Shown here: positions 1-64,000 of the stretch, piece after piece
Layout: every line of letters starts with the position of its first letter
Numbering within the stretch: the stretch's first letter is position 1
From: Bacillus sp. EB01
GTDB taxonomy: Bacteria > Bacillota > Bacilli > Bacillales > Cytobacillaceae
Length of the DNA stretch: 64,000 nucleotides
Assembly: GCF_000613125.1 (NCBI RefSeq)
Contig: NZ_HG964497.1
Coordinates: forward strand, 4,934,378 to 4,998,377
Reading direction: 5' to 3'
Program-made: the position numbers and the translations under genes
Notes under the pieces: model-generated
Database searches by the model: none
What the model saw: the letters and a program-made list of their open reading frames with translations, nothing else
Told to the model about the DNA's origin: nothing

Positions 1-164
1 ATATGAAGCTCAAGCTCCTTAATCCGGTCGGGAATCGCACCGCGTATTTGTTCCCAGGAGAAAAGAATTTTTTCTCGGATGTCCCTATCATATTGGCTAA
101 AATCTTTTTCAAGGCGTGGTAAAGGTATACCAAGTCTGCTATCATAACTGAAAAACTGTTCCAT
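1..164 (-). CDS. 5' part of an unrecognised gene, cut by the window edge
   Basis: An open frame runs leftward from an ATG at 164 off the window start (54 complete codons, no stop). A good GGAGG ribosome binding site lies about 7 bases upstream of the ATG, which supports a real start. The peptide begins MEQFFSYDSRLGIPLPRLEK and is charged and probably helical, with no membrane segment or motif I recognise. It is followed on the left by sequence I cannot see. It lies upstream of the UspA gene in the opposite sense of transcription order (uspA is transcribed toward it), with only 43 bases between, so the two may form one leftward operon. Function unknown. Confidence 0.55.
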   Translation of the reverse strand, partial: MEQFFSYDSRLGIPLPRLEKDFSQYDRDIREKILFSWEQIRGAIPDRIKELELH

Positions 165-207
165 TCTCTTCCTCCAATCTATCCTTATAGGCAAGGGTTT
201 TATAATT

Positions 208-660
208 CTACGTAAATTCCTTTTCTGTCCTCACCACAAGGACATCACATGGCGCGTGCAGAGTAATATTCTCCGAGACACTTCCAATCAGGAAACGTTC
301 TACCGAATTCATACCAGTGGCGCCGCAGATAATAAGGTCAATATTATTGTTTTGGGCAATATCTTTTGGAATCCTTAACTTTGGAGAACCGAATTCAATG
401 ATATAGTCAACGTCAACAATACCGGCTGATCTGGCTTGCTGTTTATACATGTCCAACAATTCGTTGGCATTTTGTGCAGCTCTGTCAACAAGTCCTTGAC
501 CATATGCTTCAACTAATGAGAATGTACGTGTGTCAATCACATGAACGAGGAGCAATCTGGCTTGATTTCTCGATGCTATCCCAATAGCTTTCTTAAAAGC
601 CAGTTCCGCTGCCTTGGAGCCGTCAACCGCCACAAGGATTTTTTGATAATGGTTCGCCAT
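208..660 (-). CDS. Universal stress protein, UspA family
   Basis: 150-residue cytoplasmic protein. The N-terminus KILVAVDGSKAAELAF is the first beta strand and P-loop-like turn of the Usp fold. Near residues 113-127 the pattern G-2X-G-9X-G-S (GATGMNSVERFLIGS) is the ATP-binding signature, so this is an ATP-binding Usp rather than the non-binding UspA type. The family buffers cells against starvation and stress; the exact partner is unknown. An ATG further upstream (744) is possible, but the one at 660 has a GGGGGA ribosome binding site at correct spacing and fits the family's usual length of 140-150. It is transcribed leftward, away from the small gene at 835. Confidence 0.9.
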   Translation of the reverse strand: MANHYQKILVAVDGSKAAELAFKKAIGIASRNQARLLLVHVIDTRTFSLVEAYGQGLVDRAAQNANELLDMYKQQARSAGIVDVDYIIEFGSPKLRIPKDIAQNNNIDLIICGATGMNSVERFLIGSVSENITLHAPCDVLVVRTEKEFT

Positions 661-834
661 GGACATTCCCCCAAAAAATGAGAGTGCAAACATACATAAT
701 TCCGAAGTGACGAGATGCATGTTTATATAAACCAAATTATACATAAAAAACAGTGCATATGTGTTGGGAAATTCGAAAAAATAAAGAAGTAATCTAATGA
801 TATGGACGAAAAGAACAATTGGAGGAAACTTCTA

Positions 835-996
835 ATGAAGGACAAGAACCAGAATGAGCGCAGCCGTTTTACTATTGAGGAAAAAGGGCTAGAGGAAGTC
901 AGCACCCAGATCATGAATTCCTACAACAGCGGATTTATGGGAGAGCAGGAAGCAAAGACAAGGACGCAGGAAAATCTCCAATCTAAAGGAGAATAA
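835..996 (+). CDS. Small hydrophilic protein of unknown function (53 aa)
   Basis: A 53-residue, highly charged and Gln/Asn-rich peptide (MKDKNQNERSRFTIEEKGLE...) with no membrane segment or signal peptide. The start at 835 is chosen because GGAGG sits 10 bases upstream at 821-825; an in-frame ATG at 802 has no such site. The reading frame ends directly before a strong rho-independent terminator, which supports it as an independent transcription unit. It resembles the many small acidic/Gln-rich proteins of Bacillaceae, some of which are sporulation-associated, but I do not recognise the family and assign no function. Confidence 0.6.
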   Translation: MKDKNQNERSRFTIEEKGLEEVSTQIMNSYNSGFMGEQEAKTRTQENLQSKGE

Positions 997-997
997 C

Positions 998-1024
998 AAA
1001 AAAGCTGCCGAGGCAGCTTTTTTT
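998..1024 (+). terminator. Rho-independent terminator after the 53-aa gene
   Basis: GCTGC (1004-1008) pairs with GCAGC (1013-1017) around a CGAG tetraloop, extended by an A-run/T-run pairing on either side and followed by a T-run. Confidence 0.85.
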
Positions 1025-1026
1025 AT

Positions 1027-1296
1027 GTTTAAGGAATTTATAAATTTCGCGACTGTGGATAACTTTTATTACTGAGCGTATCTACGTCTAGCTCCAGCGC
1101 CTATCGCCTAGCAAACTTCAGGCCTCCTCCCTACGATAAGTCATCATCGAATCGCTAGCGCTCTTCGTGATTCCTATATCTCAGTCGAAGTCCCTCCATT
1201 TTGTACGGCGATGACCACTAAGGAAAGCTCCTTAGAATAATCATCGCAGGGACAGGCGTTCTTTGCCTGTCACGAACGCGCTTGCGCTTTTGTTCT
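1027..1296 (+). repeat. Dispersed repeat element, copy 1
   Basis: Nearly the same sequence recurs at 29326-29761, including a shared 65-base 5' flank that contains TGTGGATAA, then TCTAGCTCC, then a body ending GCGCTTGCGCTTTTGTTCT. Related copies lie at 8750-9006, 9010-9156 and, inverted and diverged, 21936-22036. It contains the small hairpin GACAGGC...GCCTGTC near its 3' end. It sits immediately after a terminator, as do copies 2 and 3. It has no coding potential. The remaining 1297-1490 is non-coding sequence in which I see no convincing gene. Confidence 0.85.
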
Positions 1297-1506
1297 GTGC
1301 AGGGGTCGATATGTCCACCTATAAAAACGATGTTTGGCTATTCTCCACTCCGCCGCCTTGGTTTTTATCATGAGTTTTATAACAGGTCGGGGTATAGACG
1401 GAAAACTATGCCCGGTTTTTTTGTCAGTCAGGGCGGATACCCAATACCATCTTGTGTCCCGTGCATATCCTTTAGTGTACCCAGAAATAAATGAGGAGGA
1501 AATGAG

Positions 1507-1779
1507 TTGAATAATGACTATCAATTAATGGCTGCTCAGCCCCAGGCATTTGGTGTCCATGGCCAGCATGATATGAATGATATGCGCCAACCTTGGGGGT
1601 TTGGACGTTGGGGTAGGCGTCGATGGGGATTTGGATTTGGAGGACCATTCCTTGGTGGTTTCCTTGGCGGACTTGCGGCTGGTGCCCTGATTGGACCTGG
1701 ATATGGATATGGCTATCCTTATCCTTATCCGTATCCTTATTACCCGTATCCTTATTACGGATATCCTTACTACTGGTAA
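1507..1779 (+). CDS. Gly/Tyr/Pro-rich repetitive protein, possibly spore- or envelope-associated
   Basis: 90 residues starting at a TTG with AGGAGG at 1494-1499, seven bases upstream. The middle is rich in Gly, Trp and Arg (FGRWGRRRWGFGFGG), then comes a short hydrophobic Gly/Ala/Leu stretch (about residues 48-63) that could be one membrane or glycine-zipper segment, and the C-terminus is a run of Tyr-Pro/Tyr-Gly dipeptides ending in YYW. The DNA under the tail is itself repetitive (tandem TATCCT-type hexamers). Similar Gly/Tyr-rich tails occur in Bacillus spore-coat and small envelope proteins, so a spore location is plausible, but no specific family is recognised. It is monocistronic, with its own terminator. 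Confidence 0.7.
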   Translation: MNNDYQLMAAQPQAFGVHGQHDMNDMRQPWGFGRWGRRRWGFGFGGPFLGGFLGGLAAGALIGPGYGYGYPYPYPYPYYPYPYYGYPYYW

Positions 1780-1790
1780 ATCTAATTAGT

Positions 1791-1830
1791 GGAGTGCCTG
1801 GCTTCAGCAGGCACTCCGTTTGTTTGCTTT
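1791..1830 (+). terminator. Terminator after the Gly/Tyr-rich gene
   Basis: GGAGTGCCTG (1791-1800) pairs perfectly with CAGGCACTCC (1808-1817) across a 7-base loop, followed by GTTTGTTTGCTTT. Confidence 0.9.
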
Positions 1831-1919
1831 AATTATAAAATTTCCCTGCGATAGCTTCTTTTGTTAAAATAAAAAGGATTGCAGTGCTTGTCAATGAAAA
1901 TGACGTAGGAGGCAATGGG

Positions 1920-3044
1920 ATGAAAATTGGAGTACCAGCAGAAATAAAAAACAATGAAAACAGAGTTGCGATGACACCGGCGGGAGTTGTCAACCTGCTA
2001 AAGTTCGGCCACGAAGTTTATATAGAATCAGGTGGAGGCCTGGGTTCTGGCTTTACTGATGAGGATTACCTGTCTGCTGGGGCACAAATTGTTCCAACAG
2101 CCAGAGAAGCATGGGAAAAGGAAATGGTTATGAAGGTTAAGGAGCCGCTTCCTGAAGAATACAAATATTTTTATGAAGGCTTAATCTTGTTTACATATTT
2201 ACATTTAGCTCCGGAACCAGAATTGACGAAAGCGTTAATTGAAAGCAAGGTAGTCGGGATTGCGTATGAAACTGTCCAACTGCCAAATGGAGCCTTGCCG
2301 CTTCTGACCCCAATGAGTGAAGTAGCTGGGAGGATGGCGGCACAAATAGGGGCTCAATTTCTGGAAAAATTCCATGGTGGACGAGGAATCCTGCTCTCTG
2401 GTGTCCCTGGGGTTCAAAGAGGCACGGTTTCAATTATTGGCGGAGGGGTTGCCGGTACAAATGCAGCGAAAATGGCAATCGGACTTGGCGCCAAAGTTAC
2501 CATCATCGACCTTAATCCTGATCGTCTACGCCAATTGGATGACATTTTTGGTTCGGAAATTACTACCCTCATGTCCAATCCACTTAATATTGCCGAAGCT
2601 GTTAAAGAATCCGATCTGGTCATTGGGGCTGTACTGATACCAGGTGCGAAAGCGCCAAAGCTTGTCACTGAAGAAATGATTAAGTCCATGAGGCCAGGAA
2701 GTGTCGTCGTCGATATCGCTATCGACCAGGGCGGTATTTTTGAAACAACCGACAGAATCACTACACATGATAACCCAACATATATCAAGCACGAGGTTGT
2801 CCATTATGCGGTCGCAAACATGCCAGGTGCAGTACCGAGAACCTCGACAATTGCTTTAACAAACGTGACTGTCCCATACGCACTTCAAATTGCCAATAAA
2901 GGCTTCAAGCAGGCATGCCTTGATAATGAAGCGTTGCTTAAGGGAATCAATACGCTGAATGGATTCGTTACTTATGAGGCTGTTGCTGAAGCGCACGGAT
3001 TAGAATTCAATAATACAAGAAGCCTTCTTGAACAACTTAAATAA
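1920..3044 (+). CDS. ald: Alanine dehydrogenase
   Basis: Catalyses the NAD-dependent, reversible oxidative deamination of L-alanine to pyruvate and ammonium in the cytoplasm; in Bacilli it serves alanine catabolism and sporulation. 374 residues, the normal family length. The N-terminal catalytic part has the conserved [17 protein letters not shown] start, a [10 protein letters not shown] segment with the substrate lysine, and [10 protein letters not shown] with the catalytic-histidine region. The NAD-binding Rossmann motif [12 protein letters not shown] lies near residues 170-181. The start at 1920 has AGGAGG seven bases upstream, and upstream in-frame codons lack a site. It stands alone between two terminators and converges with the peptidase gene on the right. 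Confidence 0.97.
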
Positions 3045-3049
3045 AAGAG

Positions 3050-3092
3050 AAAGCAGGATGCCGACTAATTAAGCCAACATCCTGCTTTTTTA
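3050..3092. terminator. Bidirectional terminator between ald and the peptidase gene
   Basis: AGCAGGATG (3052-3060) pairs with CATCCTGCT (3078-3086), followed by TTTTTT rightward and with A-rich sequence on the left, so it can serve both convergent genes. Confidence 0.9.
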
Positions 3093-3105
3093 CTTTCGCT
3101 GATTG

Positions 3106-4209
3106 TTACTTTATTATCTGTAATTCTTTCGGGAATTTAGTCAATATTTCCACGCCACCAGCGGTTACATAAACGTCGTCTTCAATCCTGACTCCAGCCA
3201 ATTCAGGAACATAGATGCCTGGTTCAATTGTGAATACCATGCCTTCTTCAATTAAAAGCGGATTTGTTGATGTCAGTGAAGGATATTCATGAATGCTGAT
3301 TCCAAGCCCGTGTCCTAGGCGGTGCGGGAAGTATTCACCATAGCCCGCATCGGCAATTACGTTCCTGGCAGCAAGGTCCACCTCGGAACATGGTGCACCA
3401 GGACGGGATGCCTCAATGGCAGCCAAGTTTGCTTTTAAAACAGTATCGTAGATTTCCTTTTGCTTGTCGTTTATATCTCCATAGGCAACTGTCCTAGTAA
3501 TGTCTGAGCAGTAGCGGTCTACCACCACCCCGAGGTCAAAAAGGACGAGGTCCCCTTTCTGGATTTTGGTTTGGCCAGGATTACCGTGTGGGGATGCGCC
3601 GTTTTTACCTGTAAGGACCATGGTGCTAAAGGACATTTGACTAACGCCCTTTTTCTTTAATTCATATTCAATCGCGGCTAGCACTTCAAGCTCGGTTTTT
3701 CCCTCGCGTATTTCGCTGCTGCCAACTTCGATTGCATAGTCTGCAAGGGAGCACGCTTCGCGTAGCGACTTCATTTCACGTTCGTCCTTTACAAGCCTGA
3801 GTGTTCTCATTCTTTCTTCAGCGGAAAGAATATCGGAGGCATCCGGGAAAAGGCGTTGAATTTCTTCGTATCGTTCCACATTCATATGCTCTTTTTCAAT
3901 TGCAACCCTGCGGATTGAGGCGGAAGTCCGGGCGGCAATTGCCTTATTTATCATTGCCCATGGATTATCCGTATCGTTAAAGCCGATAATTTCATTTTGC
4001 CAGCCTGAATTCCTGGCATCGTTTTTTTCCATGGCTGGGCAAACGAGGAAAGGCTCTTCCTCCTGGAATACAGCCAATGCCAATAACCGTTCATGCGGAT
4101 CTGTGTAATATCCGGACAAATAAAAGACGTTATCAGGAGATGTTAAAAAACAAACATCTATTCCTTGTTCTTTCATCCATGTAGAAAGCTTTGCTAATCT
4201 TTGATTCAT
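3106..4209 (-). CDS. Xaa-Pro dipeptidase/aminopeptidase, M24 family
   Basis: 367 residues: an N-terminal creatinase-like domain (about 1-130) and a C-terminal pita-bread metallopeptidase domain. All five expected metal ligands are visible in order: Asp in LFDLGVV, Asp in CSDITRT, His in HRLGHGLG, Glu in FTIEPGI and Glu in VRIEDDV. It is predicted to be a cytoplasmic Mn/Co-dependent enzyme cleaving peptides with proline in position 2; closest in type to B. subtilis YkvY/YqhT. The start at 4209 is preceded by GGAGG seven bases away; the longer start at 4227 overlaps that site and is rejected. It is a single-gene unit, convergent with ald. Confidence 0.92.
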   Translation of the reverse strand: MNQRLAKLSTWMKEQGIDVCFLTSPDNVFYLSGYYTDPHERLLALAVFQEEEPFLVCPAMEKNDARNSGWQNEIIGFNDTDNPWAMINKAIAARTSASIRRVAIEKEHMNVERYEEIQRLFPDASDILSAEERMRTLRLVKDEREMKSLREACSLADYAIEVGSSEIREGKTELEVLAAIEYELKKKGVSQMSFSTMVLTGKNGASPHGNPGQTKIQKGDLVLFDLGVVVDRYCSDITRTVAYGDINDKQKEIYDTVLKANLAAIEASRPGAPCSEVDLAARNVIADAGYGEYFPHRLGHGLGISIHEYPSLTSTNPLLIEEGMVFTIEPGIYVPELAGVRIEDDVYVTAGGVEILTKFPKELQIIK

Positions 4210-4374
4210 TATGAAACCTCCAGTCAATTTCTATGTACACCATACTATTATACCAATTTTTCTAAGTGATATTGGGTGGTAGTGCCTAAAATTAAGGGTA
4301 TAAGGAAATAGCGGCAGGAAATAGCCGAAAAAAATGGAAAAATATTAATAAACAAGGAGAAAGGGGATTATAAC

Positions 4375-5055
4375 ATGAAAGTTTCATATCATGGCCATTC
4401 AGTAGTGAAAATTACAACCGGAGGCAAGACCATCCTGGTAGACCCGTTCATCAGCTTTAACGGTCTGACAGATTTGAAGGCGGATGAAGAAAAACCAGAT
4501 GTTATTATTCTGTCACATGGGCATAACGATCATGTTGGCGATACCGTCAGCCTCGCAAAAAAGAATGATTCCCTCGTAATCGCAAATCACGAGCTGGCAA
4601 CTTACCTAGGATGGAAGGGAGTAAAAACCCATGGAATGCATATCGGCGGCTCTTACCAATTTGACTTTGGAAGGGTAAAGCTTACCCAGGCTTTTCATGG
4701 TTCAAGTTATGAAACAAATGATAAGCAGTTGGTTTATTGCGGAATGCCAGCCGGCATTTTGGTTATGGCTGAAGGAAAGACCCTTTACCATGCCGGGGAT
4801 ACTGGATTATTCTCGGATATGAAATTAATAGGCGAAAGGCACCCTATTGACTTGGCTTTTCTTCCCATCGGAGACAACTTTACAATGGGACCGGAGGATG
4901 CAGCCTATGCGGCTGAGCTGTTGAATGCAAAACTAGTTGTACCGATGCACTACAATACTTTCCCGCCAATTAAGCAGGATCCGCATGCTTTTGTAGATTT
5001 GCTTAAGGGGGAAAATGGGAGGGTAATGGAACCGGGTGATTCGCTGGAATTGTGA
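4375..5055 (+). CDS. ytkL: UPF0173 metal-dependent hydrolase YtkL
   Basis: 226-residue protein of the metallo-beta-lactamase fold. The metal-binding signature HGHNDH (H-x-H-x-D-H) is near residues 49-54, and later ligands lie in LYHAGDTG and the C-terminal VPMHYNT. The N-terminus [13 protein letters not shown] matches the UPF0173/YtkL family, and the length is typical. The physiological substrate is not known. It is divergent from the peptidase gene, preceded by a purine-rich ribosome binding site (GGAGAAAGGGG), and followed by an array of 52-bp repeats rather than by another gene of an operon. In B. subtilis it is also next to ytoI. Confidence 0.93.
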
Positions 5056-5067
5056 GGCCTACCTCCA

Positions 5068-5290
5068 GGGAACCATCTATAATATTCTTCAAGTTTCTGG
5101 GGACATGCAGGTGTTAGCTGTATTGGCAACGTTTTGTGATCAGAAAACACGCGAAATGTAACCAATAGGCCGTATTGACAACGTTTCAGGTTCAGAACAC
5201 ATGCAAAATGTAACCAATAAGCGGTATTGGAAATGTTTTGGGTTCCAGAGACATACGAAATGTATCCAATAGAACGATTGATAAGGTTTC
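5068..5290. repeat. Tandem array of 52-bp units, family A
   Basis: Three clear units start at 5120, 5172 and 5224 (exact 52-base steps), with a diverged unit before and a partial one after. Each begins TATTGG.AACGTTT and ends AAATGTAACCAATA, so every unit has imperfect inverted ends. The same family appears in the opposite orientation at 36861-37016. There is no coding potential. It fills the gap between ytkL and the small membrane protein gene. Confidence 0.85.
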
Positions 5291-5372
5291 ATCCTCAATC
5301 AATGGAAAGCCGTCTTATTTGCTTCGCTATAGCATAATAATGGAACTAGCATAGTGAAGTGGAGGAATCGGA

Positions 5373-5615
5373 ATGAAGAAAAATCGTTTGCTTATCTGTT
5401 TGCTTTTAGCGGTATTGATGGTTTATTATGCGGCTCCCCAGCTGTCGCTCGATTTTTCCAGTGAAGCAGGCGCCTTTACCGCTGCCTGGTCAACTGCAGC
5501 GCTGCTTATCATTAGCGGGAATTTGGCAGGACTTGTAAGAAAGAGCAAGAAACAAGATAAGGGGGCATTGCAAACAAGCAGGAAAAGAATTCAAGCCCGG
5601 GGCAAAAGTCTTTAG
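5373..5615 (+). CDS. Small two-helix membrane protein of unknown function
   Basis: 80 residues with two likely transmembrane segments (about 5-24 and 38-58) and a basic, hydrophilic C-terminal tail (RKSKKQDKGALQTSRKR). The predicted topology has the tail in the cytoplasm by the positive-inside rule. GGAGG lies shortly upstream of the ATG. It lies between ytkL and ytoI. I do not recognise the family and no function is assigned. A short gap of about 100 bases to ytoI without a clear terminator leaves co-transcription possible. Confidence 0.65.
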   Translation: MKKNRLLICLLLAVLMVYYAAPQLSLDFSSEAGAFTAAWSTAALLIISGNLAGLVRKSKKQDKGALQTSRKRIQARGKSL

Positions 5616-5724
5616 CCTATGTTTTTTCGGCTATCCTTCATTGAATCGGGAAATTATTAACCTTATAATAAATAATAGGAAAACCCGCAATGGATAGCGG
5701 AAACAAAAGCAAAGGGTGAAGGTC

Positions 5725-7044
5725 TTGGCAACTAAGCACGAACAAATCCTGCATTATATAGACGAGCTCCCTATCGGAGAAAAAATTTCAGTGCGCCAAA
5801 TCGCCAAGGCGATGAATGTAAGTGAGGGAACAGCATACAGGGCGATAAAAGATGCGGAAAACAAAGGATATGTCAGTACGATTGAACGAGTCGGCACAAT
5901 CAGGATTGAACGGAAGAAAAAAGAAAATATAGAGAAACTGACTTATGCAGAAATCGTCAACATAGTCGAAGGGCAAGTTTTAGGAGGGCGCGCCGGCCTG
6001 CACAAAACATTGAATAAATTCGTCATCGGCGCGATGAAGCTTGAAGCGATGATGCGTTATACTGGCGCCGGAAATCTATTGATTGTCGGAAACAGAATAA
6101 AGGCCCATGAGCATGCACTAAAAGCAGGAGCGGCAGTACTGGTTACTGGTGGCTTTGATACCGAAGAGCATGTTAAGCGCCTGGCGGACAAGCTGCAGAT
6201 GCCGGTCATATCCACAAGCTATGACACATTTACGGTTGCAACGATGATTAACAGGGCGATTTATGACCAGTTGATTAAAAAGGAAATCACCCTTGTCGAG
6301 GATATTCTGACACCGTTGGCGGAAACCGTCTATTTGCGAACAACCGACAGGGCAAGCCAATGGCATATGTTTAACAGGGAAACCAAACATGGGCGTTATC
6401 CCGTTGTGGACCAAAGCATGAAAATCCAAGGAATGGTTACTGCAAAGGACGTCATAGGCCATGATCCTGATACACTGATTGAAAAAGTGATGACTAAGAA
6501 CCCGATGACGGTCAGCGGCAAGACCAGTGTTGCATCAGCGTCCCATATGATGGTATGGGAGGGCATTGAACTTCTTCCTGTCGTCGATGATTCCAACCGG
6601 CTTGAGGGAATCATTAGCCGGCAAGATGTCCTAAAAGCTCTGCAAATGATTCAACGCCAACCGCAGGTGGGAGAAACATTAGATGATATTGTCACGAATC
6701 AGATGACCCTTTCCACAGGCAAAACAAAAGGGGATGACTTTTACCAGATAGAGGTAAGCCCGCAGATGACAAACCATCTCGGAACAATTTCCTATGGAGT
6801 ATTCACTACGATTGTTACAGAAGCAGCAAGCAGGGTATTAAGAGGATACAAAAAAGGTGACCTTGTTGTTGAGAATATGACTATCTACTTTTTAAGGCCC
6901 GTGCAAATTGAAAGCAGCCTTGAAATATATCCGAAAGTTCTTGAAGTAGGAAGGAAATTCGGGAAGGTGGATATCGAGGTATTCAACGAAGGGGTCCTCG
7001 TTGGAAAAGCAATGATGATGTGCCAGCTTATAGACAGGCATTAA
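5725..7044 (+). CDS. ytoI: YtoI: helix-turn-helix, DRTGG, CBS-pair and hot-dog domain protein
   Basis: 439 residues, four modules in order: an N-terminal winged HTH (about 1-65; ISVRQIAKAMNVSEGTAYRAI), a DRTGG domain (about 90-190), two CBS motifs (about 190-305; probably an adenine-nucleotide sensor), and a C-terminal hot-dog/thioesterase-like domain (about 325-439). The combination suggests a ligand- or nucleotide-responsive regulator, but its target is unknown. The TTG at 5725 is chosen over the GTG at 5716 because the ribosome binding site AAAGGGTG overlaps the GTG, and the family starts with MATKHEQIL. It precedes ytpI and nrnA as in B. subtilis. A bidirectional terminator follows. Confidence 0.93.
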   Translation: MATKHEQILHYIDELPIGEKISVRQIAKAMNVSEGTAYRAIKDAENKGYVSTIERVGTIRIERKKKENIEKLTYAEIVNIVEGQVLGGRAGLHKTLNKFVIGAMKLEAMMRYTGAGNLLIVGNRIKAHEHALKAGAAVLVTGGFDTEEHVKRLADKLQMPVISTSYDTFTVATMINRAIYDQLIKKEITLVEDILTPLAETVYLRTTDRASQWHMFNRETKHGRYPVVDQSMKIQGMVTAKDVIGHDPDTLIEKVMTKNPMTVSGKTSVASASHMMVWEGIELLPVVDDSNRLEGIISRQDVLKALQMIQRQPQVGETLDDIVTNQMTLSTGKTKGDDFYQIEVSPQMTNHLGTISYGVFTTIVTEAASRVLRGYKKGDLVVENMTIYFLRPVQIESSLEIYPKVLEVGRKFGKVDIEVFNEGVLVGKAMMMCQLIDRH

Positions 7045-7076
7045 GATTCAAAAGCATTAAGCACGGACTAGAACTG

Positions 7077-7102
7077 AAAAATGCGCCAGCTGGCGCATTT
7101 TT
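7077..7102. terminator. Bidirectional terminator between ytoI and ytpI
   Basis: A 26-base perfect palindrome, AAAAATGCGCCAG/CTGGCGCATTTTT, lies between the two convergent genes and ends in T-runs in both directions. Confidence 0.9.
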
Positions 7103-7106
7103 CAAG

Positions 7107-7409
7107 TTATGCATTCTCTCCTTCTGCCTCCTTGATGGCGTGGGGAAGATAGAATTTATACGACTTAATACCAGACCAGATATTAATTGCTCCCAGAAAA
7201 ATAAAGACGGCAGCAACAATATATGTAACAGTTGTTTTGAACAGAAATAATTGGTTTATGCCAAATGCCAATACAAAGATTCCCAGGGCAATCCCTGATT
7301 TGGATGTGAGCCAAAGTCTTTCCGCGGGACGTCTGCTTCTTACATATTTGACTTTGAAATAAACATAAAAGACAAAAGAAATAATAATGATGAAAACAAG
7401 AACAGGCAT
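7107..7409 (-). CDS. ytpI: YtpI-like membrane protein
   Basis: 100 residues, the same length as B. subtilis YtpI and at the same chromosomal position between ytoI and nrnA. Three hydrophobic segments are visible (about 2-20, 38-55 and 60-80), with basic residues between the first two (KYVRSRRPAERLW), so it is probably an integral membrane protein. Its function is unknown. The ATG at 7409 has GGAGG ten bases upstream; the longer frame from 7475 would run through that site and is rejected. It is convergent with ytoI. Immediately upstream lies a MITE-like element, which may therefore influence its promoter. Confidence 0.85.
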   Translation of the reverse strand: MPVLVFIIIISFVFYVYFKVKYVRSRRPAERLWLTSKSGIALGIFVLAFGINQLFLFKTTVTYIVAAVFIFLGAINIWSGIKSYKFYLPHAIKEAEGENA

Positions 7410-7436
7410 GGTGTGAGAACCTCCATTAAAAGTAGC

Positions 7437-7645
7437 TTTATCCCGCATTAACGGGCTGTATGACCCCCACCTCAAGACCTTAGAGGAATCGAAGAAGCAA
7501 AGGTGGGGATAAAAGCCCGTAAAAGCCCGATTGGTGAAATAAGATTTTTCTTGGGGCTTCAGCCCTTAGAAAAATCAATCGGGCTTTGCGCGACTAACAA
7601 TCAGTGGGTGGATGAAGCCCCCCACTGATTGAAGTTTCACTTTAT
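7437..7645. mobile_element. MITE-like multi-hairpin element flanked by TTTAT
   Basis: About 205 bases of almost continuous secondary structure bounded by direct TTTAT (7437-7441 and 7641-7645). Hairpins in order: CCCG/CGGG (7442-7455); CCCCACCTC/AGGTGGGG (about 7464-7508); a long compound hairpin (7522-7587) whose outer arms AAAGCCCGATT/AATCGGGCTTT and inner arms GATTTTTCT/AGAAAAATC are perfect; and AATCAGTGGG/CCCACTGATT (7599-7630). No open frame. A shorter relative lies at 23964-24043. The architecture resembles non-autonomous elements such as B. cereus bcr1 or palindrome-associated IS200/IS605 derivatives; that assignment is inference. Confidence 0.7.
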
Positions 7646-7731
7646 ATACCATTTTAACCGGAAATGACGATGAGCGCTACCATGCACTTTCCATCTCGCT
7701 GGAGAGGAAGCATAAGGAAAAGGAGTTTATT

Positions 7732-8670
7732 ATGAAAACTAAAATTTTTGATGCAATTGAAACGTTTGATACAATCATTATTCATAGACATGTCAGGCCT
7801 GATCCTGATGCTTATGGGTCACAGGGGGGATTGGCTGAAATCCTTAAGGAGTCTTATCCGAATAAATCAATTTACCTTGCCGGCAAAGGGGAAAGAACAC
7901 TGTCGTTTTTATTTGAGCCAGATCAAATTCCTGATGAAATGTACAAAGGAGCATTGGTGATTGTTTGTGATACTGCGAATACAGAGCGCATCTGTGATGA
8001 ACGGTATAGAAATGGTGAAATGCTAATTAAAATTGACCACCATCCAAACGAAGATCAATATGGTGATATCATGTGGGTAGATACCGGTGCAAGCTCGACC
8101 AGCGAGATGATTTATGAGCTTTATCTGGAAGGCAAGGATCGCGGCCTGAAAATGAATGATGAAGCAGCGCGGCGGTTATACGCAGGGATTGTTGGGGATA
8201 CAGGAAGGTTCCTTTATCCAAGTACAACGAATAAGACATTTGCTTATGCCGGGGAATTGATCCGCTACAGTTTTTCCAGAAATGAGCTGTATGACAAAAT
8301 GTATGAGCTCAGCCCCACTATTATAAAACTGAACGGCTACATTCTCCAGCATTTCCGGATGCATGAACACGGTGTTGCCTCAGTGGATTTAACAAAGGAA
8401 CTTCTTGCTGAATTTAACGCTGTTGCTTCGGAGGCATCTCTGCTTGTCAGCACTCTGGGGAATGTTGAAGGTGTAAAAGCGTGGGTGTTTTTTATTGAAG
8501 AAGAAGATCAAATAAGGGTAAGGCTTCGCTCCAGAGGTCCTGTCATCAATGGGGTGGCAAAGAAATTCAATGGAGGCGGCCACCCGCTCGCCGCAGGAGC
8601 TTCCATCTATTCTTGGAACGAGAAAGACAGTGTCCTCCACGAGCTTAAAGAAGTTTGTAAGGAAAATTAG
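7732..8670 (+). CDS. nrnA: NrnA: oligoribonuclease / pAp phosphatase (DHH-DHHA1)
   Basis: Degrades short RNA oligonucleotides to mononucleotides and dephosphorylates 3'-phosphoadenosine 5'-phosphate in the cytoplasm. 312 residues, as in B. subtilis (313). DHH-domain metal ligands are visible in RHVRPDPDA (residues 19-27), VCDTANTER (about 82-90) and KIDHHPNED (about 101-109); the DHHA1 domain ends with the substrate-binding FNGGGHPLAAGA near residue 283. AAGGAAAAGGAG upstream of the ATG is the ribosome binding site. It is monocistronic here, with a terminator after it. It converges with ytrI, separated from it by two repeat copies. Confidence 0.96.
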   Translation: MKTKIFDAIETFDTIIIHRHVRPDPDAYGSQGGLAEILKESYPNKSIYLAGKGERTLSFLFEPDQIPDEMYKGALVIVCDTANTERICDERYRNGEMLIKIDHHPNEDQYGDIMWVDTGASSTSEMIYELYLEGKDRGLKMNDEAARRLYAGIVGDTGRFLYPSTTNKTFAYAGELIRYSFSRNELYDKMYELSPTIIKLNGYILQHFRMHEHGVASVDLTKELLAEFNAVASEASLLVSTLGNVEGVKAWVFFIEEEDQIRVRLRSRGPVINGVAKKFNGGGHPLAAGASIYSWNEKDSVLHELKEVCKEN

Positions 8671-8682
8671 TTGTAAACAATA

Positions 8683-8716
8683 GAGGCTCCCGCTAAAAAT
8701 GCGAGAGCCTTTTTAA
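8683..8716 (+). terminator. Terminator after nrnA
   Basis: AGGCTCCCGC (8684-8693) pairs with GCGAGAGCCT (8701-8710) with one mismatch, followed by TTTTAATAA. Confidence 0.85.
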
Positions 8717-8749
8717 TAAAATCAGAAAGTATATCTTCTTTGAGAACTG

Positions 8750-9006
8750 TCTAGCTCCACAAGGAAGGCTTCGGCAGCATCAGCATCGCACGGAGAAAAA
8801 GTGATAGCACAAGGAAAGCTCCCTCGAAATTACATCGCACGAAATTACGCGATAGCGTAATGAGGATTTTCGAGGAGTCCATACGGTGCTGGCCACTAAG
8901 GAAAGCTCCTGAGAATAATCATCGCAGGGACACAAAGGAAAGCTCCAGCGAATTAACATCGCAGAGACAGGCGCATTTTGCCTGTCACGAAGGCGCTTGC
9001 GCTTTT
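8750..9006 (+). repeat. Dispersed repeat element, copy 2a
   Basis: Begins TCTAGCTCCACAAGGAA and ends GCGCTTGCGCTTTT. It carries several segments shared with copy 3 (CACGAAATTACGCGATAGCG, CACTAAGGAAAGCTC) and the GACAGGC...GCCTGTC hairpin. Segments such as GGAAAGCTCC are internally repeated several times. It lies directly after the nrnA terminator and is immediately followed by a second, shorter copy. Confidence 0.8.
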
Positions 9007-9009
9007 CTT

Positions 9010-9156
9010 GTCTAGCTCCAGCGCCTAGCGCCTAGTGTACTTCGGTCCTCTCGTTACGATAAGTCAACATCGATTCGCTAGTGCTCATCGTGTTTCCTTT
9101 ATCTCCTTCGAGGCCCTCCAGTCCATACGGCGCTGGTCAAGGCGCTGGAGCTTTTC
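9010..9156 (+). repeat. Dispersed repeat element, copy 2b, with terminal inverted repeats
   Basis: This short copy shows the element ends most clearly: CTAGCTCCAGCGCC at the left and GGCGCTGGAGC at the right (9141-9151) are inverted repeats. The right end reaches the stop codon of ytrI (TAG on the minus strand at 9156-9158). There is no coding potential. Confidence 0.8.
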
Positions 9157-9659
9157 TATCTATCCAGATTGATATGAAGCTGGATAACGAGTGTTGTATA
9201 GATAATTATTTCAGTCACTTCAAGCCGATATTTCTTGTCGTTAATGGTCACTCTTCTATTCTCAATAACCCTTTTTATTAACTCTTTGTTTTTAAAAGCA
9301 ACCTCCAGATCCTTTGTCTTCAAAGTTTTTAAATCTTCCATGACAGCGTCCTCTGTCTCGTGGACGCTGAGGAGATCGAGCCGATATTTTTGATGGTTTG
9401 TTATTTTGACCTGGATATTCTGGATAAGAAGCTGTTCGATATTTTGCTTGTTTAAGTTCTTGTAATCTTCCTGCCAAATAGCAATATCATCCTGGAGCTT
9501 CTTTATTTCATCCTGCTGGTCCTTTACAAGGATTGATTGCTGTTCCTGAAATACTCCGTTTATATAAATGAATATAGACCAGCTGATAGCTGCCCCAATC
9601 GCCATTCCGGCGAAGAACCTTTGCCAGGACCTGTCATTATACAATGGCGGAACTCTCAT
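9156..9659 (-). CDS. ytrI: YtrI sporulation membrane protein
   Basis: 167 residues, the same as B. subtilis YtrI, a mother-cell protein needed for efficient sporulation. A basic N-terminus (MRVPPLYNDRSWQRF) precedes one transmembrane segment (about 17-38), followed by a long charged, probably coiled-coil region (about 42-75) and a C-terminal domain. The start at 9659 overlaps the ytrH stop as ATGA, indicating translational coupling; the longer frame to 9686 lies inside ytrH and is rejected. In B. subtilis the pair is made under SigE control; I did not locate a certain SigE promoter here. The gene's stop codon abuts a repeat element. Confidence 0.92.
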   Translation of the reverse strand: MRVPPLYNDRSWQRFFAGMAIGAAISWSIFIYINGVFQEQQSILVKDQQDEIKKLQDDIAIWQEDYKNLNKQNIEQLLIQNIQVKITNHQKYRLDLLSVHETEDAVMEDLKTLKTKDLEVAFKNKELIKRVIENRRVTINDKKYRLEVTEIIIYTTLVIQLHINLDR

Positions 9660-9994
9660 GGTGTCATATGCTCCTGAGTAAACCATTCAATTAGGAGTGC
9701 CCCGGTTTGAGCTCCTCCAAGCGCGGACAGAATTACTAAGATTTGCTTAAAAATGTCCCGAGTTTGCCCCTCAAATATGCCTCTTTCAAATTGGTAAACT
9801 GCATCAAAGGTACCGCCAATTGCAGCAACAATGGCCCATATCCTCAATGAGGATGACAACCTTGTAATCGCCGTAAGTGCCGGCTGTCCAGTCAGGAACG
9901 AAGCAATTCCCCCAATGATAGCACCACCGAGCAGAACTCCAAGAGCAATGAAATAACTTTCAATAAATGATGGGAAGAAACCTGCCTGATTCAT
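9656..9994 (-). CDS. ytrH: YtrH sporulation membrane protein
   Basis: 112 residues with three to four hydrophobic segments (about 10-35, 50-70 and 85-105), matching B. subtilis YtrH in size, in sequence pattern (GGTFDAVYQFERGIFEG, TGQPALTAITRL) and in its position upstream of ytrI. It acts in the mother-cell membrane during sporulation; the molecular role is unknown. The ATG at 9994 is preferred over that at 10003 because AAAGGATGG overlaps the latter and is correctly spaced for the former. It is the first gene of the leftward ytrH-ytrI operon and is divergent from dnaE. Confidence 0.9.
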   Translation of the reverse strand: MNQAGFFPSFIESYFIALGVLLGGAIIGGIASFLTGQPALTAITRLSSSLRIWAIVAAIGGTFDAVYQFERGIFEGQTRDIFKQILVILSALGGAQTGALLIEWFTQEHMTP

Positions 9995-10070
9995 AGAATC
10001 CATCCTTTTTTATTGGCTGACTAAATACGTTAAACTAAATAATTACAGAAGCGAAGGTACTTAATTAATT

Positions 10071-10187
10071 GGAGCGGAAGGCACGTAGACTCGTTCGGAA
10101 ATCCGAAATATGCATTTTCTCCTGCGGTGCTTTCTCAAGGATGATTATTCAAAGGAGCTTTCCTTTGTGGAGCGGAAATGACGGAGG
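10071..10187. repeat. Degenerate interspersed repeat bounded by GGAGCGGAA
   Basis: A sequence flanked by GGAGCGGAA on both sides (10071 and 10169) with TAGACTCGTTCGGAAATCCG and CATTTTCTCCTGCGG inside. It resembles the common Bacillaceae 'GGAGCGGAAGG...ACTCCTGCGG' repeat. An inverted partial copy lies at 28636-28680. The rest of 9995-10457 holds only the two divergent promoter regions. Confidence 0.6.
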
Positions 10188-10396
10188 AAATTAAGTTTAA
10201 ACTATGTAGAATAAACTTAACTTTTTAAAATCCATATCATGAGGCGCTTTTGAGATCGCGGGCGGTTCTAATAGCGGTGAAAATAACCGCATTGCCAGAT
10301 CCCATACTTAATCTTATGGGCTGAAGTGAGCCAATATGAGACAAACCTAACCTTTTAACTTTCAATAGCTCTCAGTAAAAAAAGGGGAACATATAT

Positions 10397-10425
10397 TTTC
10401 TTTTCCCTAGCTGAACAACTATAAT
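10397..10425 (+). promoter_or_regulatory. Possible dnaE promoter
   Basis: TATAAT at 10420-10425, 17 bases after a weak -35 (TTTCTT, 10397-10402). It is the best SigA-like match before dnaE. Confidence 0.4.
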
Positions 10426-10457
10426 AAGAGTAAGAAAAAACATAAGGGCGTGAATCT

Positions 10458-13400
10458 ATGTCGTTTATCCATCTCCAAACATATAGCGCATACAGCCTTC
10501 TCACAAGCACAGCTTCTATTCCGGGTCTCGTGGCGGATGCGAAGAAGAAAGGCTATCTTGCACTCGCCCTTACCGACCGGAACGTCCTGTACGGGGCAAT
10601 TGAATTTTATAAGGAATGCAAAAAAAATGGTGTAAAGCCAATTTTGGGGCTTACAGTTGATGTGTTGAGTGACCTTAACGAAGGAGAGGCGTTTCCGCTT
10701 GTCCTGCTCGCCAAAAACCGGCTGGGCTTCGGAAATCTCCTTAAAATATCAAGTGCGGTTCAAACAAAATCTGCGGAAGGATTGCCTATGAAATGGCTAA
10801 AATCTTATGCCGCTGGCCTAATTGCCCTGACTCCTGGTTTGGAAGGAGAAATTGAAACGCTCCTTCTTAAGGAGGAAAGAGATGAGGCAGCCTTACTTGC
10901 AGGACTGTTTAAAGGACTTTTTAATAATGAGTTTTATTTTTCCCTGCAGGATCATGGCCTTGAACAGGAGCATACCTTGAACTACCAGCTGTCCGAGCTT
11001 GCTAAAGAACTTTCAATTGGGACCGTTGCTAGCAATTCAGTGCATTACCTAAGTGCTGAGGATGCTCTTGCCCATGAATGCCTGCTTGCAATCCGGGATG
11101 GGGCCAAGCTTCAGGACGATGACAGGCCAAAACTGCAGGGAACAGGATACTATCTTAAAGAGCCAAAGGAAATGACCGAGCTGTTTGCCGGTTATCCCGA
11201 TGCCTTGGAAAATACCATTGGGATTGCTGGGAAATGTTCTGTTGAATTCGAGTTTGGAAAATTCCATATGCCTGACTATCCTCTTCCTGAGGGGGGGTCT
11301 CCCGAAAGCAAGCTGGAGAGCCTTTGCCTGGAAGGGTTAAACAAACGTCTTCCGGGCTGCGGCGAGGAGTATTTTGAAAGGCTTCGTTATGAACTTGATG
11401 TTATAAAGAAAATGCGGTACAGCGATTATTTCCTGATTGTTTGGGACTTTATGAAGTACGCGCGTGATCACGGCATTCTGACTGGACCAGGACGTGGCTC
11501 GGCTGCCGGATCGCTAGTTGCTTATTCCCTTTACATAACCGATGTCGATCCGCTTGAGCATGGGCTTTTGTTCGAGCGTTTCCTGAACCCTGAACGAATC
11601 ACTATGCCCGATATTGATATTGACTTTCCGGACCACAGGCGCGATGAAATGATTGCATATGTTGCCGGAAAATATGGCGAACTCCATGTTGCACAAATTA
11701 CTACTTTTGGGACTCTCGCAGCTAAGGCTGCTCTCCGGGATGTTGGAAGGGCATTCGGCTTGAATACAAAAGAATTGGATCAGCTATCAAAGTCCATTCC
11801 ATCCAGAAATGGGATAACGCTTGAGGAAGCGTATCGCGAGTCTTCAAGACTAAGGAATATCATTGCTGAAAATCCGACTTATACAAAACTTTTTGACACG
11901 GCAAAAAAGCTCGAAGGTTTACCGCGCCATACGTCGACACATGCTGCCGGTGTCGTCATTACTGGAAGCCAGCTTGTTGACCTCATCCCGATTCAAGGAG
12001 GGCACAATCAAGTATATCTGACTCAATATTCGATGGAGCACCTTGAGGATATTGGGTTATTGAAAATGGATTTCCTGGGGCTTCGCAATTTGACCTTATT
12101 GGAGGCGATAGCGGATTCAATCAGAAGGGACACCGGAAAGAAGCTTGATATACGCTCAATCCCGCTTAATGACTCAAAAACCTTCAGCTTGCTGGCAAAA
12201 GGCGAAACAACAGGGATATTTCAGCTTGAATCGGAAGGCATGCGAAAAGTGCTTGTCCGCCTGAAGCCTAACCGTTTTGAGGATATTGTCGCGGTCAATG
12301 CCTTGTACCGTCCTGGACCAATGGAGAATATCCCGCTGTTCATAGACAGGAAGCATGGACGCGAAAAAATCACTTATCCCCATGAGGTGCTCAAGCCCAT
12401 TCTTGAACCAACCTATGGTGTCATAGTCTATCAGGAACAGATCATGCAGGTTGCCTCGGAAATGGCTGGTTTTTCACTAGGGGAAGCCGACCTGCTCCGA
12501 AGAGCTGTAAGCAAAAAGAAAAAGGACGTACTTGATAAAGAAAGAGAGCATTTTGTGGCTGGAGCCCTGAAAAAAGGTTACGATGCTTCAGCTGCGAACG
12601 AAGTATACGATTTAATCGTCAGGTTCGCCAATTACGGTTTCAATAAGAGCCATGCTGTTGCGTACAGTGTCATATCGTGCCAGCTGGCCTACCTGAAAGC
12701 GCACTATCCCACTCATTTTATGGCAGGACTGCTGACTTCAGCCCTCGGAAATGATACAAAAATTGCTCAATATATCAGGGAACTGAAAGGCCTTGGACTC
12801 GAAGTGCTGCCTCCTTCCATTAACAAGAGCAAATATTCCTTTCATGTTGAATCCGGAAAGATCCGTTATGCATTAGCAGGTATTAAAGGCGTTGGCGGGA
12901 CGGTCGTGAGGGATATAGCGGAGGCGAGGAGAGGAAAGCCTTTTAAGGGTCTTTTTGACTTTTGCATTCGCCTTCCACAAAAGTCCGCTTCACGGAAAAC
13001 ACTTGAGGCGCTGGTACATTCGGGCAGTTTCGATGAATTTGGAATGGATCGTGCTTCGCTGCTCGCAAGCCTTGATATTGCCATCGAGCATGCACAGCTT
13101 ATGAGGCCTGAGGAGGATGGACAGGCTGGCCTTTTTTCTACAGAGGATTTTATGCCAGAGCCAAAATATGTTGAAGTAGATCCTATAAGATTAGAGGATA
13201 AGCTAGCTTTTGAAAAAGAAGTGCTCGGCTTTTATCTGTCCAGCCATCCTCTTTCCATGCATGAGAAGGCCTTGCAGGAGTGTGGGGCAAAATCCATAAC
13301 AGAGCTGGCGAAAGAAACAGGCTTTGCTGCGGCTGGGATTTATATAACAAGTTCCAAAGTAATCCGTACCAAAAAGGGTGAGCCGATGGCCTTTTTGACT

Positions 13401-13835
13401 ATAAATGATTCGAGTGGTGATATGGAGGCGGTCGCATTTCCGGATGTATACAGGAAACATTCAAAGCAGTTGAACCAGGGGCGGATGGCTGTTATTGAAG
13501 GGAAAACCGAAGAAAGAAATGGCAAGCTTCAATTTATTATTCGGAATTCGGCTGACATAGATGAATGGCTTCAAAATCATCGGAAGGAACGATTATACCT
13601 TAGGCTGACTGCCTATAATCAGGAGACTGGGCGCCTATCTGAACTAAAGGAGATCCTTTCCTCAAACAAAGGTACAACCGAAGTGATCCTCCATTATGAC
13701 GGTGCCAATAAGACGGTGAAGCTTGGGGCGCAACACCAGGTCACCCCATCCGATTCACTCCTCGAGGAGCTGAAGAGGTTCCTTGGTGAAGAAAATGTTG
13801 TCGTCAACCACCCGCCGCTAAAACAGAAGCCTTGA
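10458..13835 (+). CDS. dnaE: DNA polymerase III alpha subunit, DnaE type
   Basis: The second replicative polymerase of Firmicutes; it extends RNA primers before hand-off to PolC. 1125 residues against 1115 in B. subtilis. An N-terminal PHP domain (about 1-200; HLQTYSAYSLL) lacks a separate exonuclease insert, which distinguishes it from PolC. The catalytic aspartates are in MPDIDIDFPD (about residue 383), with the third in the region of LLKMDFLGLR (about 536). The C-terminal part has helix-hairpin-helix sequence (IKGVGGTVVRD) and an OB-fold (about 955-1030). The ribosome binding site AAGGGCG precedes the ATG. It is divergent from ytrH, and the next gene, ytsJ, has its own promoter. Confidence 0.97.
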   Translation: MSFIHLQTYSAYSLLTSTASIPGLVADAKKKGYLALALTDRNVLYGAIEFYKECKKNGVKPILGLTVDVLSDLNEGEAFPLVLLAKNRLGFGNLLKISSAVQTKSAEGLPMKWLKSYAAGLIALTPGLEGEIETLLLKEERDEAALLAGLFKGLFNNEFYFSLQDHGLEQEHTLNYQLSELAKELSIGTVASNSVHYLSAEDALAHECLLAIRDGAKLQDDDRPKLQGTGYYLKEPKEMTELFAGYPDALENTIGIAGKCSVEFEFGKFHMPDYPLPEGGSPESKLESLCLEGLNKRLPGCGEEYFERLRYELDVIKKMRYSDYFLIVWDFMKYARDHGILTGPGRGSAAGSLVAYSLYITDVDPLEHGLLFERFLNPERITMPDIDIDFPDHRRDEMIAYVAGKYGELHVAQITTFGTLAAKAALRDVGRAFGLNTKELDQLSKSIPSRNGITLEEAYRESSRLRNIIAENPTYTKLFDTAKKLEGLPRHTSTHAAGVVITGSQLVDLIPIQGGHNQVYLTQYSMEHLEDIGLLKMDFLGLRNLTLLEAIADSIRRDTGKKLDIRSIPLNDSKTFSLLAKGETTGIFQLESEGMRKVLVRLKPNRFEDIVAVNALYRPGPMENIPLFIDRKHGREKITYPHEVLKPILEPTYGVIVYQEQIMQVASEMAGFSLGEADLLRRAVSKKKKDVLDKEREHFVAGALKKGYDASAANEVYDLIVRFANYGFNKSHAVAYSVISCQLAYLKAHYPTHFMAGLLTSALGNDTKIAQYIRELKGLGLEVLPPSINKSKYSFHVESGKIRYALAGIKGVGGTVVRDIAEARRGKPFKGLFDFCIRLPQKSASRKTLEALVHSGSFDEFGMDRASLLASLDIAIEHAQLMRPEEDGQAGLFSTEDFMPEPKYVEVDPIRLEDKLAFEKEVLGFYLSSHPLSMHEKALQECGAKSITELAKETGFAAAGIYITSSKVIRTKKGEPMAFLTINDSSGDMEAVAFPDVYRKHSKQLNQGRMAVIEGKTEERNGKLQFIIRNSADIDEWLQNHRKERLYLRLTAYNQETGRLSELKEILSSNKGTTEVILHYDGANKTVKLGAQHQVTPSDSLLEELKRFLGEENVVVNHPPLKQKP

Positions 13836-14017
13836 TGAAATGTGGAGCACAATCCTTTACAATTAGTTGGATATTTAACGACAAAAACATGCCACCTAAA
13901 CTGGAGGGTATTGCTGTTGGCTGATTAATTGGACAGCCTAACCGAAAAACCATATCCTAAATTACTTTTACACTGTGGTCCTTTTATCGAGTATCCAGAG
14001 AAAGTAAAATAAGAGGA

Positions 14018-14200
14018 ACTTTTCCGCTTAGATGGGGATTTGAGCTCGTATCAGTGTATATAAGTGGAGATTTTCCGGTTATGAAAAGCAAAAGTAGCCA
14101 ATTTCATATGTTTTGGGCTAATAGTCGGAATCTCTCCGTTTATTCAAGTCATTTTCAACGATATGAACTAATTAGGCTGAATTTCTCCGTCTATTTATCA
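14018..14200. repeat. Degenerate tandem units, family C (about 51-61 bp)
   Basis: Four TCCG-centred motifs (CTTTTCCGCTTA, TTTTCCGGTTAT, TCTCTCCGTTTATT, TTTCTCCGTCTATT) at 14023, 14074, 14135 and 14186, each partnered with a downstream near-inverse such as ATAAGTGGAGA. Spacing is 51, 61 and 51 bases. It lies in the 557-base gap between dnaE and ytsJ, which otherwise holds only the ytsJ promoter. The array contains a spurious 67-codon frame. Confidence 0.6.
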
Positions 14201-14284
14201 GCTCGGCAGCTTAACCTGTTTCCCCATCCATTAATTGCGGCCCCAGACTTCTCTTGAAAATTTGTTTAGCTAATAATATTACAC

Positions 14285-14312
14285 TTTACAAGGGTTACAG
14301 ATATGGTATAGT
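14285..14312 (+). promoter_or_regulatory. Predicted ytsJ promoter
   Basis: TTTACA (14285-14290), a 16-base spacer and TATAGT (14307-14312). The expected transcription start, near 14319, lies just before the palindromic operator. Confidence 0.6.
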
Positions 14313-14326
14313 GTTTAAGAGACAGC

Positions 14327-14339
14327 GTGGTCTGACCAC
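14327..14339. promoter_or_regulatory. GntR/FadR-type operator before ytsJ
   Basis: GTGGTCTGACCAC is a perfect palindrome around one central base and fits the TGGTNNNACCA pattern bound by FadR-subfamily GntR regulators. It lies about 8-20 bases after the predicted transcription start. The same site with one change occurs before accD at 16356-16368. Confidence 0.65.
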
Positions 14340-14392
14340 TTTTGAATAAATAATTTATATAATTCCTGACATTTCTAGAGGAGTGAATTGCC

Positions 14393-15631
14393 TTGACATT
14401 GCGAGAAGAAGCCCTTCATATGCACCGCCTTCATCGAGGAAAATTGGAATCAAAGTCGAAAGTTGAAGTAAGAAATGCCAGGGATTTAAGCCTTGCATAC
14501 TCACCAGGAGTAGCAGAACCTTGCAAAGAAATCTATGATAAACCCGAAACTGTTTATGATTATACAATGAAGGGCAATATGGTTGCTGTCGTGTCCGACG
14601 GCACCGCAGTACTCGGCCTGGGCAATATTGGACCTGAAGCTGCTCTTCCTGTTATGGAAGGAAAGGCTGTGCTTTTCAAAAGCTTTGCCGGAGTCGATGC
14701 CTTTCCCATCTGCCTGAATACAACAGATGTTGAAAAAATTATTGAAACTGTCAAGCTGCTTGAGCCAACTTTTGGCGGTGTCAATCTTGAAGACATAGCA
14801 GCGCCAAATTGTTTTGAAATCGAAGAACGCCTTAAAAAGGAAACAAATATTCCAATATTCCATGATGACCAGCATGGCACTGCGATTGTTACTGCAGCGG
14901 GACTTGTGAATGCACTGAAGCTTACAGGCAAGAAGATGACTGAAATTAAAGTCGTAGCTAATGGTGCGGGTGCGGCCGGTATAGCCATTATTAAATTGCT
15001 TTATCATTATGGCGTACGTGATATTATCATGTGCGATACAAAAGGCGCCATTTATGAAGGACGCCCGACTGGGATGAACAAGATAAAGGACCAGGTCGCT
15101 AAGTTCACGAACCGTGATAGAATTCATGGGGAGCTTGTTGATGTTATCAAAGGCGCCGATGTTTTCATTGGAGTTTCCGCGGCTGGATCAGTGACAAAAG
15201 AAATGGTTGCTTCGATGAACGAAGGATCAATTATTTTTGCGATGGCCAATCCTGTTCCGGAAATTATGCCTGATGAAGCAAAGGCTGCGGGTGCAAGGGT
15301 GGTAGGGACAGGACGTTCCGATTTCCCTAATCAGGTGAACAATGTCCTGGCGTTTCCCGGGATTTTCAGGGGAGCACTTGATGCCCGCGCGACTCATATA
15401 AATGAAGCAATGAAAATTGCCGCGGTCAGAGCAATTGCAAGTCTTATCAGTGAGGAAGAACTTCATGAGGATTATGTTATTCCTGGCCCATTCGATCCAA
15501 GGGTTGCTCCTGAGGTTGCAGCAGCGGTTGCAAAGGCTGCTATGGAAACAGGCGTTGCCCGAATCAAGGTAGATCCCGAAGAGGTTAAGGAAAGAACTGC
15601 ACGTCTTTCGATGATAAGTAAAGGACAGTGA
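14393..15631 (+). CDS. ytsJ: NADP-dependent malic enzyme YtsJ
   Basis: Oxidatively decarboxylates malate to pyruvate, making NADPH and linking the TCA cycle to pyruvate. 412 residues (B. subtilis YtsJ 410), a short-form bacterial malic enzyme without a phosphotransacetylase tail. The N-terminal domain has the catalytic SLAYSPGVAEP (about residues 34-44) and GLGNIGPEAALPVMEGKAVLF; the metal/substrate-binding DDQHGTAIV is near 161-169; the NADP-binding Rossmann motif VVANGAGAAGIAI is near 187-199. The start is a TTG with AGGAG upstream. It overlaps the following GntR gene by four bases, so the enzyme and regulator are co-translated. A palindromic operator lies just after its promoter. Confidence 0.95.
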   Translation: MTLREEALHMHRLHRGKLESKSKVEVRNARDLSLAYSPGVAEPCKEIYDKPETVYDYTMKGNMVAVVSDGTAVLGLGNIGPEAALPVMEGKAVLFKSFAGVDAFPICLNTTDVEKIIETVKLLEPTFGGVNLEDIAAPNCFEIEERLKKETNIPIFHDDQHGTAIVTAAGLVNALKLTGKKMTEIKVVANGAGAAGIAIIKLLYHYGVRDIIMCDTKGAIYEGRPTGMNKIKDQVAKFTNRDRIHGELVDVIKGADVFIGVSAAGSVTKEMVASMNEGSIIFAMANPVPEIMPDEAKAAGARVVGTGRSDFPNQVNNVLAFPGIFRGALDARATHINEAMKIAAVRAIASLISEEELHEDYVIPGPFDPRVAPEVAAAVAKAAMETGVARIKVDPEEVKERTARLSMISKGQ

Positions 15632-16287
15632 ATATACCTGTGACCGATACCAAGCAGAATTCTAAGGTTTATATCGAAATAGTCAGGCAGCTAAGAGAGA
15701 TGATAACTGCGGATGGACTTAAATCTGGAGATAAAATACCTTCTGAACGGGAATTAACGGAGCGCCTGAATGTCGGGCGTTCCTCCGTTAGAGAAGCACT
15801 TCGGGCATTGGAGCTGCTTGGATTAATTGAAACACGGAGAGGCGAAGGAACCTTTATCCGTGATTTCAAAGGCAACCAGCTAGTCCAGTTATTAAGTACC
15901 TTTGTCCTTCAGGATGACAAGGCCAAGAGAGATGTCAGGGAAACGAAATACTTCCTCGAAATGGATTGCCTTAGAATCATCCTGCAAAAAGGGGCTAATC
16001 AGTCACTTGGCATACTCGCTGCTCTGGCGAAAGAGAAAAAAGTCAATGATGATGAGTTTTTCCGTAATGTCGTTCTTCTTGCAGACAATCACTTGTTCTT
16101 AAGAATATGGGTTATTTTAAAGGACTATTATAATTCTCAGGATTTTGAAAGATTTTCCGCGAAGCCTGAAGAATATGCCCTTTTGGTTAAAGAACTTGAA
16201 TCCGGGGATGAGGCTTCCGTTCTTGGGCAATACAGAAAAATGAGGAATTTGTCAGTTAATGGCCGACAGGAACCGGCATCTTTTTAA
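15628..16287 (+). CDS. GntR/FadR-family transcriptional regulator
   Basis: 219 residues. The N-terminal winged helix is clear (SGDKIPSERELTERLNVGRS, then SVREALRALELLGLIETRRG, about 32-78), and the C-terminal half is an all-helical effector domain shorter than a full FCD domain. The GTG at 15628 overlaps the ytsJ stop (GTGA), but AAAGGA is only two bases from it, so the GTG at 15640 may be the true start. It lies between ytsJ and accDA, and both flanking promoters carry the same palindrome of the FadR-subfamily type, so it probably represses itself with ytsJ and also accDA, sensing a carbon or lipid intermediate. The target set is inference; the family assignment is firm. Confidence 0.88.
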   Translation: MNIPVTDTKQNSKVYIEIVRQLREMITADGLKSGDKIPSERELTERLNVGRSSVREALRALELLGLIETRRGEGTFIRDFKGNQLVQLLSTFVLQDDKAKRDVRETKYFLEMDCLRIILQKGANQSLGILAALAKEKKVNDDEFFRNVVLLADNHLFLRIWVILKDYYNSQDFERFSAKPEEYALLVKELESGDEASVLGQYRKMRNLSVNGRQEPASF

Positions 16288-16355
16288 TAAGAAATCAACT
16301 ATAGTATTATAGGTCAAGCAAGCTTAGGCAGAGCCGGGCCTTTTTAATCAGGTTA

Positions 16356-16368
16356 GTGGTCTGGCCAC
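16356..16368. promoter_or_regulatory. GntR/FadR-type operator before accD
   Basis: GTGGTCTGGCCAC, extended to AGTGG...CCACT, matches the ytsJ-upstream palindrome at 12 of 13 positions. It lies 80 bases before accD. Confidence 0.6.
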
Positions 16369-16448
16369 TTTAGGTTCGGCCTTATATTGATGCAAGTACA
16401 TGAGAAGGCGAAACTTTTTATTCCGTTACTATTTAGGGAGGTACGAAC

Positions 16449-17318
16449 TTGCTAAAGGAATTATTAACAAAATCCAAAAAAAGAAAGTATGCAGCAATAC
16501 CTTCCGAAGCAGCTAGACAGGATGTTCCGGAAGGCATCATGACAAAATGTCCTGGTTGCAAGAAAATTGTTTATACCCGTGAACTGGAAAAGAACTTGAA
16601 AGTTTGTTTCCAATGCGGTCATCACTTTCCAATGAATGCCCGTGAAAGGGTAAATAGCTTCCTGGATGAAGGAAGTTTTGATGAATTCAATGCAGACATG
16701 GTTTCTGTCAATCCTTTAAACTTTCCGGATTATCTTGAAAAAGTGGAAAAGGATAGAAAGAACACAAATATAAATGAGGCAGTTGTTACTGGAATCGGCG
16801 AGGTTAATAGCCTGAAAATTGTACTGGCTGTCATGGATTCCACCTTTAGGATGGGGAGCATGGGCTCTGTAGTTGGTGAAAAAATCACCAGGGCCGTTGA
16901 AAAGGCGGGAGAATTACGAGTTCCTTTTGTCATCTTCACTGCTTCTGGCGGTGCCCGAATGCAAGAGGGTGTTCTAAGCCTTATGCAGATGGCTAAAACA
17001 AGTGTCGCACTAAAGAAGTTCAGCGATGAGGGCGGACTGTTTATTTCAATTATGACTCATCCGACAACAGGCGGGGTTTCGGCCAGCTTTGCATCACTTG
17101 GGGATTATAATATCGCTGAGCCGGGTGCGTTAATTGGCTTTGCGGGCAGACGGATTATTGAGCAGACAATCAGAGAAGAACTTCCAAAAGATTTTCAGAC
17201 CGCAGAGTTTTTGTTAAAGCATGGCCAGCTTGATGCTGTTATCAGCAGGCATGATTTGAAAGATAGAATTGGTGTAATACTGGAAATGCATCAGGGCAGG
17301 GAGGATCTCGTATGGTAG
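16449..17318 (+). CDS. accD: Acetyl-CoA carboxylase carboxyltransferase subunit beta
   Basis: With AccA it transfers the carboxyl group from carboxybiotin to acetyl-CoA to form malonyl-CoA, the first step of fatty acid synthesis. 289 residues, the usual length. A four-cysteine zinc ribbon (CPGC, then CFQCG 15 residues later, about 35-57) precedes the crotonase-like carboxyltransferase domain, with [12 protein letters not shown] and [12 protein letters not shown]. The start is a TTG with GGGAGG upstream. Its last codons overlap the accA start by seven bases. The promoter region carries a palindrome shared with ytsJ. Confidence 0.96.
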
Positions 17319-18289
17319 GTGAGCTGGAATTCGAGAAACCTATAATAGAACTTAGAAAAAAGATAACTGAACTTAAAGAATATACCCAAAAAACCGATGT
17401 TGATTTAACAGCAGAAATAGACAGGCTTTCAGCCCGCCTTGAAAAGCTTGAAAATGATGTATATTCAAATATAAAGCCATGGGACCGTGTCCAGATTGCC
17501 AGGCACCCGTCCAGGCCGACCACACTTGATTACATTGGCTATTTGTTTACCGACTTTTTTGAATGCCACGGCGATAGGCTTTATGGCGATGACGAAGCGA
17601 TTGTTGGCGGAATTGCACAGTTCAAGGGGAAGCCGGTAACGGTCATTGGCCATCAGCGTGGCAAGGACACAAAGGAAAATATCCGCCGTAACTTTGGCAT
17701 GCCGCACCCTGAAGGGTATAGGAAGGCATTAAGGCTTATGAAGCAGGCTGAAAAGTTCGGGCGCCCGATTATTTGTTTTATTGATACAAAGGGCGCATAT
17801 CCCGGGAAAGCTGCCGAGGAGCGCGGCCAGAGTGAAGCAATTGCAAGGAATCTTTTCGAGATGGCTAGTATGCAAGTTCCAATAGTTTGCATTGTAATTG
17901 GTGAAGGAGGAAGTGGTGGAGCCCTGGCGCTAGGGGTAGGCAACCATATCCTTATGCTTGAGAACTCTACCTATTCTGTTATTTCACCAGAGGGAGCTGC
18001 CTCTATTCTTTGGAAGGATGCTTCCAAAGCAAGGCGTGCTGCAGAATCAATGAAAATAACCGCACCGGACTTAAAGGGCCTTGGCATCGTTGATGGGATT
18101 ATACCGGAAGTAAGAGGCGGCGCCCATCGTGATGTTGAAAGCCAGGCGCTTGAAATTGAAAAAGCGTTGTTCCGTTCTCTAAAAGAACTATCAAAACTAT
18201 CACCAACGGAACTAACCGTCGATCGTTATAACAAATATAAGGCAATTGGCGAATATTCGTTTTTAAACAACTTTATCGGGGTAAATTAA
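17312..18289 (+). CDS. accA: Acetyl-CoA carboxylase carboxyltransferase subunit alpha
   Basis: Partner of AccD in the alpha2-beta2 carboxyltransferase. 325 residues. An N-terminal helical arm ([20 protein letters not shown]) is followed by the crotonase-fold domain, with [18 protein letters not shown] (about 128-145) and the oxyanion-hole/substrate region [15 protein letters not shown] (about 198-212). The ATG overlaps the end of accD by seven bases, so translation is coupled and the subunits are made in equal amounts. A strong terminator follows, so pfkA-pyk is a separate unit. Confidence 0.96.
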
Positions 18290-18320
18290 TGGCGTGCTTT
18301 CTTAGCACGTCCATTTTTTT
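18289..18320 (+). terminator. Terminator after accA
   Basis: ATGGCGTGCT (18289-18298) pairs with AGCACGTCCAT (18304-18314) with a small bulge, followed by TTTTTTT. Confidence 0.85.
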
Positions 18321-18353
18321 GCGATATTTTTGGCCAGTTTGTAAACAATAGCA

Positions 18354-18367
18354 ATAAAACGCTTTCA
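18354..18367. promoter_or_regulatory. Possible CcpA (cre) site before pfkA
   Basis: Read on the minus strand, TGAAAGCGTTTTAT matches the cre pattern TGWAANCGNTNWCA at all but the last two positions. It lies 160 bases before pfkA. This is sequence similarity only. Confidence 0.35.
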
Positions 18368-18518
18368 CTTTGCGGATAATTCTGTGTTTTGGTTTTTTCC
18401 GCCGATAAAGTTGTTAGACCTCATACTTAGTGGTATTTTAGAGTTATCCTTGGGTTAAATGTGAATAATAACTCAGATAGCTTCAAAATAAAAAATACAT
18501 ATGCTTAAAAACGGATAA

Positions 18519-19493
<975 letters not shown>

Positions 19494-19517
19494 GGTTAGC
19501 TAACAGGAGGAACTAAA

Positions 19518-21278
19518 ATGCGCAAAACTAAGATTGTCTGTACAATTGGACCAGCAAGTGAGAGTGTTGAAAAACTCAGTTCATTAATGGAAGCAGGAAT
19601 GAATGTAGCACGCTTGAATTTCTCTCATGGTGACTTCGAGGAGCATGGTGCTAGAATTTCAAGAATCCGTGAAGCAGCTGAAAAGACCGATAAAAATGTT
19701 GCAATCCTATTGGATACGAAAGGTCCTGAAATTCGGACCAATAACATGAAGGATGGCGCAATTGAGTTAAAATCAGGCAATGAAGTCATTGTTTCAATGA
19801 CTGAAGTTGAAGGTACAGAGGAAATGTTTTCTGTAACTTATCCTGGCCTTATTGACGATGTGCACCCAGGTTCGAGGATTCTTCTTGATGATGGCTTAAT
19901 TGGTCTGGAAGTACTCGAGATCAATAAAGAGAAGCAAACAATCAAAACAAAAATTCTGAACAGCGGCACTTTAAAAAATAAAAAAGGTGTTAACGTTCCG
20001 GGTGTTTCAGTAAATTTACCGGGAATTACTGAAAAGGATAAGAACGATATCCTATTCGGTATTAGCCAGGGCATTGATTTCATCGCTGCTTCTTTTGTTA
20101 GAAGGGCAAAAGATGTTCTTGAAATCCGCCAGCTTCTAGAAGATAACAACGCTTCCCACATTCACATCATCCCTAAAATTGAAAACCAGGAAGGCGTTGA
20201 TAATATTGACGAAATCCTTGAAGTTTCAGATGGATTGATGGTAGCGCGTGGAGACCTTGGTGTTGAGATTCCTGCCGAGGAAGTACCGCTTGTCCAAAAA
20301 TTGCTCATCAAAAAATGTAATGCTGAAGCCAAACCGGTTATTACAGCTACGCAAATGCTGGATTCTATGCAAAGGAACCCAAGGCCAACACGCGCTGAAG
20401 CGAGTGACGTTGCAAATGCGATTTTCGACGGAACAGATGCAATCATGCTTTCTGGCGAGACAGCTGCTGGACTTTACCCGGTTGAAGCTGTCCAAACTAT
20501 GCATAACATCGCTTCAAGAGCTGAAGAAGCGCTAAACCATAAAGAAATCTTAACAGCACGCAGCAAAGATACTGAACACAATACTACTGATGCTGTTGCT
20601 CAATCGGTTGCACATACCGCCCTTAACCTGGAGGTAAGTGCTATCATCACTCCTACGGTAAGCGGCCACTCTGCAAAAATGGTTTCCAAATACCGTCCAA
20701 AGGCTCCAATCGTAGCCGTAACATCAGATGCAGGCGTACGCAGGCGTCTAGGGCTTGTATGGGGTGTTTATCCTCAGTTGGGCAGACAAGTTAAAGGTAC
20801 TGACGAAATGCTCGATATTGCAGTTGGCGAAAGCTTAAACAGCGGCATTGTAAAGCATGGCGATTTAGTTGTTATTACTGCAGGTGTCCCAGTTGCAGAA
20901 GCTGGAAGCACAAATATGATGAAAATCCATATCGTTGGTGATATTCTTGCAAAAGCTCAGGGCATTGGCAAAAAATCAGCCTATGGAAGAGCTGTAGTTG
21001 CACGAAATGCAGAGGAAGCAAACGCAAAAGTACAGCCAGGCGATATCCTTATCACATTCGGCAGCGATCGTGATATGATGCCTGCAATTGAAAGATGCGG
21101 AGCGCTTATTACTGAAGAAGGCGGGCTGACAAGCCATGCAGCAGTTGTGGGCCTTAATGTAGGTATTCCAGTTATCGTTGGTGTCGAAAACGCAACTTCG
21201 ATCTTTAAGGATGGCCAGGAACTTACAGTAGATGCTAGTACTGGATTTATCTATGACGGACATGCAAGCGTACTTTAA
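19518..21278 (+). CDS. pyk: Pyruvate kinase with C-terminal PEP-utiliser-like extension
   Basis: Converts PEP and ADP to pyruvate and ATP, the last step of glycolysis. 586 residues against about 475 for E. coli; the extra length is the Bacillus-type C-terminal domain. The catalytic (beta/alpha)8 domain begins [15 protein letters not shown] and contains ATQMLDSM and the MLSGETAAG motif. A PEP-utilising-enzyme mobile domain near residues 490-586 carries the LTSHAAVVG phosphohistidine-like motif. AGGAGG lies just before the ATG. It is the second gene of the pfkA-pyk operon and ends with a strong terminator. Confidence 0.97.
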
Positions 21279-21309
21279 GAAGACTATTGAGTTCTAACAC
21301 AATATTCTA

Positions 21310-21346
21310 AACAAAAAGAAGGGGGAGTTCCCTTCTTTTTGTTTAT
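21310..21346 (+). terminator. Terminator after pyk
   Basis: AACAAAAAGAAGGG (21310-21323) pairs perfectly with CCCTTCTTTTTGTT (21330-21343). Confidence 0.92.
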
Positions 21347-21536
21347 TCGCATGAATGCGCCGTTCCCGTTTTCCCTTAACACATTACGAGAAAAATCACG
21401 GGCATGTGGCCGTTAACAGGGATATCCCTGCTAATTGACGCTTTACAAAAGTGCCAATGCGGCCAATAACCGTAATCATTCATATTTGTTATACTTGCTT
21501 AAAGGATAAAAAGTTATTTTAATAGGAGGGCCTCGC

Positions 21537-21929
21537 TTGTTCCGAATATGGTTCTTTATCTTAATTATAGTTGTACCAGCAGCTGAAATTGGTGTATTGC
21601 TTTGGTCAGGCAAACAGATTGGCGTCCCTTTGACTGTACTGCTTATTATTTTGACAGGTATTCTCGGAACGTATCTGGCACGAAGCCAGGGAATGAAGAT
21701 TATCAATCAGGCAAGGCAGCAGCTCAACTATGGCCAAATGCCCGGTGACGCTGTTCTGGACGGGATATGCATCCTGATTGGGGGTACAATGCTGCTATCG
21801 CCTGGCTTTCTTAGTGATGTGTTCGGGATTCTCCTGCTATTGCCGTTAACCAGGAAGTTTTTAAAACGATGGCTGGCACTTGCTATTAAACGTTGGATAA
21901 ATAAAGGCAATGTAAAAATAATAAGATGA
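21537..21929 (+). CDS. fxsA: FxsA family membrane protein
   Basis: 130 residues with three to four hydrophobic segments (about 3-22, 27-46 and 75-100) and the family pattern PAAEIGVLLWSG...TGILGTYLARSQG. It is an inner-membrane protein; E. coli FxsA overproduction relieves exclusion of phage T7 by F plasmids, but the cellular role is unclear. The TTG start at 21537 has TAGGAGGGCC upstream. It lies between pyk and ytvI as in B. subtilis (ytzA) and converges with ytvI. The basic C-terminal tail (KRWLALAIKRWINKG) is predicted to be cytoplasmic. Confidence 0.9.
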   Translation: MFRIWFFILIIVVPAAEIGVLLWSGKQIGVPLTVLLIILTGILGTYLARSQGMKIINQARQQLNYGQMPGDAVLDGICILIGGTMLLSPGFLSDVFGILLLLPLTRKFLKRWLALAIKRWINKGNVKIIR

Positions 21930-21935
21930 ACAACA

Positions 21936-22036
21936 AAATCGCAAGTGCCTTTGTGACGGGCAAAGGCACCACGTTCCAGGTAAAGAGCCGTCTGCGCTGT
22001 TAATTCAAGGGAGCTTTTATTTGTCTCTCTGCGATA
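21936..22036 (-). repeat. Diverged, inverted copy of the dispersed repeat element
   Basis: Its reverse complement reads ...AAAGCTCCCTTGAATTAACA...GCAGACGG...CCTTTGCCCGTCACAAAGGCACTTGCG..., matching the 3' half of copy 2a (AAGCTCCAGCGAATTAACAT...GCCTGTCACGAAGGCGCTTGCG) with scattered substitutions. It lies between fxsA and the shared terminator. Confidence 0.6.
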
Positions 22037-22111
22037 CTTATCCTGCCGGAGCATTGCTTTTGAAGTTAGACAGTTCTGAAAATAAGATATATTTTCTACT
22101 AATAAAACAAA

Positions 22112-22149
22112 CGCCGGAATCCACAGAGATCCGGCTTTTATATTTTTTA
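22112..22149 (+). terminator. Terminator between fxsA and ytvI
   Basis: GCCGG (22113-22117) and CCGGC (22131-22135), with additional ATC/GAT pairing inside, followed by TTTTATATTTTTT. Confidence 0.75.
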
Positions 22150-22151
22150 TT

Positions 22152-23282
22152 TCACTTGTTTCCAGATTGATTGCCTTTGATATAGGTCCAAATATCTCTA
22201 AATACATTTGCTCGTCTTAATGTGTTTATAACTACGAGCACAACTGGACCAACGATAAGTCCTAGAAACCCTAGCATTTTAAAGCCTACAAATAGAGCTA
22301 TCAATGTCGCCAGTGGATCCAGCCCGATGTTTGAAGACAGAATTTTAGGTTCCATGACTTGGCGTTGGACTAGCACAAGGATGTAGAGAACACCAAGGCC
22401 AATGGCAAGCCTGATATCGCCCGAAATGACTTCAAATAAAATCCAGGGAACGAAAACTGCTCCGGTCCCAAGGTACGGAATAATATCGACAAGGCCGGCA
22501 ACAAGTGCAATTGTAATTGCGTAATCAACTCGAAGGAAAAGCAGCCCGATTAAAATAATAACTGTTGTAATTGAGATTAGAGTCAGCTGCGCCCTTGCAA
22601 AGCCGAAAAGGGCTCTTTTTAAATCAACAAACACTTTTCTGCTGCTTGTCCAGGCTTTTCCAGGCACAAGGCGTCCGCCAATAGCTGTAAGACGGTACCA
22701 GTCTTTACTAATAAAAAAGGTTGCAAGGAAAGAAAAGATCAGAACAGTTGCTGCATTTGGAAACCACCCGAGAATAGCAGGTATATTTTCAAAAAAACCT
22801 TGCAGGAAATCTCCAACTGTTGTTCCGAACTTTTGGCCTGCATTTTGAATGTTTTTCAAAATAGTTTCTTGCTGACCGGCATCAAGATCGTTGAACATTC
22901 CTGTCACCTGGTTGTAAAGAGGGATTACCTGTGAAGCAAACCAGTTCTCGCTAAACCGCACAAGCGTATTCAAATGGGATGGAAGCACAGCGGCCAAATA
23001 AGTGGCACCACTTACAATCTCAGCGACTAAAAGGGTGATGATTCCCGCAAATATGGAAACTAACAAAAGGAGAGTAAGAAGAACGGCAACCGGCCTTGGC
23101 ATTCTCCCCTTTTTTTCCATAAGATTAACAGCCGGATTCATCAGAAAAGCAATAATGAATGCAATAAGGAACGGATAGGCAATAACAGACACATAATAAA
23201 CTGAAATAAGTAGAAGCACTGAAATTACGATAATAAATAATAATTTGATGGCCCGGTTAAGATAAACGGAGTTCAATGACAT
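22152..23282 (-). CDS. ytvI: YtvI, AI-2E/PerM family membrane permease
   Basis: 376 residues with about seven to eight transmembrane helices: two hydrophobic pairs at the N-terminus (about 10-50 and 65-90), a large extracytoplasmic loop (about 95-165) and a C-terminal bundle including a LGTGAVFVPWILFEV-type segment and the conserved GLDPLATLIALFVGFKMLG region. Homologous to PerM/AI-2E exporters and to the B. subtilis sporulation integral membrane protein YtvI (371 aa). The substrate is unknown. GGGAGG lies upstream of the ATG. It is transcribed leftward, opposite to ytwI, with a divergent promoter region of about 230 bases. Confidence 0.92.
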   Translation of the reverse strand: MSLNSVYLNRAIKLLFIIVISVLLLISVYYVSVIAYPFLIAFIIAFLMNPAVNLMEKKGRMPRPVAVLLTLLLLVSIFAGIITLLVAEIVSGATYLAAVLPSHLNTLVRFSENWFASQVIPLYNQVTGMFNDLDAGQQETILKNIQNAGQKFGTTVGDFLQGFFENIPAILGWFPNAATVLIFSFLATFFISKDWYRLTAIGGRLVPGKAWTSSRKVFVDLKRALFGFARAQLTLISITTVIILIGLLFLRVDYAITIALVAGLVDIIPYLGTGAVFVPWILFEVISGDIRLAIGLGVLYILVLVQRQVMEPKILSSNIGLDPLATLIALFVGFKMLGFLGLIVGPVVLVVINTLRRANVFRDIWTYIKGNQSGNK

Positions 23283-23516
23283 TGCCTCCCTGGGTTTAGT
23301 CGTCCTTTATAAAGCGTAAACTTGAAATTTAGTGTGAGTAGTCTTTCGGATATGTAAGTAATTTGGCTCGTTTGGCAAGAGTGTTTAATATCGATACCCA
23401 ACGGTTAGATTTAATCTAAACATCTTGATTATTTTTAGAGCGCAAGTGTTTGAATAATCAAGATAAAGTAAGTGGAGGTCAATGCTCGGTACCTCCAAAA
23501 GAAGGGAAGACCTATC

Positions 23517-23978
23517 ATGTATCAGGCATATTTATTCTTGTTTCTGCTGCTCGGCATTGCTTTTGCAGCAAAAAATCAATCGCTTATGATTGCTATCACT
23601 GTTTTGCTTTTATTAAAAATGATTGGCCTTGATGGAAAAGCTTTTTCCTACCTGCAGACTCGAGGCATTAATTGGGGTGTAACAATCATTACGATTGCAG
23701 TGCTTGCCCCCATTGCAAATGGCACCATAGGATTTAAGGATTTAGGAGGAGCTTTCAAATCCCCATACGCCTGGATTGCATTGCTTTCCGGTCTGCTGGT
23801 AGCAATGCTTGCTAAAGGTGGAGTAACGCTTCTTGCAGAAGACCCGCATATCACGACTGCGCTTGTATTAGGCACAATCCTTGCCGTCTCTCTTTTCAAT
23901 GGGGTGGCTGTAGGACCTTTAATTGGCGCTGGAATTGCATATGCAGCTATGAAGCTGCTGGATTTTATCCCTCGTTAA
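23517..23978 (+). CDS. ytwI: YtwI, UPF0756 (DUF441) membrane protein
   Basis: 153 residues with four hydrophobic segments (about 3-18, 40-60, 70-95 and 105-145), a GINWGVTIITIAVL stretch and EDPHITTALVLGTILAVSLF, all diagnostic of UPF0756. Integral membrane protein, function unknown. The ATG at 23517 (MYQAYLFLF) fits the family start; the longer frame from 23472 would include a GGAGGT...ACCTCC inverted repeat in the leader. It precedes citZ as in B. subtilis. The final codons (IPR, stop) coincide with the 5' end of a MITE-like element, so the native C-terminus may have been replaced by element-derived sequence. Confidence 0.9.
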   Translation: MYQAYLFLFLLLGIAFAAKNQSLMIAITVLLLLKMIGLDGKAFSYLQTRGINWGVTIITIAVLAPIANGTIGFKDLGGAFKSPYAWIALLSGLLVAMLAKGGVTLLAEDPHITTALVLGTILAVSLFNGVAVGPLIGAGIAYAAMKLLDFIPR

Positions 23979-24043
23979 AAGGCAGTTAGACCCCCACCTC
24001 AAGTTCCGAATATGCGAGGAAGGAAGTGGGGGATTAAATGCCC
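23964..24043 (+). mobile_element. Short relative of the TTTAT-flanked MITE-like element, overlapping ytwI
   Basis: TTTATCCCTCGTTAAAAGGC here aligns with TTTATCCCGCATTAACGGGC at 7437, and both continue GT..GACCCCCACCTCAAG and then a purine-rich arm ending (G/A)GTGGGG. The hairpin CCCCCAC/GTGGGGG (23991-24032) may also serve as the ytwI terminator. The two long hairpins of the full element are missing. From 24044 to 24360 I see no gene or signal. Confidence 0.6.
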
Positions 24044-24361
24044 AATTATGACCAACCAGGGAAGAACGCTTGCAAATGGAGTATTAACCCCGATTTTTCG
24101 TGGATTTGCTCATTTTATCAATGATCCACTTGCAGATTGGCGGTGAGAATACTTTTTGAATATAGCCTTGCATCTATAGAAGATGAACCCTTGTTCCCTT
24201 ATATGCGGCAATCAGAATAGATATGACAGGTTGTCCATACAGAACAGCCAATTTTTGAAAAGATATTAGGGAGGAAGAAGAAATAGTAAATCATTTGCAA
24301 TTAAATTATCAGCCCTTTTTTCTACTAATATAGTAATTTTAATTTTTCCAAATCCTTTTCG

Positions 24362-24390
24362 TTCACAAAAATCTGATAATTGTTTATAAT
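24362..24390 (+). promoter_or_regulatory. Predicted citZ promoter
   Basis: TTCACA (24362-24367), a 17-base spacer, and perfect TATAAT (24385-24390). The predicted transcript would have a leader of about 250 bases. Confidence 0.7.
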
Positions 24391-24396
24391 AGAACG

Positions 24397-24410
24397 TGTA
24401 AGCGCAATCT
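24397..24410 (+). promoter_or_regulatory. Possible cre site at the citZ transcription start
   Basis: TGTAAGCGCAATCT shares the TGTAANCG half with the CcpA consensus; the second half is weak. B. subtilis citZ is known to be CcpA-repressed from a site near its promoter. Confidence 0.4.
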
Positions 24411-24419
24411 TTTTTACAT

Positions 24420-24434
24420 ATAACCTATTGTTAT
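24420..24434. promoter_or_regulatory. CcpC-type operator in the citZ leader
   Basis: ATAACCTATTGTTAT is an exact ATAA-N7-TTAT dyad, the consensus recognised by the LysR-type citrate-sensing regulator CcpC, which controls citZ and citB in Bacillus. It lies about 25-38 bases after the predicted start. Confidence 0.65.
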
Positions 24435-24508
24435 GATTAAATAATTGTGTATAGTGTATAGTGGAAAGGAATGAGGCAGGCACCTATCCAGTACTGGAAG
24501 GGCTACCA

Positions 24509-24590
24509 TAAAGTTTGGCATGTGCCCAACGGCATATGCTGATTTTTTCGGGGACGTTCCGAGCGAGCGCTCAAACTTTAGTTTTTATTC
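24509..24590 (+). promoter_or_regulatory. Structured RNA region in the citZ leader
   Basis: TAAAGTTTG (24509-24517) pairs perfectly with CAAACTTTA (24572-24580) and encloses two smaller hairpins (GGCATGTGCC... and CGGGGACGTTCCG). A GTTTTTATT tract follows, so it could act as an attenuator. No known family is recognised. Confidence 0.4.
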
Positions 24591-24649
24591 CATAAACACT
24601 ATAGGACAGAGGCATGGGGAAAATTTAAAAGGCAAAGGAGAGATTGGAG

Positions 24650-25765
24650 ATGTCAGTTACACGCGGTCTCGAAGGAGTTGTTGCAACAACCTCTTCCATC
24701 AGCTCAATCATCGACGATACATTGACGTATGTAGGATTTGATATCGATGATTTAGCAGAGAATGCTAGTTTCGAAGAAGTTATTTACTTGCTATGGCACC
24801 GCAAACTTCCTACAGAAACAGAGCTAGAAGTGCTGAGGGGCCAATTGGCTGCCGAAGCAAGCCTGCCGCAGGAAGTGTTAGACCATTTTAAAATGTATCC
24901 AATTCAATCAGTGCATCCAATGGCAGCCCTAAGATCCGCGGTTTCACTACTAGGATTGTACGATACAGAAGCAGACCTCATGAATCAGGAGGCAAACTAT
25001 CGGAAGGCGGTCAGGCTGCAAGCTAAAATGCCGTCACTTATTACTGCGTTTGCCAGGATTCGAAAAGGGCTGGAGCCTGTAGCGCCAAGGCAGGATCTTG
25101 GCTTTGCGGCGAACTTCCTATATATGCTTACTGGAAATGAACCAGATGCGATTGCTGTAGAAGCCCTGGACAAAGCACTTGTCCTCCATGCAGACCATGA
25201 ATTGAATGCCTCAACATTCACTGCAAGGGTTTGTGTGGCAACCCTTTCTGATGTCTACTCTGGTGTTACAGCGGCAATTGGTGCATTGAAAGGCCCTCTT
25301 CATGGGGGAGCAAACGAAGCGGTTATGAAGATGCTGAAAGAGATTGGAACGCTTGAAAATGTGGAGCCTTATGTCAGGGGCAAACTGGCGAATAAAGAGA
25401 AAATCATGGGCTTTGGCCACCGTGTCTATCGCCAGGGTGACCCGCGTGCAAAACATCTTCGCGCCATGTCGAAAAAGTTGACTGAGCTTACTGGAGAGCC
25501 TCATTGGTATGAGATGAGTACACGCATTGAAGAAATTGTAACGGGCGAAAAGAATCTGCCGCCAAACGTCGATTTCTATTCCGCTTCTGTATATCATAGT
25601 CTTGGAATTGACCATGACTTGTTTACACCTATTTTTGCAGTAAGCCGTGTCTCAGGCTGGCTTGCCCATATTCTCGAACAATATGAAAATAACAGGCTAA
25701 TCCGCCCGCGCGCCGATTATAACGGCCCTGGAATGCAGAAGTATGTGCCAATCGGCCTGCGTTAA
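24650..25765 (+). CDS. citZ: Citrate synthase
   Basis: Condenses acetyl-CoA and oxaloacetate to citrate, the entry step of the TCA cycle. 371 residues (B. subtilis CitZ 372), the short Gram-positive/archaeal type. Catalytic residues lie in GPLHGGANEAVMKML (His, about 220-234), GFGHRVYR (His, about 258-265) and VDFYSASVYHSLG (Asp, about 308). The ATG at 24650 is used because AAAGGAG is nine bases upstream; the in-frame TTG at 24644 is too close. First gene of the citZ-icd-mdh cluster, preceded by a long leader with CcpC- and CcpA-like sites. Confidence 0.97.
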   Translation: MSVTRGLEGVVATTSSISSIIDDTLTYVGFDIDDLAENASFEEVIYLLWHRKLPTETELEVLRGQLAAEASLPQEVLDHFKMYPIQSVHPMAALRSAVSLLGLYDTEADLMNQEANYRKAVRLQAKMPSLITAFARIRKGLEPVAPRQDLGFAANFLYMLTGNEPDAIAVEALDKALVLHADHELNASTFTARVCVATLSDVYSGVTAAIGALKGPLHGGANEAVMKMLKEIGTLENVEPYVRGKLANKEKIMGFGHRVYRQGDPRAKHLRAMSKKLTELTGEPHWYEMSTRIEEIVTGEKNLPPNVDFYSASVYHSLGIDHDLFTPIFAVSRVSGWLAHILEQYENNRLIRPRADYNGPGMQKYVPIGLR

Positions 25766-25854
25766 CGATTGTTGAACATTTTACTTTCCTGTTTCCACAT
25801 GGTGTAATAGATTAGCAGGGACTCATGTTTTTAACCGGGTTCCCTTCGCAGCCG

Positions 25855-25886
25855 TAAAGGTTAGAAGCTTTGGCTTCTAACCTTTA
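25855..25886. promoter_or_regulatory. Strong hairpin between citZ and icd
   Basis: AAAGGTTAGAAG (25856-25867) pairs perfectly with CTTCTAACCTTT (25874-25885) over a six-base loop, with no long T-run after it. It could be a partial terminator or an RNA-processing/stability element that sets the citZ:icd ratio. Confidence 0.6.
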
Positions 25887-25941
25887 TGATGGGCGAAACA
25901 ATAGTTGATTTAGTATTTGAACAATGGAGGGAGTTTTTAGG

Positions 25942-27210
25942 ATGCAAGGAGAAAAAATTACAGTACAAAACGGGGTATTGAACGTACCTAACAATCCAGT
26001 AGTTCCATTCATTGAAGGAGACGGAACTGGCCCTGATATCTGGGCATCGTCTGTAAGGGTTCTTGATGCAGCGGTTGAAAAAGCATATAAGGGTGAAAAG
26101 AAAATAGTTTGGAAGGAAGTTCTTGCTGGGGAAAAAGCGTTCAATCAAACTGGTGAATGGCTTCCTAAGGAAACTCTTGAGACAATCAACGAGTACCTTA
26201 TTGCAATTAAAGGTCCTTTAACAACCCCAGTCGGTGGTGGAATCCGTTCCTTGAACGTTGCACTACGCCAGGAGCTAGACCTGTTCGTTTGTTTACGTCC
26301 TGTAAGATGGTTTGAGGGTGTTCCATCGCCTGTTAAGCGTCCCCAAGATACTGATATGGTAATTTTCCGTGAAAACACGGAAGACATTTATGCGGGTATT
26401 GAGTACCAAAGCGGTTCCGATGAGGTCAAAAAGCTGATCAACTTCCTGCAAAATGAGATGGGTGTAAACAAAATCCGTTTCCCGGAAACATCCGGTATTG
26501 GCATCAAGCCTGTTTCGGAAGAAGGTACAACACGACTTGTACGTGCTGCCCTGAATTATGCAATCAAGGAAGGCCGTAAGTCGCTTACACTTGTACATAA
26601 AGGTAATATCATGAAGTACACAGAAGGTGCCTTTAAGAACTGGGGCTATGAATTGGCTGAAAAAGAATTCGGAGATAAAGTGTTTACTTGGGCACAGTAC
26701 GACCGCATCAAGGATGAACAGGGAACCGAAGCAGCCAATAAGGCTCAGGCTGATGCAGAAGCAGAAGGCAAAATCATCGTGAAAGACGCTATCGCTGACA
26801 TTTTCCTACAGCAAATTCTTACTCGTCCAAAAGAGTTTGACGTTGTTGCAACGATGAACCTGAACGGTGACTACATTTCCGATGCTCTTGCTGCACAGGT
26901 TGGCGGAATTGGTATCGCACCTGGCGCAAACATCAACTATGAAACTGGCCACGCCATTTTTGAAGCAACTCATGGAACAGCACCTAAATATGCGGGTCTC
27001 GATAAAGTGAATCCTTCTTCAGTCATTCTATCCGGTGTGTTGATGCTTGAACATCTTGGCTGGAATGAAGCGGCCAGCCTAATCGTAAAATCTATGGAGA
27101 AAACTATTGCCTCCAAGGTTGTCACATATGACTTTGCTCGTTTGATGGAAGGCGCCACTGAAGTTAAAACTTCGCAATTTGGCGACGAACTGATTAAGAA
27201 CATGGAATAG
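25942..27210 (+). CDS. icd: Isocitrate dehydrogenase (NADP)
   Basis: Oxidatively decarboxylates isocitrate to 2-oxoglutarate with NADP. 422 residues (B. subtilis 423). [12 protein letters not shown] near the N-terminus, the isocitrate-binding [18 protein letters not shown] (about 96-113, with the serine equivalent to the E. coli phosphorylation site), [12 protein letters not shown], and the C-terminal [11 protein letters not shown] are characteristic. TGGAGGGAG lies eight bases before the ATG at 25942. It lies between citZ and mdh; hairpins on both sides suggest segmental control of the transcript. Confidence 0.97.
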
Positions 27211-27219
27211 GGATGGGAG

Positions 27220-27239
27220 CAGGCGGCTTTGTCCGCCTG
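27220..27239. promoter_or_regulatory. Hairpin between icd and mdh
   Basis: CAGGCGG pairs with CCGCCTG over a CTTTGT loop, followed by only a weak T-tract. It is probably an intercistronic stability or attenuation element. Confidence 0.5.
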
Positions 27240-27281
27240 TTGGTCAATTTAAAAAAAGCGGAGAACAAGGGGGATATTTTC

Positions 27282-28220
27282 ATGTCACTGAAACGCAAAA
27301 AGATTTCGGTTATCGGAAGTGGTTTCACGGGTGCCACTACAGCTTTCCTGTTGGCACAGAAGGAATTGGGAGATGTAGTTCTCGTTGATATTCCACAAAT
27401 GGAAAACCCGACTAAAGGAAAAGCTCTTGATATGCTTCAGGCAGGTCCGGTACAGGGCTTTGATGCGAACATCACCGGTACATCAAGCTATGAAGACACA
27501 AAGGATTCCGATATTGTCGTTATTACTGCAGGCATTGCCCGTAAGCCCGGCATGAGCCGTGACGATCTTGTCCAAACAAACCAGAAAATCATGAAAAGCG
27601 TTGCTCAGGAAGTCGTCAAGTATTCTCCAAATAGTTTCATCGTTGTTTTGACCAACCCAGTCGATGCCATGACCTATACTGTATTCAAGGAAACAGGATT
27701 CCCTAAGAACCGAGTCATTGGCCAGTCCGGCGTCCTTGACACAGCCCGTTTCCGCACCTTTATTGCCCAGGAACTGAACTTGTCTGTTAAAGATATTACC
27801 GGTTTCGTTCTTGGCGGGCATGGAGACGAAATGGTACCTCTTGTCCGTTATTCCTATGCTGGAGGCATTCCGCTAGAGACGCTCATTCCAAAGGAACGCC
27901 TGGATAGTATCGTAGAGCGTACTCGCAAAGGCGGCGGTGAAATTGTTAACCTTTTAGGAAATGGGAGTGCATACTATGCTCCTGCCGCTTCCCTTGTAGA
28001 AATGTGTGAAGCTATCCTGAAAGACCAGAGGCGTGTTCTTCCATCCATTGCCTATCTAGAAGGCGAATATGGGTATGAAGGCATCTATCTTGGTGTACCA
28101 ACCATCCTTGGTGCTAACGGTATCGAAAAAGTTATTGAACTTGAGTTGACGGAAGAGGAAAAGGCTGCACTTGATAAGTCTGCCGAGGCTGTCAGAAATG
28201 TCATGACTGTTCTAGCATAA
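27282..28220 (+). CDS. mdh: Malate dehydrogenase (NAD), LDH-like type
   Basis: Interconverts malate and oxaloacetate with NAD, closing the TCA cycle. 312 residues, identical to B. subtilis Mdh in length. NAD site [11 protein letters not shown] (about residues 13-23), active-site loop [10 protein letters not shown] with the substrate arginines, LTNPVDAM, and the catalytic histidine in GGHGDEMVP (about 176-184). The ATG at 27282 has AAGGGGGA upstream; a longer frame from 27213 covers the intercistronic hairpin and is rejected. Third gene of citZ-icd-mdh, closed by a strong terminator. Confidence 0.97.
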
Positions 28221-28232
28221 ATCCAGACCTAA

Positions 28233-28265
28233 CAAAATTCGGGGGGCAGCCCCCGAATTTTTTTC
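28233..28265 (+). terminator. Terminator after mdh
   Basis: AAAATTCGGGGG pairs with CCCCGAATTTTTT over GCAGC, followed by a T-run. Confidence 0.92.
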
Positions 28266-28387
28266 TAACTTGAAAGTTTTCTATAGTATTGTGTATCAAA
28301 AGGCCACTAAAAGAATAAAATTAATTTTTCTAAAGGCATTGAAATAACTCGCTTAATTTTCGCTGCTAGCGTCTGCGTGGTTTGTCT

Positions 28388-28607
28388 GGTTCTTGGCGAC
28401 TCTGCAGTTAAAGAAATGGACAGTGCGGTCGTCAATAGAGATTCTTGGCGACCCTGCAGGTAAAGAAATGAAGAGTACGGTCGTCAATAGAGGTTCTTAA
28501 CGACTTTGAAGGTAAAGAGATAAAGGGTACGGTCGTCAATACAGGTTCTTAACGACTTTGCGGGTAAAGAATTGAAGGGCAGAGTCGTCAATAAAGGTTT
28601 ATTAACC
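28388..28607. repeat. Tandem array of four 52-bp units, family B
   Basis: Units start at 28388, 28440, 28492 and 28544, an exact 52-base period, with a partial fifth. Each runs from GGTTCTT(GG/AA)CGAC to G(G/A)GTCGTCAATA, so the ends are inverted (TTGGCGAC/GTCGTCAA). Units are about 80% alike. No coding frame. It occupies most of the gap between mdh and the MaoC-like gene. Confidence 0.9.
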
Positions 28608-28635
28608 TATTCTCCCGTTAGGACTTCATTGTAGA

Positions 28636-28680
28636 GACATCGCAGGAGAAAATGCGGATGCATTTTCGAACGAGTCTTCG
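28636..28680 (-). repeat. Inverted partial copy of the 10071 interspersed repeat
   Basis: The reverse complement (CGAAGACTCGTTCG...GCATTTTCTCCTGCG) matches 10084-10126. Confidence 0.55.
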
Positions 28681-28823
28681 GTACAACCAACAATTCCAAT
28701 AAATAAACAAAATACATTAACACAGCTTTCTAAAATGCATGTCGTTCTTTTGGGTAAAATAATTACTTACACCCATTAAAAAGCATTAAGACCAAATTCC
28801 GCTTCCGCTGGAGGTGCCAAACA

Positions 28824-29300
28824 GTGATTTTAGGAAAAAAGCGCAAATTAGGCAGAAGGATTGAGGAAATAAAACCCGGCGAAAAATTGGCCCTTACCGA
28901 AAAAATTGAGGATAGGGATTTGCTTCTGTATCTCGGCCTTACAAATGATGCAAACCCACTTTATATTCAGCATGACTATGCATCGCAAACACCATATGGA
29001 AAACCAATTGTTCCAGCAGTCATGCTGATAGGAGTTATTACCTCAGCTATAACAAAATACCTTCCTGGGCCTGGAAGCCACATCTTATCCCAGGAACTTG
29101 AGTTTCCAAAGCCAGTCTACCATTATGGAACCGTAGATTTTCTGCTTGAAGTGATTGAGGTAGATGAGAAGAAGCATGCGATTACCATTTCTATTGAAGG
29201 CACGAATGAAAAAAAAGAGCCGGTTATAACAGGAAAAGTGAAAGTCTGTCCTCCCCATCCTCTTGCGGATATGGATGGCAGCGTACTTGAAAACTTTTAA
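28824..29300 (+). CDS. MaoC-like hot-dog protein (R-hydratase-like)
   Basis: 158 residues with a single hot-dog domain resembling R-specific enoyl-CoA hydratases (MaoC/PhaJ). The hydratase-2 motif region reads TNDANPLYIQHDYA: the catalytic Asp and the Asn-Pro-Leu are present, but the position normally held by the catalytic His (NPLH) is Tyr. A His follows three residues later, so activity is uncertain; the protein may be a thioester binder or a hydratase with altered geometry. The start is a GTG with GGAGGTG seven bases upstream. It is monocistronic, with its own terminator, between mdh and phoPR. Family assignment is good; the reaction is not certain. Confidence 0.8.
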   Translation: MILGKKRKLGRRIEEIKPGEKLALTEKIEDRDLLLYLGLTNDANPLYIQHDYASQTPYGKPIVPAVMLIGVITSAITKYLPGPGSHILSQELEFPKPVYHYGTVDFLLEVIEVDEKKHAITISIEGTNEKKEPVITGKVKVCPPHPLADMDGSVLENF

Positions 29301-29325
29301 GGCAGCTAAAAAGCTGTCTTTTTCT
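29300..29325 (+). terminator. Terminator after the MaoC-like gene
   Basis: GGCAGCT (29301-29307) pairs with AGCTGTC (29312-29318), followed by TTTTTC. Confidence 0.8.
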
Positions 29326-29761
29326 TGTTTAAGGGAATTATAGATTTCGCGACTGTGGATAACTTTTATTACTGAGCGTATCTACGTCTAGCTCCACAAG
29401 GAACGCATCGGCAGCATAAGCATCGCACGAAATTACGCGATAGCGTAATGAGGAGCGCCTACGCGTGCGCAAACTTCAGGCCTCCTTCCTACGATAAGTC
29501 ATCATCGAATCGCTAACGCTTTTCGTGATTCCTTTACCCCACCTTAAAGGACAGTAGGCCTCCTACGTCGTCAACTGTCCCTAAAGGTCCGATTCATTCA
29601 CCTAACCATCAGCAACAAACGCTGATGGAAGGTTCATTTTATCTCAGTCGAAGTCCCTCCAGTTTGTACGGCGATGACCACTAAGGAAAGCTCCTTAGAA
29701 TAATCATCGCAGGGACAGGCGGCACTTTGCCTGTCACGAAGGCGCTTGCGCTTTTGTTCTT
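29326..29761 (+). repeat. Dispersed repeat element, copy 3 (longest)
   Basis: Shares its 5' flank and most of its body with copy 1 (1027-1296), including TGTGGATAACTTTTATTACT and the 3' end GCGCTTGCGCTTTTGTTCT. Relative to copy 1 it has an extra segment near 29398-29455 (also present in copy 2a) and a 107-base insertion at 29534-29640. It lies directly after a terminator. The remainder up to phoP (29762-30113) holds no gene I can support. Confidence 0.85.
29534..29640. mobile_element. Two-hairpin insertion nested in repeat copy 3
   Basis: Copy 1 reads GTGATTCCT-ATATCTCAGTCG at this point, while copy 3 has 107 extra bases between. The insert has GGACAGT...ACTGTCC (29549-29580) and AACCATCAGC...GCTGATGGAAGGTT (29604-29634) hairpins, and a CCCCACCTTAAAGG start similar to the CCCCACCTCAAG of the MITE-like element at 7437. 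No obvious target duplication. Confidence 0.55.
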
Positions 29762-30113
29762 TGTTTTTGGAAAAGTTTGGAGTTCATATGATTTCGAAGG
29801 CATTTTTGCTAACACTTCAGCTAAAAATAGAAGTTAAACCATGCTATTAAAGCTTAAAGAATTGCCAAAGGGCAGGGCCTTTATTGAAGGAGCGGAGGAC
29901 ACTAAGCCCTCTGAATAATCGAAATCTGATAATCTCGATAAGTCTCTTTATACTTGGTTAACATGTGTACAGAAAGGAAACCTGGATAAAGCAGCACCTA
30001 TTTTGCGATACGCAGGAGATTTCGCTTTTCTTGAAGCCATTATTTTTTTCCTATACTATAGAATTGATAGAAACTTTAAAAGTAGAAGAACAATAAAAGA
30101 ACCGGGGGACATT

Positions 30114-30830
30114 ATGAAGAAAAAAGTGCTGGTTGTGGATGATGAACAGTCTATTGTTACGTTATTGAAGTACAATCTTGAGCAAGGCGGCTATGAAGTA
30201 ATCACCGCTATGGATGGAGAAGAAGGCCGAGAAACAGCTTTGCGGGAAAAACCGGACATGATTATTCTGGACCTCATGCTTCCTGGCATAGACGGAATTG
30301 AAGTGTGCAAACAGCTGCGCCAGCAAAAAATTATGATTCCCATCCTCATGTTGACAGCGAAGGATGATGAACTTGATAAGATTCTTGGCCTTGAACTTGG
30401 CGCGGATGATTATATGGTGAAGCCATTTAGCCCGAGGGAGGTTCTTGCCCGTGTCAAGGCAATTCTCCGAAGATCCGCTCAATTCCAGGAAAAGCAACAG
30501 GAGGAGCCTGTCGAACAGGAAGCAATACAGATTGGGGCATTGAAGGTCTACCCCGATCGGTTTGAAGCGTTTTTCAATGAAGAGGTCCTCGAACTGACTC
30601 TTAAAGAGTTCGAATTGCTCAATTGCCTGGCACAGAACAAAAACCGTGTTCTGACTAGAGACCAGCTTCTTAGCACGGTCTGGAATTATGACTTCGCAGG
30701 AGATACAAGGATTGTGGATGTACATATATCTCATCTTAGGGAAAAAATAGAGTCAGATACCAAAAAGCCGCAATATATTAAAACAATCCGGGGGTTGGGC
30801 TATAAACTAGAGGAGCCTAAAGGAGAATGA
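30114..30830 (+). CDS. phoP: PhoP phosphate-response regulator (OmpR family)
   Basis: Controls the phosphate-starvation regulon, switching wall teichoic acid synthesis and phosphate uptake genes. 238 residues (B. subtilis 240). Receiver domain 1-120 with the acidic pocket VVDDE and phospho-acceptor Asp in IILDLMLPG (about residue 53), then Thr and Lys in MLTAKD and VKPFSP. The C-terminal winged helix (about 140-232) contains LTLKEFELLNCLAQN and RIVDVHISHLREKI. The ATG at 30114 has GGGGGAC upstream, and the family start KKKVLVVDDE fixes it. It overlaps phoR by four bases (ATGA). Confidence 0.95.
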   Translation: MKKKVLVVDDEQSIVTLLKYNLEQGGYEVITAMDGEEGRETALREKPDMIILDLMLPGIDGIEVCKQLRQQKIMIPILMLTAKDDELDKILGLELGADDYMVKPFSPREVLARVKAILRRSAQFQEKQQEEPVEQEAIQIGALKVYPDRFEAFFNEEVLELTLKEFELLNCLAQNKNRVLTRDQLLSTVWNYDFAGDTRIVDVHISHLREKIESDTKKPQYIKTIRGLGYKLEEPKGE

Positions 30831-32596
30831 CAAAATATAGGACAAGGCTTTTAATTGCACTTGTCTTCCTGATTGTTGTAGTTCTGCTTGGTCTCGGACT
30901 TTTACTCGGACAGTTGTTCAAGGATTATTATATCGACTCGTTCTATGAGCGCCTCGAAAAAGAAGGCAACCTTGTCAGCCGTTATATAGAAGACTATGGA
31001 GGCCTTGAAGGCACCGATAAGCAGGAATTGGGCAGGTTTGGCGATGATCTGGGAGCAGGTATTATTCTGGCTGACAGCAAGGGCAATATTTTATACAGCA
31101 GCAGGGAAGCAGCTTTAAACACTGCCGGAATGGTAAAGGACGCCATTTCTGGTAAGAAGGAGCGGAAGCGTTTCTTTAACTTAAAAGATGATCAAGATAC
31201 ACATTATTATTGGACTGAAATAAGAAATGGGGACATAACCGAAGGCTACCTTTTTCTGAGTCTTGCATCAAGTGAGTTAAAAGATGCGTACAAAAATATA
31301 TGGTGGCTTCTTTCCATCAGCCTTTTCCTTGCTCTTATTATCATAACGCTTCTGGGGATGAGAATCACCAAGCGGTATGCAAAGCCCATCGAATCGGCTG
31401 CTAATGTTGCTATGGAGCTTGCCAAAGGGAATTACCGTGCACGCACTTATGTAGAAGATAAGGTTGATGAAACAGGGCTGCTGAGTTCTTCTATCAATGT
31501 TTTGGCCAGGAATCTCGAGGATATGGCCAGATCTCAGGAAATGCAGCAGGAACGGCTGACCACCCTGATTGAAAATATCGGAAGCGGGCTGGTTCTTATT
31601 GATAGCCGCGGATTTATCAACTTAATAAACCGGGGATATAGCGATATCTTTGATGTCGATTCGGCAGATGTTCTTAATAAGCAATATTATGAGGCGATTC
31701 CATACCCGGAAATTAATGAAATGATTGAAACTATCTTTATCACTGAGAAAAAGCAGCAAGCCCAGGTCGTCCTTCCAATCTCGATTGAACGAAGACATTT
31801 TGATGTATCAGCACTCCCGATTATCAGTACCCATAGTGTCTGGAAAGGGGTCTTGCTCGTATTTCATGATATTACTGAGCTAAAGAAGCTGGAGCAAGTG
31901 CGCAAGGATTTTGTTGCAAACGTATCTCACGAGTTAAAGACACCGATTACATCTATTAAGGGATTTACTGAAACATTGCTTGACGGGGCAATGAACGATG
32001 AAAAAGCACTTCGGGATTTCCTTTCGATTATACAGAAGGAAAGCGACAGGATTCAGCATCTAATTCAGGATTTGCTTGATTTATCAAAAATAGAACAGCA
32101 TAATTTCCGGCTCGATATTTCTAAATTTGATGTCGTAAGCCTTGTGAAGGAGGTCACGACTCTCCTTGAAGGAAGGGCAACCGAAAAAAATATTACGGTT
32201 GACGTCTTCAATGATCCAGAACAACTGGAGATGGAAGGTGATCCATACCGGCTCAAGCAAGTTATCATCAATTTAATGTCAAATGCCATTGCATATACTC
32301 CTCGGGACGGGCAAATTGAAGTAACTGTTGAAGATACCGGGAAAAGGGTAAGGCTGATGGTGAAGGATAATGGTATGGGAATAGCACAGGCCGAGATTCC
32401 AAGGATATTTGAACGTTTTTACAGGGTAGATAGGGACAGAAGCAGGAATTCAGGCGGAACTGGCCTTGGCCTTGCGATTGTAAAGCATATTGTGGAAGCC
32501 CATCATGGGAAAATTATCGTGAAGAGCAACCCTGGCCAAGGAAGTGAATTCATTCTCGAGTTTAGGAAGTCATTCAGGGGCAGATCTAAAAGATGA
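30827..32596 (+). CDS. phoR: PhoR phosphate-sensing histidine kinase
   Basis: Membrane sensor kinase that phosphorylates PhoP. 589 residues (B. subtilis 579). TM1 about 7-29, an extracytoplasmic PAS-like domain (about 30-155), TM2 about 158-178, HAMP (about 180-232), a cytoplasmic PAS domain (about 240-345), and the HisKA phosphoacceptor VSHELKTPITS (about 366-376). The ATPase domain has N-box MSNAIAYTPRDG, G1 KDNGMGIAQ and G2 SGGTGLGLAIVK. The start overlaps the end of phoP as ATGA, so the pair is translationally coupled. polA follows after 69 bases with its own ribosome binding site. Confidence 0.95.
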   Translation: MTKYRTRLLIALVFLIVVVLLGLGLLLGQLFKDYYIDSFYERLEKEGNLVSRYIEDYGGLEGTDKQELGRFGDDLGAGIILADSKGNILYSSREAALNTAGMVKDAISGKKERKRFFNLKDDQDTHYYWTEIRNGDITEGYLFLSLASSELKDAYKNIWWLLSISLFLALIIITLLGMRITKRYAKPIESAANVAMELAKGNYRARTYVEDKVDETGLLSSSINVLARNLEDMARSQEMQQERLTTLIENIGSGLVLIDSRGFINLINRGYSDIFDVDSADVLNKQYYEAIPYPEINEMIETIFITEKKQQAQVVLPISIERRHFDVSALPIISTHSVWKGVLLVFHDITELKKLEQVRKDFVANVSHELKTPITSIKGFTETLLDGAMNDEKALRDFLSIIQKESDRIQHLIQDLLDLSKIEQHNFRLDISKFDVVSLVKEVTTLLEGRATEKNITVDVFNDPEQLEMEGDPYRLKQVIINLMSNAIAYTPRDGQIEVTVEDTGKRVRLMVKDNGMGIAQAEIPRIFERFYRVDRDRSRNSGGTGLGLAIVKHIVEAHHGKIIVKSNPGQGSEFILEFRKSFRGRSKR

Positions 32597-32665
32597 CCGT
32601 TTAAGGATCGAATTTTTAACGTGCTATGTTGTCTGGCGGGTTTTGCGAAATGAGGAGGAATTGAT

Positions 32666-35305
32666 TTGGAAAAGAAAAAGTTAGTTTTAATTGACGGAAA
32701 CAGCATTGCCTACCGTGCTTTTTTTGCATTGCCGCTCCTCAACAATGAAAGAGGCATCCATACAAACGCTGTGTACGGTTTTACAATGATGCTGAACAAA
32801 ATACTTGAGGATGAAAAACCGACTCATATGCTCGTAGCATTTGATGCCGGGAAGACAACCTTCCGCCATAGCACGTTCAGCGAGTATAAAGGAGGCAGGC
32901 AAAAAACACCGCCAGAGCTTTCCGAACAATTCCCATTCATCCGTGAATTGCTGGATGCCTACCAAATTCCACGATATGAACTTGAAAATTATGAGGCGGA
33001 TGATATCATTGGAACTCTTTCCTTAAAGGCGGAACAGGAAGGGTATGATGTCAGGGTCATTTCCGGAGACAAGGATTTAACCCAGCTTTCTTCTGATAAA
33101 ACAACTGTCGGAATTACAAGGAAGGGTATCACCGATATTGAGGAGTATACTCCGGAACATATAAAAGAAAAATACGGGCTTGCGCCGTGGCAAATAATTG
33201 ATATGAAGGGGCTTATGGGAGATTCTTCAGATAATATTCCAGGGGTTCCAGGTGTAGGTGAAAAGACAGCAATCAAGCTGTTAAAAGAATTTGAAACGCT
33301 TGAAAAGCTACTGGAATCGACCGACAAGGTTTCCGGGAAAAAGCTGCGTGAAAAGCTTGAAGAATTCAAGCAGCAGGCAATCATGAGCAAGGAATTGGCC
33401 ACAATTACAAGAGAAGCTCCCGTTGAGATCCAACTCGATAATATTTCATTTGAGGGCTATGATCGGGAGAAACTTATTTCGATTTATAAAGAGCTTGGCT
33501 TCAATTCGCTTTTAGAAAAACTTGGGGGAGACGAAGGTGGCGGAGCGGATGACACTGAGCTTTCCGAGGTTGAGTATGAAATACCTGCGGAAATAACCCC
33601 TGATTTATTAACAGATGATTCAGCGCTTTATGTCGAGATTCTTGATGATAATTACCATTATGCAGATATCATTGGTTTTTCAATTGTAAATGAAAAGGGA
33701 AACTATTTTATTCCTTCAACAATTGCCTTCAAATCGCCGGCTTTTAAGGAATGGGCAGAGGATGAAACCAGCCTTAAAGTCGTGTACGATGCAAAAGGTA
33801 CTGAGGTTGCACTAAGGCGCCGCGGAATTCATTTGAAGGGTGTCGTATTCGATGTATTCATTGCCGCTTATATTACCGACCCAACCGCGAGCTTTGATGA
33901 TCTTTCTGCAATTGAAAAGAAATACCGGTTAAAGAATGTTCAAGCTGATGATACCTTCTATGGACGGGGGGCAAAAAGGAAAGTTCCGGAACAGGCAGAA
34001 CTTGCTGGCCACCTTGTACGGAAAGGTATTGCTATCCGTGAGCTAAAGCCTCTTTTAGAAAAGGACTTGCGGGAAAACGGGCAGTATGAACTTTTTACAG
34101 AGCTCGAAATGCCATTGACGCTTGTGCTTGCCGATATGGAATCTACGGGCGTAAAAGTGGACCTTGGGCAATTGAAAGCGATGGGCAAAGAGCTTCTCGA
34201 AAAATTGGCTGTCATAGAAGAACAAATCCATGAAATGGCTGGCGAGAAGTTTAACATCAATTCGCCAAAACAGCTTGGCACGATACTTTTTGAAAAACTC
34301 GGCATGGCGCATGGCAAAAAAACAAAAACAGGCTACTCCACTTCAGCTGATGTCTTGGAGAAGCTTTCTGCGGATCATGAAATTATCCGGCTGATCCTTG
34401 ATTACAGACAGTTAGGAAAGCTTCAATCAACCTATATTGACGGGCTTTTGAAAGTCGTTGACCCTAAAACCGATAAAGTCCATACCCGCTTTAATCAAGC
34501 GCTAACTGCTACAGGCAGGCTTAGCTCAACGGATCCCAATCTGCAGAACATTCCAATCCGTCTTGAGGAAGGCAGGAAAATCCGGAAAGCATTTGTTCCA
34601 TCTGAAGAAGGATGGGTCATATTTGCTGCTGACTATTCACAAATTGAACTGCGAGTGCTTGCCCATATTGCAAATGATGAGAAGCTCATTGAGGCGTTTA
34701 AATCTGGGGAAGACATCCATACGAAAACGGCGATGGCCGTTTTCCATGTCGAGGCAGATGAGGTCACTTCTAATATGCGCCGCCATGCCAAGGCAGTTAA
34801 CTTTGGGATTGTATATGGTATAAGTGATTTCGGTCTTTCCCAGAGCCTTGGGATTACCAGGAAGGAAGCAGGCCAGTTCATTGAACGCTACTTGCATAGC
34901 TACCCGGGTGTCCAGGACTATATGGAGGATATCGTCAAAATCGCCAAGCAGCAGGGCTATGTGACCACTTTGCTGCACAGAAGGCGGTATATTCCCGAAA
35001 TTACAAGCCGCAACTTCAACCTTAGAAGCTTTGCAGAGCGGACAGCCATGAATACTCCAATCCAGGGAACTGCTGCAGATATTATTAAAAAAGCGATGGT
35101 TGAGATGGCTGATGCATTAAGAAAAGAAGGTCTGAAGTCGAACCTTCTTCTTTCCGTACATGACGAATTGATTTTTGAAGCACCCAAGGAAGAAATTACA
35201 GTACTTGAAAAGCTTGTTCCTGAAGTTATGGAAAATGCAATCGAATTAAAGGTGCCTCTAAAGGTCGATTATTCATACGGACCGTCATGGTACGATGCAA
35301 AATAA
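32666..35305 (+). CDS. polA: DNA polymerase I
   Basis: Repair and Okazaki-fragment-processing polymerase, 879 residues (B. subtilis 880). The 5'-3' exonuclease domain (about 1-290) has LIDGNSIAYRAFFA and the helix-hairpin-helix DSSDNIPGVPGVGEKTA. The middle 3'-5' exonuclease-like domain (about 305-470) lacks the catalytic D-x-E, as in other Bacillus Pol I, so it is probably inactive in proofreading. The polymerase domain has motif A AADYSQIELRVLAH, motif B RRHAKAVNFGIVYGIS and motif C LLSVHDELIFE. The start is a TTG with GAGGAGG upstream. It heads a tight polA-mutM-coaE cluster. Confidence 0.97.
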   Translation: MEKKKLVLIDGNSIAYRAFFALPLLNNERGIHTNAVYGFTMMLNKILEDEKPTHMLVAFDAGKTTFRHSTFSEYKGGRQKTPPELSEQFPFIRELLDAYQIPRYELENYEADDIIGTLSLKAEQEGYDVRVISGDKDLTQLSSDKTTVGITRKGITDIEEYTPEHIKEKYGLAPWQIIDMKGLMGDSSDNIPGVPGVGEKTAIKLLKEFETLEKLLESTDKVSGKKLREKLEEFKQQAIMSKELATITREAPVEIQLDNISFEGYDREKLISIYKELGFNSLLEKLGGDEGGGADDTELSEVEYEIPAEITPDLLTDDSALYVEILDDNYHYADIIGFSIVNEKGNYFIPSTIAFKSPAFKEWAEDETSLKVVYDAKGTEVALRRRGIHLKGVVFDVFIAAYITDPTASFDDLSAIEKKYRLKNVQADDTFYGRGAKRKVPEQAELAGHLVRKGIAIRELKPLLEKDLRENGQYELFTELEMPLTLVLADMESTGVKVDLGQLKAMGKELLEKLAVIEEQIHEMAGEKFNINSPKQLGTILFEKLGMAHGKKTKTGYSTSADVLEKLSADHEIIRLILDYRQLGKLQSTYIDGLLKVVDPKTDKVHTRFNQALTATGRLSSTDPNLQNIPIRLEEGRKIRKAFVPSEEGWVIFAADYSQIELRVLAHIANDEKLIEAFKSGEDIHTKTAMAVFHVEADEVTSNMRRHAKAVNFGIVYGISDFGLSQSLGITRKEAGQFIERYLHSYPGVQDYMEDIVKIAKQQGYVTTLLHRRRYIPEITSRNFNLRSFAERTAMNTPIQGTAADIIKKAMVEMADALRKEGLKSNLLLSVHDELIFEAPKEEITVLEKLVPEVMENAIELKVPLKVDYSYGPSWYDAK

Positions 35306-35338
35306 TGAATCAGTTTCTTCATAAAAGGAGGTGCCCGA

Positions 35339-36187
35339 TTGCCTGAGCTTCCAGAGGTAGAAACGGTCCGAAAAACACTTGAACATTTAATTATTGGTAA
35401 AACAATTAAAAATGTATCGGTATTTTGGCCGAAAATGGTTAAAAATCCAGTGGATACAGAACAGTTCACTGATGCCCTAATGGGACAGAGCTTTCTTGAA
35501 ATCGGCAGACGGGGAAAGTTCCTGCTTCTTTATACTGATGACTTTACTTTAGTTTCCCATCTGCGCATGGAGGGAAAATATTCGCTTGATTCGGCTGAGG
35601 AACCTGTTAATAAGCATACCCACGTAATTTTTCACTTTGAAGATGGATTCGAACTAAGGTACCGGGATGTCCGCAAATTCGGCACGATGCATTTATTCCT
35701 TAAAGGATCAGAATTTGAACAAGCGCCATTATTTGGGCTTGGACCGGAGCCTTTCTCAGTAGAATTCACTCCGGAATATCTTGCAGGAAAGCTAGCAAGA
35801 ACCAACCGAAAGATTAAGCCGGCTCTATTAGACCAGACAATACTGGTCGGACTCGGCAATATTTATGTAGATGAGGCGCTGTTTAGGGCAAGAATTCATC
35901 CGGAGCGCCTCGCTAGCTCCCTTACAGAGGAAGAAATTGAGGTTCTCTACGTCCAGATTGTCGCAACCCTTGGGGAAGCGGTTGAAAAGGGTGGAAGTAC
36001 AATCCGATCCTATGTAAATTCTCAAGGGCAGATGGGCATGTTCCAGCAGGAGTTGCTTGTTTACGGACGGAAGGATGAAGAATGCAAAGCCTGCGGGAAT
36101 CCGCTTTCGAAGAGTGTTGTTGGAGGAAGGGGCACTCATTTTTGCCCTAACTGCCAAAGACTTCAGGATGAAGGGGGAACAGTGTGA
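35339..36187 (+). CDS. mutM: Formamidopyrimidine-DNA glycosylase
   Basis: Removes 8-oxoguanine and formamidopyrimidines from DNA and nicks the abasic site. 282 residues. The N-terminal [10 protein letters not shown] gives the catalytic proline and glutamate exposed after methionine removal. The helix-two-turn-helix segment lies around [19 protein letters not shown] (about 172-190). The C-terminal zinc finger has CKAC (about 245) and CPNC (about 272). The start is a TTG with AAAGGAGGTG upstream. It overlaps coaE by four bases (GTGA) and lies 33 bases after polA, forming a DNA-repair operon. Confidence 0.96.
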
Positions 36188-36786
36188 CACTTACAATTGG
36201 ATTAACTGGCGGAATCGCGAGCGGCAAAAGTACAGTCTCCCGGATGTGTATGGAAATGGGAATTCCGGTTATTGATGCCGATGTTGAGGCACGCCTCGCC
36301 GTAGAGCCAGGTGAACCTGCATATGAAAAAATAGTATCCAGCTTTGGAAAAAGCATTCTCTTGCCTGATGGCGGAATAGATCGGCCGGCACTTGGTTCAA
36401 TTGTGTTTAATAATGAAGAAAAAAGGCTGTTATTAAATTCTTTTGTACATCCAGAAGTTAGGAGAAGGATGCTTGGTAAAAAGGAGGATGCTTTAAAAGT
36501 TGGAGCCCGAACGGTTTTTCTTGATATCCCGCTCCTCTTTGAAAGCAAGCTGCAGTATATGGCTGATAAAACGGTTGTTGTTTATGTGGATCGTGAAGTT
36601 CAGCTAACCCGGCTGATGGAAAGGAATGCTTTTTCCAAAGAAGAGGCGGAGTCGCGCATCGGTTCGCAAATGCCGCTCTCGGAAAAAGCTGCCATGGCTG
36701 ATGCTGTCATCAACAATAATGGTACAATAGAGGAAACAAAACGCCAGCTATTGGAGATACTTGAAAGGTGGCAGGCAGGATATTAA
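36184..36786 (+). CDS. coaE: Dephospho-CoA kinase
   Basis: Phosphorylates dephospho-CoA on the ribose 3'-OH, the last step of coenzyme A synthesis. 200 residues. The P-loop [13 protein letters not shown] is at residues 6-18; [13 protein letters not shown] supplies the catalytic Asp region, and LDIPLLFES the CoA-binding lid motif. The start is a GTG overlapping the mutM stop. It is the last gene of polA-mutM-coaE and ends with a clear terminator. The ytaF gene found next in B. subtilis is absent here and is replaced by a 52-bp repeat array. Confidence 0.95.
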
Positions 36787-36792
36787 GTTTAA

Positions 36793-36829
36793 GAGGCCCC
36801 AAAAGTAACTTTTGGAGGCCTCATTTTTA
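36793..36829 (+). terminator. Terminator after coaE
   Basis: GAGGCC(CC)AAAAG pairs with CTTTTGGAGGCCTC (36793-36822), followed by ATTTTTAT. Confidence 0.88.
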
Positions 36830-36860
36830 TTTGATTGAGACTGGAAATGTTCAACTCACT

Positions 36861-37016
36861 TATTGGTTACATTTCACATCTCTTAAGCCCCCAAAATGTT
36901 ACCAATACACCTCCTTGGTTACATTTCACCTTTCTCTAGAGCATGAAACGTTACTAATGCACCTTATTGGTTACATTTCGCATGTCCTCAGAACCTAAAA
37001 CGTTACCAATACATCA
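36861..37016 (-). repeat. Tandem array of 52-bp units, family A, inverted
   Basis: Three units at 36861, 36913 and 36965 (52-base steps) reading TATTGGTTACATTT...AACGTTACCAATA. This is the reverse complement of the 5068-5290 array. No coding frame. With the gapB promoter region it fills the 465 bases between coaE and gapB. Confidence 0.88.
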
Positions 37017-37165
37017 TTTTTGGACAGCCCCAGCCTCATATAGCAAAGGTTATACTATACTCGTCAAGGAAAATTGGTTATACTATTCATGGTATTCTGA
37101 CTAGTTTTAAACATATCCTAGACGTTACACTATTTTTAGAATTCTTTTTAAAAAAGACACTTTAT

Positions 37166-37196
37166 TTGGCACCTTTATTGATAAATATGTTATACT
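37166..37196 (+). promoter_or_regulatory. Predicted gapB promoter
   Basis: TTGGCA (37166-37171) with a -10 in GTTATACT (37189-37196; spacing 17-19 depending on the hexamer chosen). The -10 overlaps the first CcpN-type box. Confidence 0.5.
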
Positions 37197-37230
37197 AATT
37201 CTATAAAAACCACTTTAAAAGTATAACATA
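37186..37230. promoter_or_regulatory. Inverted pair of CcpN-type operators before gapB
   Basis: TATGTTATACT (37186-37196) and its exact reverse complement AGTATAACATA (37220-37230) both fit the CcpN consensus TRTGHYATAYW. CcpN represses gapB and pckA under glycolytic conditions in B. subtilis. Their position over the -10 and the early transcript suits repression. Confidence 0.7.
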
Positions 37231-37251
37231 AATGAAGGAAGGGGCCGTTAC

Positions 37252-38283
37252 ATGAAGGCGAGAATAGCAATAAATGGATTTGGAAGAATCGGAAGAATGG
37301 TTTTCCGGAAAGCAATCCTTGAAAATGATATAGAAATTGTCGCGGTGAATGCCAGTTATCCTGCGGAAACATTGGCTCACCTGCTAAAATATGATACAAA
37401 CCATGGTACATTCGATGGTTCCATAGTTCCTCTTGAAAACGAATTGATTGTGAATGGTAAAAGGGTTAAATTGCTGGCTAACAGAAACCCTGAGCAGCTG
37501 CCATGGGGTGAATTGGATATTGATATTGTGATTGAAGCTACTGGCAAATTCAATTCCCGTGAAAAAGCAGCTCTCCATCTTGATGCTGGGGCGAAAAAAG
37601 TTATTTTGTCTGCTCCTGGTAAAAATGAGGATGTCACAATTGTAATGGGTGTGAATGAAGAAGCATTTAACATTAATGAGCATGATATTATTTCTAATGC
37701 TTCATGCACAACAAACTGCCTCGCGCCGGTTGCCAAAATTCTTGATGAGAAATTTGGTATTGATAATGGCTTGATGACAACTGTACATGCTTATACAAAT
37801 GACCAGAAAAATATCGATAATCCACATTCGGATCTGAGAAGGGCCCGTGCGTGCGGCCAGTCTATTATTCCGACTACCACAGGTGCCGCCAAAGCTCTTG
37901 CGCTAGTGCTGCCGCAATTAAAAGGCAAGCTTCATGGTATGGCATTAAGGGTGCCGACTCCGAATGTTTCGCTGGTTGACCTTGTTGTAGACCTCAACAA
38001 GGATGTCACTATAGATGATGTAAATTCCGCGTTCATTGAAGCGGCCAATGGAGAATTAAAAGGGATTTTGTCATATACTGAGGAGCCGCTGGTTTCCATT
38101 GATTTCAATACGAATCCTCATTCTGCTATCATTGACGGGCTGTCCACCATGGTAATGGGAAGCCGAAAAGTAAAGGTGCTAGCCTGGTATGATAATGAAT
38201 GGGGATATTCCTCAAGGGTAGTCGAACTGGCAAAATTCGTCGCATCGCAAATTTCTAAAAAGTCCGAAATGAAAGTTGGTTAA
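37252..38283 (+). CDS. gapB: Glyceraldehyde-3-phosphate dehydrogenase, gluconeogenic GapB type
   Basis: Runs in the gluconeogenic direction in Bacilli, preferring NADP. 343 residues (B. subtilis GapB 340). Rossmann motif NGFGRIGRMVFRKA (about 7-20), catalytic cysteine in SNASCTTNCLAPVAK (about 149-163) and a WYDNEWGYSSR C-terminal motif. Assignment to GapB rather than GapA rests on position (between coaE and speH, as in B. subtilis) and on the promoter boxes of CcpN type. GAAGGAAGGGG precedes the ATG. A terminator follows. Confidence 0.93.
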   Translation: MKARIAINGFGRIGRMVFRKAILENDIEIVAVNASYPAETLAHLLKYDTNHGTFDGSIVPLENELIVNGKRVKLLANRNPEQLPWGELDIDIVIEATGKFNSREKAALHLDAGAKKVILSAPGKNEDVTIVMGVNEEAFNINEHDIISNASCTTNCLAPVAKILDEKFGIDNGLMTTVHAYTNDQKNIDNPHSDLRRARACGQSIIPTTTGAAKALALVLPQLKGKLHGMALRVPTPNVSLVDLVVDLNKDVTIDDVNSAFIEAANGELKGILSYTEEPLVSIDFNTNPHSAIIDGLSTMVMGSRKVKVLAWYDNEWGYSSRVVELAKFVASQISKKSEMKVG

Positions 38284-38316
38284 CCTTCACTGCCTTTTCA
38301 ACTCTAATTCGCTATT

Positions 38317-38351
38317 AAAAAGCTGCCACATGTCGGCAGCTTTATTTTTTT
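38317..38351 (+). terminator. Terminator after gapB
   Basis: AAAGCTGCC pairs with GGCAGCTTT over an ACATGTC loop, then ATTTTTTT. Confidence 0.9.
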
Positions 38352-38399
38352 GGACAAGTTGATGTGCGATAAAAAATCCTCTTGTTATACATAGTGGGA

Positions 38400-38510
38400 T
38401 TTATAAGGGTGAAGAATGACAATTCACGGGTGCCAGGAGAACAAAGTTTTATTTATAAGGGCGATGAAGTTCAGCATTGTCAGAAAGACAAAATGTCATT
38501 CATAAGAAGC
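38400..38510. repeat. Possible degenerate 52-bp repeat, family D
   Basis: TTTATAAGGGTGAAGAATG and TTTATAAGGGCGATGAAGT start 52 bases apart (38401 and 38453 by the TTATAAGGG core), with a weaker third TTCATAAG about 47 bases on. Read alone this is weak; the shared 52-base step with arrays A and B is the reason for listing it. A 61-codon frame across it has no support. Confidence 0.35.
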
Positions 38511-38556
38511 AGGAATGAAAGAGGAAATAAAAACCGAAGTATTGTAGTTTCTCAGG

Positions 38557-38585
38557 TTGCAAAATGAATATAAAGGAAGTATACT
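38557..38585 (+). promoter_or_regulatory. Predicted speH promoter
   Basis: TTGCAA (38557-38562), a 17-base spacer, TATACT (38580-38585). Confidence 0.6.
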
Positions 38586-38591
38586 AGTCAT

Positions 38592-38734
38592 CGTGAACTT
38601 CTTGGAACTGGTATCCATTCATTACTTAAAGGGTTAGGACCTCATTGGACTAACTTTCCCCCGTGGTAATGGCCGGTTGCCGTCAGCACAAAGTTTCTGG
38701 AAGGAAGCAAAAATGTTAGAGGGGGATAATGAAT
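38592..38734 (+). promoter_or_regulatory. Long structured leader of speH
   Basis: The region between the predicted start and the gene, about 140 bases, contains GTTAG...CTAAC, AACTTT...AAAGTT and a nested GTG-GGC...GCC-CAC hairpin (about 38655-38688). TCCCCC (near 38649) is complementary to the GGGGGA of the ribosome binding site (38721-38726), which would allow translational masking. No known riboswitch family is recognised. Confidence 0.4.
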
Positions 38735-39109
38735 ATGGAAACACTAGGTAGACATGTGATCTCTGAACTTTGGGGATGCGATTTTGAGAAATTGAACAAC
38801 CTGGATTACATTGAACAAACATTTGTCGAAGCTGCATTAAGGTCTGGTGCGGAAATCCGTGAGGTGGCATTCCATAAGTTTGCTCCGCAGGGAGTAAGTG
38901 GCGTAGTCATTATTTCCGAATCTCATCTGACGATTCATAGTTTTCCTGAACACGGCTATGCAAGCATTGATGTATATACGTGTGGAGATTTGAATCCAAA
39001 TGTTGCCGCAGATTATATTGCTGCCGCCTTGAATGCAAAAACCCGGGAGAATATTGAGCTTCCACGTGGCATGGGCCCTGTCCAGATTAAACAGGCAAAA
39101 GCCCTGTAA
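38735..39109 (+). CDS. speH: S-adenosylmethionine decarboxylase proenzyme
   Basis: Pyruvoyl enzyme that decarboxylates AdoMet to supply aminopropyl groups for spermidine. 124 residues (B. subtilis 126). The self-cleavage site lies in [20 protein letters not shown]: cleavage before the serine of LTIHS generates the pyruvoyl group, and the [12 protein letters not shown] stretch holds the processing histidine and cysteine. [17 protein letters not shown] fixes the start at 38735, with GAGGGGG nine bases upstream; an ATG six bases earlier is also possible. It is monocistronic, with its own promoter, a long leader and a terminator. Confidence 0.95.
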
Positions 39110-39128
39110 CTTCATAACTACTACTATT

Positions 39129-39160
39129 CGAGGCGCTAACGAAGGCGCCTCTTTTTATTT
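39129..39160 (+). terminator. Terminator after speH
   Basis: GAGGCGC (39130-39136) pairs with GCGCCTC (39145-39151), followed by TTTTTATTTTATT. Confidence 0.9.
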
Positions 39161-39240
39161 TATTGGTAAAATGAGTTACACTTATTATATAAATGTTGCT
39201 GATATATTTTCAGCCCGAGAGAGACATGGAGGTAGGAACC

Positions 39241-39630
39241 TTGAAGTTATTTGCGCGTTTTCGAAATAGCTGTGAAACAAATGAAGGCCATGGGGATGCT
39301 GATTTGCGTACCCATTACTATCGTGCCAATAAGGATACGCTATTCGTCACAGTTGAAGGCATCATAAAGAAAAGAAAGGGCACGGTCATTACGGACTCCT
39401 CGAAGGAGCGTGGTGAAATTGCTGCTGATATAACCAATCCATTTGCTTCATTTTTGATTGCGACTATTGTAACTGTCAGGCCATTTGAAACCGCGGTCGA
39501 TTTTCATCTATCCACTGAACGGTTTTCACCTTTGGGTAACTATCCAGCATTGAAAAAGGTAATTCTTGAATTGTATCAAGAACTAGACAAGGCGCATACA
39601 TATATTGGCGCTGGGAAAAACGCGGAATAA
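39241..39630 (+). CDS. Conserved hypothetical cytosolic protein
   Basis: 129 residues, soluble, with no signal peptide or membrane segment. It starts MKLFARFRNSCETNEGHGDA, has a conserved-looking TVEGIIKKRKGTVITDSSKERGEI core and a ADITNPFASFLIATIVTVRPFETAVDFHL-type hydrophobic strand region (quoted only in part here as its key stretch TVRPFETAVDFHL). It resembles DUF1499-like small 'cytosolic proteins' annotated in Bacillus, but this match is weak. The TTG at 39241 is chosen because GGAGG (39228-39232) lies eight bases upstream; an ATG at 39226 overlaps that site. It lies between speH and nrdR, and its function is unknown. Confidence 0.7.
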   Translation: MKLFARFRNSCETNEGHGDADLRTHYYRANKDTLFVTVEGIIKKRKGTVITDSSKERGEIAADITNPFASFLIATIVTVRPFETAVDFHLSTERFSPLGNYPALKKVILELYQELDKAHTYIGAGKNAE

Positions 39631-39740
39631 ATCTTGTACATTAAGTTTGTTTTTAATAAGATTAAAGGTGATGAAACTATTTAAATATCACCGCCGGTCT
39701 CCTTTTTTGAGAAGGGCCGGAATGATGGAGCTGATTTAGT

Positions 39741-40202
39741 TTGAAATGCCCGGCATGCCAAAATAGCGGTACCCGTGTACTTGACTCCAGGCCTGTTGAT
39801 GAAGGACGCTCGACAAGAAGGCGTCGTGAATGTGAAAAGTGCGGCTATCGGTTTACAACATTTGAAAAGGTGGAAGAAATCCCTTTGATTGTTGTAAAAA
39901 AGGAAGGAACCCGTGAAGAATTCAGCCGCGACAAGATACTGCGTGGGCTGATAAAAGCCTGTGAAAAGCGGCCCGTGCCACTCAAGGAGATTGAAGATAT
40001 TACTGCAGATGTTGAAAAGGAACTCCGGAGCCAGGGTGTTTCGGAAATTAAAAGTGAGGCAATCGGTGAAATGGTGATGGATAGGCTAGCGCTTATTGAT
40101 GAAGTCGCCTATGTCCGTTTCGCATCTGTTTACCGCCAATTCAAGGATATAAATGTCTTTATTGATGAGCTGAAAGAATTGATTAAAAAGGAACAGAAAT
40201 AA
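39741..40202 (+). CDS. nrdR: Transcriptional repressor NrdR
   Basis: ATP/dATP-sensing repressor of ribonucleotide reductase genes. 153 residues, the standard size. The N-terminal zinc ribbon has CPAC (residues 3-6) and CEKCGYRF (about 31-38). The ATP-cone domain occupies about 49-139 and includes the [18 protein letters not shown] segment that opens the cone. The start is a TTG with GGAG nine bases upstream. It precedes dnaB-dnaI as in B. subtilis but is separated from them by a terminator-like hairpin. Confidence 0.96.
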
Positions 40203-40237
40203 GTATTCTAAGGGAACTCTTTTCCCTTCGCTCTGCA

Positions 40238-40272
40238 GGCATTCGCAATCGAAAGCGGATGCCTCGTTTTTC
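40238..40272 (+). terminator. Terminator between nrdR and dnaB
   Basis: AGGCATTCGC pairs with GCGGATGCCT (one G-T pair), followed by CGTTTTTC. Confidence 0.75.
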
Positions 40273-40325
40273 TCCAGAAGTTTGCCACTGCTGGACTTAT
40301 AGATTAGGTTGGAAGGTGAAGGTAT

Positions 40326-41735
40326 ATGGCTCAACATTGGCAGGAATTAGTCCCGGTAGACCATTATGTCGTGGCTTCCAATGGACTGCTTCATGATTAT
40401 GACAGAAAAATACTCTCCTTCCTTTATCAGCCTCTGATAGGGCCGGACTGCTTCAGTGTCTATTTGACTCTTTGGGGAGAACTGGAGGAAAACCGGCTGT
40501 GGGCTGATTCCTCGACCCACCATTTCCTGATGAATATGACAGGAATGAACCTAAAAGGAATTTATGAAGCGAGGCTAAAGCTTGAGGGCATTGGCCTTTT
40601 AAAGACGTATGTAAAGAGTGAAGAAGGAACCCGTTCGTTTATCTACGAATTGCAGCCGCCTCTTAGTCCAGAACAGTTTTTTATGGATGGAATGCTGAAT
40701 GTCTATTTATACAGGAAAATAGGAAAAAATAATTTTGCCAGACTGAAGAAGTTCTTCTGTGACAAGGCAATGGACGTGAATGAAGGGTATAGGGACGTGA
40801 CAAAAGCCTTTCAGGAAGTCTACTCTTCGGCACCGCCGGACGCTATTCATTACCTTCAGGACCATGCTGTCGACCTTAATGCTGAAGAGGGACAAACATT
40901 CATAGGCAGGAATGAACCTAATCCAATTCAGATTCCAAAAGAAACGTTTGACTTCAATTTGCTTATTTCAGGCCTAAGTGATTCCCTTTTACCTAAAAAG
41001 GCACTCAATGAAAAAGTAAAGGATGCCATTAGCAATTTGGCTTTCCTGTATTCAATCGATGTTATGCAAATGAAGAATATAGTCCTAAGCGCTATAAATG
41101 AAAATGATGAAATTGATCTGGAAGAGCTCAGGAAGGCTGCCCGGGATTGGTACCAATTCGTCCATTACGACAAATTGCCAGCCCTTGTTGAGCGGGTGCA
41201 GCCTCCCGCATACAGAGAGCAGCTTGAAGAACCAAAGACGCAGGATGAAAAATTAATTCACTATTTCGAGACGGCATCCCCACTTCAGGTTTTAAGAGAT
41301 TTATCAGGAGGAGCGGAGCCATCCAAAGCTGATTTGCAAATCATCGAGGATGTCATGTTCAATCAGAAGCTAATGCCTGGAGTTATCAATGCTTTGATTC
41401 AAACAGTTATGATTAAAAGCGATATGAAGATGACGAAGAGTTATGTTGAGCGGATTGCTAGCCATTGGGCGAGGAAGCAGCTAAAGACTGCAAAGGAAGC
41501 AGTAGATCTTTCAAGGAAGGAACACAAAAAGTACCTTGAATGGAAAAACTCAGGCTCACCTGCTTCCACCGGGACAAAGCGCCAGCCAAAGAAAAATACA
41601 ATCCGTCAGGAAATACTTCCGGATTGGTTTGATGAGGAGTCAAGCAAAGCCAGTCCTGAAAGCAAAGAGTCCTCAGCAGAACTTGAAGCCCGAAAAAAGG
41701 AAGTAGAAGAGAAACTAAAGGCCTTTAGGGAGTAG
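40326..41735 (+). CDS. dnaB: DnaB replication initiation/membrane attachment protein
   Basis: Helicase co-loader of Firmicutes, not the E. coli DnaB helicase. It works with DnaD and DnaI to load the replicative helicase at oriC and restart sites. 469 residues (B. subtilis 472). An N-terminal winged-helix-like DDBH1 domain (about 1-130) with YDRKILSFLYQPLIGPDC is followed by a DDBH2 helical domain (about 200-390) with a YxxxIxxHWARK-type motif (YVERIASHWARKQLK, about 375-389), then a charged, low-complexity tail. The ATG has GGAAGGTGAAGG upstream. It is co-transcribed with dnaI, 74 bases downstream. Confidence 0.94.
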   Translation: MAQHWQELVPVDHYVVASNGLLHDYDRKILSFLYQPLIGPDCFSVYLTLWGELEENRLWADSSTHHFLMNMTGMNLKGIYEARLKLEGIGLLKTYVKSEEGTRSFIYELQPPLSPEQFFMDGMLNVYLYRKIGKNNFARLKKFFCDKAMDVNEGYRDVTKAFQEVYSSAPPDAIHYLQDHAVDLNAEEGQTFIGRNEPNPIQIPKETFDFNLLISGLSDSLLPKKALNEKVKDAISNLAFLYSIDVMQMKNIVLSAINENDEIDLEELRKAARDWYQFVHYDKLPALVERVQPPAYREQLEEPKTQDEKLIHYFETASPLQVLRDLSGGAEPSKADLQIIEDVMFNQKLMPGVINALIQTVMIKSDMKMTKSYVERIASHWARKQLKTAKEAVDLSRKEHKKYLEWKNSGSPASTGTKRQPKKNTIRQEILPDWFDEESSKASPESKESSAELEARKKEVEEKLKAFRE

Positions 41736-41809
41736 GATACCCGGCATTAGTAAGCTTGTTGATTAAGTAATAGAAGTTTCGCTTATATACCCAGAAGGGA
41801 GGGGAACTT

Positions 41810-42745
41810 ATGGAACGCATAGACAAAACGTTAAGACGGCTTGCATCAAGTGAAAGCTTTATGAAGCGGTATGAACAGATGAAAGAACAGGTTGTTACAG
41901 ACCCTGATGTAAGAGCATTTCTTGAGAAAAACAAGCTCGATATCACGGATGGAATGGTTGAAAGAAGCCTTGTCAAGCTCTATGAATACACAAGCCAAAG
42001 TAAGCAATGCAGGGATTGTGAAAGCCTTGAGTCGTGCAGGAATATTATCCAGGGCTATCATCCTGATCTTGTCCTTTCGCGTAATTCAATAGATGTTCAA
42101 TATGATAGGTGCCCTCGCAAAGTGATGGATGATGAGAAAAGGAAGAATGAAAAGCTGATCCGCAGCCTTCATGTTCCAAGGGAAATCCTCCAAGCATCAT
42201 TTGCGAGCCTGGATATTGGCGGTTCACCGGGACGTCTTGATGCAGCAGAAAAGGCTGCCATGTTTGCGATGAACTACATCGATGGGAATAATCCAAAAGG
42301 CTTGTATTTGTATGGCAAATTTGGTGTCGGCAAATCCTACCTTCTTGGAGCGCTAGCGAACGAATTGGCCAAGAAGCAAATTTCTTCAATGATTGTTTAT
42401 GTGCCTGAATTATTGCGCGAAATGAAAAGCGCGATTGGTGATAACACCTTGAACGAGAAGATCGAGGCTTTAAAAAAGGAACCTATCCTTATGCTCGACG
42501 ATATCGGGGCAGAGGCGATGTCGAGCTGGACAAGGGATGAAGTGCTAGGGCCAATCCTTCAATTCAGGATGCTCGAGAAGCTTCCCACCTTCTTCACGTC
42601 AAACTTTAATCTGGATCAGTTAGAGCATCATTTAACATATAGCCAGCGCGGAGAAGAAGAAAAAATGAAAGCCCGCAGGATTATGGAACGGATCAAGTAT
42701 TTGAGCGAGCCGGTTATGCTTGATGGCCCTAACCGAAGAGCTTAA
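41810..42745 (+). CDS. dnaI: DnaI helicase loader
   Basis: AAA+ ATPase that loads the replicative helicase DnaC onto DNA. 311 residues, identical in length to B. subtilis DnaI. The N-terminal helicase-interaction domain (about 1-130) contains the zinc-binding CRDCESLESCRN...H cluster (about residues 65-83). The AAA+ domain has Walker A GKFGVGKSYL (about 167-176), Walker B PILMLDDIGAE (about 226-236) and a sensor-1 FTSNFN (about 266). GGGAGGGGAA lies before the ATG. It is the second gene of the dnaB-dnaI operon, followed by a terminator. Confidence 0.96.
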   Translation: MERIDKTLRRLASSESFMKRYEQMKEQVVTDPDVRAFLEKNKLDITDGMVERSLVKLYEYTSQSKQCRDCESLESCRNIIQGYHPDLVLSRNSIDVQYDRCPRKVMDDEKRKNEKLIRSLHVPREILQASFASLDIGGSPGRLDAAEKAAMFAMNYIDGNNPKGLYLYGKFGVGKSYLLGALANELAKKQISSMIVYVPELLREMKSAIGDNTLNEKIEALKKEPILMLDDIGAEAMSSWTRDEVLGPILQFRMLEKLPTFFTSNFNLDQLEHHLTYSQRGEEEKMKARRIMERIKYLSEPVMLDGPNRRA

Positions 42746-42761
42746 TAGACCCAACAAATGT

Positions 42762-42795
42762 TGAAGCTGCCGGCCTGCGGTGGCTTCTTTTGTAT
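42762..42795 (+). terminator. Terminator after dnaI
   Basis: GAAGCTGCC (42763-42771) pairs with GGTGGCTTC (42779-42787) with one G-T pair, followed by TTTTGTATTT. Confidence 0.75.
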
Positions 42796-42909
42796 TTAGT
42801 ATGTCTGCGGAAAGCTTGTTATCAGTGAGTTTTCTTTCGTTGTTCTTCTAATCAAGGACAGCCCCCCATATATATAACAATAGAATTCTTAGGAATAGGG
42901 GGGATTTGG

Positions 42910-43755
42910 TTGGCGGAGATCAACTTCCGGAGCAATTTGGATGCAAAATGCTTTCAGCAGCTTTTGCAAAAACATATACAAAAACACAAAGTCTATATAG
43001 AGATGCAGCAGCATGAAGAGCGGCAACACACAAAACTATTAATACATTCCCCTTTGGGGGAGTATCTTCATACATTAAAAGATGCGTTTTATGAATTTAT
43101 TATGATTGTAAAATTGGACGAATGGTTCAGGGACATTGTAAGGGATACCTATTTTTTTCGGGATCAGGCAGAAGAGCAGCATATTACCGATATTATGTAC
43201 TCCATCCTTGATGGGGAAAGACAAGATCTGACTGTATTTATTGAACAACCGTTTCCAGGTGAACAAGTAAGGAAATCGATTGACGAAATTATCGGTGCGG
43301 AAGCACTGCTTTCTTTTGATTCGATTACGAAGTTCAGGCTCAGGCCAGTTTTTGAGTATTTGCGTGAACTAGCTGCTGTGGCCATTGATGAATACAAAAT
43401 GGAACAGGAATATCAGGTTTTTATTGAATCACTGAGAGCATTTTTGGCTGGCCGACCCCCGAAAATAGATGAAATCCATTTGCTCGCAAAAGATGGAGTC
43501 ACCTTCTATGATGTGAATATGCAGGAAGTAAAAAAAGCTGAGCTTGCAAAAATGATTGACAGGAAGCTGCTGATCAATCATCCAATATATGTGGATTCTG
43601 TAGCAATAGCTCCACTGCTTTCGCTTGCCCCCAAGAAAATAGTCCTTTATACTGAGGACCAGGATGAGCCGCTAGTCCGGACGCTGGCGAATATATTTGA
43701 GGAAAGAGTCTTACTGCTAGGCATTAAGGAGTTTCCATTGAGGAGAAGCAATTAA
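42910..43755 (+). CDS. ytxC: Putative sporulation protein YtxC
   Basis: 281 residues, the same length as B. subtilis YtxC, in the same place between dnaI and thrS. Soluble and mostly helical, with no signal peptide. KLDEWFRDIVRDTYFFRD and the C-terminal KIVLYTEDQDEPLVRTLANIFEERV (quoted here by its core VLYTEDQDEPLVRT) are family-typical. Reported as sporulation-linked in Bacillus; the molecular role is unknown. The start is a TTG with GGGGGGA upstream. It stands as a single gene before the thrS T-box promoter. Confidence 0.9.
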   Translation: MAEINFRSNLDAKCFQQLLQKHIQKHKVYIEMQQHEERQHTKLLIHSPLGEYLHTLKDAFYEFIMIVKLDEWFRDIVRDTYFFRDQAEEQHITDIMYSILDGERQDLTVFIEQPFPGEQVRKSIDEIIGAEALLSFDSITKFRLRPVFEYLRELAAVAIDEYKMEQEYQVFIESLRAFLAGRPPKIDEIHLLAKDGVTFYDVNMQEVKKAELAKMIDRKLLINHPIYVDSVAIAPLLSLAPKKIVLYTEDQDEPLVRTLANIFEERVLLLGIKEFPLRRSN

Positions 43756-43789
43756 ATTTGGGCTTTTTAATAACGAAAGCTCAGACTGC

Positions 43790-43818
43790 TTGATTTTTCA
43801 AAGATGAATCATTATAAT
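43790..43818 (+). promoter_or_regulatory. Predicted thrS promoter
   Basis: TTGATT (43790-43795), a 17-base spacer, TATAAT (43813-43818), just upstream of the T-box leader. Confidence 0.7.
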
Positions 43819-43854
43819 AACGTACATAGCAATTAAACTTAGCAAAAGTAATGA

Positions 43855-44107
43855 TAAGGACATGGGTATTTCTATATGGTTTCCAGAGAGGGAGGGCTCG
43901 GTGCAAACCTCCTAACACGTAAGAAATACTTACCACCTTTAAACTCCAGCCGTGAAAAGTCCTTTACGGATTAGTAATTGCTGGCGGCCGCAGCCGTTAT
44001 CTGTCCAAAGTCATACTCCTGCCCACAGGGTTTTTAAGGATATGAAAAATTGGGTGGAACCACGTGTGTAACAGCTCGTCCCTTTTCCAGGGACGGGCTT
44101 TTTTTAT
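43855..44107 (+). ncRNA. T-box leader (threonine-responsive) of thrS
   Basis: Senses uncharged tRNA-Thr and lets thrS be read through only when threonine is short. Stem I is visible with GTATTTC/GAAATAC arms, the AGAGAGGGAGGGCTCGGTG distal region and a specifier loop ACTTACCACC holding the Thr codon ACC (43932-43934 or 43935-43937). The T-box sequence TGGGTGGAACCACG is at 44051-44064. The competing terminator CTCGTCCC/GGGACGGG followed by TTTTTTT lies at 44074-44107. All parts are in the canonical order. Confidence 0.93.
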
Positions 44108-44266
44108 TTGGAGGAAAGGGGCGGAGCTTCGAATTTTTCGAATGATACATTTCACGTATTATGAGATATGTACAAGAAAGATAGGTAGCTTAGCTCCGCT
44201 CCACCACCTTATTTAAAACTATTGCCGGCTAAAAAGTATACATTCGGCAGAAAGGGAGGAAAAGTT

Positions 44267-46198
44267 ATGTCAGTGCTAAAAGTTACGTTTCCTGATGGAG
44301 CAGTTAAGGAGTTTCCACAAGGTACGACAACTGAAGATATTGCACAATCCATTAGCCCGGGCCTTAGGAAGAAGGCAATTGCCGGTAAAGTAAACGGGCA
44401 AATGTATGACCTGAGGAGGCCTATTGAAGGGGATTCTTCAGTAGAAATCATCACACAGGATTCTTCTGAAGCACTGGAGGTTCTCCGCCATAGTACAGCA
44501 CACTTGATGGCCCAGGCAATCAAGAGGCTTTATCCTGAAGTGAAATTAGGAATCGGACCGGTTATCGAAGGCGGTTTCTATTATGATATCGATCTTGACA
44601 AGTCCCTCACTCCGGAAGATCTTCCGGCCATTGAAAAAGAAATGGCTAAAATCATCAATGAAAATCTGGATATTGAACGCAAGGAAGTTAGCAGGGCTGA
44701 AGCAGAGAAGATTTATAAAGAGATTGATGATGAATATAAGCTTGAACTTCTTGAGGCGATTCCTGCTGACGAAAAAGTAACAATCTATTATCAGGGAGAA
44801 TTCTTTGATCTTTGCCGCGGCGTTCATGTCCCTTCAACTGGCAAGCTGAAGGAATTTAAGCTTTTAAGTATCGCCGGAGCATACTGGCGGGGCAATAGCG
44901 ACAATAAAATGCTTCAGCGCATCTACGGGACTGCCTTCTTCAAGAAGGAAGACCTGAAAGAGCACCTTCGTCTGCTGGAAGAAGCAAAAGAACGCGACCA
45001 CAGAAAAATAGGCAAGGAGCTAGATTTGTTTACTACTTCTCAAAAAGTAGGCCAGGGGCTTCCAATCTGGCTGCCAAAAGGTGCGACAATCCGCCGGATC
45101 ATTGAACGCTATATCGTTGATAAAGAAACTCGGCTTGGTTATAACCATGTTTATACTCCGGTTATGGGAAGCGTGGATCTGTATAAAACTTCCGGGCACT
45201 GGGACCATTACCAGGAGGATATGTTCCCTGTAATGGAAATGGACAATGAACAATTGGTTCTTCGCCCGATGAACTGCCCGCACCATATGATGGTCTATAA
45301 GAACTCGATGCACAGCTACCGTGAGCTTCCGATAAGGATTGCTGAACTTGGCCTTCAGCACCGGTATGAAATGTCTGGAGCGCTATCCGGCTTGCAGCGC
45401 GTACGTGGGATGACTCTGAATGATGCTCATATCTTTGTAAGACCTGACCAAATCAAGGAAGAGTTTAAACGGGTTGTAAATCTTATCCTAGGTGTTTATA
45501 AGGATTTTGATTTGAAGGATTACTCCTTCAGATTATCTTACCGGGATCCTGAAAATACCGAGAAATATTTCGATGACGACGACATGTGGGAAAAAGCACA
45601 GTCAATGCTCAAGGAAACAATGGATGATCTTGGCCTGGAGTATTTTGAGGCTGAAGGGGAGGCTGCTTTTTACGGGCCTAAGCTTGACGTTCAGGTTAGG
45701 ACAGCCCTTGGCAAAGATGAAACATTGTCAACTGTCCAGCTTGATTTCTTGCTGCCTGAGCGCTTTGACCTTACTTATGTCGGTGAAGATGGAAAGCCGC
45801 ATCGCCCGGTTGTTATTCACCGCGGCGTTGTATCCACAATGGAACGTTTTGTCGCATTCCTGATTGAGGAATACAAGGGTGCATTCCCGGCATGGCTCGC
45901 ACCGGTCCAAGTACAGGTAATTCCAGTTTCACCGGTTGCGCATAGTGAATATGCCCGCAAGGTACAGGAGCAGCTTCAGGAAGCTGGGTTCCGTGTCGAA
46001 CTTGACAGCCGTGATGAAAAAATCGGCTATAAAATCCGTGAAGCGCAAATGCAAAAAACTCCTTATATGCTTGTTGTCGGGGACAAAGAAGTAGAAGAGG
46101 AAGGCGTTAATGTCCGCAAATACGGAGAGCAGAAGTCAGAAACTATGTCTTTTGACGATTTCCTTTCTCAGTTAAAGAATGAAGTAAACAGAAACTAA
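44267..46198 (+). CDS. thrS: Threonyl-tRNA synthetase
   Basis: Class II synthetase charging tRNA-Thr. 643 residues, as in B. subtilis. An N-terminal TGS domain (about 1-62) and an editing/SAD domain (about 65-240) with [12 protein letters not shown]; the catalytic core includes the zinc-binding Cys/His region [14 protein letters not shown] (about 330-343) and [12 protein letters not shown]. The C-terminal anticodon-binding domain is about 540-643. The ATG at 44267 has AAGGGAGG upstream; the longer frame from 44222 is upstream of that site and rejected. Controlled by the T-box leader just before it. Confidence 0.97.
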
Positions 46199-46236
46199 TC
46201 GGGGAGTATCCTGTTTAGTTATAAAGATGATAAAAG

Positions 46237-46278
46237 AAAGATGGCTGCCGGTTTTTCCCTGCAGCCATCTTATTTTAA
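46237..46278. terminator. Terminator between thrS and the YsnF-like gene
   Basis: AAGATGGCTGC (46239-46248) pairs with GCAGCCATCTT (46261-46271) over a 12-base loop, followed by ATTTT. Also usable leftward (A-rich 5' side). Confidence 0.8.
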
Positions 46279-46287
46279 AAGGTGAGT

Positions 46288-47124
46288 CTAAAACCTGTCT
46301 TTGCGTCTTTTATCAATATCCGTGTCGCCTTCAGATTCAATATGAGCCTCTTCACGCTTAACGTTCTCAACCACTTGTTCTGTAGACTGGACTTCTTTTT
46401 TGCCAATAACAAGTTCTTCATTGACAACAGGTTTTTTCGTAACCTCGACTTTTTCCTCGACGATAGGAACGCGAATCGTTTCGTTATCACCGATAGGACC
46501 AGCATCTAGATTAGCCTCATTGCCATCAACCGGGCGCCGGTCAACATACACCTCTTCATTTGTTACAGGAACATTGATTGTCTTTTGTTCTTCGACGACA
46601 TCTTTACGAATTTCAACCTCACCCGTTTGGACGCGGTCTTTGTGGACATCAAGCTGCTCTTCCCGCAGTCTCAATGTACGCTCATCATCCGTCTCGAGTG
46701 TGCCAGATGTGGTTGAAGCAATATTTGTTCCACTCTGTTTCAGACTGCTATCAAAAGCTCCTCCGGTTTCCTCGAACAGGATTATCCGGCCCGATTCAAG
46801 ATCACCTGCATATTCCCTTGCCTCAGCTTCACTAAGTCCATAGCCTACTAACCGATCATAATAGGTAGATTCGCCGTTATCTGTCCCGCCATCAAATGCA
46901 GAGGCAAGACTTTCGAAGAACCCCTTATCCTTATGTGTATCGGTATCGTCCTGAACGATCTGGGCCTCGGATACACCTGTTAAATTGCCAAGATGGGACA
47001 TAGATCCATCCGTTTTTCCATACACCGAAAGATTAGTAAGGTTGTTTCCGTCATTTTGATATCGTTCAACAGCTTCAATTAATTCCTCTTCTGTGTGATA
47101 AACACCAACTACACGCTTACCCAT
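46288..47124 (-). CDS. YsnF-like general stress protein (DUF2382)
   Basis: 278 residues. The N-terminal domain (about 1-125) resembles the YflT/general stress protein 17M fold (MGKRVVGVYHTEEELIEAVE), followed by a low-complexity linker. A C-terminal YsnF/AvaK (DUF2382) domain (about 150-262) is marked by repeated LREEQLDVHKDRVQTGEVEI and VPIVEEKVEVTKKPVVNEEL strands. In B. subtilis such proteins are part of the SigB general stress regulon; the function is unknown. The start at 47124 is preceded by AGGAGGTAG. It is transcribed toward thrS and divergent from infC; the divergent 460-base gap holds the infC promoters. Confidence 0.88.
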   Translation of the reverse strand: MGKRVVGVYHTEEELIEAVERYQNDGNNLTNLSVYGKTDGSMSHLGNLTGVSEAQIVQDDTDTHKDKGFFESLASAFDGGTDNGESTYYDRLVGYGLSEAEAREYAGDLESGRIILFEETGGAFDSSLKQSGTNIASTTSGTLETDDERTLRLREEQLDVHKDRVQTGEVEIRKDVVEEQKTINVPVTNEEVYVDRRPVDGNEANLDAGPIGDNETIRVPIVEEKVEVTKKPVVNEELVIGKKEVQSTEQVVENVKREEAHIESEGDTDIDKRRKDRF

Positions 47125-47271
47125 TTGAATCTACCTCCTAGTAACCATTCATCGCCGCCATTTAGGGGCGTATGAGTCTATTCCCGCCATCAGGAATAGA
47201 AAAACAAGCGATAGTTGGAAGGTTGTCCATATTTTGGGAAACAATTTTAGAAAGAAAAAAATAATTTCATG

Positions 47272-47300
47272 TTGAATTAAGTTTTGTGGTCTGATACAAT
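47272..47300 (+). promoter_or_regulatory. Upstream candidate infC promoter
   Basis: TTGAAT (47272-47277), a 17-base spacer, TACAAT (47295-47300). Confidence 0.5.
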
Positions 47301-47331
47301 ACAGTATGTTGCCAAGAAAACTACAGCATGT

Positions 47332-47360
47332 TTGACACAGGGTTTGGCATGTGATATAGT
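47332..47360 (+). promoter_or_regulatory. Main predicted infC promoter
   Basis: Perfect TTGACA (47332-47337), a 17-base spacer, TATAGT (47355-47360); a strong SigA match. Confidence 0.8.
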
Positions 47361-47384
47361 TACTAAGGTGAAAAAAGAATACGA

Positions 47385-47520
47385 ATTGTTGGGAAGAAGA
47401 AGCACCCGCTTCTCACCTGGCTGACGCACTTGGCTGTTGGCAGGTTTTACGTTATGGTTTGATTCAAACCTTATTTATGTACGTAAGTGTGGGTGTATGC
47501 ATCCGCACTTTTTTTATTGA
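47385..47520 (+). ncRNA. L20 leader (ribosomal protein autoregulatory RNA) of infC-rpmI-rplT
   Basis: The region between promoter and gene has paired segments and ends in a terminator, AGTGTGGGTG/CATCCGCACT (47486-47509) plus TTTTTTT, well before infC. This is the layout of the Bacillus L20 leader, in which L20 binding promotes termination. The position and terminator are seen; identity to the family is from context. Confidence 0.7.
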
Positions 47521-47586
47521 AAAAAAAACCTGTCCGGCACGCCGGCGGCAGCGTATTCGTTTATTAAACCCTGGAGGTGTCTAACT

Positions 47587-48105
47587 ATTAGCAAAGACCA
47601 AATGTTGTTGAACGAAGGCATTCGTGCTCGCGAAGTTCGCCTAATTGACCAAAACGGCGAGCAGCTGGGAATTAAATCGAAATTTGAAGCGCTTGAAATC
47701 GCAGGCCGCGTAAATCTTGACTTGGTGCTTGTCGCACCTAACGCCAAGCCACCTGTGGCCAGGATTATGGATTATGGCAAATTCAAGTTCGAACAGCAAA
47801 AGAAAGAAAAAGAAGCTCGAAAGAACCAAAAGATCATTACGACTAAAGAGGTTCGTCTGAGCCCATCAATTGATGAGCATGACTTTAACACCAAGCTTCG
47901 CAATGCAATCAAGTTTCTTGAAAAGGGCGATAAGGTTAAAGCATCGATCCGCTTCAAGGGCCGTGCGATTACACATAAGGAAATCGGCCAGCGTGTACTG
48001 GACCGTTTTGCCCAAGAGTGCAAGGAAGTTGCTACGATTGAATCCCATCCTAAAATGGATGGCCGGAGCATGTTCCTGGTCTTAGCACCTAAAATCGAAA
48101 AGTAA
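47587..48105 (+). CDS. infC: Translation initiation factor IF-3, with a rare ATT start
   Basis: Binds the 30S subunit and monitors start-codon selection. 172 residues counted from an ATT codon at 47587, nine bases after GGAGGTG. The next residues [19 protein letters not shown] align with the known IF-3 N-terminus, whereas the first ATG (47602) would remove the conserved beginning and lacks a ribosome binding site. The N-domain is about 1-80; the C-domain has [19 protein letters not shown] and [11 protein letters not shown]. An AUU start is a known IF-3 autoregulatory device, because IF-3 discriminates against it. First gene of infC-rpmI-rplT. Confidence 0.95.
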
Positions 48106-48121
48106 CAAGGAGGACATCCCA

Positions 48122-48322
48122 ATGCCAAAAATGAAAACTCACCGTGGAACTGCTAAGCGTTTCAAAAAGACCGGTTCTGGTAAACTGAAACGTTCCCACG
48201 CTTATACTAGCCACTTGTTCGCGAACAAGTCTACAAAAGCAAAGCGTAAGCTTCGCAAATCTGCAATTGTTTCCAAAGGCGATTTCAGACGTATTCGTCA
48301 AATGCTTGACAATCTCAAGTAA
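48122..48322 (+). CDS. rpmI: 50S ribosomal protein L35
   Basis: 66 residues, highly basic ([20 protein letters not shown]), the standard bL35 length. Its start has AAGGAGGACATCCCA upstream and lies 16 bases after infC. A component of the large ribosomal subunit near the exit side; made with IF-3 and L20 from one transcript controlled by the L20 leader. Confidence 0.98.
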
Positions 48323-48358
48323 TCTCGAACGATGATTCACATATAGGAGGGAAATTAC

Positions 48359-48718
48359 ATGCCACGTGTAAAAGGCGGTACTGTAACGCGCAAGCGTCGT
48401 AAAAGAGTTCTTAAATTAGCTAAAGGTTATTTCGGTTCTAAACATACATTATATAAAGTTGCTAACCAGCAGGTTATGAAGTCCCTGCAATATGCTTACC
48501 GTGACCGTCGCCAGAAAAAGCGCGACTTCCGTAAGCTTTGGATCACTCGTATCAATGCAGCTGCACGCATCAACGGCCTTTCTTATAGCCGCCTGATGCA
48601 TGGCCTAAAGCTTGCTGGCGTCGAAGTGAACCGCAAGATGCTTGCTGAGCTTGCAGTAAGCGATGCTCAAGCATTTGCACAACTTGCTGATGTTGCTAAA
48701 GCACAATACAACAAGTAA
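48359..48718 (+). CDS. rplT: 50S ribosomal protein L20
   Basis: 119 residues, bL20, beginning [20 protein letters not shown] with a long basic N-terminal helix and a globular C-terminal domain ([19 protein letters not shown]). Early 50S assembly protein; it also represses its own operon by binding the leader RNA upstream of infC. TAGGAGGG lies just before the ATG. Last gene of the operon; a terminator follows. Confidence 0.98.
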
Positions 48719-48730
48719 ATCTTAATGATA

Positions 48731-48766
48731 TAAAGCCATTTCCATAACTGGGAATGGCTTTTTCTT
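48731..48766 (+). terminator. Terminator after rplT
   Basis: AAAGCCATTTCC pairs with GGGAATGGCTTT over ATAACT, followed by TTC and further T's. Confidence 0.88.
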
Positions 48767-48787
48767 CATAAGTTAGGGGGAAATTCA

Positions 48788-49060
48788 ATGGGGAAGGTGT
48801 TTTTTACATATTTGCTTGTTGTAAATGTCATATCCTTCGCGCTGATGGGAATTGATAAAAAAAGGGCAAGAAACGGGCAATACAGGATATCTGAACAAAG
48901 TCTGTGGCTTTCAGCATTAGCTGGAGGTGCATTTGGAGCAACGATAGGAATGAATTACTTCCGCCATAAAACAAAGCATGCGCTATTTAAATACGGTTTC
49001 CCTTTACTTGCGACTCTTGAAATCGTGGCCATTCTTTATTTATCAATGAAATTTTTATAA
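48788..49060 (+). CDS. ysdA: YsdA, DUF1294 membrane protein
   Basis: 90 residues (B. subtilis YsdA 89), with hydrophobic segments at about 4-20, 36-52 and 68-88 and the family-typical [19 protein letters not shown] loop and [11 protein letters not shown]. Integral membrane protein, function unknown. It directly follows rplT as in B. subtilis and has a ribosome binding site AGGGGG upstream. It is the last gene that keeps the conserved order; the next genes belong to a different context. Confidence 0.92.
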
Positions 49061-49142
49061 ACAAAATATGGTTTCTATGTACCTATACAGAGACATGGAT
49101 GAAGAAAACGGGCACATAGTGCGTGTTGGAGGAGATTCAAAC

Positions 49143-49580
49143 ATGGATTATACGTTAAAAGTGAAATTAGTACATAAGGATGCGAAATTGCCATTTAGGG
49201 CAAATGCTGGAGATGCTGGGCTCGACTTGTATTCAGTGGAAGAAAAGATAATCAGGCCTGGAGAAGCTGAATTAATTCGTACAGGCATCATTTTGGAACT
49301 TCCAGAGGGCACGGAAGCACAGGTGAGGCCGAGGAGCGGTTTGGCTCTAAAGAATGCCGTGACGGTACTAAATAGTCCCGGGACGATTGACGAAGGCTAC
49401 CGGGGAGAAATACAAATTATTTTAATCAATCATGGAAAAGAAGAATTCCTGGTAGAAAAGCAAATGAGGATTGCACAGATTATCATTGCACCAGTCGCAA
49501 AGGTGGAAGTACAGGAAGTTACTGAAGTTTCCGAATCCAAGAGAGGTATGAATGGATTCGGGTCCTCAGGAATAAAATAA
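49143..49580 (+). CDS. dut: dUTPase
   Basis: Hydrolyses dUTP to dUMP and pyrophosphate, keeping uracil out of DNA. 145 residues, the trimeric all-beta type. All five motifs are present in order: [10 protein letters not shown] (I), PRSGLA (II), [11 protein letters not shown] (III, catalytic Asp and Tyr), RIAQIII (IV) and [10 protein letters not shown] (V, the C-terminal arm that closes the site). The ATG at 49143 has GGAGGAG upstream; the longer frame from 49068 is rejected. Related to B. subtilis YncF/YosS, which are prophage or prophage-like, so its place next to ysdA may reflect acquisition. Confidence 0.95.
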
Positions 49581-49626
49581 AAGTAATTTTTACATTGCTT
49601 AATTGCTTGTTTAATCACATGAATAA

Positions 49627-49839
49627 GAGATAAGCCCTATTTCTGTAGGGAAGGAATCAAAATTCACTGCGAGCAGAGCTCTTAAGTTAGGTATTGACAA
49701 GAAAAATATAACGGTCCTTGAGGATGAAGATGTATTAGTTGATTTATTAACACAATTAACAGACTCGAACACAAATGTATTAATCAAAAAATCAATGCGA
49801 AATTCATTTGGTAGTATTGAGAAGCTAACTTCGGGCTAA
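49627..49839 (+). pseudogene. C-terminal remnant of a Mur-ligase-like protein
   Basis: An open frame of 70 codons without a plausible start ends at a TAA at 49837. It translates as ISPISVGKESKF... ALKLGIDKKN... VLVDLLTQL... NVLIKKSMRNSFGSIEKL. The pattern of a D-loop, then 'VLIK.S....-IEK', resembles the last strand and helix of MurF/CapB-type ligases (usually VL(I/V)KGSRGMKLE). No N-terminal part is seen. Probably decayed; family assignment tentative. The surrounding 49581-49911 otherwise holds only two terminator-like hairpins. Confidence 0.4.
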
Positions 49840-49856
49840 GCTTCATTCAATTTAAA

Positions 49857-49878
49857 AGGACCCTTTATCCGGGTCCTA
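49857..49878. terminator. Hairpin after the Mur-ligase remnant
   Basis: AGGACCC pairs with GGGTCCT (49858-49877) around TTTATCC, followed by ATAAAAATCC. Confidence 0.6.
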
Positions 49879-49887
49879 TAAAAATCC

Positions 49888-49914
49888 TAAAAGGCTTTAA
49901 ATGAAAGCCTTTTA
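49888..49914 (-). terminator. Terminator of the leftward coat-protein operon
   Basis: AAAAGGCTTT pairs with AAAGCCTTTT (49889-49912). On the minus strand it is followed by a T-rich tract (GGATTTTTAT), directly after the coat-protein stop. Confidence 0.75.
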
Positions 49915-50289
49915 GCATTTGGGCTCAATCGGAGGTAAACATTGATTTACTAATTCAGCGGGGAGGCCTATTATTCCACATATACAGTCCAGCTGGAAAG
50001 TGAAACTGTCATTTGTTTCTACCAGAGAGAATAAATCTTCGCAAAGGTCTGATGGGCAGCCTTCAATATCAATCGGAATAAGTGGTGATAGTTCTATGCA
50101 ACCTGTTTTTTTCTCAACCCTCATTATCTTAAATACAGGAGTAAGCACACAATCATAGTAGGAATGGCTTGCCGGAAACTTAAAGAGATTCCCCTTTTTT
50201 ATATATACACCACAAGGTGTTTTTACCTCCTTCATTCTTTCTAGAAGTTCGCCAAAGCATGTATTTCGTTTATTATTCAATTTATCCAT
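49912..50289 (-). CDS. CotY/CotZ-like spore coat/exosporium protein
   Basis: 125 residues, cysteine-containing (eight Cys), with the pattern typical of the CotY/CotZ/ExsY family: an N-terminal helical part with TCFGELLERMKEV, then YYDCVLTPVFKIMRVEKKTG, a CIELSPLIPIDIEG strand region and a C-terminal SFTFQLDCICGIIGLPAELV. Such proteins self-assemble into disulfide-linked crust or exosporium layers. It is shorter than ExsY (about 150). The start at 50289 has GAGGTGA seven bases upstream; the longer frame runs inside the ATP-grasp gene and is rejected. It is the second gene of a leftward operon, 13 bases after the ATP-grasp gene. Confidence 0.7.
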   Translation of the reverse strand: MDKLNNKRNTCFGELLERMKEVKTPCGVYIKKGNLFKFPASHSYYDCVLTPVFKIMRVEKKTGCIELSPLIPIDIEGCPSDLCEDLFSLVETNDSFTFQLDCICGIIGLPAELVNQCLPPIEPKC

Positions 50290-50302
50290 GATTTCACCTC
50301 GC

Positions 50303-51520
50303 TTAACCCTTATAGGGAGCCAATTCAAATTTAACCTTTTTTGAAGCCGATATCGCAAGGCTTCTGGCCTCTTCTTTTGTTTTCCCTTTTGCAATCACAT
50401 ACCCATACCTATGACCCATGGATAGTGGAGGGGAGAGAATTTGCCCTTGTTCTGCTTTTATAAAAATATCAATGATGCCCCGTGCCTTTTGGGCTTCCTC
50501 CAATCCAGTCATTTTTACTAATTTACCTACTTGATTGACTGTAAATAAATGAGCATGGACAAATTGTTTCCATTGCGATTCAATAACCGGCTTTTTTCCC
50601 AAGTAAAGATTTATTATTTGCTCGGTATAGTTAAACCCGTAAGCGTATTCGATTAATTTATTTATCGGCCCTCCGGAAATACGGGGATTGATTTCTATGA
50701 GTTTCCAGGTTCCATTTACATTTCGAAGTTCCAGATGGCAATTCCCATTTTCAAATTTAAGTTCCTTAAGGATTGAGCAAGTAACTTCCACTATGCCATC
50801 GACTGCTTCTGTATCCATAACAGGTGAAATACTGTAACCTGTTACGATAAATTTAAATTGTTTTGTAATTTCCTGTTCAATAATAGCTGCAATTTGAATT
50901 TCCCCGTTGTAAACAATTGCTTCTACAATATATTGAGTCCCCTCAAGATACTCTTCAATAAGCAAATCCTCATTTGGTTTTTTTCTTTTTAAAAATTTTA
51001 TTCTGTTTTTTAAATGACTTTCTGAATGAATGAAATACACGTCCCTTGAGCCGGAGGATGAGGGCGATTTGAGAACGATGGGATAATTTTCTTTAAGTTG
51101 AAGGTACAAATTATTCAACGATGTATAATCATGGATGATTTGGTAATTGGGTGAAGATTGGAGGTGCGATAAATGGGATCTAAAGAAAATCTTGTTCTCC
51201 ATTATTCTTAATGCTTCATGATCTATGTTTCCCCCGCAAAAAAAAAGATTCATTTTTGCGGCTAGTGAAACGAAAGGATCCACAAAGCTAATAATGAGTA
51301 ATACATCTTTATCTCTTTTTATTTCGGTGATTGTTTTTTTGATGTTTTCTTCGTTTAGATCCGCTATAAAATGTACTGCGTTTATTTCCGGAATCCGTTC
51401 TTCGTGATAACGTTTCTTTGCTGTAATTAAATGAACATCGTATCCGAGTTTTCCAGCAGTGATCATTCCTTCCATACTGGAGCCATATCGATTTGTCTCG
51501 ATAAAAACAACAGATTTCAA
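50303..51520 (-). CDS. ATP-grasp ligase, probable carboxylate-amine ligase
   Basis: 405 residues. The N-terminal pre-ATP-grasp Rossmann domain (about 1-105) begins KSVVFIETNRYGSSMEGM. The ATP-grasp core (about 110-310) has YPIVLKSPSSSGSRDVYFI (the ATP-binding Lys), LLIEEYLEGTQYIVEAIV and the metal-binding Glu/Asn motif ELRNVNGTWKLIEINPRISGG. The C-terminal domain is about 320-405. It resembles BacD/L-amino-acid ligases and carbamoyl-phosphate-synthase-like enzymes that form an amide from a carboxylate and an amine; the substrates are unknown. TTG start with AAGGG upstream. Immediately followed by a coat-protein gene, so it may modify the spore surface. Confidence 0.82.
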   Translation of the reverse strand: MKSVVFIETNRYGSSMEGMITAGKLGYDVHLITAKKRYHEERIPEINAVHFIADLNEENIKKTITEIKRDKDVLLIISFVDPFVSLAAKMNLFFCGGNIDHEALRIMENKIFFRSHLSHLQSSPNYQIIHDYTSLNNLYLQLKENYPIVLKSPSSSGSRDVYFIHSESHLKNRIKFLKRKKPNEDLLIEEYLEGTQYIVEAIVYNGEIQIAAIIEQEITKQFKFIVTGYSISPVMDTEAVDGIVEVTCSILKELKFENGNCHLELRNVNGTWKLIEINPRISGGPINKLIEYAYGFNYTEQIINLYLGKKPVIESQWKQFVHAHLFTVNQVGKLVKMTGLEEAQKARGIIDIFIKAEQGQILSPPLSMGHRYGYVIAKGKTKEEARSLAISASKKVKFELAPYKG

Positions 51521-52087
51521 AATTTAAGCCCTTCTCTCAAATACCTTGATTTTATGTATTTATATTCAATACCGATATGCTTGGAAACTATCTTGACTTA
51601 AATTTATTAAAGTTTTTTATGCTGACTGGAAACCTAATAAAATGAAAAGAGAAGCAGACCGCTTAAAGTCAGCTTGCAAAACAAAGCATAATTCGGTTAT
51701 TGGAAAAATGTGGTTTAGCGGTGTGCCTTCAACAGTAAACTGTACTTTTTTGTTCTCCACAAGTCTTAATTTATCGTTAAATCTGTGCAAGCCACCATCC
51801 CCGCATGCATCTGATCCTAAATTCATTAACGCTCTTAATCGTGTACAGATCTTTAAAGGAACTTTTAACTAACGCTTGTAGATCGTAACTTGTATGTACA
51901 CAAATGGGAAAAGGATAATTGTTCTGCTACTCGAGTAAAATGCCGGACTTGTACATCTATTTTGAATTAATTGATCGATGCCAATCCATTCAAAATTTAC
52001 CCCATAACCTATTTTTTCATCTTCCATCATTCTTACTTCTATCTTACTTCTAATTGGTAATTTGCAAGAAATCTATGCCTTACGGTT

Positions 52088-52117
52088 ATAAAGCATGGGG
52101 CCAAACCTCATGCTTTA
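52088..52117. repeat. Isolated inverted repeat
   Basis: ATAAAGCATGGGG and CCTCATGCTTTAT form a strong hairpin around CCAAA with no T-run. The 1.1-kb stretch 51521-52618 contains no gene I can support: two overlapping antisense frames near 51617-51872 and a 31-codon frame at 52276 lack ribosome binding sites. It may hold decayed genes. Confidence 0.45.
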
Positions 52118-52618
52118 TAGGTGTGTTTATAAAATCATGAAAAGCCCGGACCAAAACATGCCTCTGACATAATATGTATTGTTACTTGTAAGGGCCCGTT
52201 TTAAAAAAGGCTTATTCCGAATGGGGTTGGATTGTGTAATGATAATCAGCCTTTCAAGGATTAACATGAAAGGAAATGGGCGATGAAAAAGACTACTCAG
52301 CTGAAAACAATGCTTCACAGGCTACGGAAACTTTAACAATGCTAGAAGACTCGTTAAAAAGCTGCAAATAATCGATGTGGCGGGATGGAATCCCTCGATA
52401 ATTCAGCCTTCTTTTTTATATAAACTTTAAAAAGAATGGACTTTTTCAGTCGATGATAGTTCAGTGGAGGACCGCAAGAAGAGCAGGGGAATGGCCAGAA
52501 GTCATCCGCAGAGGAAATTTAGTTTGCCAGAGTGCTTGAATATCTTATTGAAAAGGCTCGTTCGTCCTATAAAGCGGTTTCGAATAAGTCGCTGAATTTA
52601 CAGTTAGAGGTGATAATT

Positions 52619-53275
52619 TTGAAGAAAAAAGTTCTTGTCATAGTTTCTCACCCGGATGATGAAATATTGGGGTGTGGTGGTACGATCAAGAAATTGGTAA
52701 ACAGTGGATACGAAGTCGTTACCATTATTACTGCAAAGGGCCGCAAAGAAGAAGAGCATCGTATTGAAAAGTGTATAGAACAGGCTAACAAGATTCTTGG
52801 TGTAAAGGAGTTTCATTTTCTTAAACTTCCTAATTTGAGGATGCATACAATCCCCCTCCATCAAATTACGAAAGAAATTGAAAAGTTACTTGACATCTAC
52901 AATCCTGAGATGATTCTCACTCATCATTATGGAGATTTAAATAAAGATCATCAGGTCACTTACCAGGCAGTATTAACGGCTGCACGGCCGCTTCCTGGTA
53001 AAACGATGGTTGAACTTCTTTGTTTCGAGACCGTCTCTTCGAGTGAATGGACGGAGCAAACGAATGATCGAACATTTAAGCCTAATTATTTCGTTAATAT
53101 TTCGGATACCTTGCAGGATAAACTTCTCGCGCTGAAGGAGTATGATGTGGAAATGCGCCCTTATCCTCATCCGCGCTCTTATGAAGGTGTTAAGTCTTTA
53201 GCATCGGTAAGAGGGATGACAGTGGGTTTGGAACATGCAGAAGCGTTTGAGGTTATAAGAAGAATATGGAAGTAA
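52619..53275 (+). CDS. PIG-L/LmbE-family deacetylase
   Basis: 218 residues. Zinc-binding AHPDDE-type motif SHPDDEILGCGG at residues 10-21, and the second His motif THHYGDLNKDH near 101-111. The family removes N-acetyl groups from GlcNAc moieties of glycolipids, bacillithiol precursors, mycothiol or antibiotics. The TTG at 52619 is chosen because GAGGTGA (52607-52613) is five bases upstream and the family starts KKKVLVIVSHPDDE; the longer frame from 52532 lacks a site. It heads a rightward run of island genes (spacings 43, 0, 22, 49 and 85 bases), probably one operon. The substrate is inferred to be a sugar-nucleotide or glycan N-acetyl group. Confidence 0.88.
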   Translation: MKKKVLVIVSHPDDEILGCGGTIKKLVNSGYEVVTIITAKGRKEEEHRIEKCIEQANKILGVKEFHFLKLPNLRMHTIPLHQITKEIEKLLDIYNPEMILTHHYGDLNKDHQVTYQAVLTAARPLPGKTMVELLCFETVSSSEWTEQTNDRTFKPNYFVNISDTLQDKLLALKEYDVEMRPYPHPRSYEGVKSLASVRGMTVGLEHAEAFEVIRRIWK

Positions 53276-53318
53276 GGGCAAATAAAATTGTCTAGAAATC
53301 AAAAGAGAGGCGAAAAAC

Positions 53319-54143
53319 TTGGAGAAAATGATTATCACTGCTGCTGTTACTGGCGGCGTTACAACAAGAAGAGATAACCCATACCTTCCCATAACACCTG
53401 ATGAAATCGCAAATGACGTTTATGAATGCTGGAAAGCAGGTGCTTCGATTGCCCATATTCATGCCCGTGAAAACGATGGTACTCCAAGCCAGCGTGTCGA
53501 CCTGTATCAAGAGATAGTGGAGAAAATTAGGGAACGGTGCGATGTTATTATCAATTTAACTACTACAGGATGGGGACAAAAAGGGGTTGAAGCAGACAGA
53601 TGGAATCACCTTGTCTGTAAGCCAGAAATGGCGACTTTCACACCGGGGTCCATGAACCGCAAAGACAGTGTCATGATTAATTCTCCTGCATTTGTTCGCA
53701 GGCTTGCAGAAAAGATAAATGAATACAAAATAAAACCAGAAATAGAGATTTTTGATTTTGGAATGATTGACCAAGCTTTAAAGCTGGCTAAATCAGGACT
53801 ATTGCAAGAGCCTTTGCACTTTCAGTTTGTGCTGGGGGTTCCAGGAGGTATTCCAGCCAATGCCAAGAACCTTCTTCATTTAACAGAGAGCATTCCATCA
53901 AATAGTACCTGGTCAATTGCAGCTGTGGGCAAGGGGCAGTTACCCATGAATTTATTAGGTATTATTCAAGGGGGGCATATTAGAACCGGGCTGGAAGATA
54001 ACGTTTATTTCAAATACGGTGAGCTGGCAAGGAATAATGTTCAGCTAGTAGAAAGGTTGGCACAATATGCGGCTGACCTAAACAGAGAGATTGCCACACC
54101 AAAAGAAGCCAGGAAGATTCTCGGAGTTGGGGAGGATTTTTAG
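53319..54143 (+). CDS. BKACE-family enzyme (DUF849, beta-keto acid cleavage)
   Basis: 274 residues, a TIM-barrel of the beta-keto acid cleavage enzyme family (first known from 3-keto-5-aminohexanoate cleavage). Metal ligands are in AHIHARENDG (His near 46 and 48); EIEIFDFGM, FVLGVPGGIPAN (about 177-188) and GGHIRTGLEDNVYF (about 221-234) are conserved. The family exchanges a beta-keto acid and acetyl-CoA for acetoacetate and a new CoA ester. The start is a TTG with GAGAGG eight bases upstream. It lies between a deacetylase and an LpxD-like acyltransferase, so it might supply or recycle an unusual acyl-CoA for amide formation; that role is inference. Confidence 0.88.
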   Translation: MEKMIITAAVTGGVTTRRDNPYLPITPDEIANDVYECWKAGASIAHIHARENDGTPSQRVDLYQEIVEKIRERCDVIINLTTTGWGQKGVEADRWNHLVCKPEMATFTPGSMNRKDSVMINSPAFVRRLAEKINEYKIKPEIEIFDFGMIDQALKLAKSGLLQEPLHFQFVLGVPGGIPANAKNLLHLTESIPSNSTWSIAAVGKGQLPMNLLGIIQGGHIRTGLEDNVYFKYGELARNNVQLVERLAQYAADLNREIATPKEARKILGVGEDF

Positions 54144-55067
54144 ATGGAGATGAAGCTTAAACTAGGCACTTTATTAGATTTTTTAAGGGAAAACAAATTG
54201 CTCACCCAACCGGCCAAAGGGGAAATTAACAAAGACTTGGTCATCACAGGTTTTTCTTCAATATATGATTCAAAAGCAAACACTTTATCAAGAATGGAAG
54301 CTCAGACTTTTGAGTGGTCGACTATAAAAAGTGCAGCAGTCATTTGCTCCGTTAAAGCTGTTGTTCCTGAACATGCAGGAATCGTTTTTATTCCTGTTGA
54401 AAATCCGAGGGATGCGTTTGCTGTCGTGGTGAATGAATTTTTTCCCAAACCGACACTTACAGGCATTTCCGATACAGCGGTAATTAGCCAGAATAATGTT
54501 CAAATAGGCAGAAATGTATATATTGGTCATGGTGTCATAATAGGGGACAACGTATGTATCGATGAAGGAACAAGGATTTTTCACAATGTGGTTATCGGCA
54601 ATAATGTATCTATTGGTTCAAATTGCATCATCCACAGCGGAGCTGTGATAGGGGCAGATGGGTTTGGTTATCAAAAGAACTTACAAGGAGAATATGTGAA
54701 ATTTCCCCATCTTGGAGGAGTTAAATTAGGTGACTATGTTGAAGTAGGAAGTAATACAGTAATAGCAAGAGGCAAGTTATCCGATACAGTCATAAAAAAG
54801 AATGTTAAGATTGGCAACTTAAATCACATATCTCATGATGTGGTCATTAATGAACATGGAATGATTACCCATCAAACACATCTGGGGGGGAATACAACCA
54901 TTATGCAAAACAGCTGGATCGCTCCTGGAGTAATTTTAAAACAAGGGATTACGATAGGAGAAGGTTCACTTGCCGGAATGGGATCAGTAGTTATTAGAGA
55001 TGTAAATGCTTTCGATACGGTGGCCGGGATACCAGCTAAACCGATAAACAAAAAGGGTAGCAAATAG
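54144..55067 (+). CDS. LpxD-like sugar N-acyltransferase
   Basis: 307 residues with the full LpxD layout. The N-terminal uridine-binding-like domain (about 1-100; ITGFSSIYDSKANTLS, AAVICSVKAVVPEH, ENPRDAFAVVVNEFF) is followed by a left-handed beta-helix of hexapeptide repeats (about 105-300). The LpxD block GADGFGYQKN...KFPHLGGVKLGDYVEVGSN (shown in part) and the catalytic-histidine segment NHISHDVVI (about 228-236) are present. LpxD transfers acyl groups to the 2-amine of UDP-glucosamine derivatives in lipid A synthesis, but this organism looks Gram-positive, so it probably acylates another amino sugar. The ATG follows the preceding stop directly, with GGGGAGG upstream. Confidence 0.85.
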   Translation: MEMKLKLGTLLDFLRENKLLTQPAKGEINKDLVITGFSSIYDSKANTLSRMEAQTFEWSTIKSAAVICSVKAVVPEHAGIVFIPVENPRDAFAVVVNEFFPKPTLTGISDTAVISQNNVQIGRNVYIGHGVIIGDNVCIDEGTRIFHNVVIGNNVSIGSNCIIHSGAVIGADGFGYQKNLQGEYVKFPHLGGVKLGDYVEVGSNTVIARGKLSDTVIKKNVKIGNLNHISHDVVINEHGMITHQTHLGGNTTIMQNSWIAPGVILKQGITIGEGSLAGMGSVVIRDVNAFDTVAGIPAKPINKKGSK

Positions 55068-55089
55068 TATTTTTGAGGGAGGTGAACAT

Positions 55090-56298
55090 ATGGATGTTAG
55101 TATAATCATGCCATCTTTTAACCGATATTCTCATTTACTCCTAAGTTTATATGCGTTGGAGAAACAGACCTTTGACCTGACTAAAATGGAAGTGATTTTA
55201 ATTGATGATGCATCTACGGATCATACCCCCCTTCTTAAAGATTATCAGCCCCCTTATAAATTTAAATATATTCGTAACAGTGATAATTTGGGCCTAGCAG
55301 CTGCCCGAAATAAAGGAATCAAGGAGGCTAAAGGAGAGATTATTATTATTTTGGATTCAGAAATGGTCGCCGATCCAGAATATGTAAAAAATAACTATCG
55401 GCACCATCTCAATGAGGAAAATACAGTTGTCATTGGAGGTGGAGTAGGTGTAAAAATGTATTCTTACCTTTTCCCTGAGCTTAATTCTGCGCAAATAAAA
55501 GAACTAAAAGTTCTCGCCAAAAAAAGCAAAAAGGTAAGGGCACGATTAAAACAGGTGATGAAAGGCGAAAAACTTCGGCCGTTTACGCGTAAAATAAACG
55601 CTCCAATTCCTCTTCTTGGTAAAAAGGATATTACAGATTTCCGAAGTTTAGCACCGTATACTGTACAAAAAAAACTAACGAAAAATATATTGAAAGGACT
55701 GGGAAATCGTTTGGAAACCAGTCCAATAGCGTGGATGGCTTGCCTCGGTAATATTTCCTTGAGGAGAGATTTCATCATAAAAACAGGAGGATATGACCCA
55801 AAATTTACCCAGTGGGGAGAAGAAGATAGGGAGTTTGCTTACCGGCTATATAAAGCTGGAGCAAAATTTAAAGTAGACCCAAAATTGAAACGATATCACC
55901 AAGAACATGCCGTACCTCGAAATAAAAAAAAGAAACAGTTGAAAAATTTCTTGTATTTTCAACAAAAACATCGAACGCTAGATGTTTGTATAAGATCTCT
56001 TAAATTTATCAAGAAATTTGATTACGTATTTGCGGAAAAGGTTCTAGAGGAATATATATTACTTATGGGTAAGTTTCCTGGAAGGTATACTGATTTTCAG
56101 GATTCTATTATTCTTATGCTCCTAGAAATCACAAAATTAAAAGCACAAAAAAAAGCAATTAAGAATCTTTTGGCGAAGACAGGTATTGAAGCAGGCAGTG
56201 AAAGGAAGGAACGAATCATGCAGCAAAGAAGTGAAATTGAATCCTTTAAGAGTTATAGACATTTAATCGCATTATTCGACTTGCTTGTGGACCGATAA
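55090..56298 (+). CDS. Family-2 glycosyltransferase, tandem paralogue 1
   Basis: 402 residues. A GT-A domain (about 1-120) begins MDVSIIMPSFNRYSHLLLSL with LIDDASTDHTP, and a D-x-E pattern (ILDSEMVADP) sits where most GT2 enzymes have D-x-D. The middle part (about 120-215) is variable. A galactosyltransferase-7C-like motif GGYDPKFTQWGEEDREFAYRL (core WGEEDREFAYRL, about 242-253) and YHQEH follow; the C-terminal 120 residues are helical and basic. It is predicted to be cytoplasmic, adding a sugar to a surface glycan or protein. Clearly paralogous to the next gene. GGGAGGTGAACAT gives a strong ribosome binding site. Confidence 0.87.
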   Translation: MDVSIIMPSFNRYSHLLLSLYALEKQTFDLTKMEVILIDDASTDHTPLLKDYQPPYKFKYIRNSDNLGLAAARNKGIKEAKGEIIIILDSEMVADPEYVKNNYRHHLNEENTVVIGGGVGVKMYSYLFPELNSAQIKELKVLAKKSKKVRARLKQVMKGEKLRPFTRKINAPIPLLGKKDITDFRSLAPYTVQKKLTKNILKGLGNRLETSPIAWMACLGNISLRRDFIIKTGGYDPKFTQWGEEDREFAYRLYKAGAKFKVDPKLKRYHQEHAVPRNKKKKQLKNFLYFQQKHRTLDVCIRSLKFIKKFDYVFAEKVLEEYILLMGKFPGRYTDFQDSIILMLLEITKLKAQKKAIKNLLAKTGIEAGSERKERIMQQRSEIESFKSYRHLIALFDLLVDR

Positions 56299-56347
56299 AA
56301 TTTTTGTGTAAAACGGTTTTAAGAAAACTGTTGAAAGGGGTCATTAT

Positions 56348-57565
56348 ATGGATGTTAGCATTATTATTCCGTCCTTTAACCGTTACCCTTTAAATTTGTT
56401 TTGTCTGTTCTCTTTAGAGAATCAAACGTATGATTTGTCTAAGATGGAAGTCATATTAATAGATGACTCCTCTACCGATGATACCCCGCTCCTTAAGCAG
56501 TTCTCTCCACGTTATAAGTTTAAATACATTCGCAATGAGTCGAATTTAGGTCTCGCCGCTACCAGGAATAAAGGACTCCGGATAGCCAAGGGTAAAGTTG
56601 TTATCTTTTTGGATGCGGAGATGATTGTTGATGCTAAATATGTTGAAAATCATTTAAAGCATCATCAATCAAAGGATCATGCAGTAGTAATCGGCGGGAG
56701 GAAACGACATAAACTTTATTCATGTCTCTTTCCAGATTTTAATTCAAAACAAACAAAAGATCTTTCCAGGTTACTTAAAAAAAAGCTCACCAGAAGATGG
56801 TTTTCGAAGCTGCTCGGGAAAAAAATCCATTCAAAAAATATTGGTCGATATGTTAAACGAATCAAATCTCCAAGCATCCTTTTAAAAAAGGAAGACATCA
56901 GAAACTTTTCGCAATTAGAGATGCTGTCCATTACAAAAAAGCATACCAATAATGTTTTGGAACAATTAGGAGATCATTTTGATTTTAGTCATATAAATTG
57001 GCTGGCTTGTGTTGGTAACCTTTCTGTAAAAAAAGACACAATTGACAGGATTGGTGGTTATGATGAAGATTATAAGGGTTGGGGAACAGAAGACCATGAT
57101 TTGGCTTTCCGATTAAAAAAAGCTGGTGTTACGTTTGTTGTAGAACCGGAATTAATTCGCTACCACCAGGAGCACCCCATAGTGGCAGGCTACTCAAAGC
57201 AAGGAAAAAAGAACCGGGTACTTTTTCAAAAAAAGCATCCCGTTCTGGATGTTTGCATCAGATCCTTAAAATCTATTCAAAAAGAAGACTACACATTCAT
57301 GAATTTCATCATGAATGAACATTATTCCCTAAAAAGGAAGTTCCCTGGAATGTATGAAGAATTTAACCAATGTATTGTTGAGTTATTGCAAGTAGCAGCA
57401 ATCTTGGATTCCCAGGGCAAGCAGGTCATAAACTTAATGCAAAGTGTGGGTATCCAGGAAGACCGAAAAAGAAAAGCCCGAATTATTAATCAAAGAAATG
57501 AAATTGATTCGTACAAACAATATCCGCATTTAATTAAACTATTTGATTTGTTGATTAATAGATGA
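56348..57565 (+). CDS. Family-2 glycosyltransferase, tandem paralogue 2
   Basis: 405 residues, colinear with the preceding gene over its whole length: MDVSIIIPSFNRYPLNLFCL, LIDDSSTDDTPLLKQF, LDAEMIVDAKYVENH (again D-x-E), WGTEDHDLAFRLKKAG, YHQEHP, and a shared C-terminal ending ...FDLLINR. The middle segment (about 120-215), likely to choose the acceptor, is the most diverged part, suggesting duplication followed by specialisation. AAAGGGG lies before the ATG, 49 bases after its paralogue. Confidence 0.87.
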   Translation: MDVSIIIPSFNRYPLNLFCLFSLENQTYDLSKMEVILIDDSSTDDTPLLKQFSPRYKFKYIRNESNLGLAATRNKGLRIAKGKVVIFLDAEMIVDAKYVENHLKHHQSKDHAVVIGGRKRHKLYSCLFPDFNSKQTKDLSRLLKKKLTRRWFSKLLGKKIHSKNIGRYVKRIKSPSILLKKEDIRNFSQLEMLSITKKHTNNVLEQLGDHFDFSHINWLACVGNLSVKKDTIDRIGGYDEDYKGWGTEDHDLAFRLKKAGVTFVVEPELIRYHQEHPIVAGYSKQGKKNRVLFQKKHPVLDVCIRSLKSIQKEDYTFMNFIMNEHYSLKRKFPGMYEEFNQCIVELLQVAAILDSQGKQVINLMQSVGIQEDRKRKARIINQRNEIDSYKQYPHLIKLFDLLINR

Positions 57566-57650
57566 ACATACCCCAGCCCAAAAGAAACAAATAAAATGGG
57601 TAAGTTTGATTTTCTCAATTCCTATCCTTTGAGTTTAGGAGTGAATGTTT

Positions 57651-58844
57651 TTGAAAATGTCAAAGAATCAAAAACCTAAGCATGACCTTCCTGCAGTTGT
57701 TTTAGATTTAAGCATAAATGGTCTGGGAATCATCCGCAGTTTAAAACAAAAAGGCATTAAGGTTTTTGCATATGATGTCTTATCAAAATATAAAAAAGGA
57801 AGAACTCTCCACGCCATATGTGGACCTTGTCCACACCCAATATATGAAGAAGATAAACTGTTAGACCATTTAATTAAAACAGGGGAAAATTTGAAATACA
57901 AAGCTGTCCTATTCGCAGGGTCCGATGATTATGTTTTATTTATTTCCAAGTTCAGAGATCAGTTAGCTGAATACTTTTTATTCATTATGCCAGATCATTC
58001 CTTAATCCAATCTGTATTAGATAAAAGACAAACTTATAATCTAGCTCTCAAGCATAACATTCCGACCCCTAAAACTTTTTTTATAGAAAATCCAGACCAA
58101 TTGGAAAATATTATGGATGGTCTTGTTTTTCCATGTATATTAAAACCTGTATTCTCAGCCGATTACCGTAAGCGGTTGAATAAAAAGGCAATTATTATTG
58201 AAAGCGCAGCTCAGTTAAAAACCTTGTACCCGTTTTATGCACAATTCGGCGAATTAATGATACAGGAATTCATCCCCGGTGACGATCATTGTGTTTACGA
58301 AATAGCAACTCTTTTTAATAAACAAATGGATTTAATCGGTTTGTTCTCTAGCCAAAAACTTCAACAATATCCACCCATATTTGGATCAGGCGTCCTTGTT
58401 AAAAGCGAAAAGAATGAAGAACTCGTCAATTTGGGAGTATCATTCTTTAAAACACTTAATTTTGTTGGTTTGGCGCATGCAGAATATAAAGTGGATCCAC
58501 GGGATGGCACTCTTAAATTTATCGAAATAAATGCCCGGACGACAGTATCCAACAGTTTGTCATTTGCATCAGGAATCGATTTTTCCTATCTATATTACCT
58601 AATGGCAACCGGCCAAAATCCTCCAAAAGAATTAAATCAAAAGGAGGGGATAAAATGGGTCCACTTTCCGCGATATTTGTTAGGCTTTTTGGAGAAACGT
58701 AAAAAGGGCGGTATGAGCTTTGGTAAATGGATAAACTCTTTTACCGGAGTAAAATCGTTTGCATCATTTCGTTTTGATGATCCAATGCCATTTATACGCG
58801 GAGTAATTTCTGATTTCAAATATGCATGGAAAAGCAGGAAGTGA
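57651..58844 (+). CDS. ATP-grasp protein, second in the island
   Basis: 397 residues from the TTG at 57651, which lies nine bases after AGGAG; an ATG at 57645 is too close to that site. The N-terminal Rossmann-like part (DLPAVVLDLSINGLGIIRSL) resembles carbamoyl-phosphate-synthase/D-Asp-ligase-type ATP-grasp proteins. The ATP-grasp core has FPCILKPVFSADYRKRL, LMIQEFIPGDDHCVYEIATL and LKFIEINARTTVSNSLS (metal-binding Glu/Asn). The C-terminal segment is rich in aromatic and basic residues. It may ligate an amino acid or a carboxylated sugar component during glycan assembly; the substrate is unknown. Last gene of the rightward run, followed by a perfect terminator. Confidence 0.82.
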   Translation: MKMSKNQKPKHDLPAVVLDLSINGLGIIRSLKQKGIKVFAYDVLSKYKKGRTLHAICGPCPHPIYEEDKLLDHLIKTGENLKYKAVLFAGSDDYVLFISKFRDQLAEYFLFIMPDHSLIQSVLDKRQTYNLALKHNIPTPKTFFIENPDQLENIMDGLVFPCILKPVFSADYRKRLNKKAIIIESAAQLKTLYPFYAQFGELMIQEFIPGDDHCVYEIATLFNKQMDLIGLFSSQKLQQYPPIFGSGVLVKSEKNEELVNLGVSFFKTLNFVGLAHAEYKVDPRDGTLKFIEINARTTVSNSLSFASGIDFSYLYYLMATGQNPPKELNQKEGIKWVHFPRYLLGFLEKRKKGGMSFGKWINSFTGVKSFASFRFDDPMPFIRGVISDFKYAWKSRK

Positions 58845-58894
58845 CAAGGGGTCTGGCATAACTTGAATTTAGAAGTGCCATCCAAGCCGGATGT

Positions 58895-58941
58895 AATAGA
58901 AAAAGGGCTGTTCAAAGATTTGAACAGCCCTTTTTCTATTA
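58895..58941. terminator. Long bidirectional terminator
   Basis: TAATAGAAAAAGGGCTGTTCAAA pairs perfectly with its partner over a GAT loop (a stem of about 22 base pairs). A/T tracts on each side let it serve the convergent genes on both strands. The stem is given here by its positions 58895-58917 and 58919-58941. Confidence 0.93.
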
Positions 58942-58960
58942 TGGAGACAATGACTAACTA

Positions 58961-59686
58961 CTATTCCTTATCTTCTTTACTAAATCCAATTCCCATTGGC
59001 TTTGTAATTTTTGGAATATAGTTTTTCACTTTTCCAATTACTTTACTCCTTTTTATAAGTGCTTTATTTGATCTTGAGAATGTATGGGAATTGCTATCTG
59101 AGCGTCTTAGATAGACGTAATTGTATCTGCTGGTTGTATGGATTCTAACATTATTCTCCTTGCATCTTTTTACAAATTTGCTGTCGGTACCTGAACCCTT
59201 CCTTGATGGAAATTTCAAATTCGGGTAGAGCTCCTTTTTAAAAATAAGTGTGCCTCCTTTTAGCGAGCTTTTCCCCGGTTTATTTTCACTTCCTAATTGG
59301 CGGATTGTTAGAAGTTTTTTTTCCTCAAAGTACATGAAAGACTTTCCCTTTCCTACCAATTGTGCGTCCGTTGTATCAAAAATCTCCATCGCCTCTGTTA
59401 GATAATAGGGTGAGTAATAATCATCATCATCAATCTTTGCAACATGATCAAATTTAGCTTTTTCAATGCCGAAATTCAAGCATTCACCCAGCGTTTTTTC
59501 TTCCCGAAGCTGGTATACCGACACATTCGGATAGTTTTGTGCCCGTTCCTTCCATTTATTAAGCTCCATATTGTCATTATTTAATATAATGATTAATTCT
59601 TTATCAGCCCATAGTTGTCTATCAAAGTTTTCAAATATATTATCCATCATAATATCCCGTATTGTGCAGGCAATTAGCGATACCAA
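58961..59686 (-). CDS. Small family-2-like glycosyltransferase
   Basis: 241 residues. MVSLIACTIRDIMMDNIFEN opens a GT-A fold with LIIILNNDNMELNKW, GECLNFGIEKAKFDHVAKID (the glycosyltransferase-fold helix and strand) and the metal-binding DDDD of KIDDDDYYSP (about 87-96). GGTLIFKKELYPNLKF and GTDSKFVKRC follow. It is predicted to be a cytosolic or membrane-associated transferase; donor and acceptor are unknown. The start is a TTG with GGAGG nine bases upstream. It converges on the ATP-grasp gene through the shared long terminator and is divergent from the gene at 60075; the 388-base gap between has no further gene I can support. Confidence 0.82.
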   Translation of the reverse strand: MVSLIACTIRDIMMDNIFENFDRQLWADKELIIILNNDNMELNKWKERAQNYPNVSVYQLREEKTLGECLNFGIEKAKFDHVAKIDDDDYYSPYYLTEAMEIFDTTDAQLVGKGKSFMYFEEKKLLTIRQLGSENKPGKSSLKGGTLIFKKELYPNLKFPSRKGSGTDSKFVKRCKENNVRIHTTSRYNYVYLRRSDSNSHTFSRSNKALIKRSKVIGKVKNYIPKITKPMGIGFSKEDKE

Positions 59687-60074
59687 TATTTCAGACCTCC
59701 CATAAAGTTTTCTTCTTATTATATGAATACAAGTCCTGCCAAGTGATTTGATTTACAGAAAATGGACTTCATTCATAATAGAAGGGCCATAACTGGAAAA
59801 TCAAACGGATGTCCAATTAAACAGAGGATAAACACCTAAGCAAGATATCCAGCAAGTGAATACACTAAAACAACAATGAAAAGTTCCTTCATTGGCGGCT
59901 AAGGTAACGAGAGAGTGAAACTTATTATTATAGAGGAAGTGAGCTTCCATTTGACTTCCATTTCGAATGCTCAACTAGAGTTACTGGCAATAACCGTTAT
60001 TAAACAGCGAATATGAAAAGTATTTAATGAGCCTGGCTGCTATGAAGTAAGGGACCTCATGAAGGAGAGATAAA

Positions 60075-60773
60075 ATGATCCCATCGTACGATTTTAAGTT
60101 AAAGCCTAAAAGTAATATGGTTATTTGTTGTTTAGCAACAGGTACAGACCATGTTGCTTCAATGGAAATAATGAAACCAACGGTTGAATATTACGGCCAA
60201 CTTCATAACATTGACACTTTGTTTTTTAAAGAACTCCTTCTTCCAAAACAAAAGGCTAAAAAACATAAAGTATTCCTTTTATACAATCTATTAAAATACT
60301 ATGAAATTGTAATGTGGATGGATGCCGATACTATAATCGTGGATCCATCGGAGGATATACGGAAAGAATTATCATCCAATCATGTCGTTTATATGACGAG
60401 TTATTTCGGAAGAGATCCTCTATTTCCTAATAGCGGTGTTATCGTCGTTAAACGGGATCCTGCAGCGCTGGAGATTTTAGAGCATATTTGGAAGTTTAAA
60501 AAGAAGCGTCGCAAGGGCTGGTGGGATCAACAAGCGTTTTTAAACCTTCTGGGCTATAAAAACAGAAATGTTAAAATACTTGGCTATGAAGGACCAACAA
60601 AATACACCTCGAAAATTGGATTCCTGCATCTTAAGTGGAATAGCAGACCTAATCGAAAAGATGTTGCCCCAAAACCCAATATCATGCATCACTGTGGTCT
60701 TCGATGGGAGACGAGATTAAAAAGAATGAAAAAGAGCTACCGGCAATTTTTGAGGAATATCCAAAAGAATTAA
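60075..60773 (+). CDS. GT34/GT8-like galactosyl- or glycosyltransferase
   Basis: 232 residues. The motif VMWMDADTIIVDPSEDI (about 78-94) gives the D-x-D nucleotide-sugar site. LFPNSGVIVVKRDPAA, WWDQQAFLNLLGY (about 155-167) and the C-terminal HHCGLRWETRLKRM are typical of the galactosyl-transferase GMA12/MNN10 (GT34) type. No signal peptide or membrane helix is seen, so cytoplasmic action is likely. AGGAGAG precedes the ATG. It is followed after 105 bases by the large multimodular gene, in the same direction. Confidence 0.82.
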   Translation: MIPSYDFKLKPKSNMVICCLATGTDHVASMEIMKPTVEYYGQLHNIDTLFFKELLLPKQKAKKHKVFLLYNLLKYYEIVMWMDADTIIVDPSEDIRKELSSNHVVYMTSYFGRDPLFPNSGVIVVKRDPAALEILEHIWKFKKKRRKGWWDQQAFLNLLGYKNRNVKILGYEGPTKYTSKIGFLHLKWNSRPNRKDVAPKPNIMHHCGLRWETRLKRMKKSYRQFLRNIQKN

Positions 60774-60878
60774 ACGTTTTGAGTTTTTAAGAGGGATATC
60801 CCCGCGTTAACCCTTATTATTGCTTGATAAACATTCCCATTTTGAATCTGTACTTATTCTGGAAAGGATGGTGATACA

Positions 60879-63800
60879 GTGCATAATACAAAAAAAACAA
60901 AAAAAGACAAAAGTAAGAAGGGTTCCTCGCGAAGCCCAAAGCCCTTATCTAATAAGAAGAAAAATCCAGCTATGCTACAGCACGACCACAAGGAAGCCGC
61001 AAGGTTAAAGGAGGAATATAAGGATAAAGGTTTGGATAGTGTTGCGGACACCTTTGTTCTTTATAGGATAATTGGAAACGATATATATCCAAGACAAAAA
61101 GAAGGGCAAACGTTTGATAACTTAAAATTTTTGCTTGAAAATGAGCCTAACCTTGAAGATTGTGAGAAACGGTGGGTTGTTAACCGGATTATTGATCGAG
61201 AGGAAGAAGAAACAATAGTAAAACTCTTGCAGGAGTATAATCAACAATTTATTCATCTGCCATTTTTTTTAGACGAATATAAAAAAATTGGCTGGGATAC
61301 TAATGGCTTTAAAAAACCTGGATTTCTTGCAACAAAAGAATTTGAAGGTCTGAAGTCTGAACAAAAAAACAATGCTATTGCAGCAGCCTATAGGCTTAAA
61401 ATCAATTATGTAATGAACGTGAATGGTGCCCGGAATATCGCACTGCGTGATGGTAAAATGCGTGCAAAGTGGGTGCTGCCTTGGGATGGCAATTGTTTTA
61501 TCACTTCTTCCGCCTGGAGGGAAATTCGTAAAGGTATAAGAAAGTCACCATACCTGAAATACTTTGCAGTCCCGATGGCTAGAGTATTAGACAACTCTCA
61601 GCTTGTCTCAGAAAATTTCACTCCCAGCCCGGTTGAAGAACCGCAAATAATCTTTAGAAGTGATTCAAAAGAAGAATTCAATGAGAATTTTCCATATGGC
61701 CGGCGGGACAAAGTGGAATTGTTCTGGAGGTTGGGTATTCCAGGTAAATGGGACAAGTGGAAGGACGACCCATGGGACCAGGTTCGAAGTCCAAAATCAC
61801 CTGAAGCAGGGCAATTTGGATTTGCAGGATGGGCAGCAAGAATGTTTTCTGGGAATAAAGTGCTGGACAAGGATACAAAACAGAGTTTTAAGCAAAGAAA
61901 TCTTGCCCGAACAGAGGCCATCATTAACACCATTCGCGCGATAGACAGAGATAAGATAGCAAAACGAAAGAGCGGTCGAGAGTTATTATTTTATCAGATG
62001 GACATACTCGAGAAGGAGAAGAGTATGTTTCTTGATGGTGCAGAAATGCCTTTGATTACCAGACTTTTAGATGATGCTGAAGAGGCATTAACAAGGGAGC
62101 CGTATTCAGTAACTGATAAAAAATCCCTTCCCCCTAGCGGTATAATAAACGATTATTGGCACCCTGCACCCTACTGGTGGCCAAATAAAAAGAAAAAAGA
62201 TGGCCTGCCTTATGTTAGGCGGGACGGGAGGAGAGTTCCAGGTACAAGGCTGTATGAGCCTGAAAGTGATAAATATGACCGAACCCGTCTGCAACGGGTA
62301 TTTGATGACTCTATCACACTTGCCCTAGCCTGGTTTTTTACTGGCGAAAAGAAATATGCGGAACATGGCTCACGAATTCTCTATCGATTCTTTGTTAATC
62401 CCGCTACCAAAATGAATCCTCATTTAAAATATGCTCAGGTTAGAAGGGGCAGAAATAACAATCAGGGGACCACCAAAGGGATTATTGAAATGAAGGATAT
62501 CTACTTTTATTTGGATGCTGTCCGCCTTTTTTGCAAGGCGAATACAATCCCTGAGGAACACCTTATACGTTTTAAAGATTGGCTGTCAAGTTATCTTGAT
62601 TGGCTTATCCATTCCCCTCAAGGGAAAGGGGAACGCCTATCGGATAATAACCATGGAACCTATTATGATCTGCAGGTTGCTGCTATTGCAGACTTCCTTG
62701 ATGATAACCCGGTCTTATATGAAGCTATTGTAAGAGCTCAATCCAGAATTGAAACACAATTTGCGCCAGACGGTGCACAGCCTAAAGAGCTGGTTCGGAC
62801 CCAGCCCGCCCACTACTGTTGTTTTAATCTGCAAGGCTGGATCTATATGACCGAAATTGCCGGAAGATGGGGCACGGACTTATGGGCTTATCAATCCCGC
62901 AAAGGGTCCAGCCTAATAAAAGCCGTCCAGTGGCTCTTGACGCATACGGGTAAAAAGTGGCCAAATAAACGGAGTGATGACTTCGATGAAGAACGCTATC
63001 TTCCCATTTGGTTTTCTGCACCTCGGGAATCCAAATTAAAGCTAAATAAAACTCTTTTTCCTCATTCGAAATACTCTGTGAAAACACGATTTTTCCCGCA
63101 TGACGGTGTGCGCCCTTACTGGAACATTGGGAAAGCAGAGGTTAAGAGAAATGATAATTTTGTTAACAAACATCCGAGCTTTGTTTTTGGAATTCCTCTT
63201 AGGGCTAAAGCAGTGTCCAAGGACTGGAAAAAAGTTTGTGAGAATCTAGAAACCACGTTATATTCTCTTTCCAGGCAAAAAAATAAAAATTTTGTTATTT
63301 ATCTTGCAGCTCATGAATATCCGCCAGTTAATTATTTTGGCCTTGATGTACGAGTGCTCCTGGCCGGTTTTCCAGTTCCAAACAACGTAAAGGAAATTGG
63401 CCGAGATAAAGGGAGAAAAAAACAAATGATTGGAACAGCATTGAGGCAAGCAACGTATGAATCCCTTTATTATATGCATTTAGACGCAGATGATATTTTG
63501 GATCCATCATTGGTTGAAACTGTTCTGAAGGATGATAATAAAAGGGGATATCTTATCACAAAAGGTTATATATATGATGTCACAAATAAATTAATCGCCC
63601 GGTGTAATTCGTTTTGGCGCAAAAGTGGTTCATGTGCAATTATGTACTTCAAAAAAAATGAATTTCTTTTACATCCTAAAGACAGGAATAGTTATTTTTC
63701 AAAATTTGAACGCCATAAGAATTATAAAAATGTCGCCGAAGAATACGGCAGAAAGCTTGAGCACTTGACAGGCCGGATGGCAGTGTACATGGTTAATCAT

Positions 63801-63923
63801 GGGGAAAATACAAGGAAATATAGAGGTAAAGGGAAACGTCAACAAGACTACGTTAAGAAAAATCTGATAAAAAATAAGAGAAGAATTCAAAAAATCAGGA
63901 AACGTTTTCCGGAACTTTTTTAA
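60879..63923 (+). CDS. 1014-aa multimodular protein: glycosyltransferase-like, alginate-lyase-like and glycosyltransferase modules
   Basis: GTG start with AAGGATGG upstream. Residues 1-50 are basic and disordered. Module 1 (about 55-330), VLYRIIGNDIYPRQ...WVVNRIID and NVNGARNIAL...KWVLPWDGNCF, looks like a GT-A-type domain. Module 2 (about 370-720) matches alginate-lyase-family helical barrels: SGIINDYWHPAPYWWPN (about 420-436), an SDNNHGTYYDLQVAA active-site-like block (about 588-602) and RTQPAHYCCFNLQGW. Module 3 (about 765-1014) is a family-2-like transferase with VFGIPLRAK and YYMHLDADDILDPS (D-x-D, about 864-877). No secretion signal is seen, so all three parts seem cytoplasmic, odd for a lyase. 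A synthase with built-in chain-length or editing activity is one reading; domain identities for modules 1 and 2 are moderate. Confidence 0.78.
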   Translation: MHNTKKTKKDKSKKGSSRSPKPLSNKKKNPAMLQHDHKEAARLKEEYKDKGLDSVADTFVLYRIIGNDIYPRQKEGQTFDNLKFLLENEPNLEDCEKRWVVNRIIDREEEETIVKLLQEYNQQFIHLPFFLDEYKKIGWDTNGFKKPGFLATKEFEGLKSEQKNNAIAAAYRLKINYVMNVNGARNIALRDGKMRAKWVLPWDGNCFITSSAWREIRKGIRKSPYLKYFAVPMARVLDNSQLVSENFTPSPVEEPQIIFRSDSKEEFNENFPYGRRDKVELFWRLGIPGKWDKWKDDPWDQVRSPKSPEAGQFGFAGWAARMFSGNKVLDKDTKQSFKQRNLARTEAIINTIRAIDRDKIAKRKSGRELLFYQMDILEKEKSMFLDGAEMPLITRLLDDAEEALTREPYSVTDKKSLPPSGIINDYWHPAPYWWPNKKKKDGLPYVRRDGRRVPGTRLYEPESDKYDRTRLQRVFDDSITLALAWFFTGEKKYAEHGSRILYRFFVNPATKMNPHLKYAQVRRGRNNNQGTTKGIIEMKDIYFYLDAVRLFCKANTIPEEHLIRFKDWLSSYLDWLIHSPQGKGERLSDNNHGTYYDLQVAAIADFLDDNPVLYEAIVRAQSRIETQFAPDGAQPKELVRTQPAHYCCFNLQGWIYMTEIAGRWGTDLWAYQSRKGSSLIKAVQWLLTHTGKKWPNKRSDDFDEERYLPIWFSAPRESKLKLNKTLFPHSKYSVKTRFFPHDGVRPYWNIGKAEVKRNDNFVNKHPSFVFGIPLRAKAVSKDWKKVCENLETTLYSLSRQKNKNFVIYLAAHEYPPVNYFGLDVRVLLAGFPVPNNVKEIGRDKGRKKQMIGTALRQATYESLYYMHLDADDILDPSLVETVLKDDNKRGYLITKGYIYDVTNKLIARCNSFWRKSGSCAIMYFKKNEFLLHPKDRNSYFSKFERHKNYKNVAEEYGRKLEHLTGRMAVYMVNHGENTRKYRGKGKRQQDYVKKNLIKNKRRIQKIRKRFPELF

Positions 63924-64000
63924 AAAGAGATCTTATATAACCCTCTGGAAAATCTGTGAATCACAGATTACCTGACTTTTATGCTAGAAATCTAAAAGGG
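63924..64000. other. Tail of window, no gene seen
   Basis: Contains a small hairpin AATCTGTG/CACAGATT (63951-63969) without a following T-run. No open frame with a ribosome binding site. Confidence 0.5.

Follow-up and report, generated by a model that had tools for sequence, protein, structure and literature searches.

Alginate-lyase-type enzymes are normally secreted and cut uronic-acid polymers, and AlgL is a lyase of family PL5. KfoC-like two-domain glycosaminoglycan (GAG) polymerases combine a pair of transferase modules within a single cytosolic chain. The closest described enzymes are the PL38 lyases (CUL-I, TpPL38A, and Aly38A), a family under which the solved chain 8bdq is listed in the available part of PMC12088678. 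The protein described here, encoded in a 64,000-nucleotide stretch of Bacillus sp. EB01 (the window), shares with them the sequence family, the putative D/Q/N/N/H/R/Y residues, and an expected uronate substrate; it differs in carrying no export signal (which most free relatives have), in being fused to glycosyltransferase-type modules, and in having its own clade and residues. AlgL, whose key residues include an Arg and a Tyr according to PMC8829089, is likewise a lyase serving polysaccharide synthesis, but is a stand-alone periplasmic protein with no fused transferase, whereas the window protein lacks a hydrophobic start. In DS-epi1, a lyase-like toroid performs polymer-level C5-epimerization in a biosynthetic pathway (PMC8006597, available section). 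The likeness to DS-epi1 is functional only; that enzyme has an extra beta domain and an animal Golgi location, and its DUF4962 domain gave no match in the window protein (Pfam, E up to 1). KfoC-type polymerases are alike in having two transferase modules, but no lyase-fold module lies between them. No description of such a fusion protein was found in the limited body of literature searched.

The gene occupies positions 60879-63923 on the + strand as a single unbroken frame with a GTG start, encoding 1,014 amino acids (ORF reading). Its features are as follows.

60863..60871, + strand: ribosome-binding-site-like stretch read from the sequence, with 7 nt between its end and the start codon
60879..61022, + strand: N-terminal tail (aa 1-48), basic, low-complexity, and poorly conserved (dN 0.17 versus L001)
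61023..61952, + strand: N module (aa ~49-358), probable GT-A-like glycosyltransferase of a conserved family
61482..61490, + strand: WDG (aa 202-204), a possible DxD-like motif for the N module, from conservation of D203 and G204
61953..62051, + strand: linker (aa 359-391), the gap separating the profile matches
62052..63134, + strand: lyase module (aa ~392-752), PL38-type (PF05426), assigned by PF05426, 3nfv/8bdq, and tree
63165..63920, + strand: C module (aa ~763-1014), remote GT2-type glycosyltransferase
63480..63494, + strand: LDADD (aa 868-872), DxD motif of the C module, its three D columns invariant in 8 relatives

A sequence-only reading of this DNA had proposed an uninterrupted 1014-codon frame with a GT-A-like N terminus, an alginate-lyase-like middle, a GT2-like C terminus bearing LDADD, and no signal peptide. 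The frame is intact, and its division into three modules stands with limits that shift slightly (N, ~49-358; lyase, ~392-752; C, ~763-1014). A simple hydropathy measure gave neither a signal peptide nor a membrane helix for the window protein, in which the 12-residue maximum within the first 45 residues was −0.94 and the 19-residue maximum over the whole protein was 0.99. The same three modules lie in one frame in loci L001 (1,008 aa) and L087 (997 aa); occurrence in other genomes had been set beforehand as a test, and these frames exclude separate genes. Between the window and L001, dN/dS was 0.095 for the lyase module and 0.24 and 0.20 for the other two, making the lyase the most constrained of the three. 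Alignments A1 and A2 held only five and three rows. AlphaFold models of the full protein (pLDDT 35.6, with a helical pattern only, where PL38 enzymes have an (alpha/alpha)7 barrel) and of the N module (pLDDT 39.7) each drew on three rows and were too poor for a fold search.

Assignment of the middle module is the firmest of the three. PF05426 (Alginate_lyase) matched aa 410-690 with an E value of 6.8e-76 and 255.8 bits against a cutoff of 22.2, and the best solved relatives were 3nfv (E 1.3e-57) and 8bdq (E 1.7e-42); the PL38 assignment comes from this profile, which is not PL38 specific, together with the nearest solved chains, including 8bdq. The module continues to a conserved PHDGxxPYW end, present in the window in the clade-specific version PHDGVRPYW. 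Alignment to 8bdq places the following positions.

62223..62225, + strand: D449, equivalent to 8bdq D108 (N in PDB chain 9fi0)
62250..62258, + strand: loop insertion around Y459, in 12/12 fused and 0/23 free lyases
62436..62444, + strand: Q520, equivalent to 8bdq Q173 (N in 9fi3), plus the clade-specific R522
62646..62654, + strand: N590-N591-H592, equivalent to 8bdq N241, N242, and H243
62796..62798, + strand: R640, equivalent to 8bdq R292
62814..62816, + strand: Y646, equivalent to 8bdq Y298 (F in 9fi5), putative catalytic acid/base

All seven putative active-site residues of 8bdq are kept in the window lyase. Their roles are deduced from mutant chains in the PDB (sequences of three out of five) and from related families (PMC12088678); the three of the seven that are altered in deposited chains of this enzyme correspond to D449, Q520, and Y646.

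The C module is a remote GT2 relative: PF00535 itself remained subthreshold (12.4 bits, cutoff 23.3) and barely exceeded its cutoff in one relative (L016, positions 2683-3576, 23.5 bits), but a profile of 8 relatives aligned to a 7-row GT2 profile with an hhalign probability of 83.7 (E 8e-6). A PDB profile search with 8 C modules gave as its best match the putative glycosyltransferase 5hea (E 0.29). The N module is probably a GT-A-like transferase. Its family is marked by the motifs RIIGNDxxPRH, NGARNxAL, LPWDGNC, EEPQ, and YGRR, and all 10 of the 10 fused N modules compared keep D203 and G204; the GT-A likeness comes solely from the motif NGARNxAL...LPWDGNCF, aligned by hhalign with an "ARN...D" stretch of the GT2 profile at nonsignificant values (probability 2.5, E 0.018). 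Pfam gave no glycosyltransferase family for it and NCBIfam gave no match at all, and searching the PDB with a profile of 10 N modules returned chance matches only (best E 0.78). The N module has no detectable tie to a solved or named glycosyltransferase by Pfam, NCBIfam, hhalign, or PDB searches, which counts against the function proposed below.

Fusion of N module and lyase was found in 11 proteins (window, L001, L002, L015, L016, L071 to L075, and L087), and eight Pseudomonadota genomes carry it; in L052, the same lyase type is joined to GT2 and GT4 domains in place of N. The N module is rare: of 348 genomes from the window's order, two have it, and one of these is the window genome. Lyase matches in 349 genomes from the phylum to which Hyphomonas johnsonii belongs numbered 17 and fell into two clean size groups. 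Six came from frames of 750 aa or more, with E values no higher than 5e-111 and matches extending to profile position 358-361, and all six carry an N module; the other 11 came from frames of 378-523 aa, with E values no lower than 5e-84 and matches extending no further than position 345. Viral contigs held no relative of the whole protein, the N profile, or the fused-lyase profile; in a phage collection, 3 of 50,697 records matched, with lyase or C pieces only. Thirty plasmid records matched, and among the best 30 of 34 places, 17 were lyase, 13 were C module, and none reached N.

In the lyase tree, the 12 fused domains form one clade (support 100/100) apart from 23 free lyases. Every fused domain (12/12) and every free one (23/23) has D449, Q520, N590, N591, H592, R640, and Y646 unchanged, though NNH conservation is partly by selection since nine free rows were picked with a motif containing NNH; two short lyases from outside that filter agree with the other free lyases. 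Position 522, two after the catalytic Gln, is R or K in every fused domain (12/12) versus V or I in every free one (23/23); this difference and the loop insertion both fall among the putative active-site residues. Identity to the window lyase drops as low as 42% among the fused domains. For the free rows, 10 of 17 plasmid lyases were taken and nine used, and one of two from the phage collection was taken; L032 (split lyase gene, 88-aa piece) was left out, and L021 (N joined to a lyase interrupted by TAA) and L015b (lyase-like, His missing) were counted neither as fused nor as free. Among the lyase comparisons, L087 entered the tree and residue set and one pairwise comparison, outside the hydropathy ranges, distance correlation, and GT2-surroundings count given below. 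Distances of N and lyase correlate across 10 proteins (r = 0.91; 0.87 without L001), with 0 of 10,000 permutations as high, and the two modules have been inherited jointly. Two close relatives, G149 and G155, keep N and C and have no PF05426 match anywhere in the genome; the glycan can therefore be made without a lyase module. Free relatives from genomes have a signal-like start in 19 of 21 cases (hydropathy plus reading), while the hydropathy of the starts overlaps between fused (−0.63 to 1.64) and free (1.1 to 2.94) proteins. The free lyases L081_6030 and L082_6152 are likewise without a signal-like start; both adjoin ABC-transporter genes (gene-list reading).

The annotated free lyases seen are set among catabolic genes, and most fused loci have biosynthetic surroundings. 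In the window, the genes upstream are as follows.

52532..55067, + strand: PIG-L deacetylase, BKACE, and LpxD-like acyltransferase (Pfam, NCBIfam)
55090..57565, + strand: two GT2 plus Glyco_transf_7C glycosyltransferases (Pfam, NCBIfam)
57645..58844, + strand: ATP-grasp protein (Pfam, NCBIfam)
58961..59686, − strand: divergent GT2 glycosyltransferase (Pfam)
60075..60773, + strand: Nucleotid_trans/GT34-like glycosyltransferase (Pfam)

By Pfam, three GT2 genes and one GT34-like gene lie inside 6 kb, bearing out the earlier description of a glycosyltransferase-rich island. The question it raised, whether the fusion always stands next to the same genes, has a divided answer: GT34-like and divergent GT2 genes neighbor the gene in the five loci of the order (window and L087 by Pfam; L001, L008, and L009 by reading), but the PIG-L/BKACE/LpxD-like trio occurs in the same order only in the window and L001 (ORF-list reading within 19-23 kb). 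A GT2 domain was found in or beside 9 of 11 fused versus 0 of 19 free loci with a profile built partly from fused loci, and 5 of 7 independent, non-near-copy fused loci matched; L015 and L074 had no GT2 match in their surroundings. In L087, the fusion gene and a UDP-glucose 6-dehydrogenase (UGDH) gene share 20 nt; a UGDH gene also adjoins the fusion gene in L052 and lies ~9 kb from it in L001. None was present in the stretch seen at 9 of 12 lyase-containing loci, including the window, in whose genome the nearest full-length match is about 1.7 Mb off; G149 and G155 had no UGDH match above the cutoff near their loci. Sulfotransferases occur at 3 of 12 loci (L002, L052, and L087), and L073 and L074 adjoin GDP-fucose genes (L074 by reading). 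Islands of the window's order also contain YheC/D and LAL ATP-grasps and Mur-ligase-like genes, with a TupA-like gene in L009.

From these sequence comparisons, we tentatively propose, at somewhat less than even confidence, that the protein assembles a glycan in the cytosol and that its PL38-type domain is an active uronate-modifying module working on a chain held by its own transferases. The N module (probable GT-A-like) and C module (GT2-type) would build part of a uronic-acid-containing surface glycan. A transferase would add or hold a GlcA-type uronic acid derived from UDP-GlcA; Asn, His, and Arg, which are intact, would then neutralize the carboxylate while Tyr646 helps remove the C5 proton. 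In the least certain step, the enolate would mostly be reprotonated from the opposite face, turning GlcA into an IdoA-type residue, with loss of the C4 substituent as the alternative outcome; the lyase scaffold would thus serve synthesis as in dermatan sulfate epimerase. Epimerization at C5 appears somewhat more likely than cleavage as the reaction of the module, although the sequence by itself fits cleavage equally well because the retained residues are lyase residues. The idea of a glycan-making enzyme with built-in epimerase or lyase activity, raised in the sequence-only reading, gains support, and relatives with intact active sites in distant bacteria suggest a cutting enzyme rebuilt into a tool for making surface glycans.

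A wider formulation is doubtful: that this PL38-fold clade comprises polymer-level uronosyl C5-epimerases built into glycosyltransferases in some Bacillus-like bacteria and Pseudomonadota, forming a GAG-like route (UDP-GlcA dehydrogenase, transferase, C5-epimerase, and sulfotransferase) independent of the animal one. Counting against the main proposal of a cytosolic uronate-modifying assembly enzyme are the nine of 12 loci with no nearby UGDH, the lack of a lyase in G149 and G155, the position of L073 and L074 by GDP-fucose genes, the missing GT2 match around L015 and L074, and the overlapping hydropathy of fused and free starts.

The alternative that survives best, which we consider possible but not probable, is a true beta-eliminase in the cytosol that trims overlong or wrong product or caps the chain with an unsaturated uronate. 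All seven putative lyase residues are intact, the PL38 enzymes characterized in the available part of PMC9029943 are glucuronan or alginate lyases, and AlgL offers a precedent as an alginate lyase in a biosynthetic operon that clears accumulated alginate (PMC8829089, portion at hand). A cytosolic cutter tethered to transferases would, however, be expected to undo their work unless restrained, and the clade-specific substitutions near the catalytic Gln, with the loop, hint at changed chemistry or substrate, to which a new lyase substrate also conforms. It is improbable that the module acts on a small intermediate rather than a polymer, either a lipid-linked oligosaccharide or a uronic-acid building block tied to ATP-grasp/MurF-like ligases: the island ATP-grasp, Mur-ligase-like, and TupA-like (L009) genes might amidate carboxylates, and the free lyases beside transporter genes (L081, L082), without signal-like starts, would suit such a role, but the PL38 enzymes described in PMC9029943, as far as available, work on polymers. 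Very improbable is a catalytically dead fold that only binds the acceptor chain, the other option of the sequence-only reading; the fused context and the ability of G149 and G155 to manage without the module would agree with it, but it goes unsupported because the active-site residues are kept in all 12 fused domains, even at the lowest identities to the window, and the lyase has the lowest dN/dS. Chance fusion, frameshift, or assembly error, which the rarity of the N module in the order (one of its two genomes being the window's own) might have favored, is for practical purposes refuted by the same three-module frame in L001 and L087, from another genus and another family.

By sequence, members of this clade look like degraders and would probably be annotated as alginate lyases, yet they are joined to glycan-building modules. 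Should they act as epimerases, bacteria would have enzymes for iduronate-type glycans in a single chain, of use for making GAGs, and another lyase scaffold would have been recruited for synthesis; should they act as lyases, they would show in-line editing of a growing glycan. Either way, this Bacillus-like group is predicted to make a uronate glycan, which can be put to the test.

As the sequence-only reading had claimed, positions 60879-63923 form one uninterrupted frame, a single gene of 1014 amino acids, with one feature read from the sequence at its start:

ribosome-binding-site-like stretch, 5' of the GTG start of the fusion gene

The gene lies within a glycan island flanked upstream by threonyl-tRNA-synthetase-type, IF-3, L20 and dUTPase-type genes. 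Downstream, beyond the window, lie ATP-grasp genes (three YheC/D by Pfam, one LAL-like by reading), after which come genes that read by eye as pheS/pheT. The genome is one contig of 5.28 Mb; Mesobacillus campisalis (L001, 89%) is the closest relative with a name.

The proposed alginate-lyase-family middle was upheld by a strong PF05426 match, with 3nfv and 8bdq as best solved relatives; the GT2-like C-terminus held only as a remote relation to GT2. Both the lyase and GT2 families are already known. The N module matched no named family in Pfam or NCBIfam, no PDB relative in profile searches and, in profile-profile comparison, showed no significant match to the GT2 profile; judged by its sequence, it is a family of its own. 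Its invariant motifs in 10 fused rows (RxxGND, PRxxxGQ, NxARNxAL, WxLPxDGN, EPQ and YGRR) follow an order similar to that in the ARN...DxD part of GT-A enzymes. For the middle module, 8bdq is catalogued under PL38 and has an (alpha/alpha)7 barrel (PMC12088678); two PL38 enzymes are described as endo-beta-1,4-glucuronan lyases, and PL38 Aly38A as an alginate lyase predicted to be extracellular (PMC9029943).

The N module is rare, being found in 4 of 193 genomes of the window's family (its own, M. campisalis, G149 and G155) and in none of the seven other genomes of its genus in that set. It occurs in 2 of 348 genomes of the order (its own and G1880, of another family), 1 of 348 of the phylum (its own), 3 of 348 of the order of Hyphomonas johnsonii and 4 of 385 of that species' class, one of the four being H. 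johnsonii again. Fused-lyase profile matches in 15 of 349 genomes of the H. johnsonii phylum fell into two clearly distinct sets, 6 long fused frames, all with N ahead of the lyase, and 11 short free ones.

Several architectures were observed. N-lyase proteins occur at L015, L073, L074 and L075, and in H. johnsonii (L002 3959-12286) as a 2775-aa protein comprising sulfotransferase, coiled coil, GT2, GT4, N module and lyase. Elsewhere in that genome, a second PF05426 match (L053 3412-5634) falls in a protein of 740 aa, whose start is lipoprotein-like and whose locus looks catabolic. L071, L072 and L016 are N-lyase proteins that end in a different kind of GT2, above the PF00535 cut-off in the first two and slightly below in L016 (22.8 against 23.3 bits); the C-module profile did not match these ends, suggesting at least two additions of a GT2 behind the lyase. 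N-lyase-C is found in the window, L001 and L087. L008 has N-C in one protein, and L009 has N and C as adjacent genes. All five rows from the window's order form one group in the N tree (99/99), within which L087 joins L008/L009 (96/92) and the window joins L001 (98/95); since N-lyase-C stands on both sides, it is simplest to suppose that the L008/L009 lineage lost the lyase module. The order's three rows in the lyase tree nest among Pseudomonadota rows beside H. johnsonii (100/98), suggesting inter-phylum transfer, on which the N tree gave no resolution. Separately, L021 (G1223:C117) 975-2843 encodes an N module and, behind it, the broken remains of a lyase-type domain with an internal TAA; either the fusion has decayed or the sequence is faulty. 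In L020 6885-8993 and L022 7231-9639, the N module is divergent and follows a long N-terminal half that matches nothing in Pfam; genes of sulfotransferase type and GT2 type lie nearby.

Residues D449, Q520, N590, N591, H592, R640 and Y646 are invariant in 12/12 fused and 23/23 free lyase domains, although nine free rows were picked with a motif containing NNH, so that NNH conservation there is partly by selection. They correspond to D108, Q173, N241, N242, H243, R292 and Y298 of 8bdq (chain numbering as printed), from which PDB chains of the same enzyme differ by D108N (9fi0), Q173N (9fi3) and Y298F (9fi5). Among the key residues reported for AlgL are an Arg and a Tyr (PMC8829089). Between window and L001, dN/dS was lowest in the lyase module (0.095, against 0.24 for N and 0.20 for C); together with the invariant site residues, this indicates that catalysis is likely retained. 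The fused clade also has fixed residues of its own: position 522 is R/K, where all 23 free domains have V/I; a loop insertion carrying Y459 is absent from the same 23; and Y466, Q472, E537, D540 and W654 each occur in 12/12 fused and at most 1/23 free. A PHDG..PYW end is likewise characteristic of the clade; its H741 is present in 9 of 11 rows (the set without L087) and is D in L087. These features suggest that the substrate or the outcome of the reaction is new. Beside the L015 fusion, a second PF05426 protein (3218-4900, minus strand; 560 aa, lyase plus coiled-coil-like end) has Ile for the catalytic His, with the other six site residues intact.

The surroundings of most members are biosynthetic in kind. 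In L087, the fusion start (ATG 10233, preceded by GGAAGG) falls within the final 20 nt of a UDP-glucose 6-dehydrogenase (UGDH) gene (8930-10252) that scores above the TIGR03026 cut-off and matches the TuaD model NF047673 at E 1e-169, yet under its cut-off; its island includes rmlA, GT34-like, GT2, three sulfotransferase, MurF-like, YheC/D and LAL genes. Sulfotransferase, UGDH, GalU and GlmS genes adjoin L052, and UGDH and GalU genes lie 8-9 kb upstream in L001. UGDH genes of the window genome lie far from the fusion, and L008/L009 have none above cut-off near the locus. With four profiles all built in part from fused loci, 11 fused loci (without L087; 9.5-23 kb) gave GT2 in 9, UGDH and GalU in 2 and sulfotransferase in 2; 0/19 free-lyase loci (4.9-19 kb) gave any match. 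The annotated neighbours of free lyases that were inspected are of a catabolic kind (TonB/SusD, MFS, KdgM porin, GH28-related, heparin lyase).

Other genes, in these islands and on plasmids, were also recorded. PIG-L deacetylase, beta-keto acid cleavage enzyme (BKACE) and LpxD-like acyltransferase genes stand in a row (window 52532-55067; L001 1862-4319, in the same order) and resemble a pathway for an amino sugar in which BKACE would make an unusual N-acyl group; the papers found in a limited literature search did not name BKACE. Islands with YheC/D ATP-grasps hold a TupA-like ATP-grasp (L009 8204-9061) and Mur-ligase-like genes (L009 4223-5692; L087 14506-15897). On Priestia plasmids (L024, L025), a C-module gene stands by itself, with a gene for UDP-glucose dehydrogenase ~3.6 kb away and YheC/D, pyruvyl transferase and GT-D genes also present.

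Heparinase II retains the catalytic residues of dermatan sulfate epimerase DS-epi1 (PMC8006597), so epimerase and lyase are indistinguishable from sequence. Cleavage by a cutter tethered to its own transferases would be self-defeating. For this reason, and because the fused clade's active-site region appears rebuilt and UGDH and sulfotransferase genes adjoin some members, we somewhat favour a module that would carry out epimerisation, with lyase editing close behind. We found no report of a glycosyltransferase-fused, non-secreted, biosynthetic-looking PL38 clade in the limited collection of literature searched. The absence of nearby UGDH from 9/12 loci and of the module from two relatives weakens the link to GlcA and argues for a modifying, not essential, role of the lyase module.
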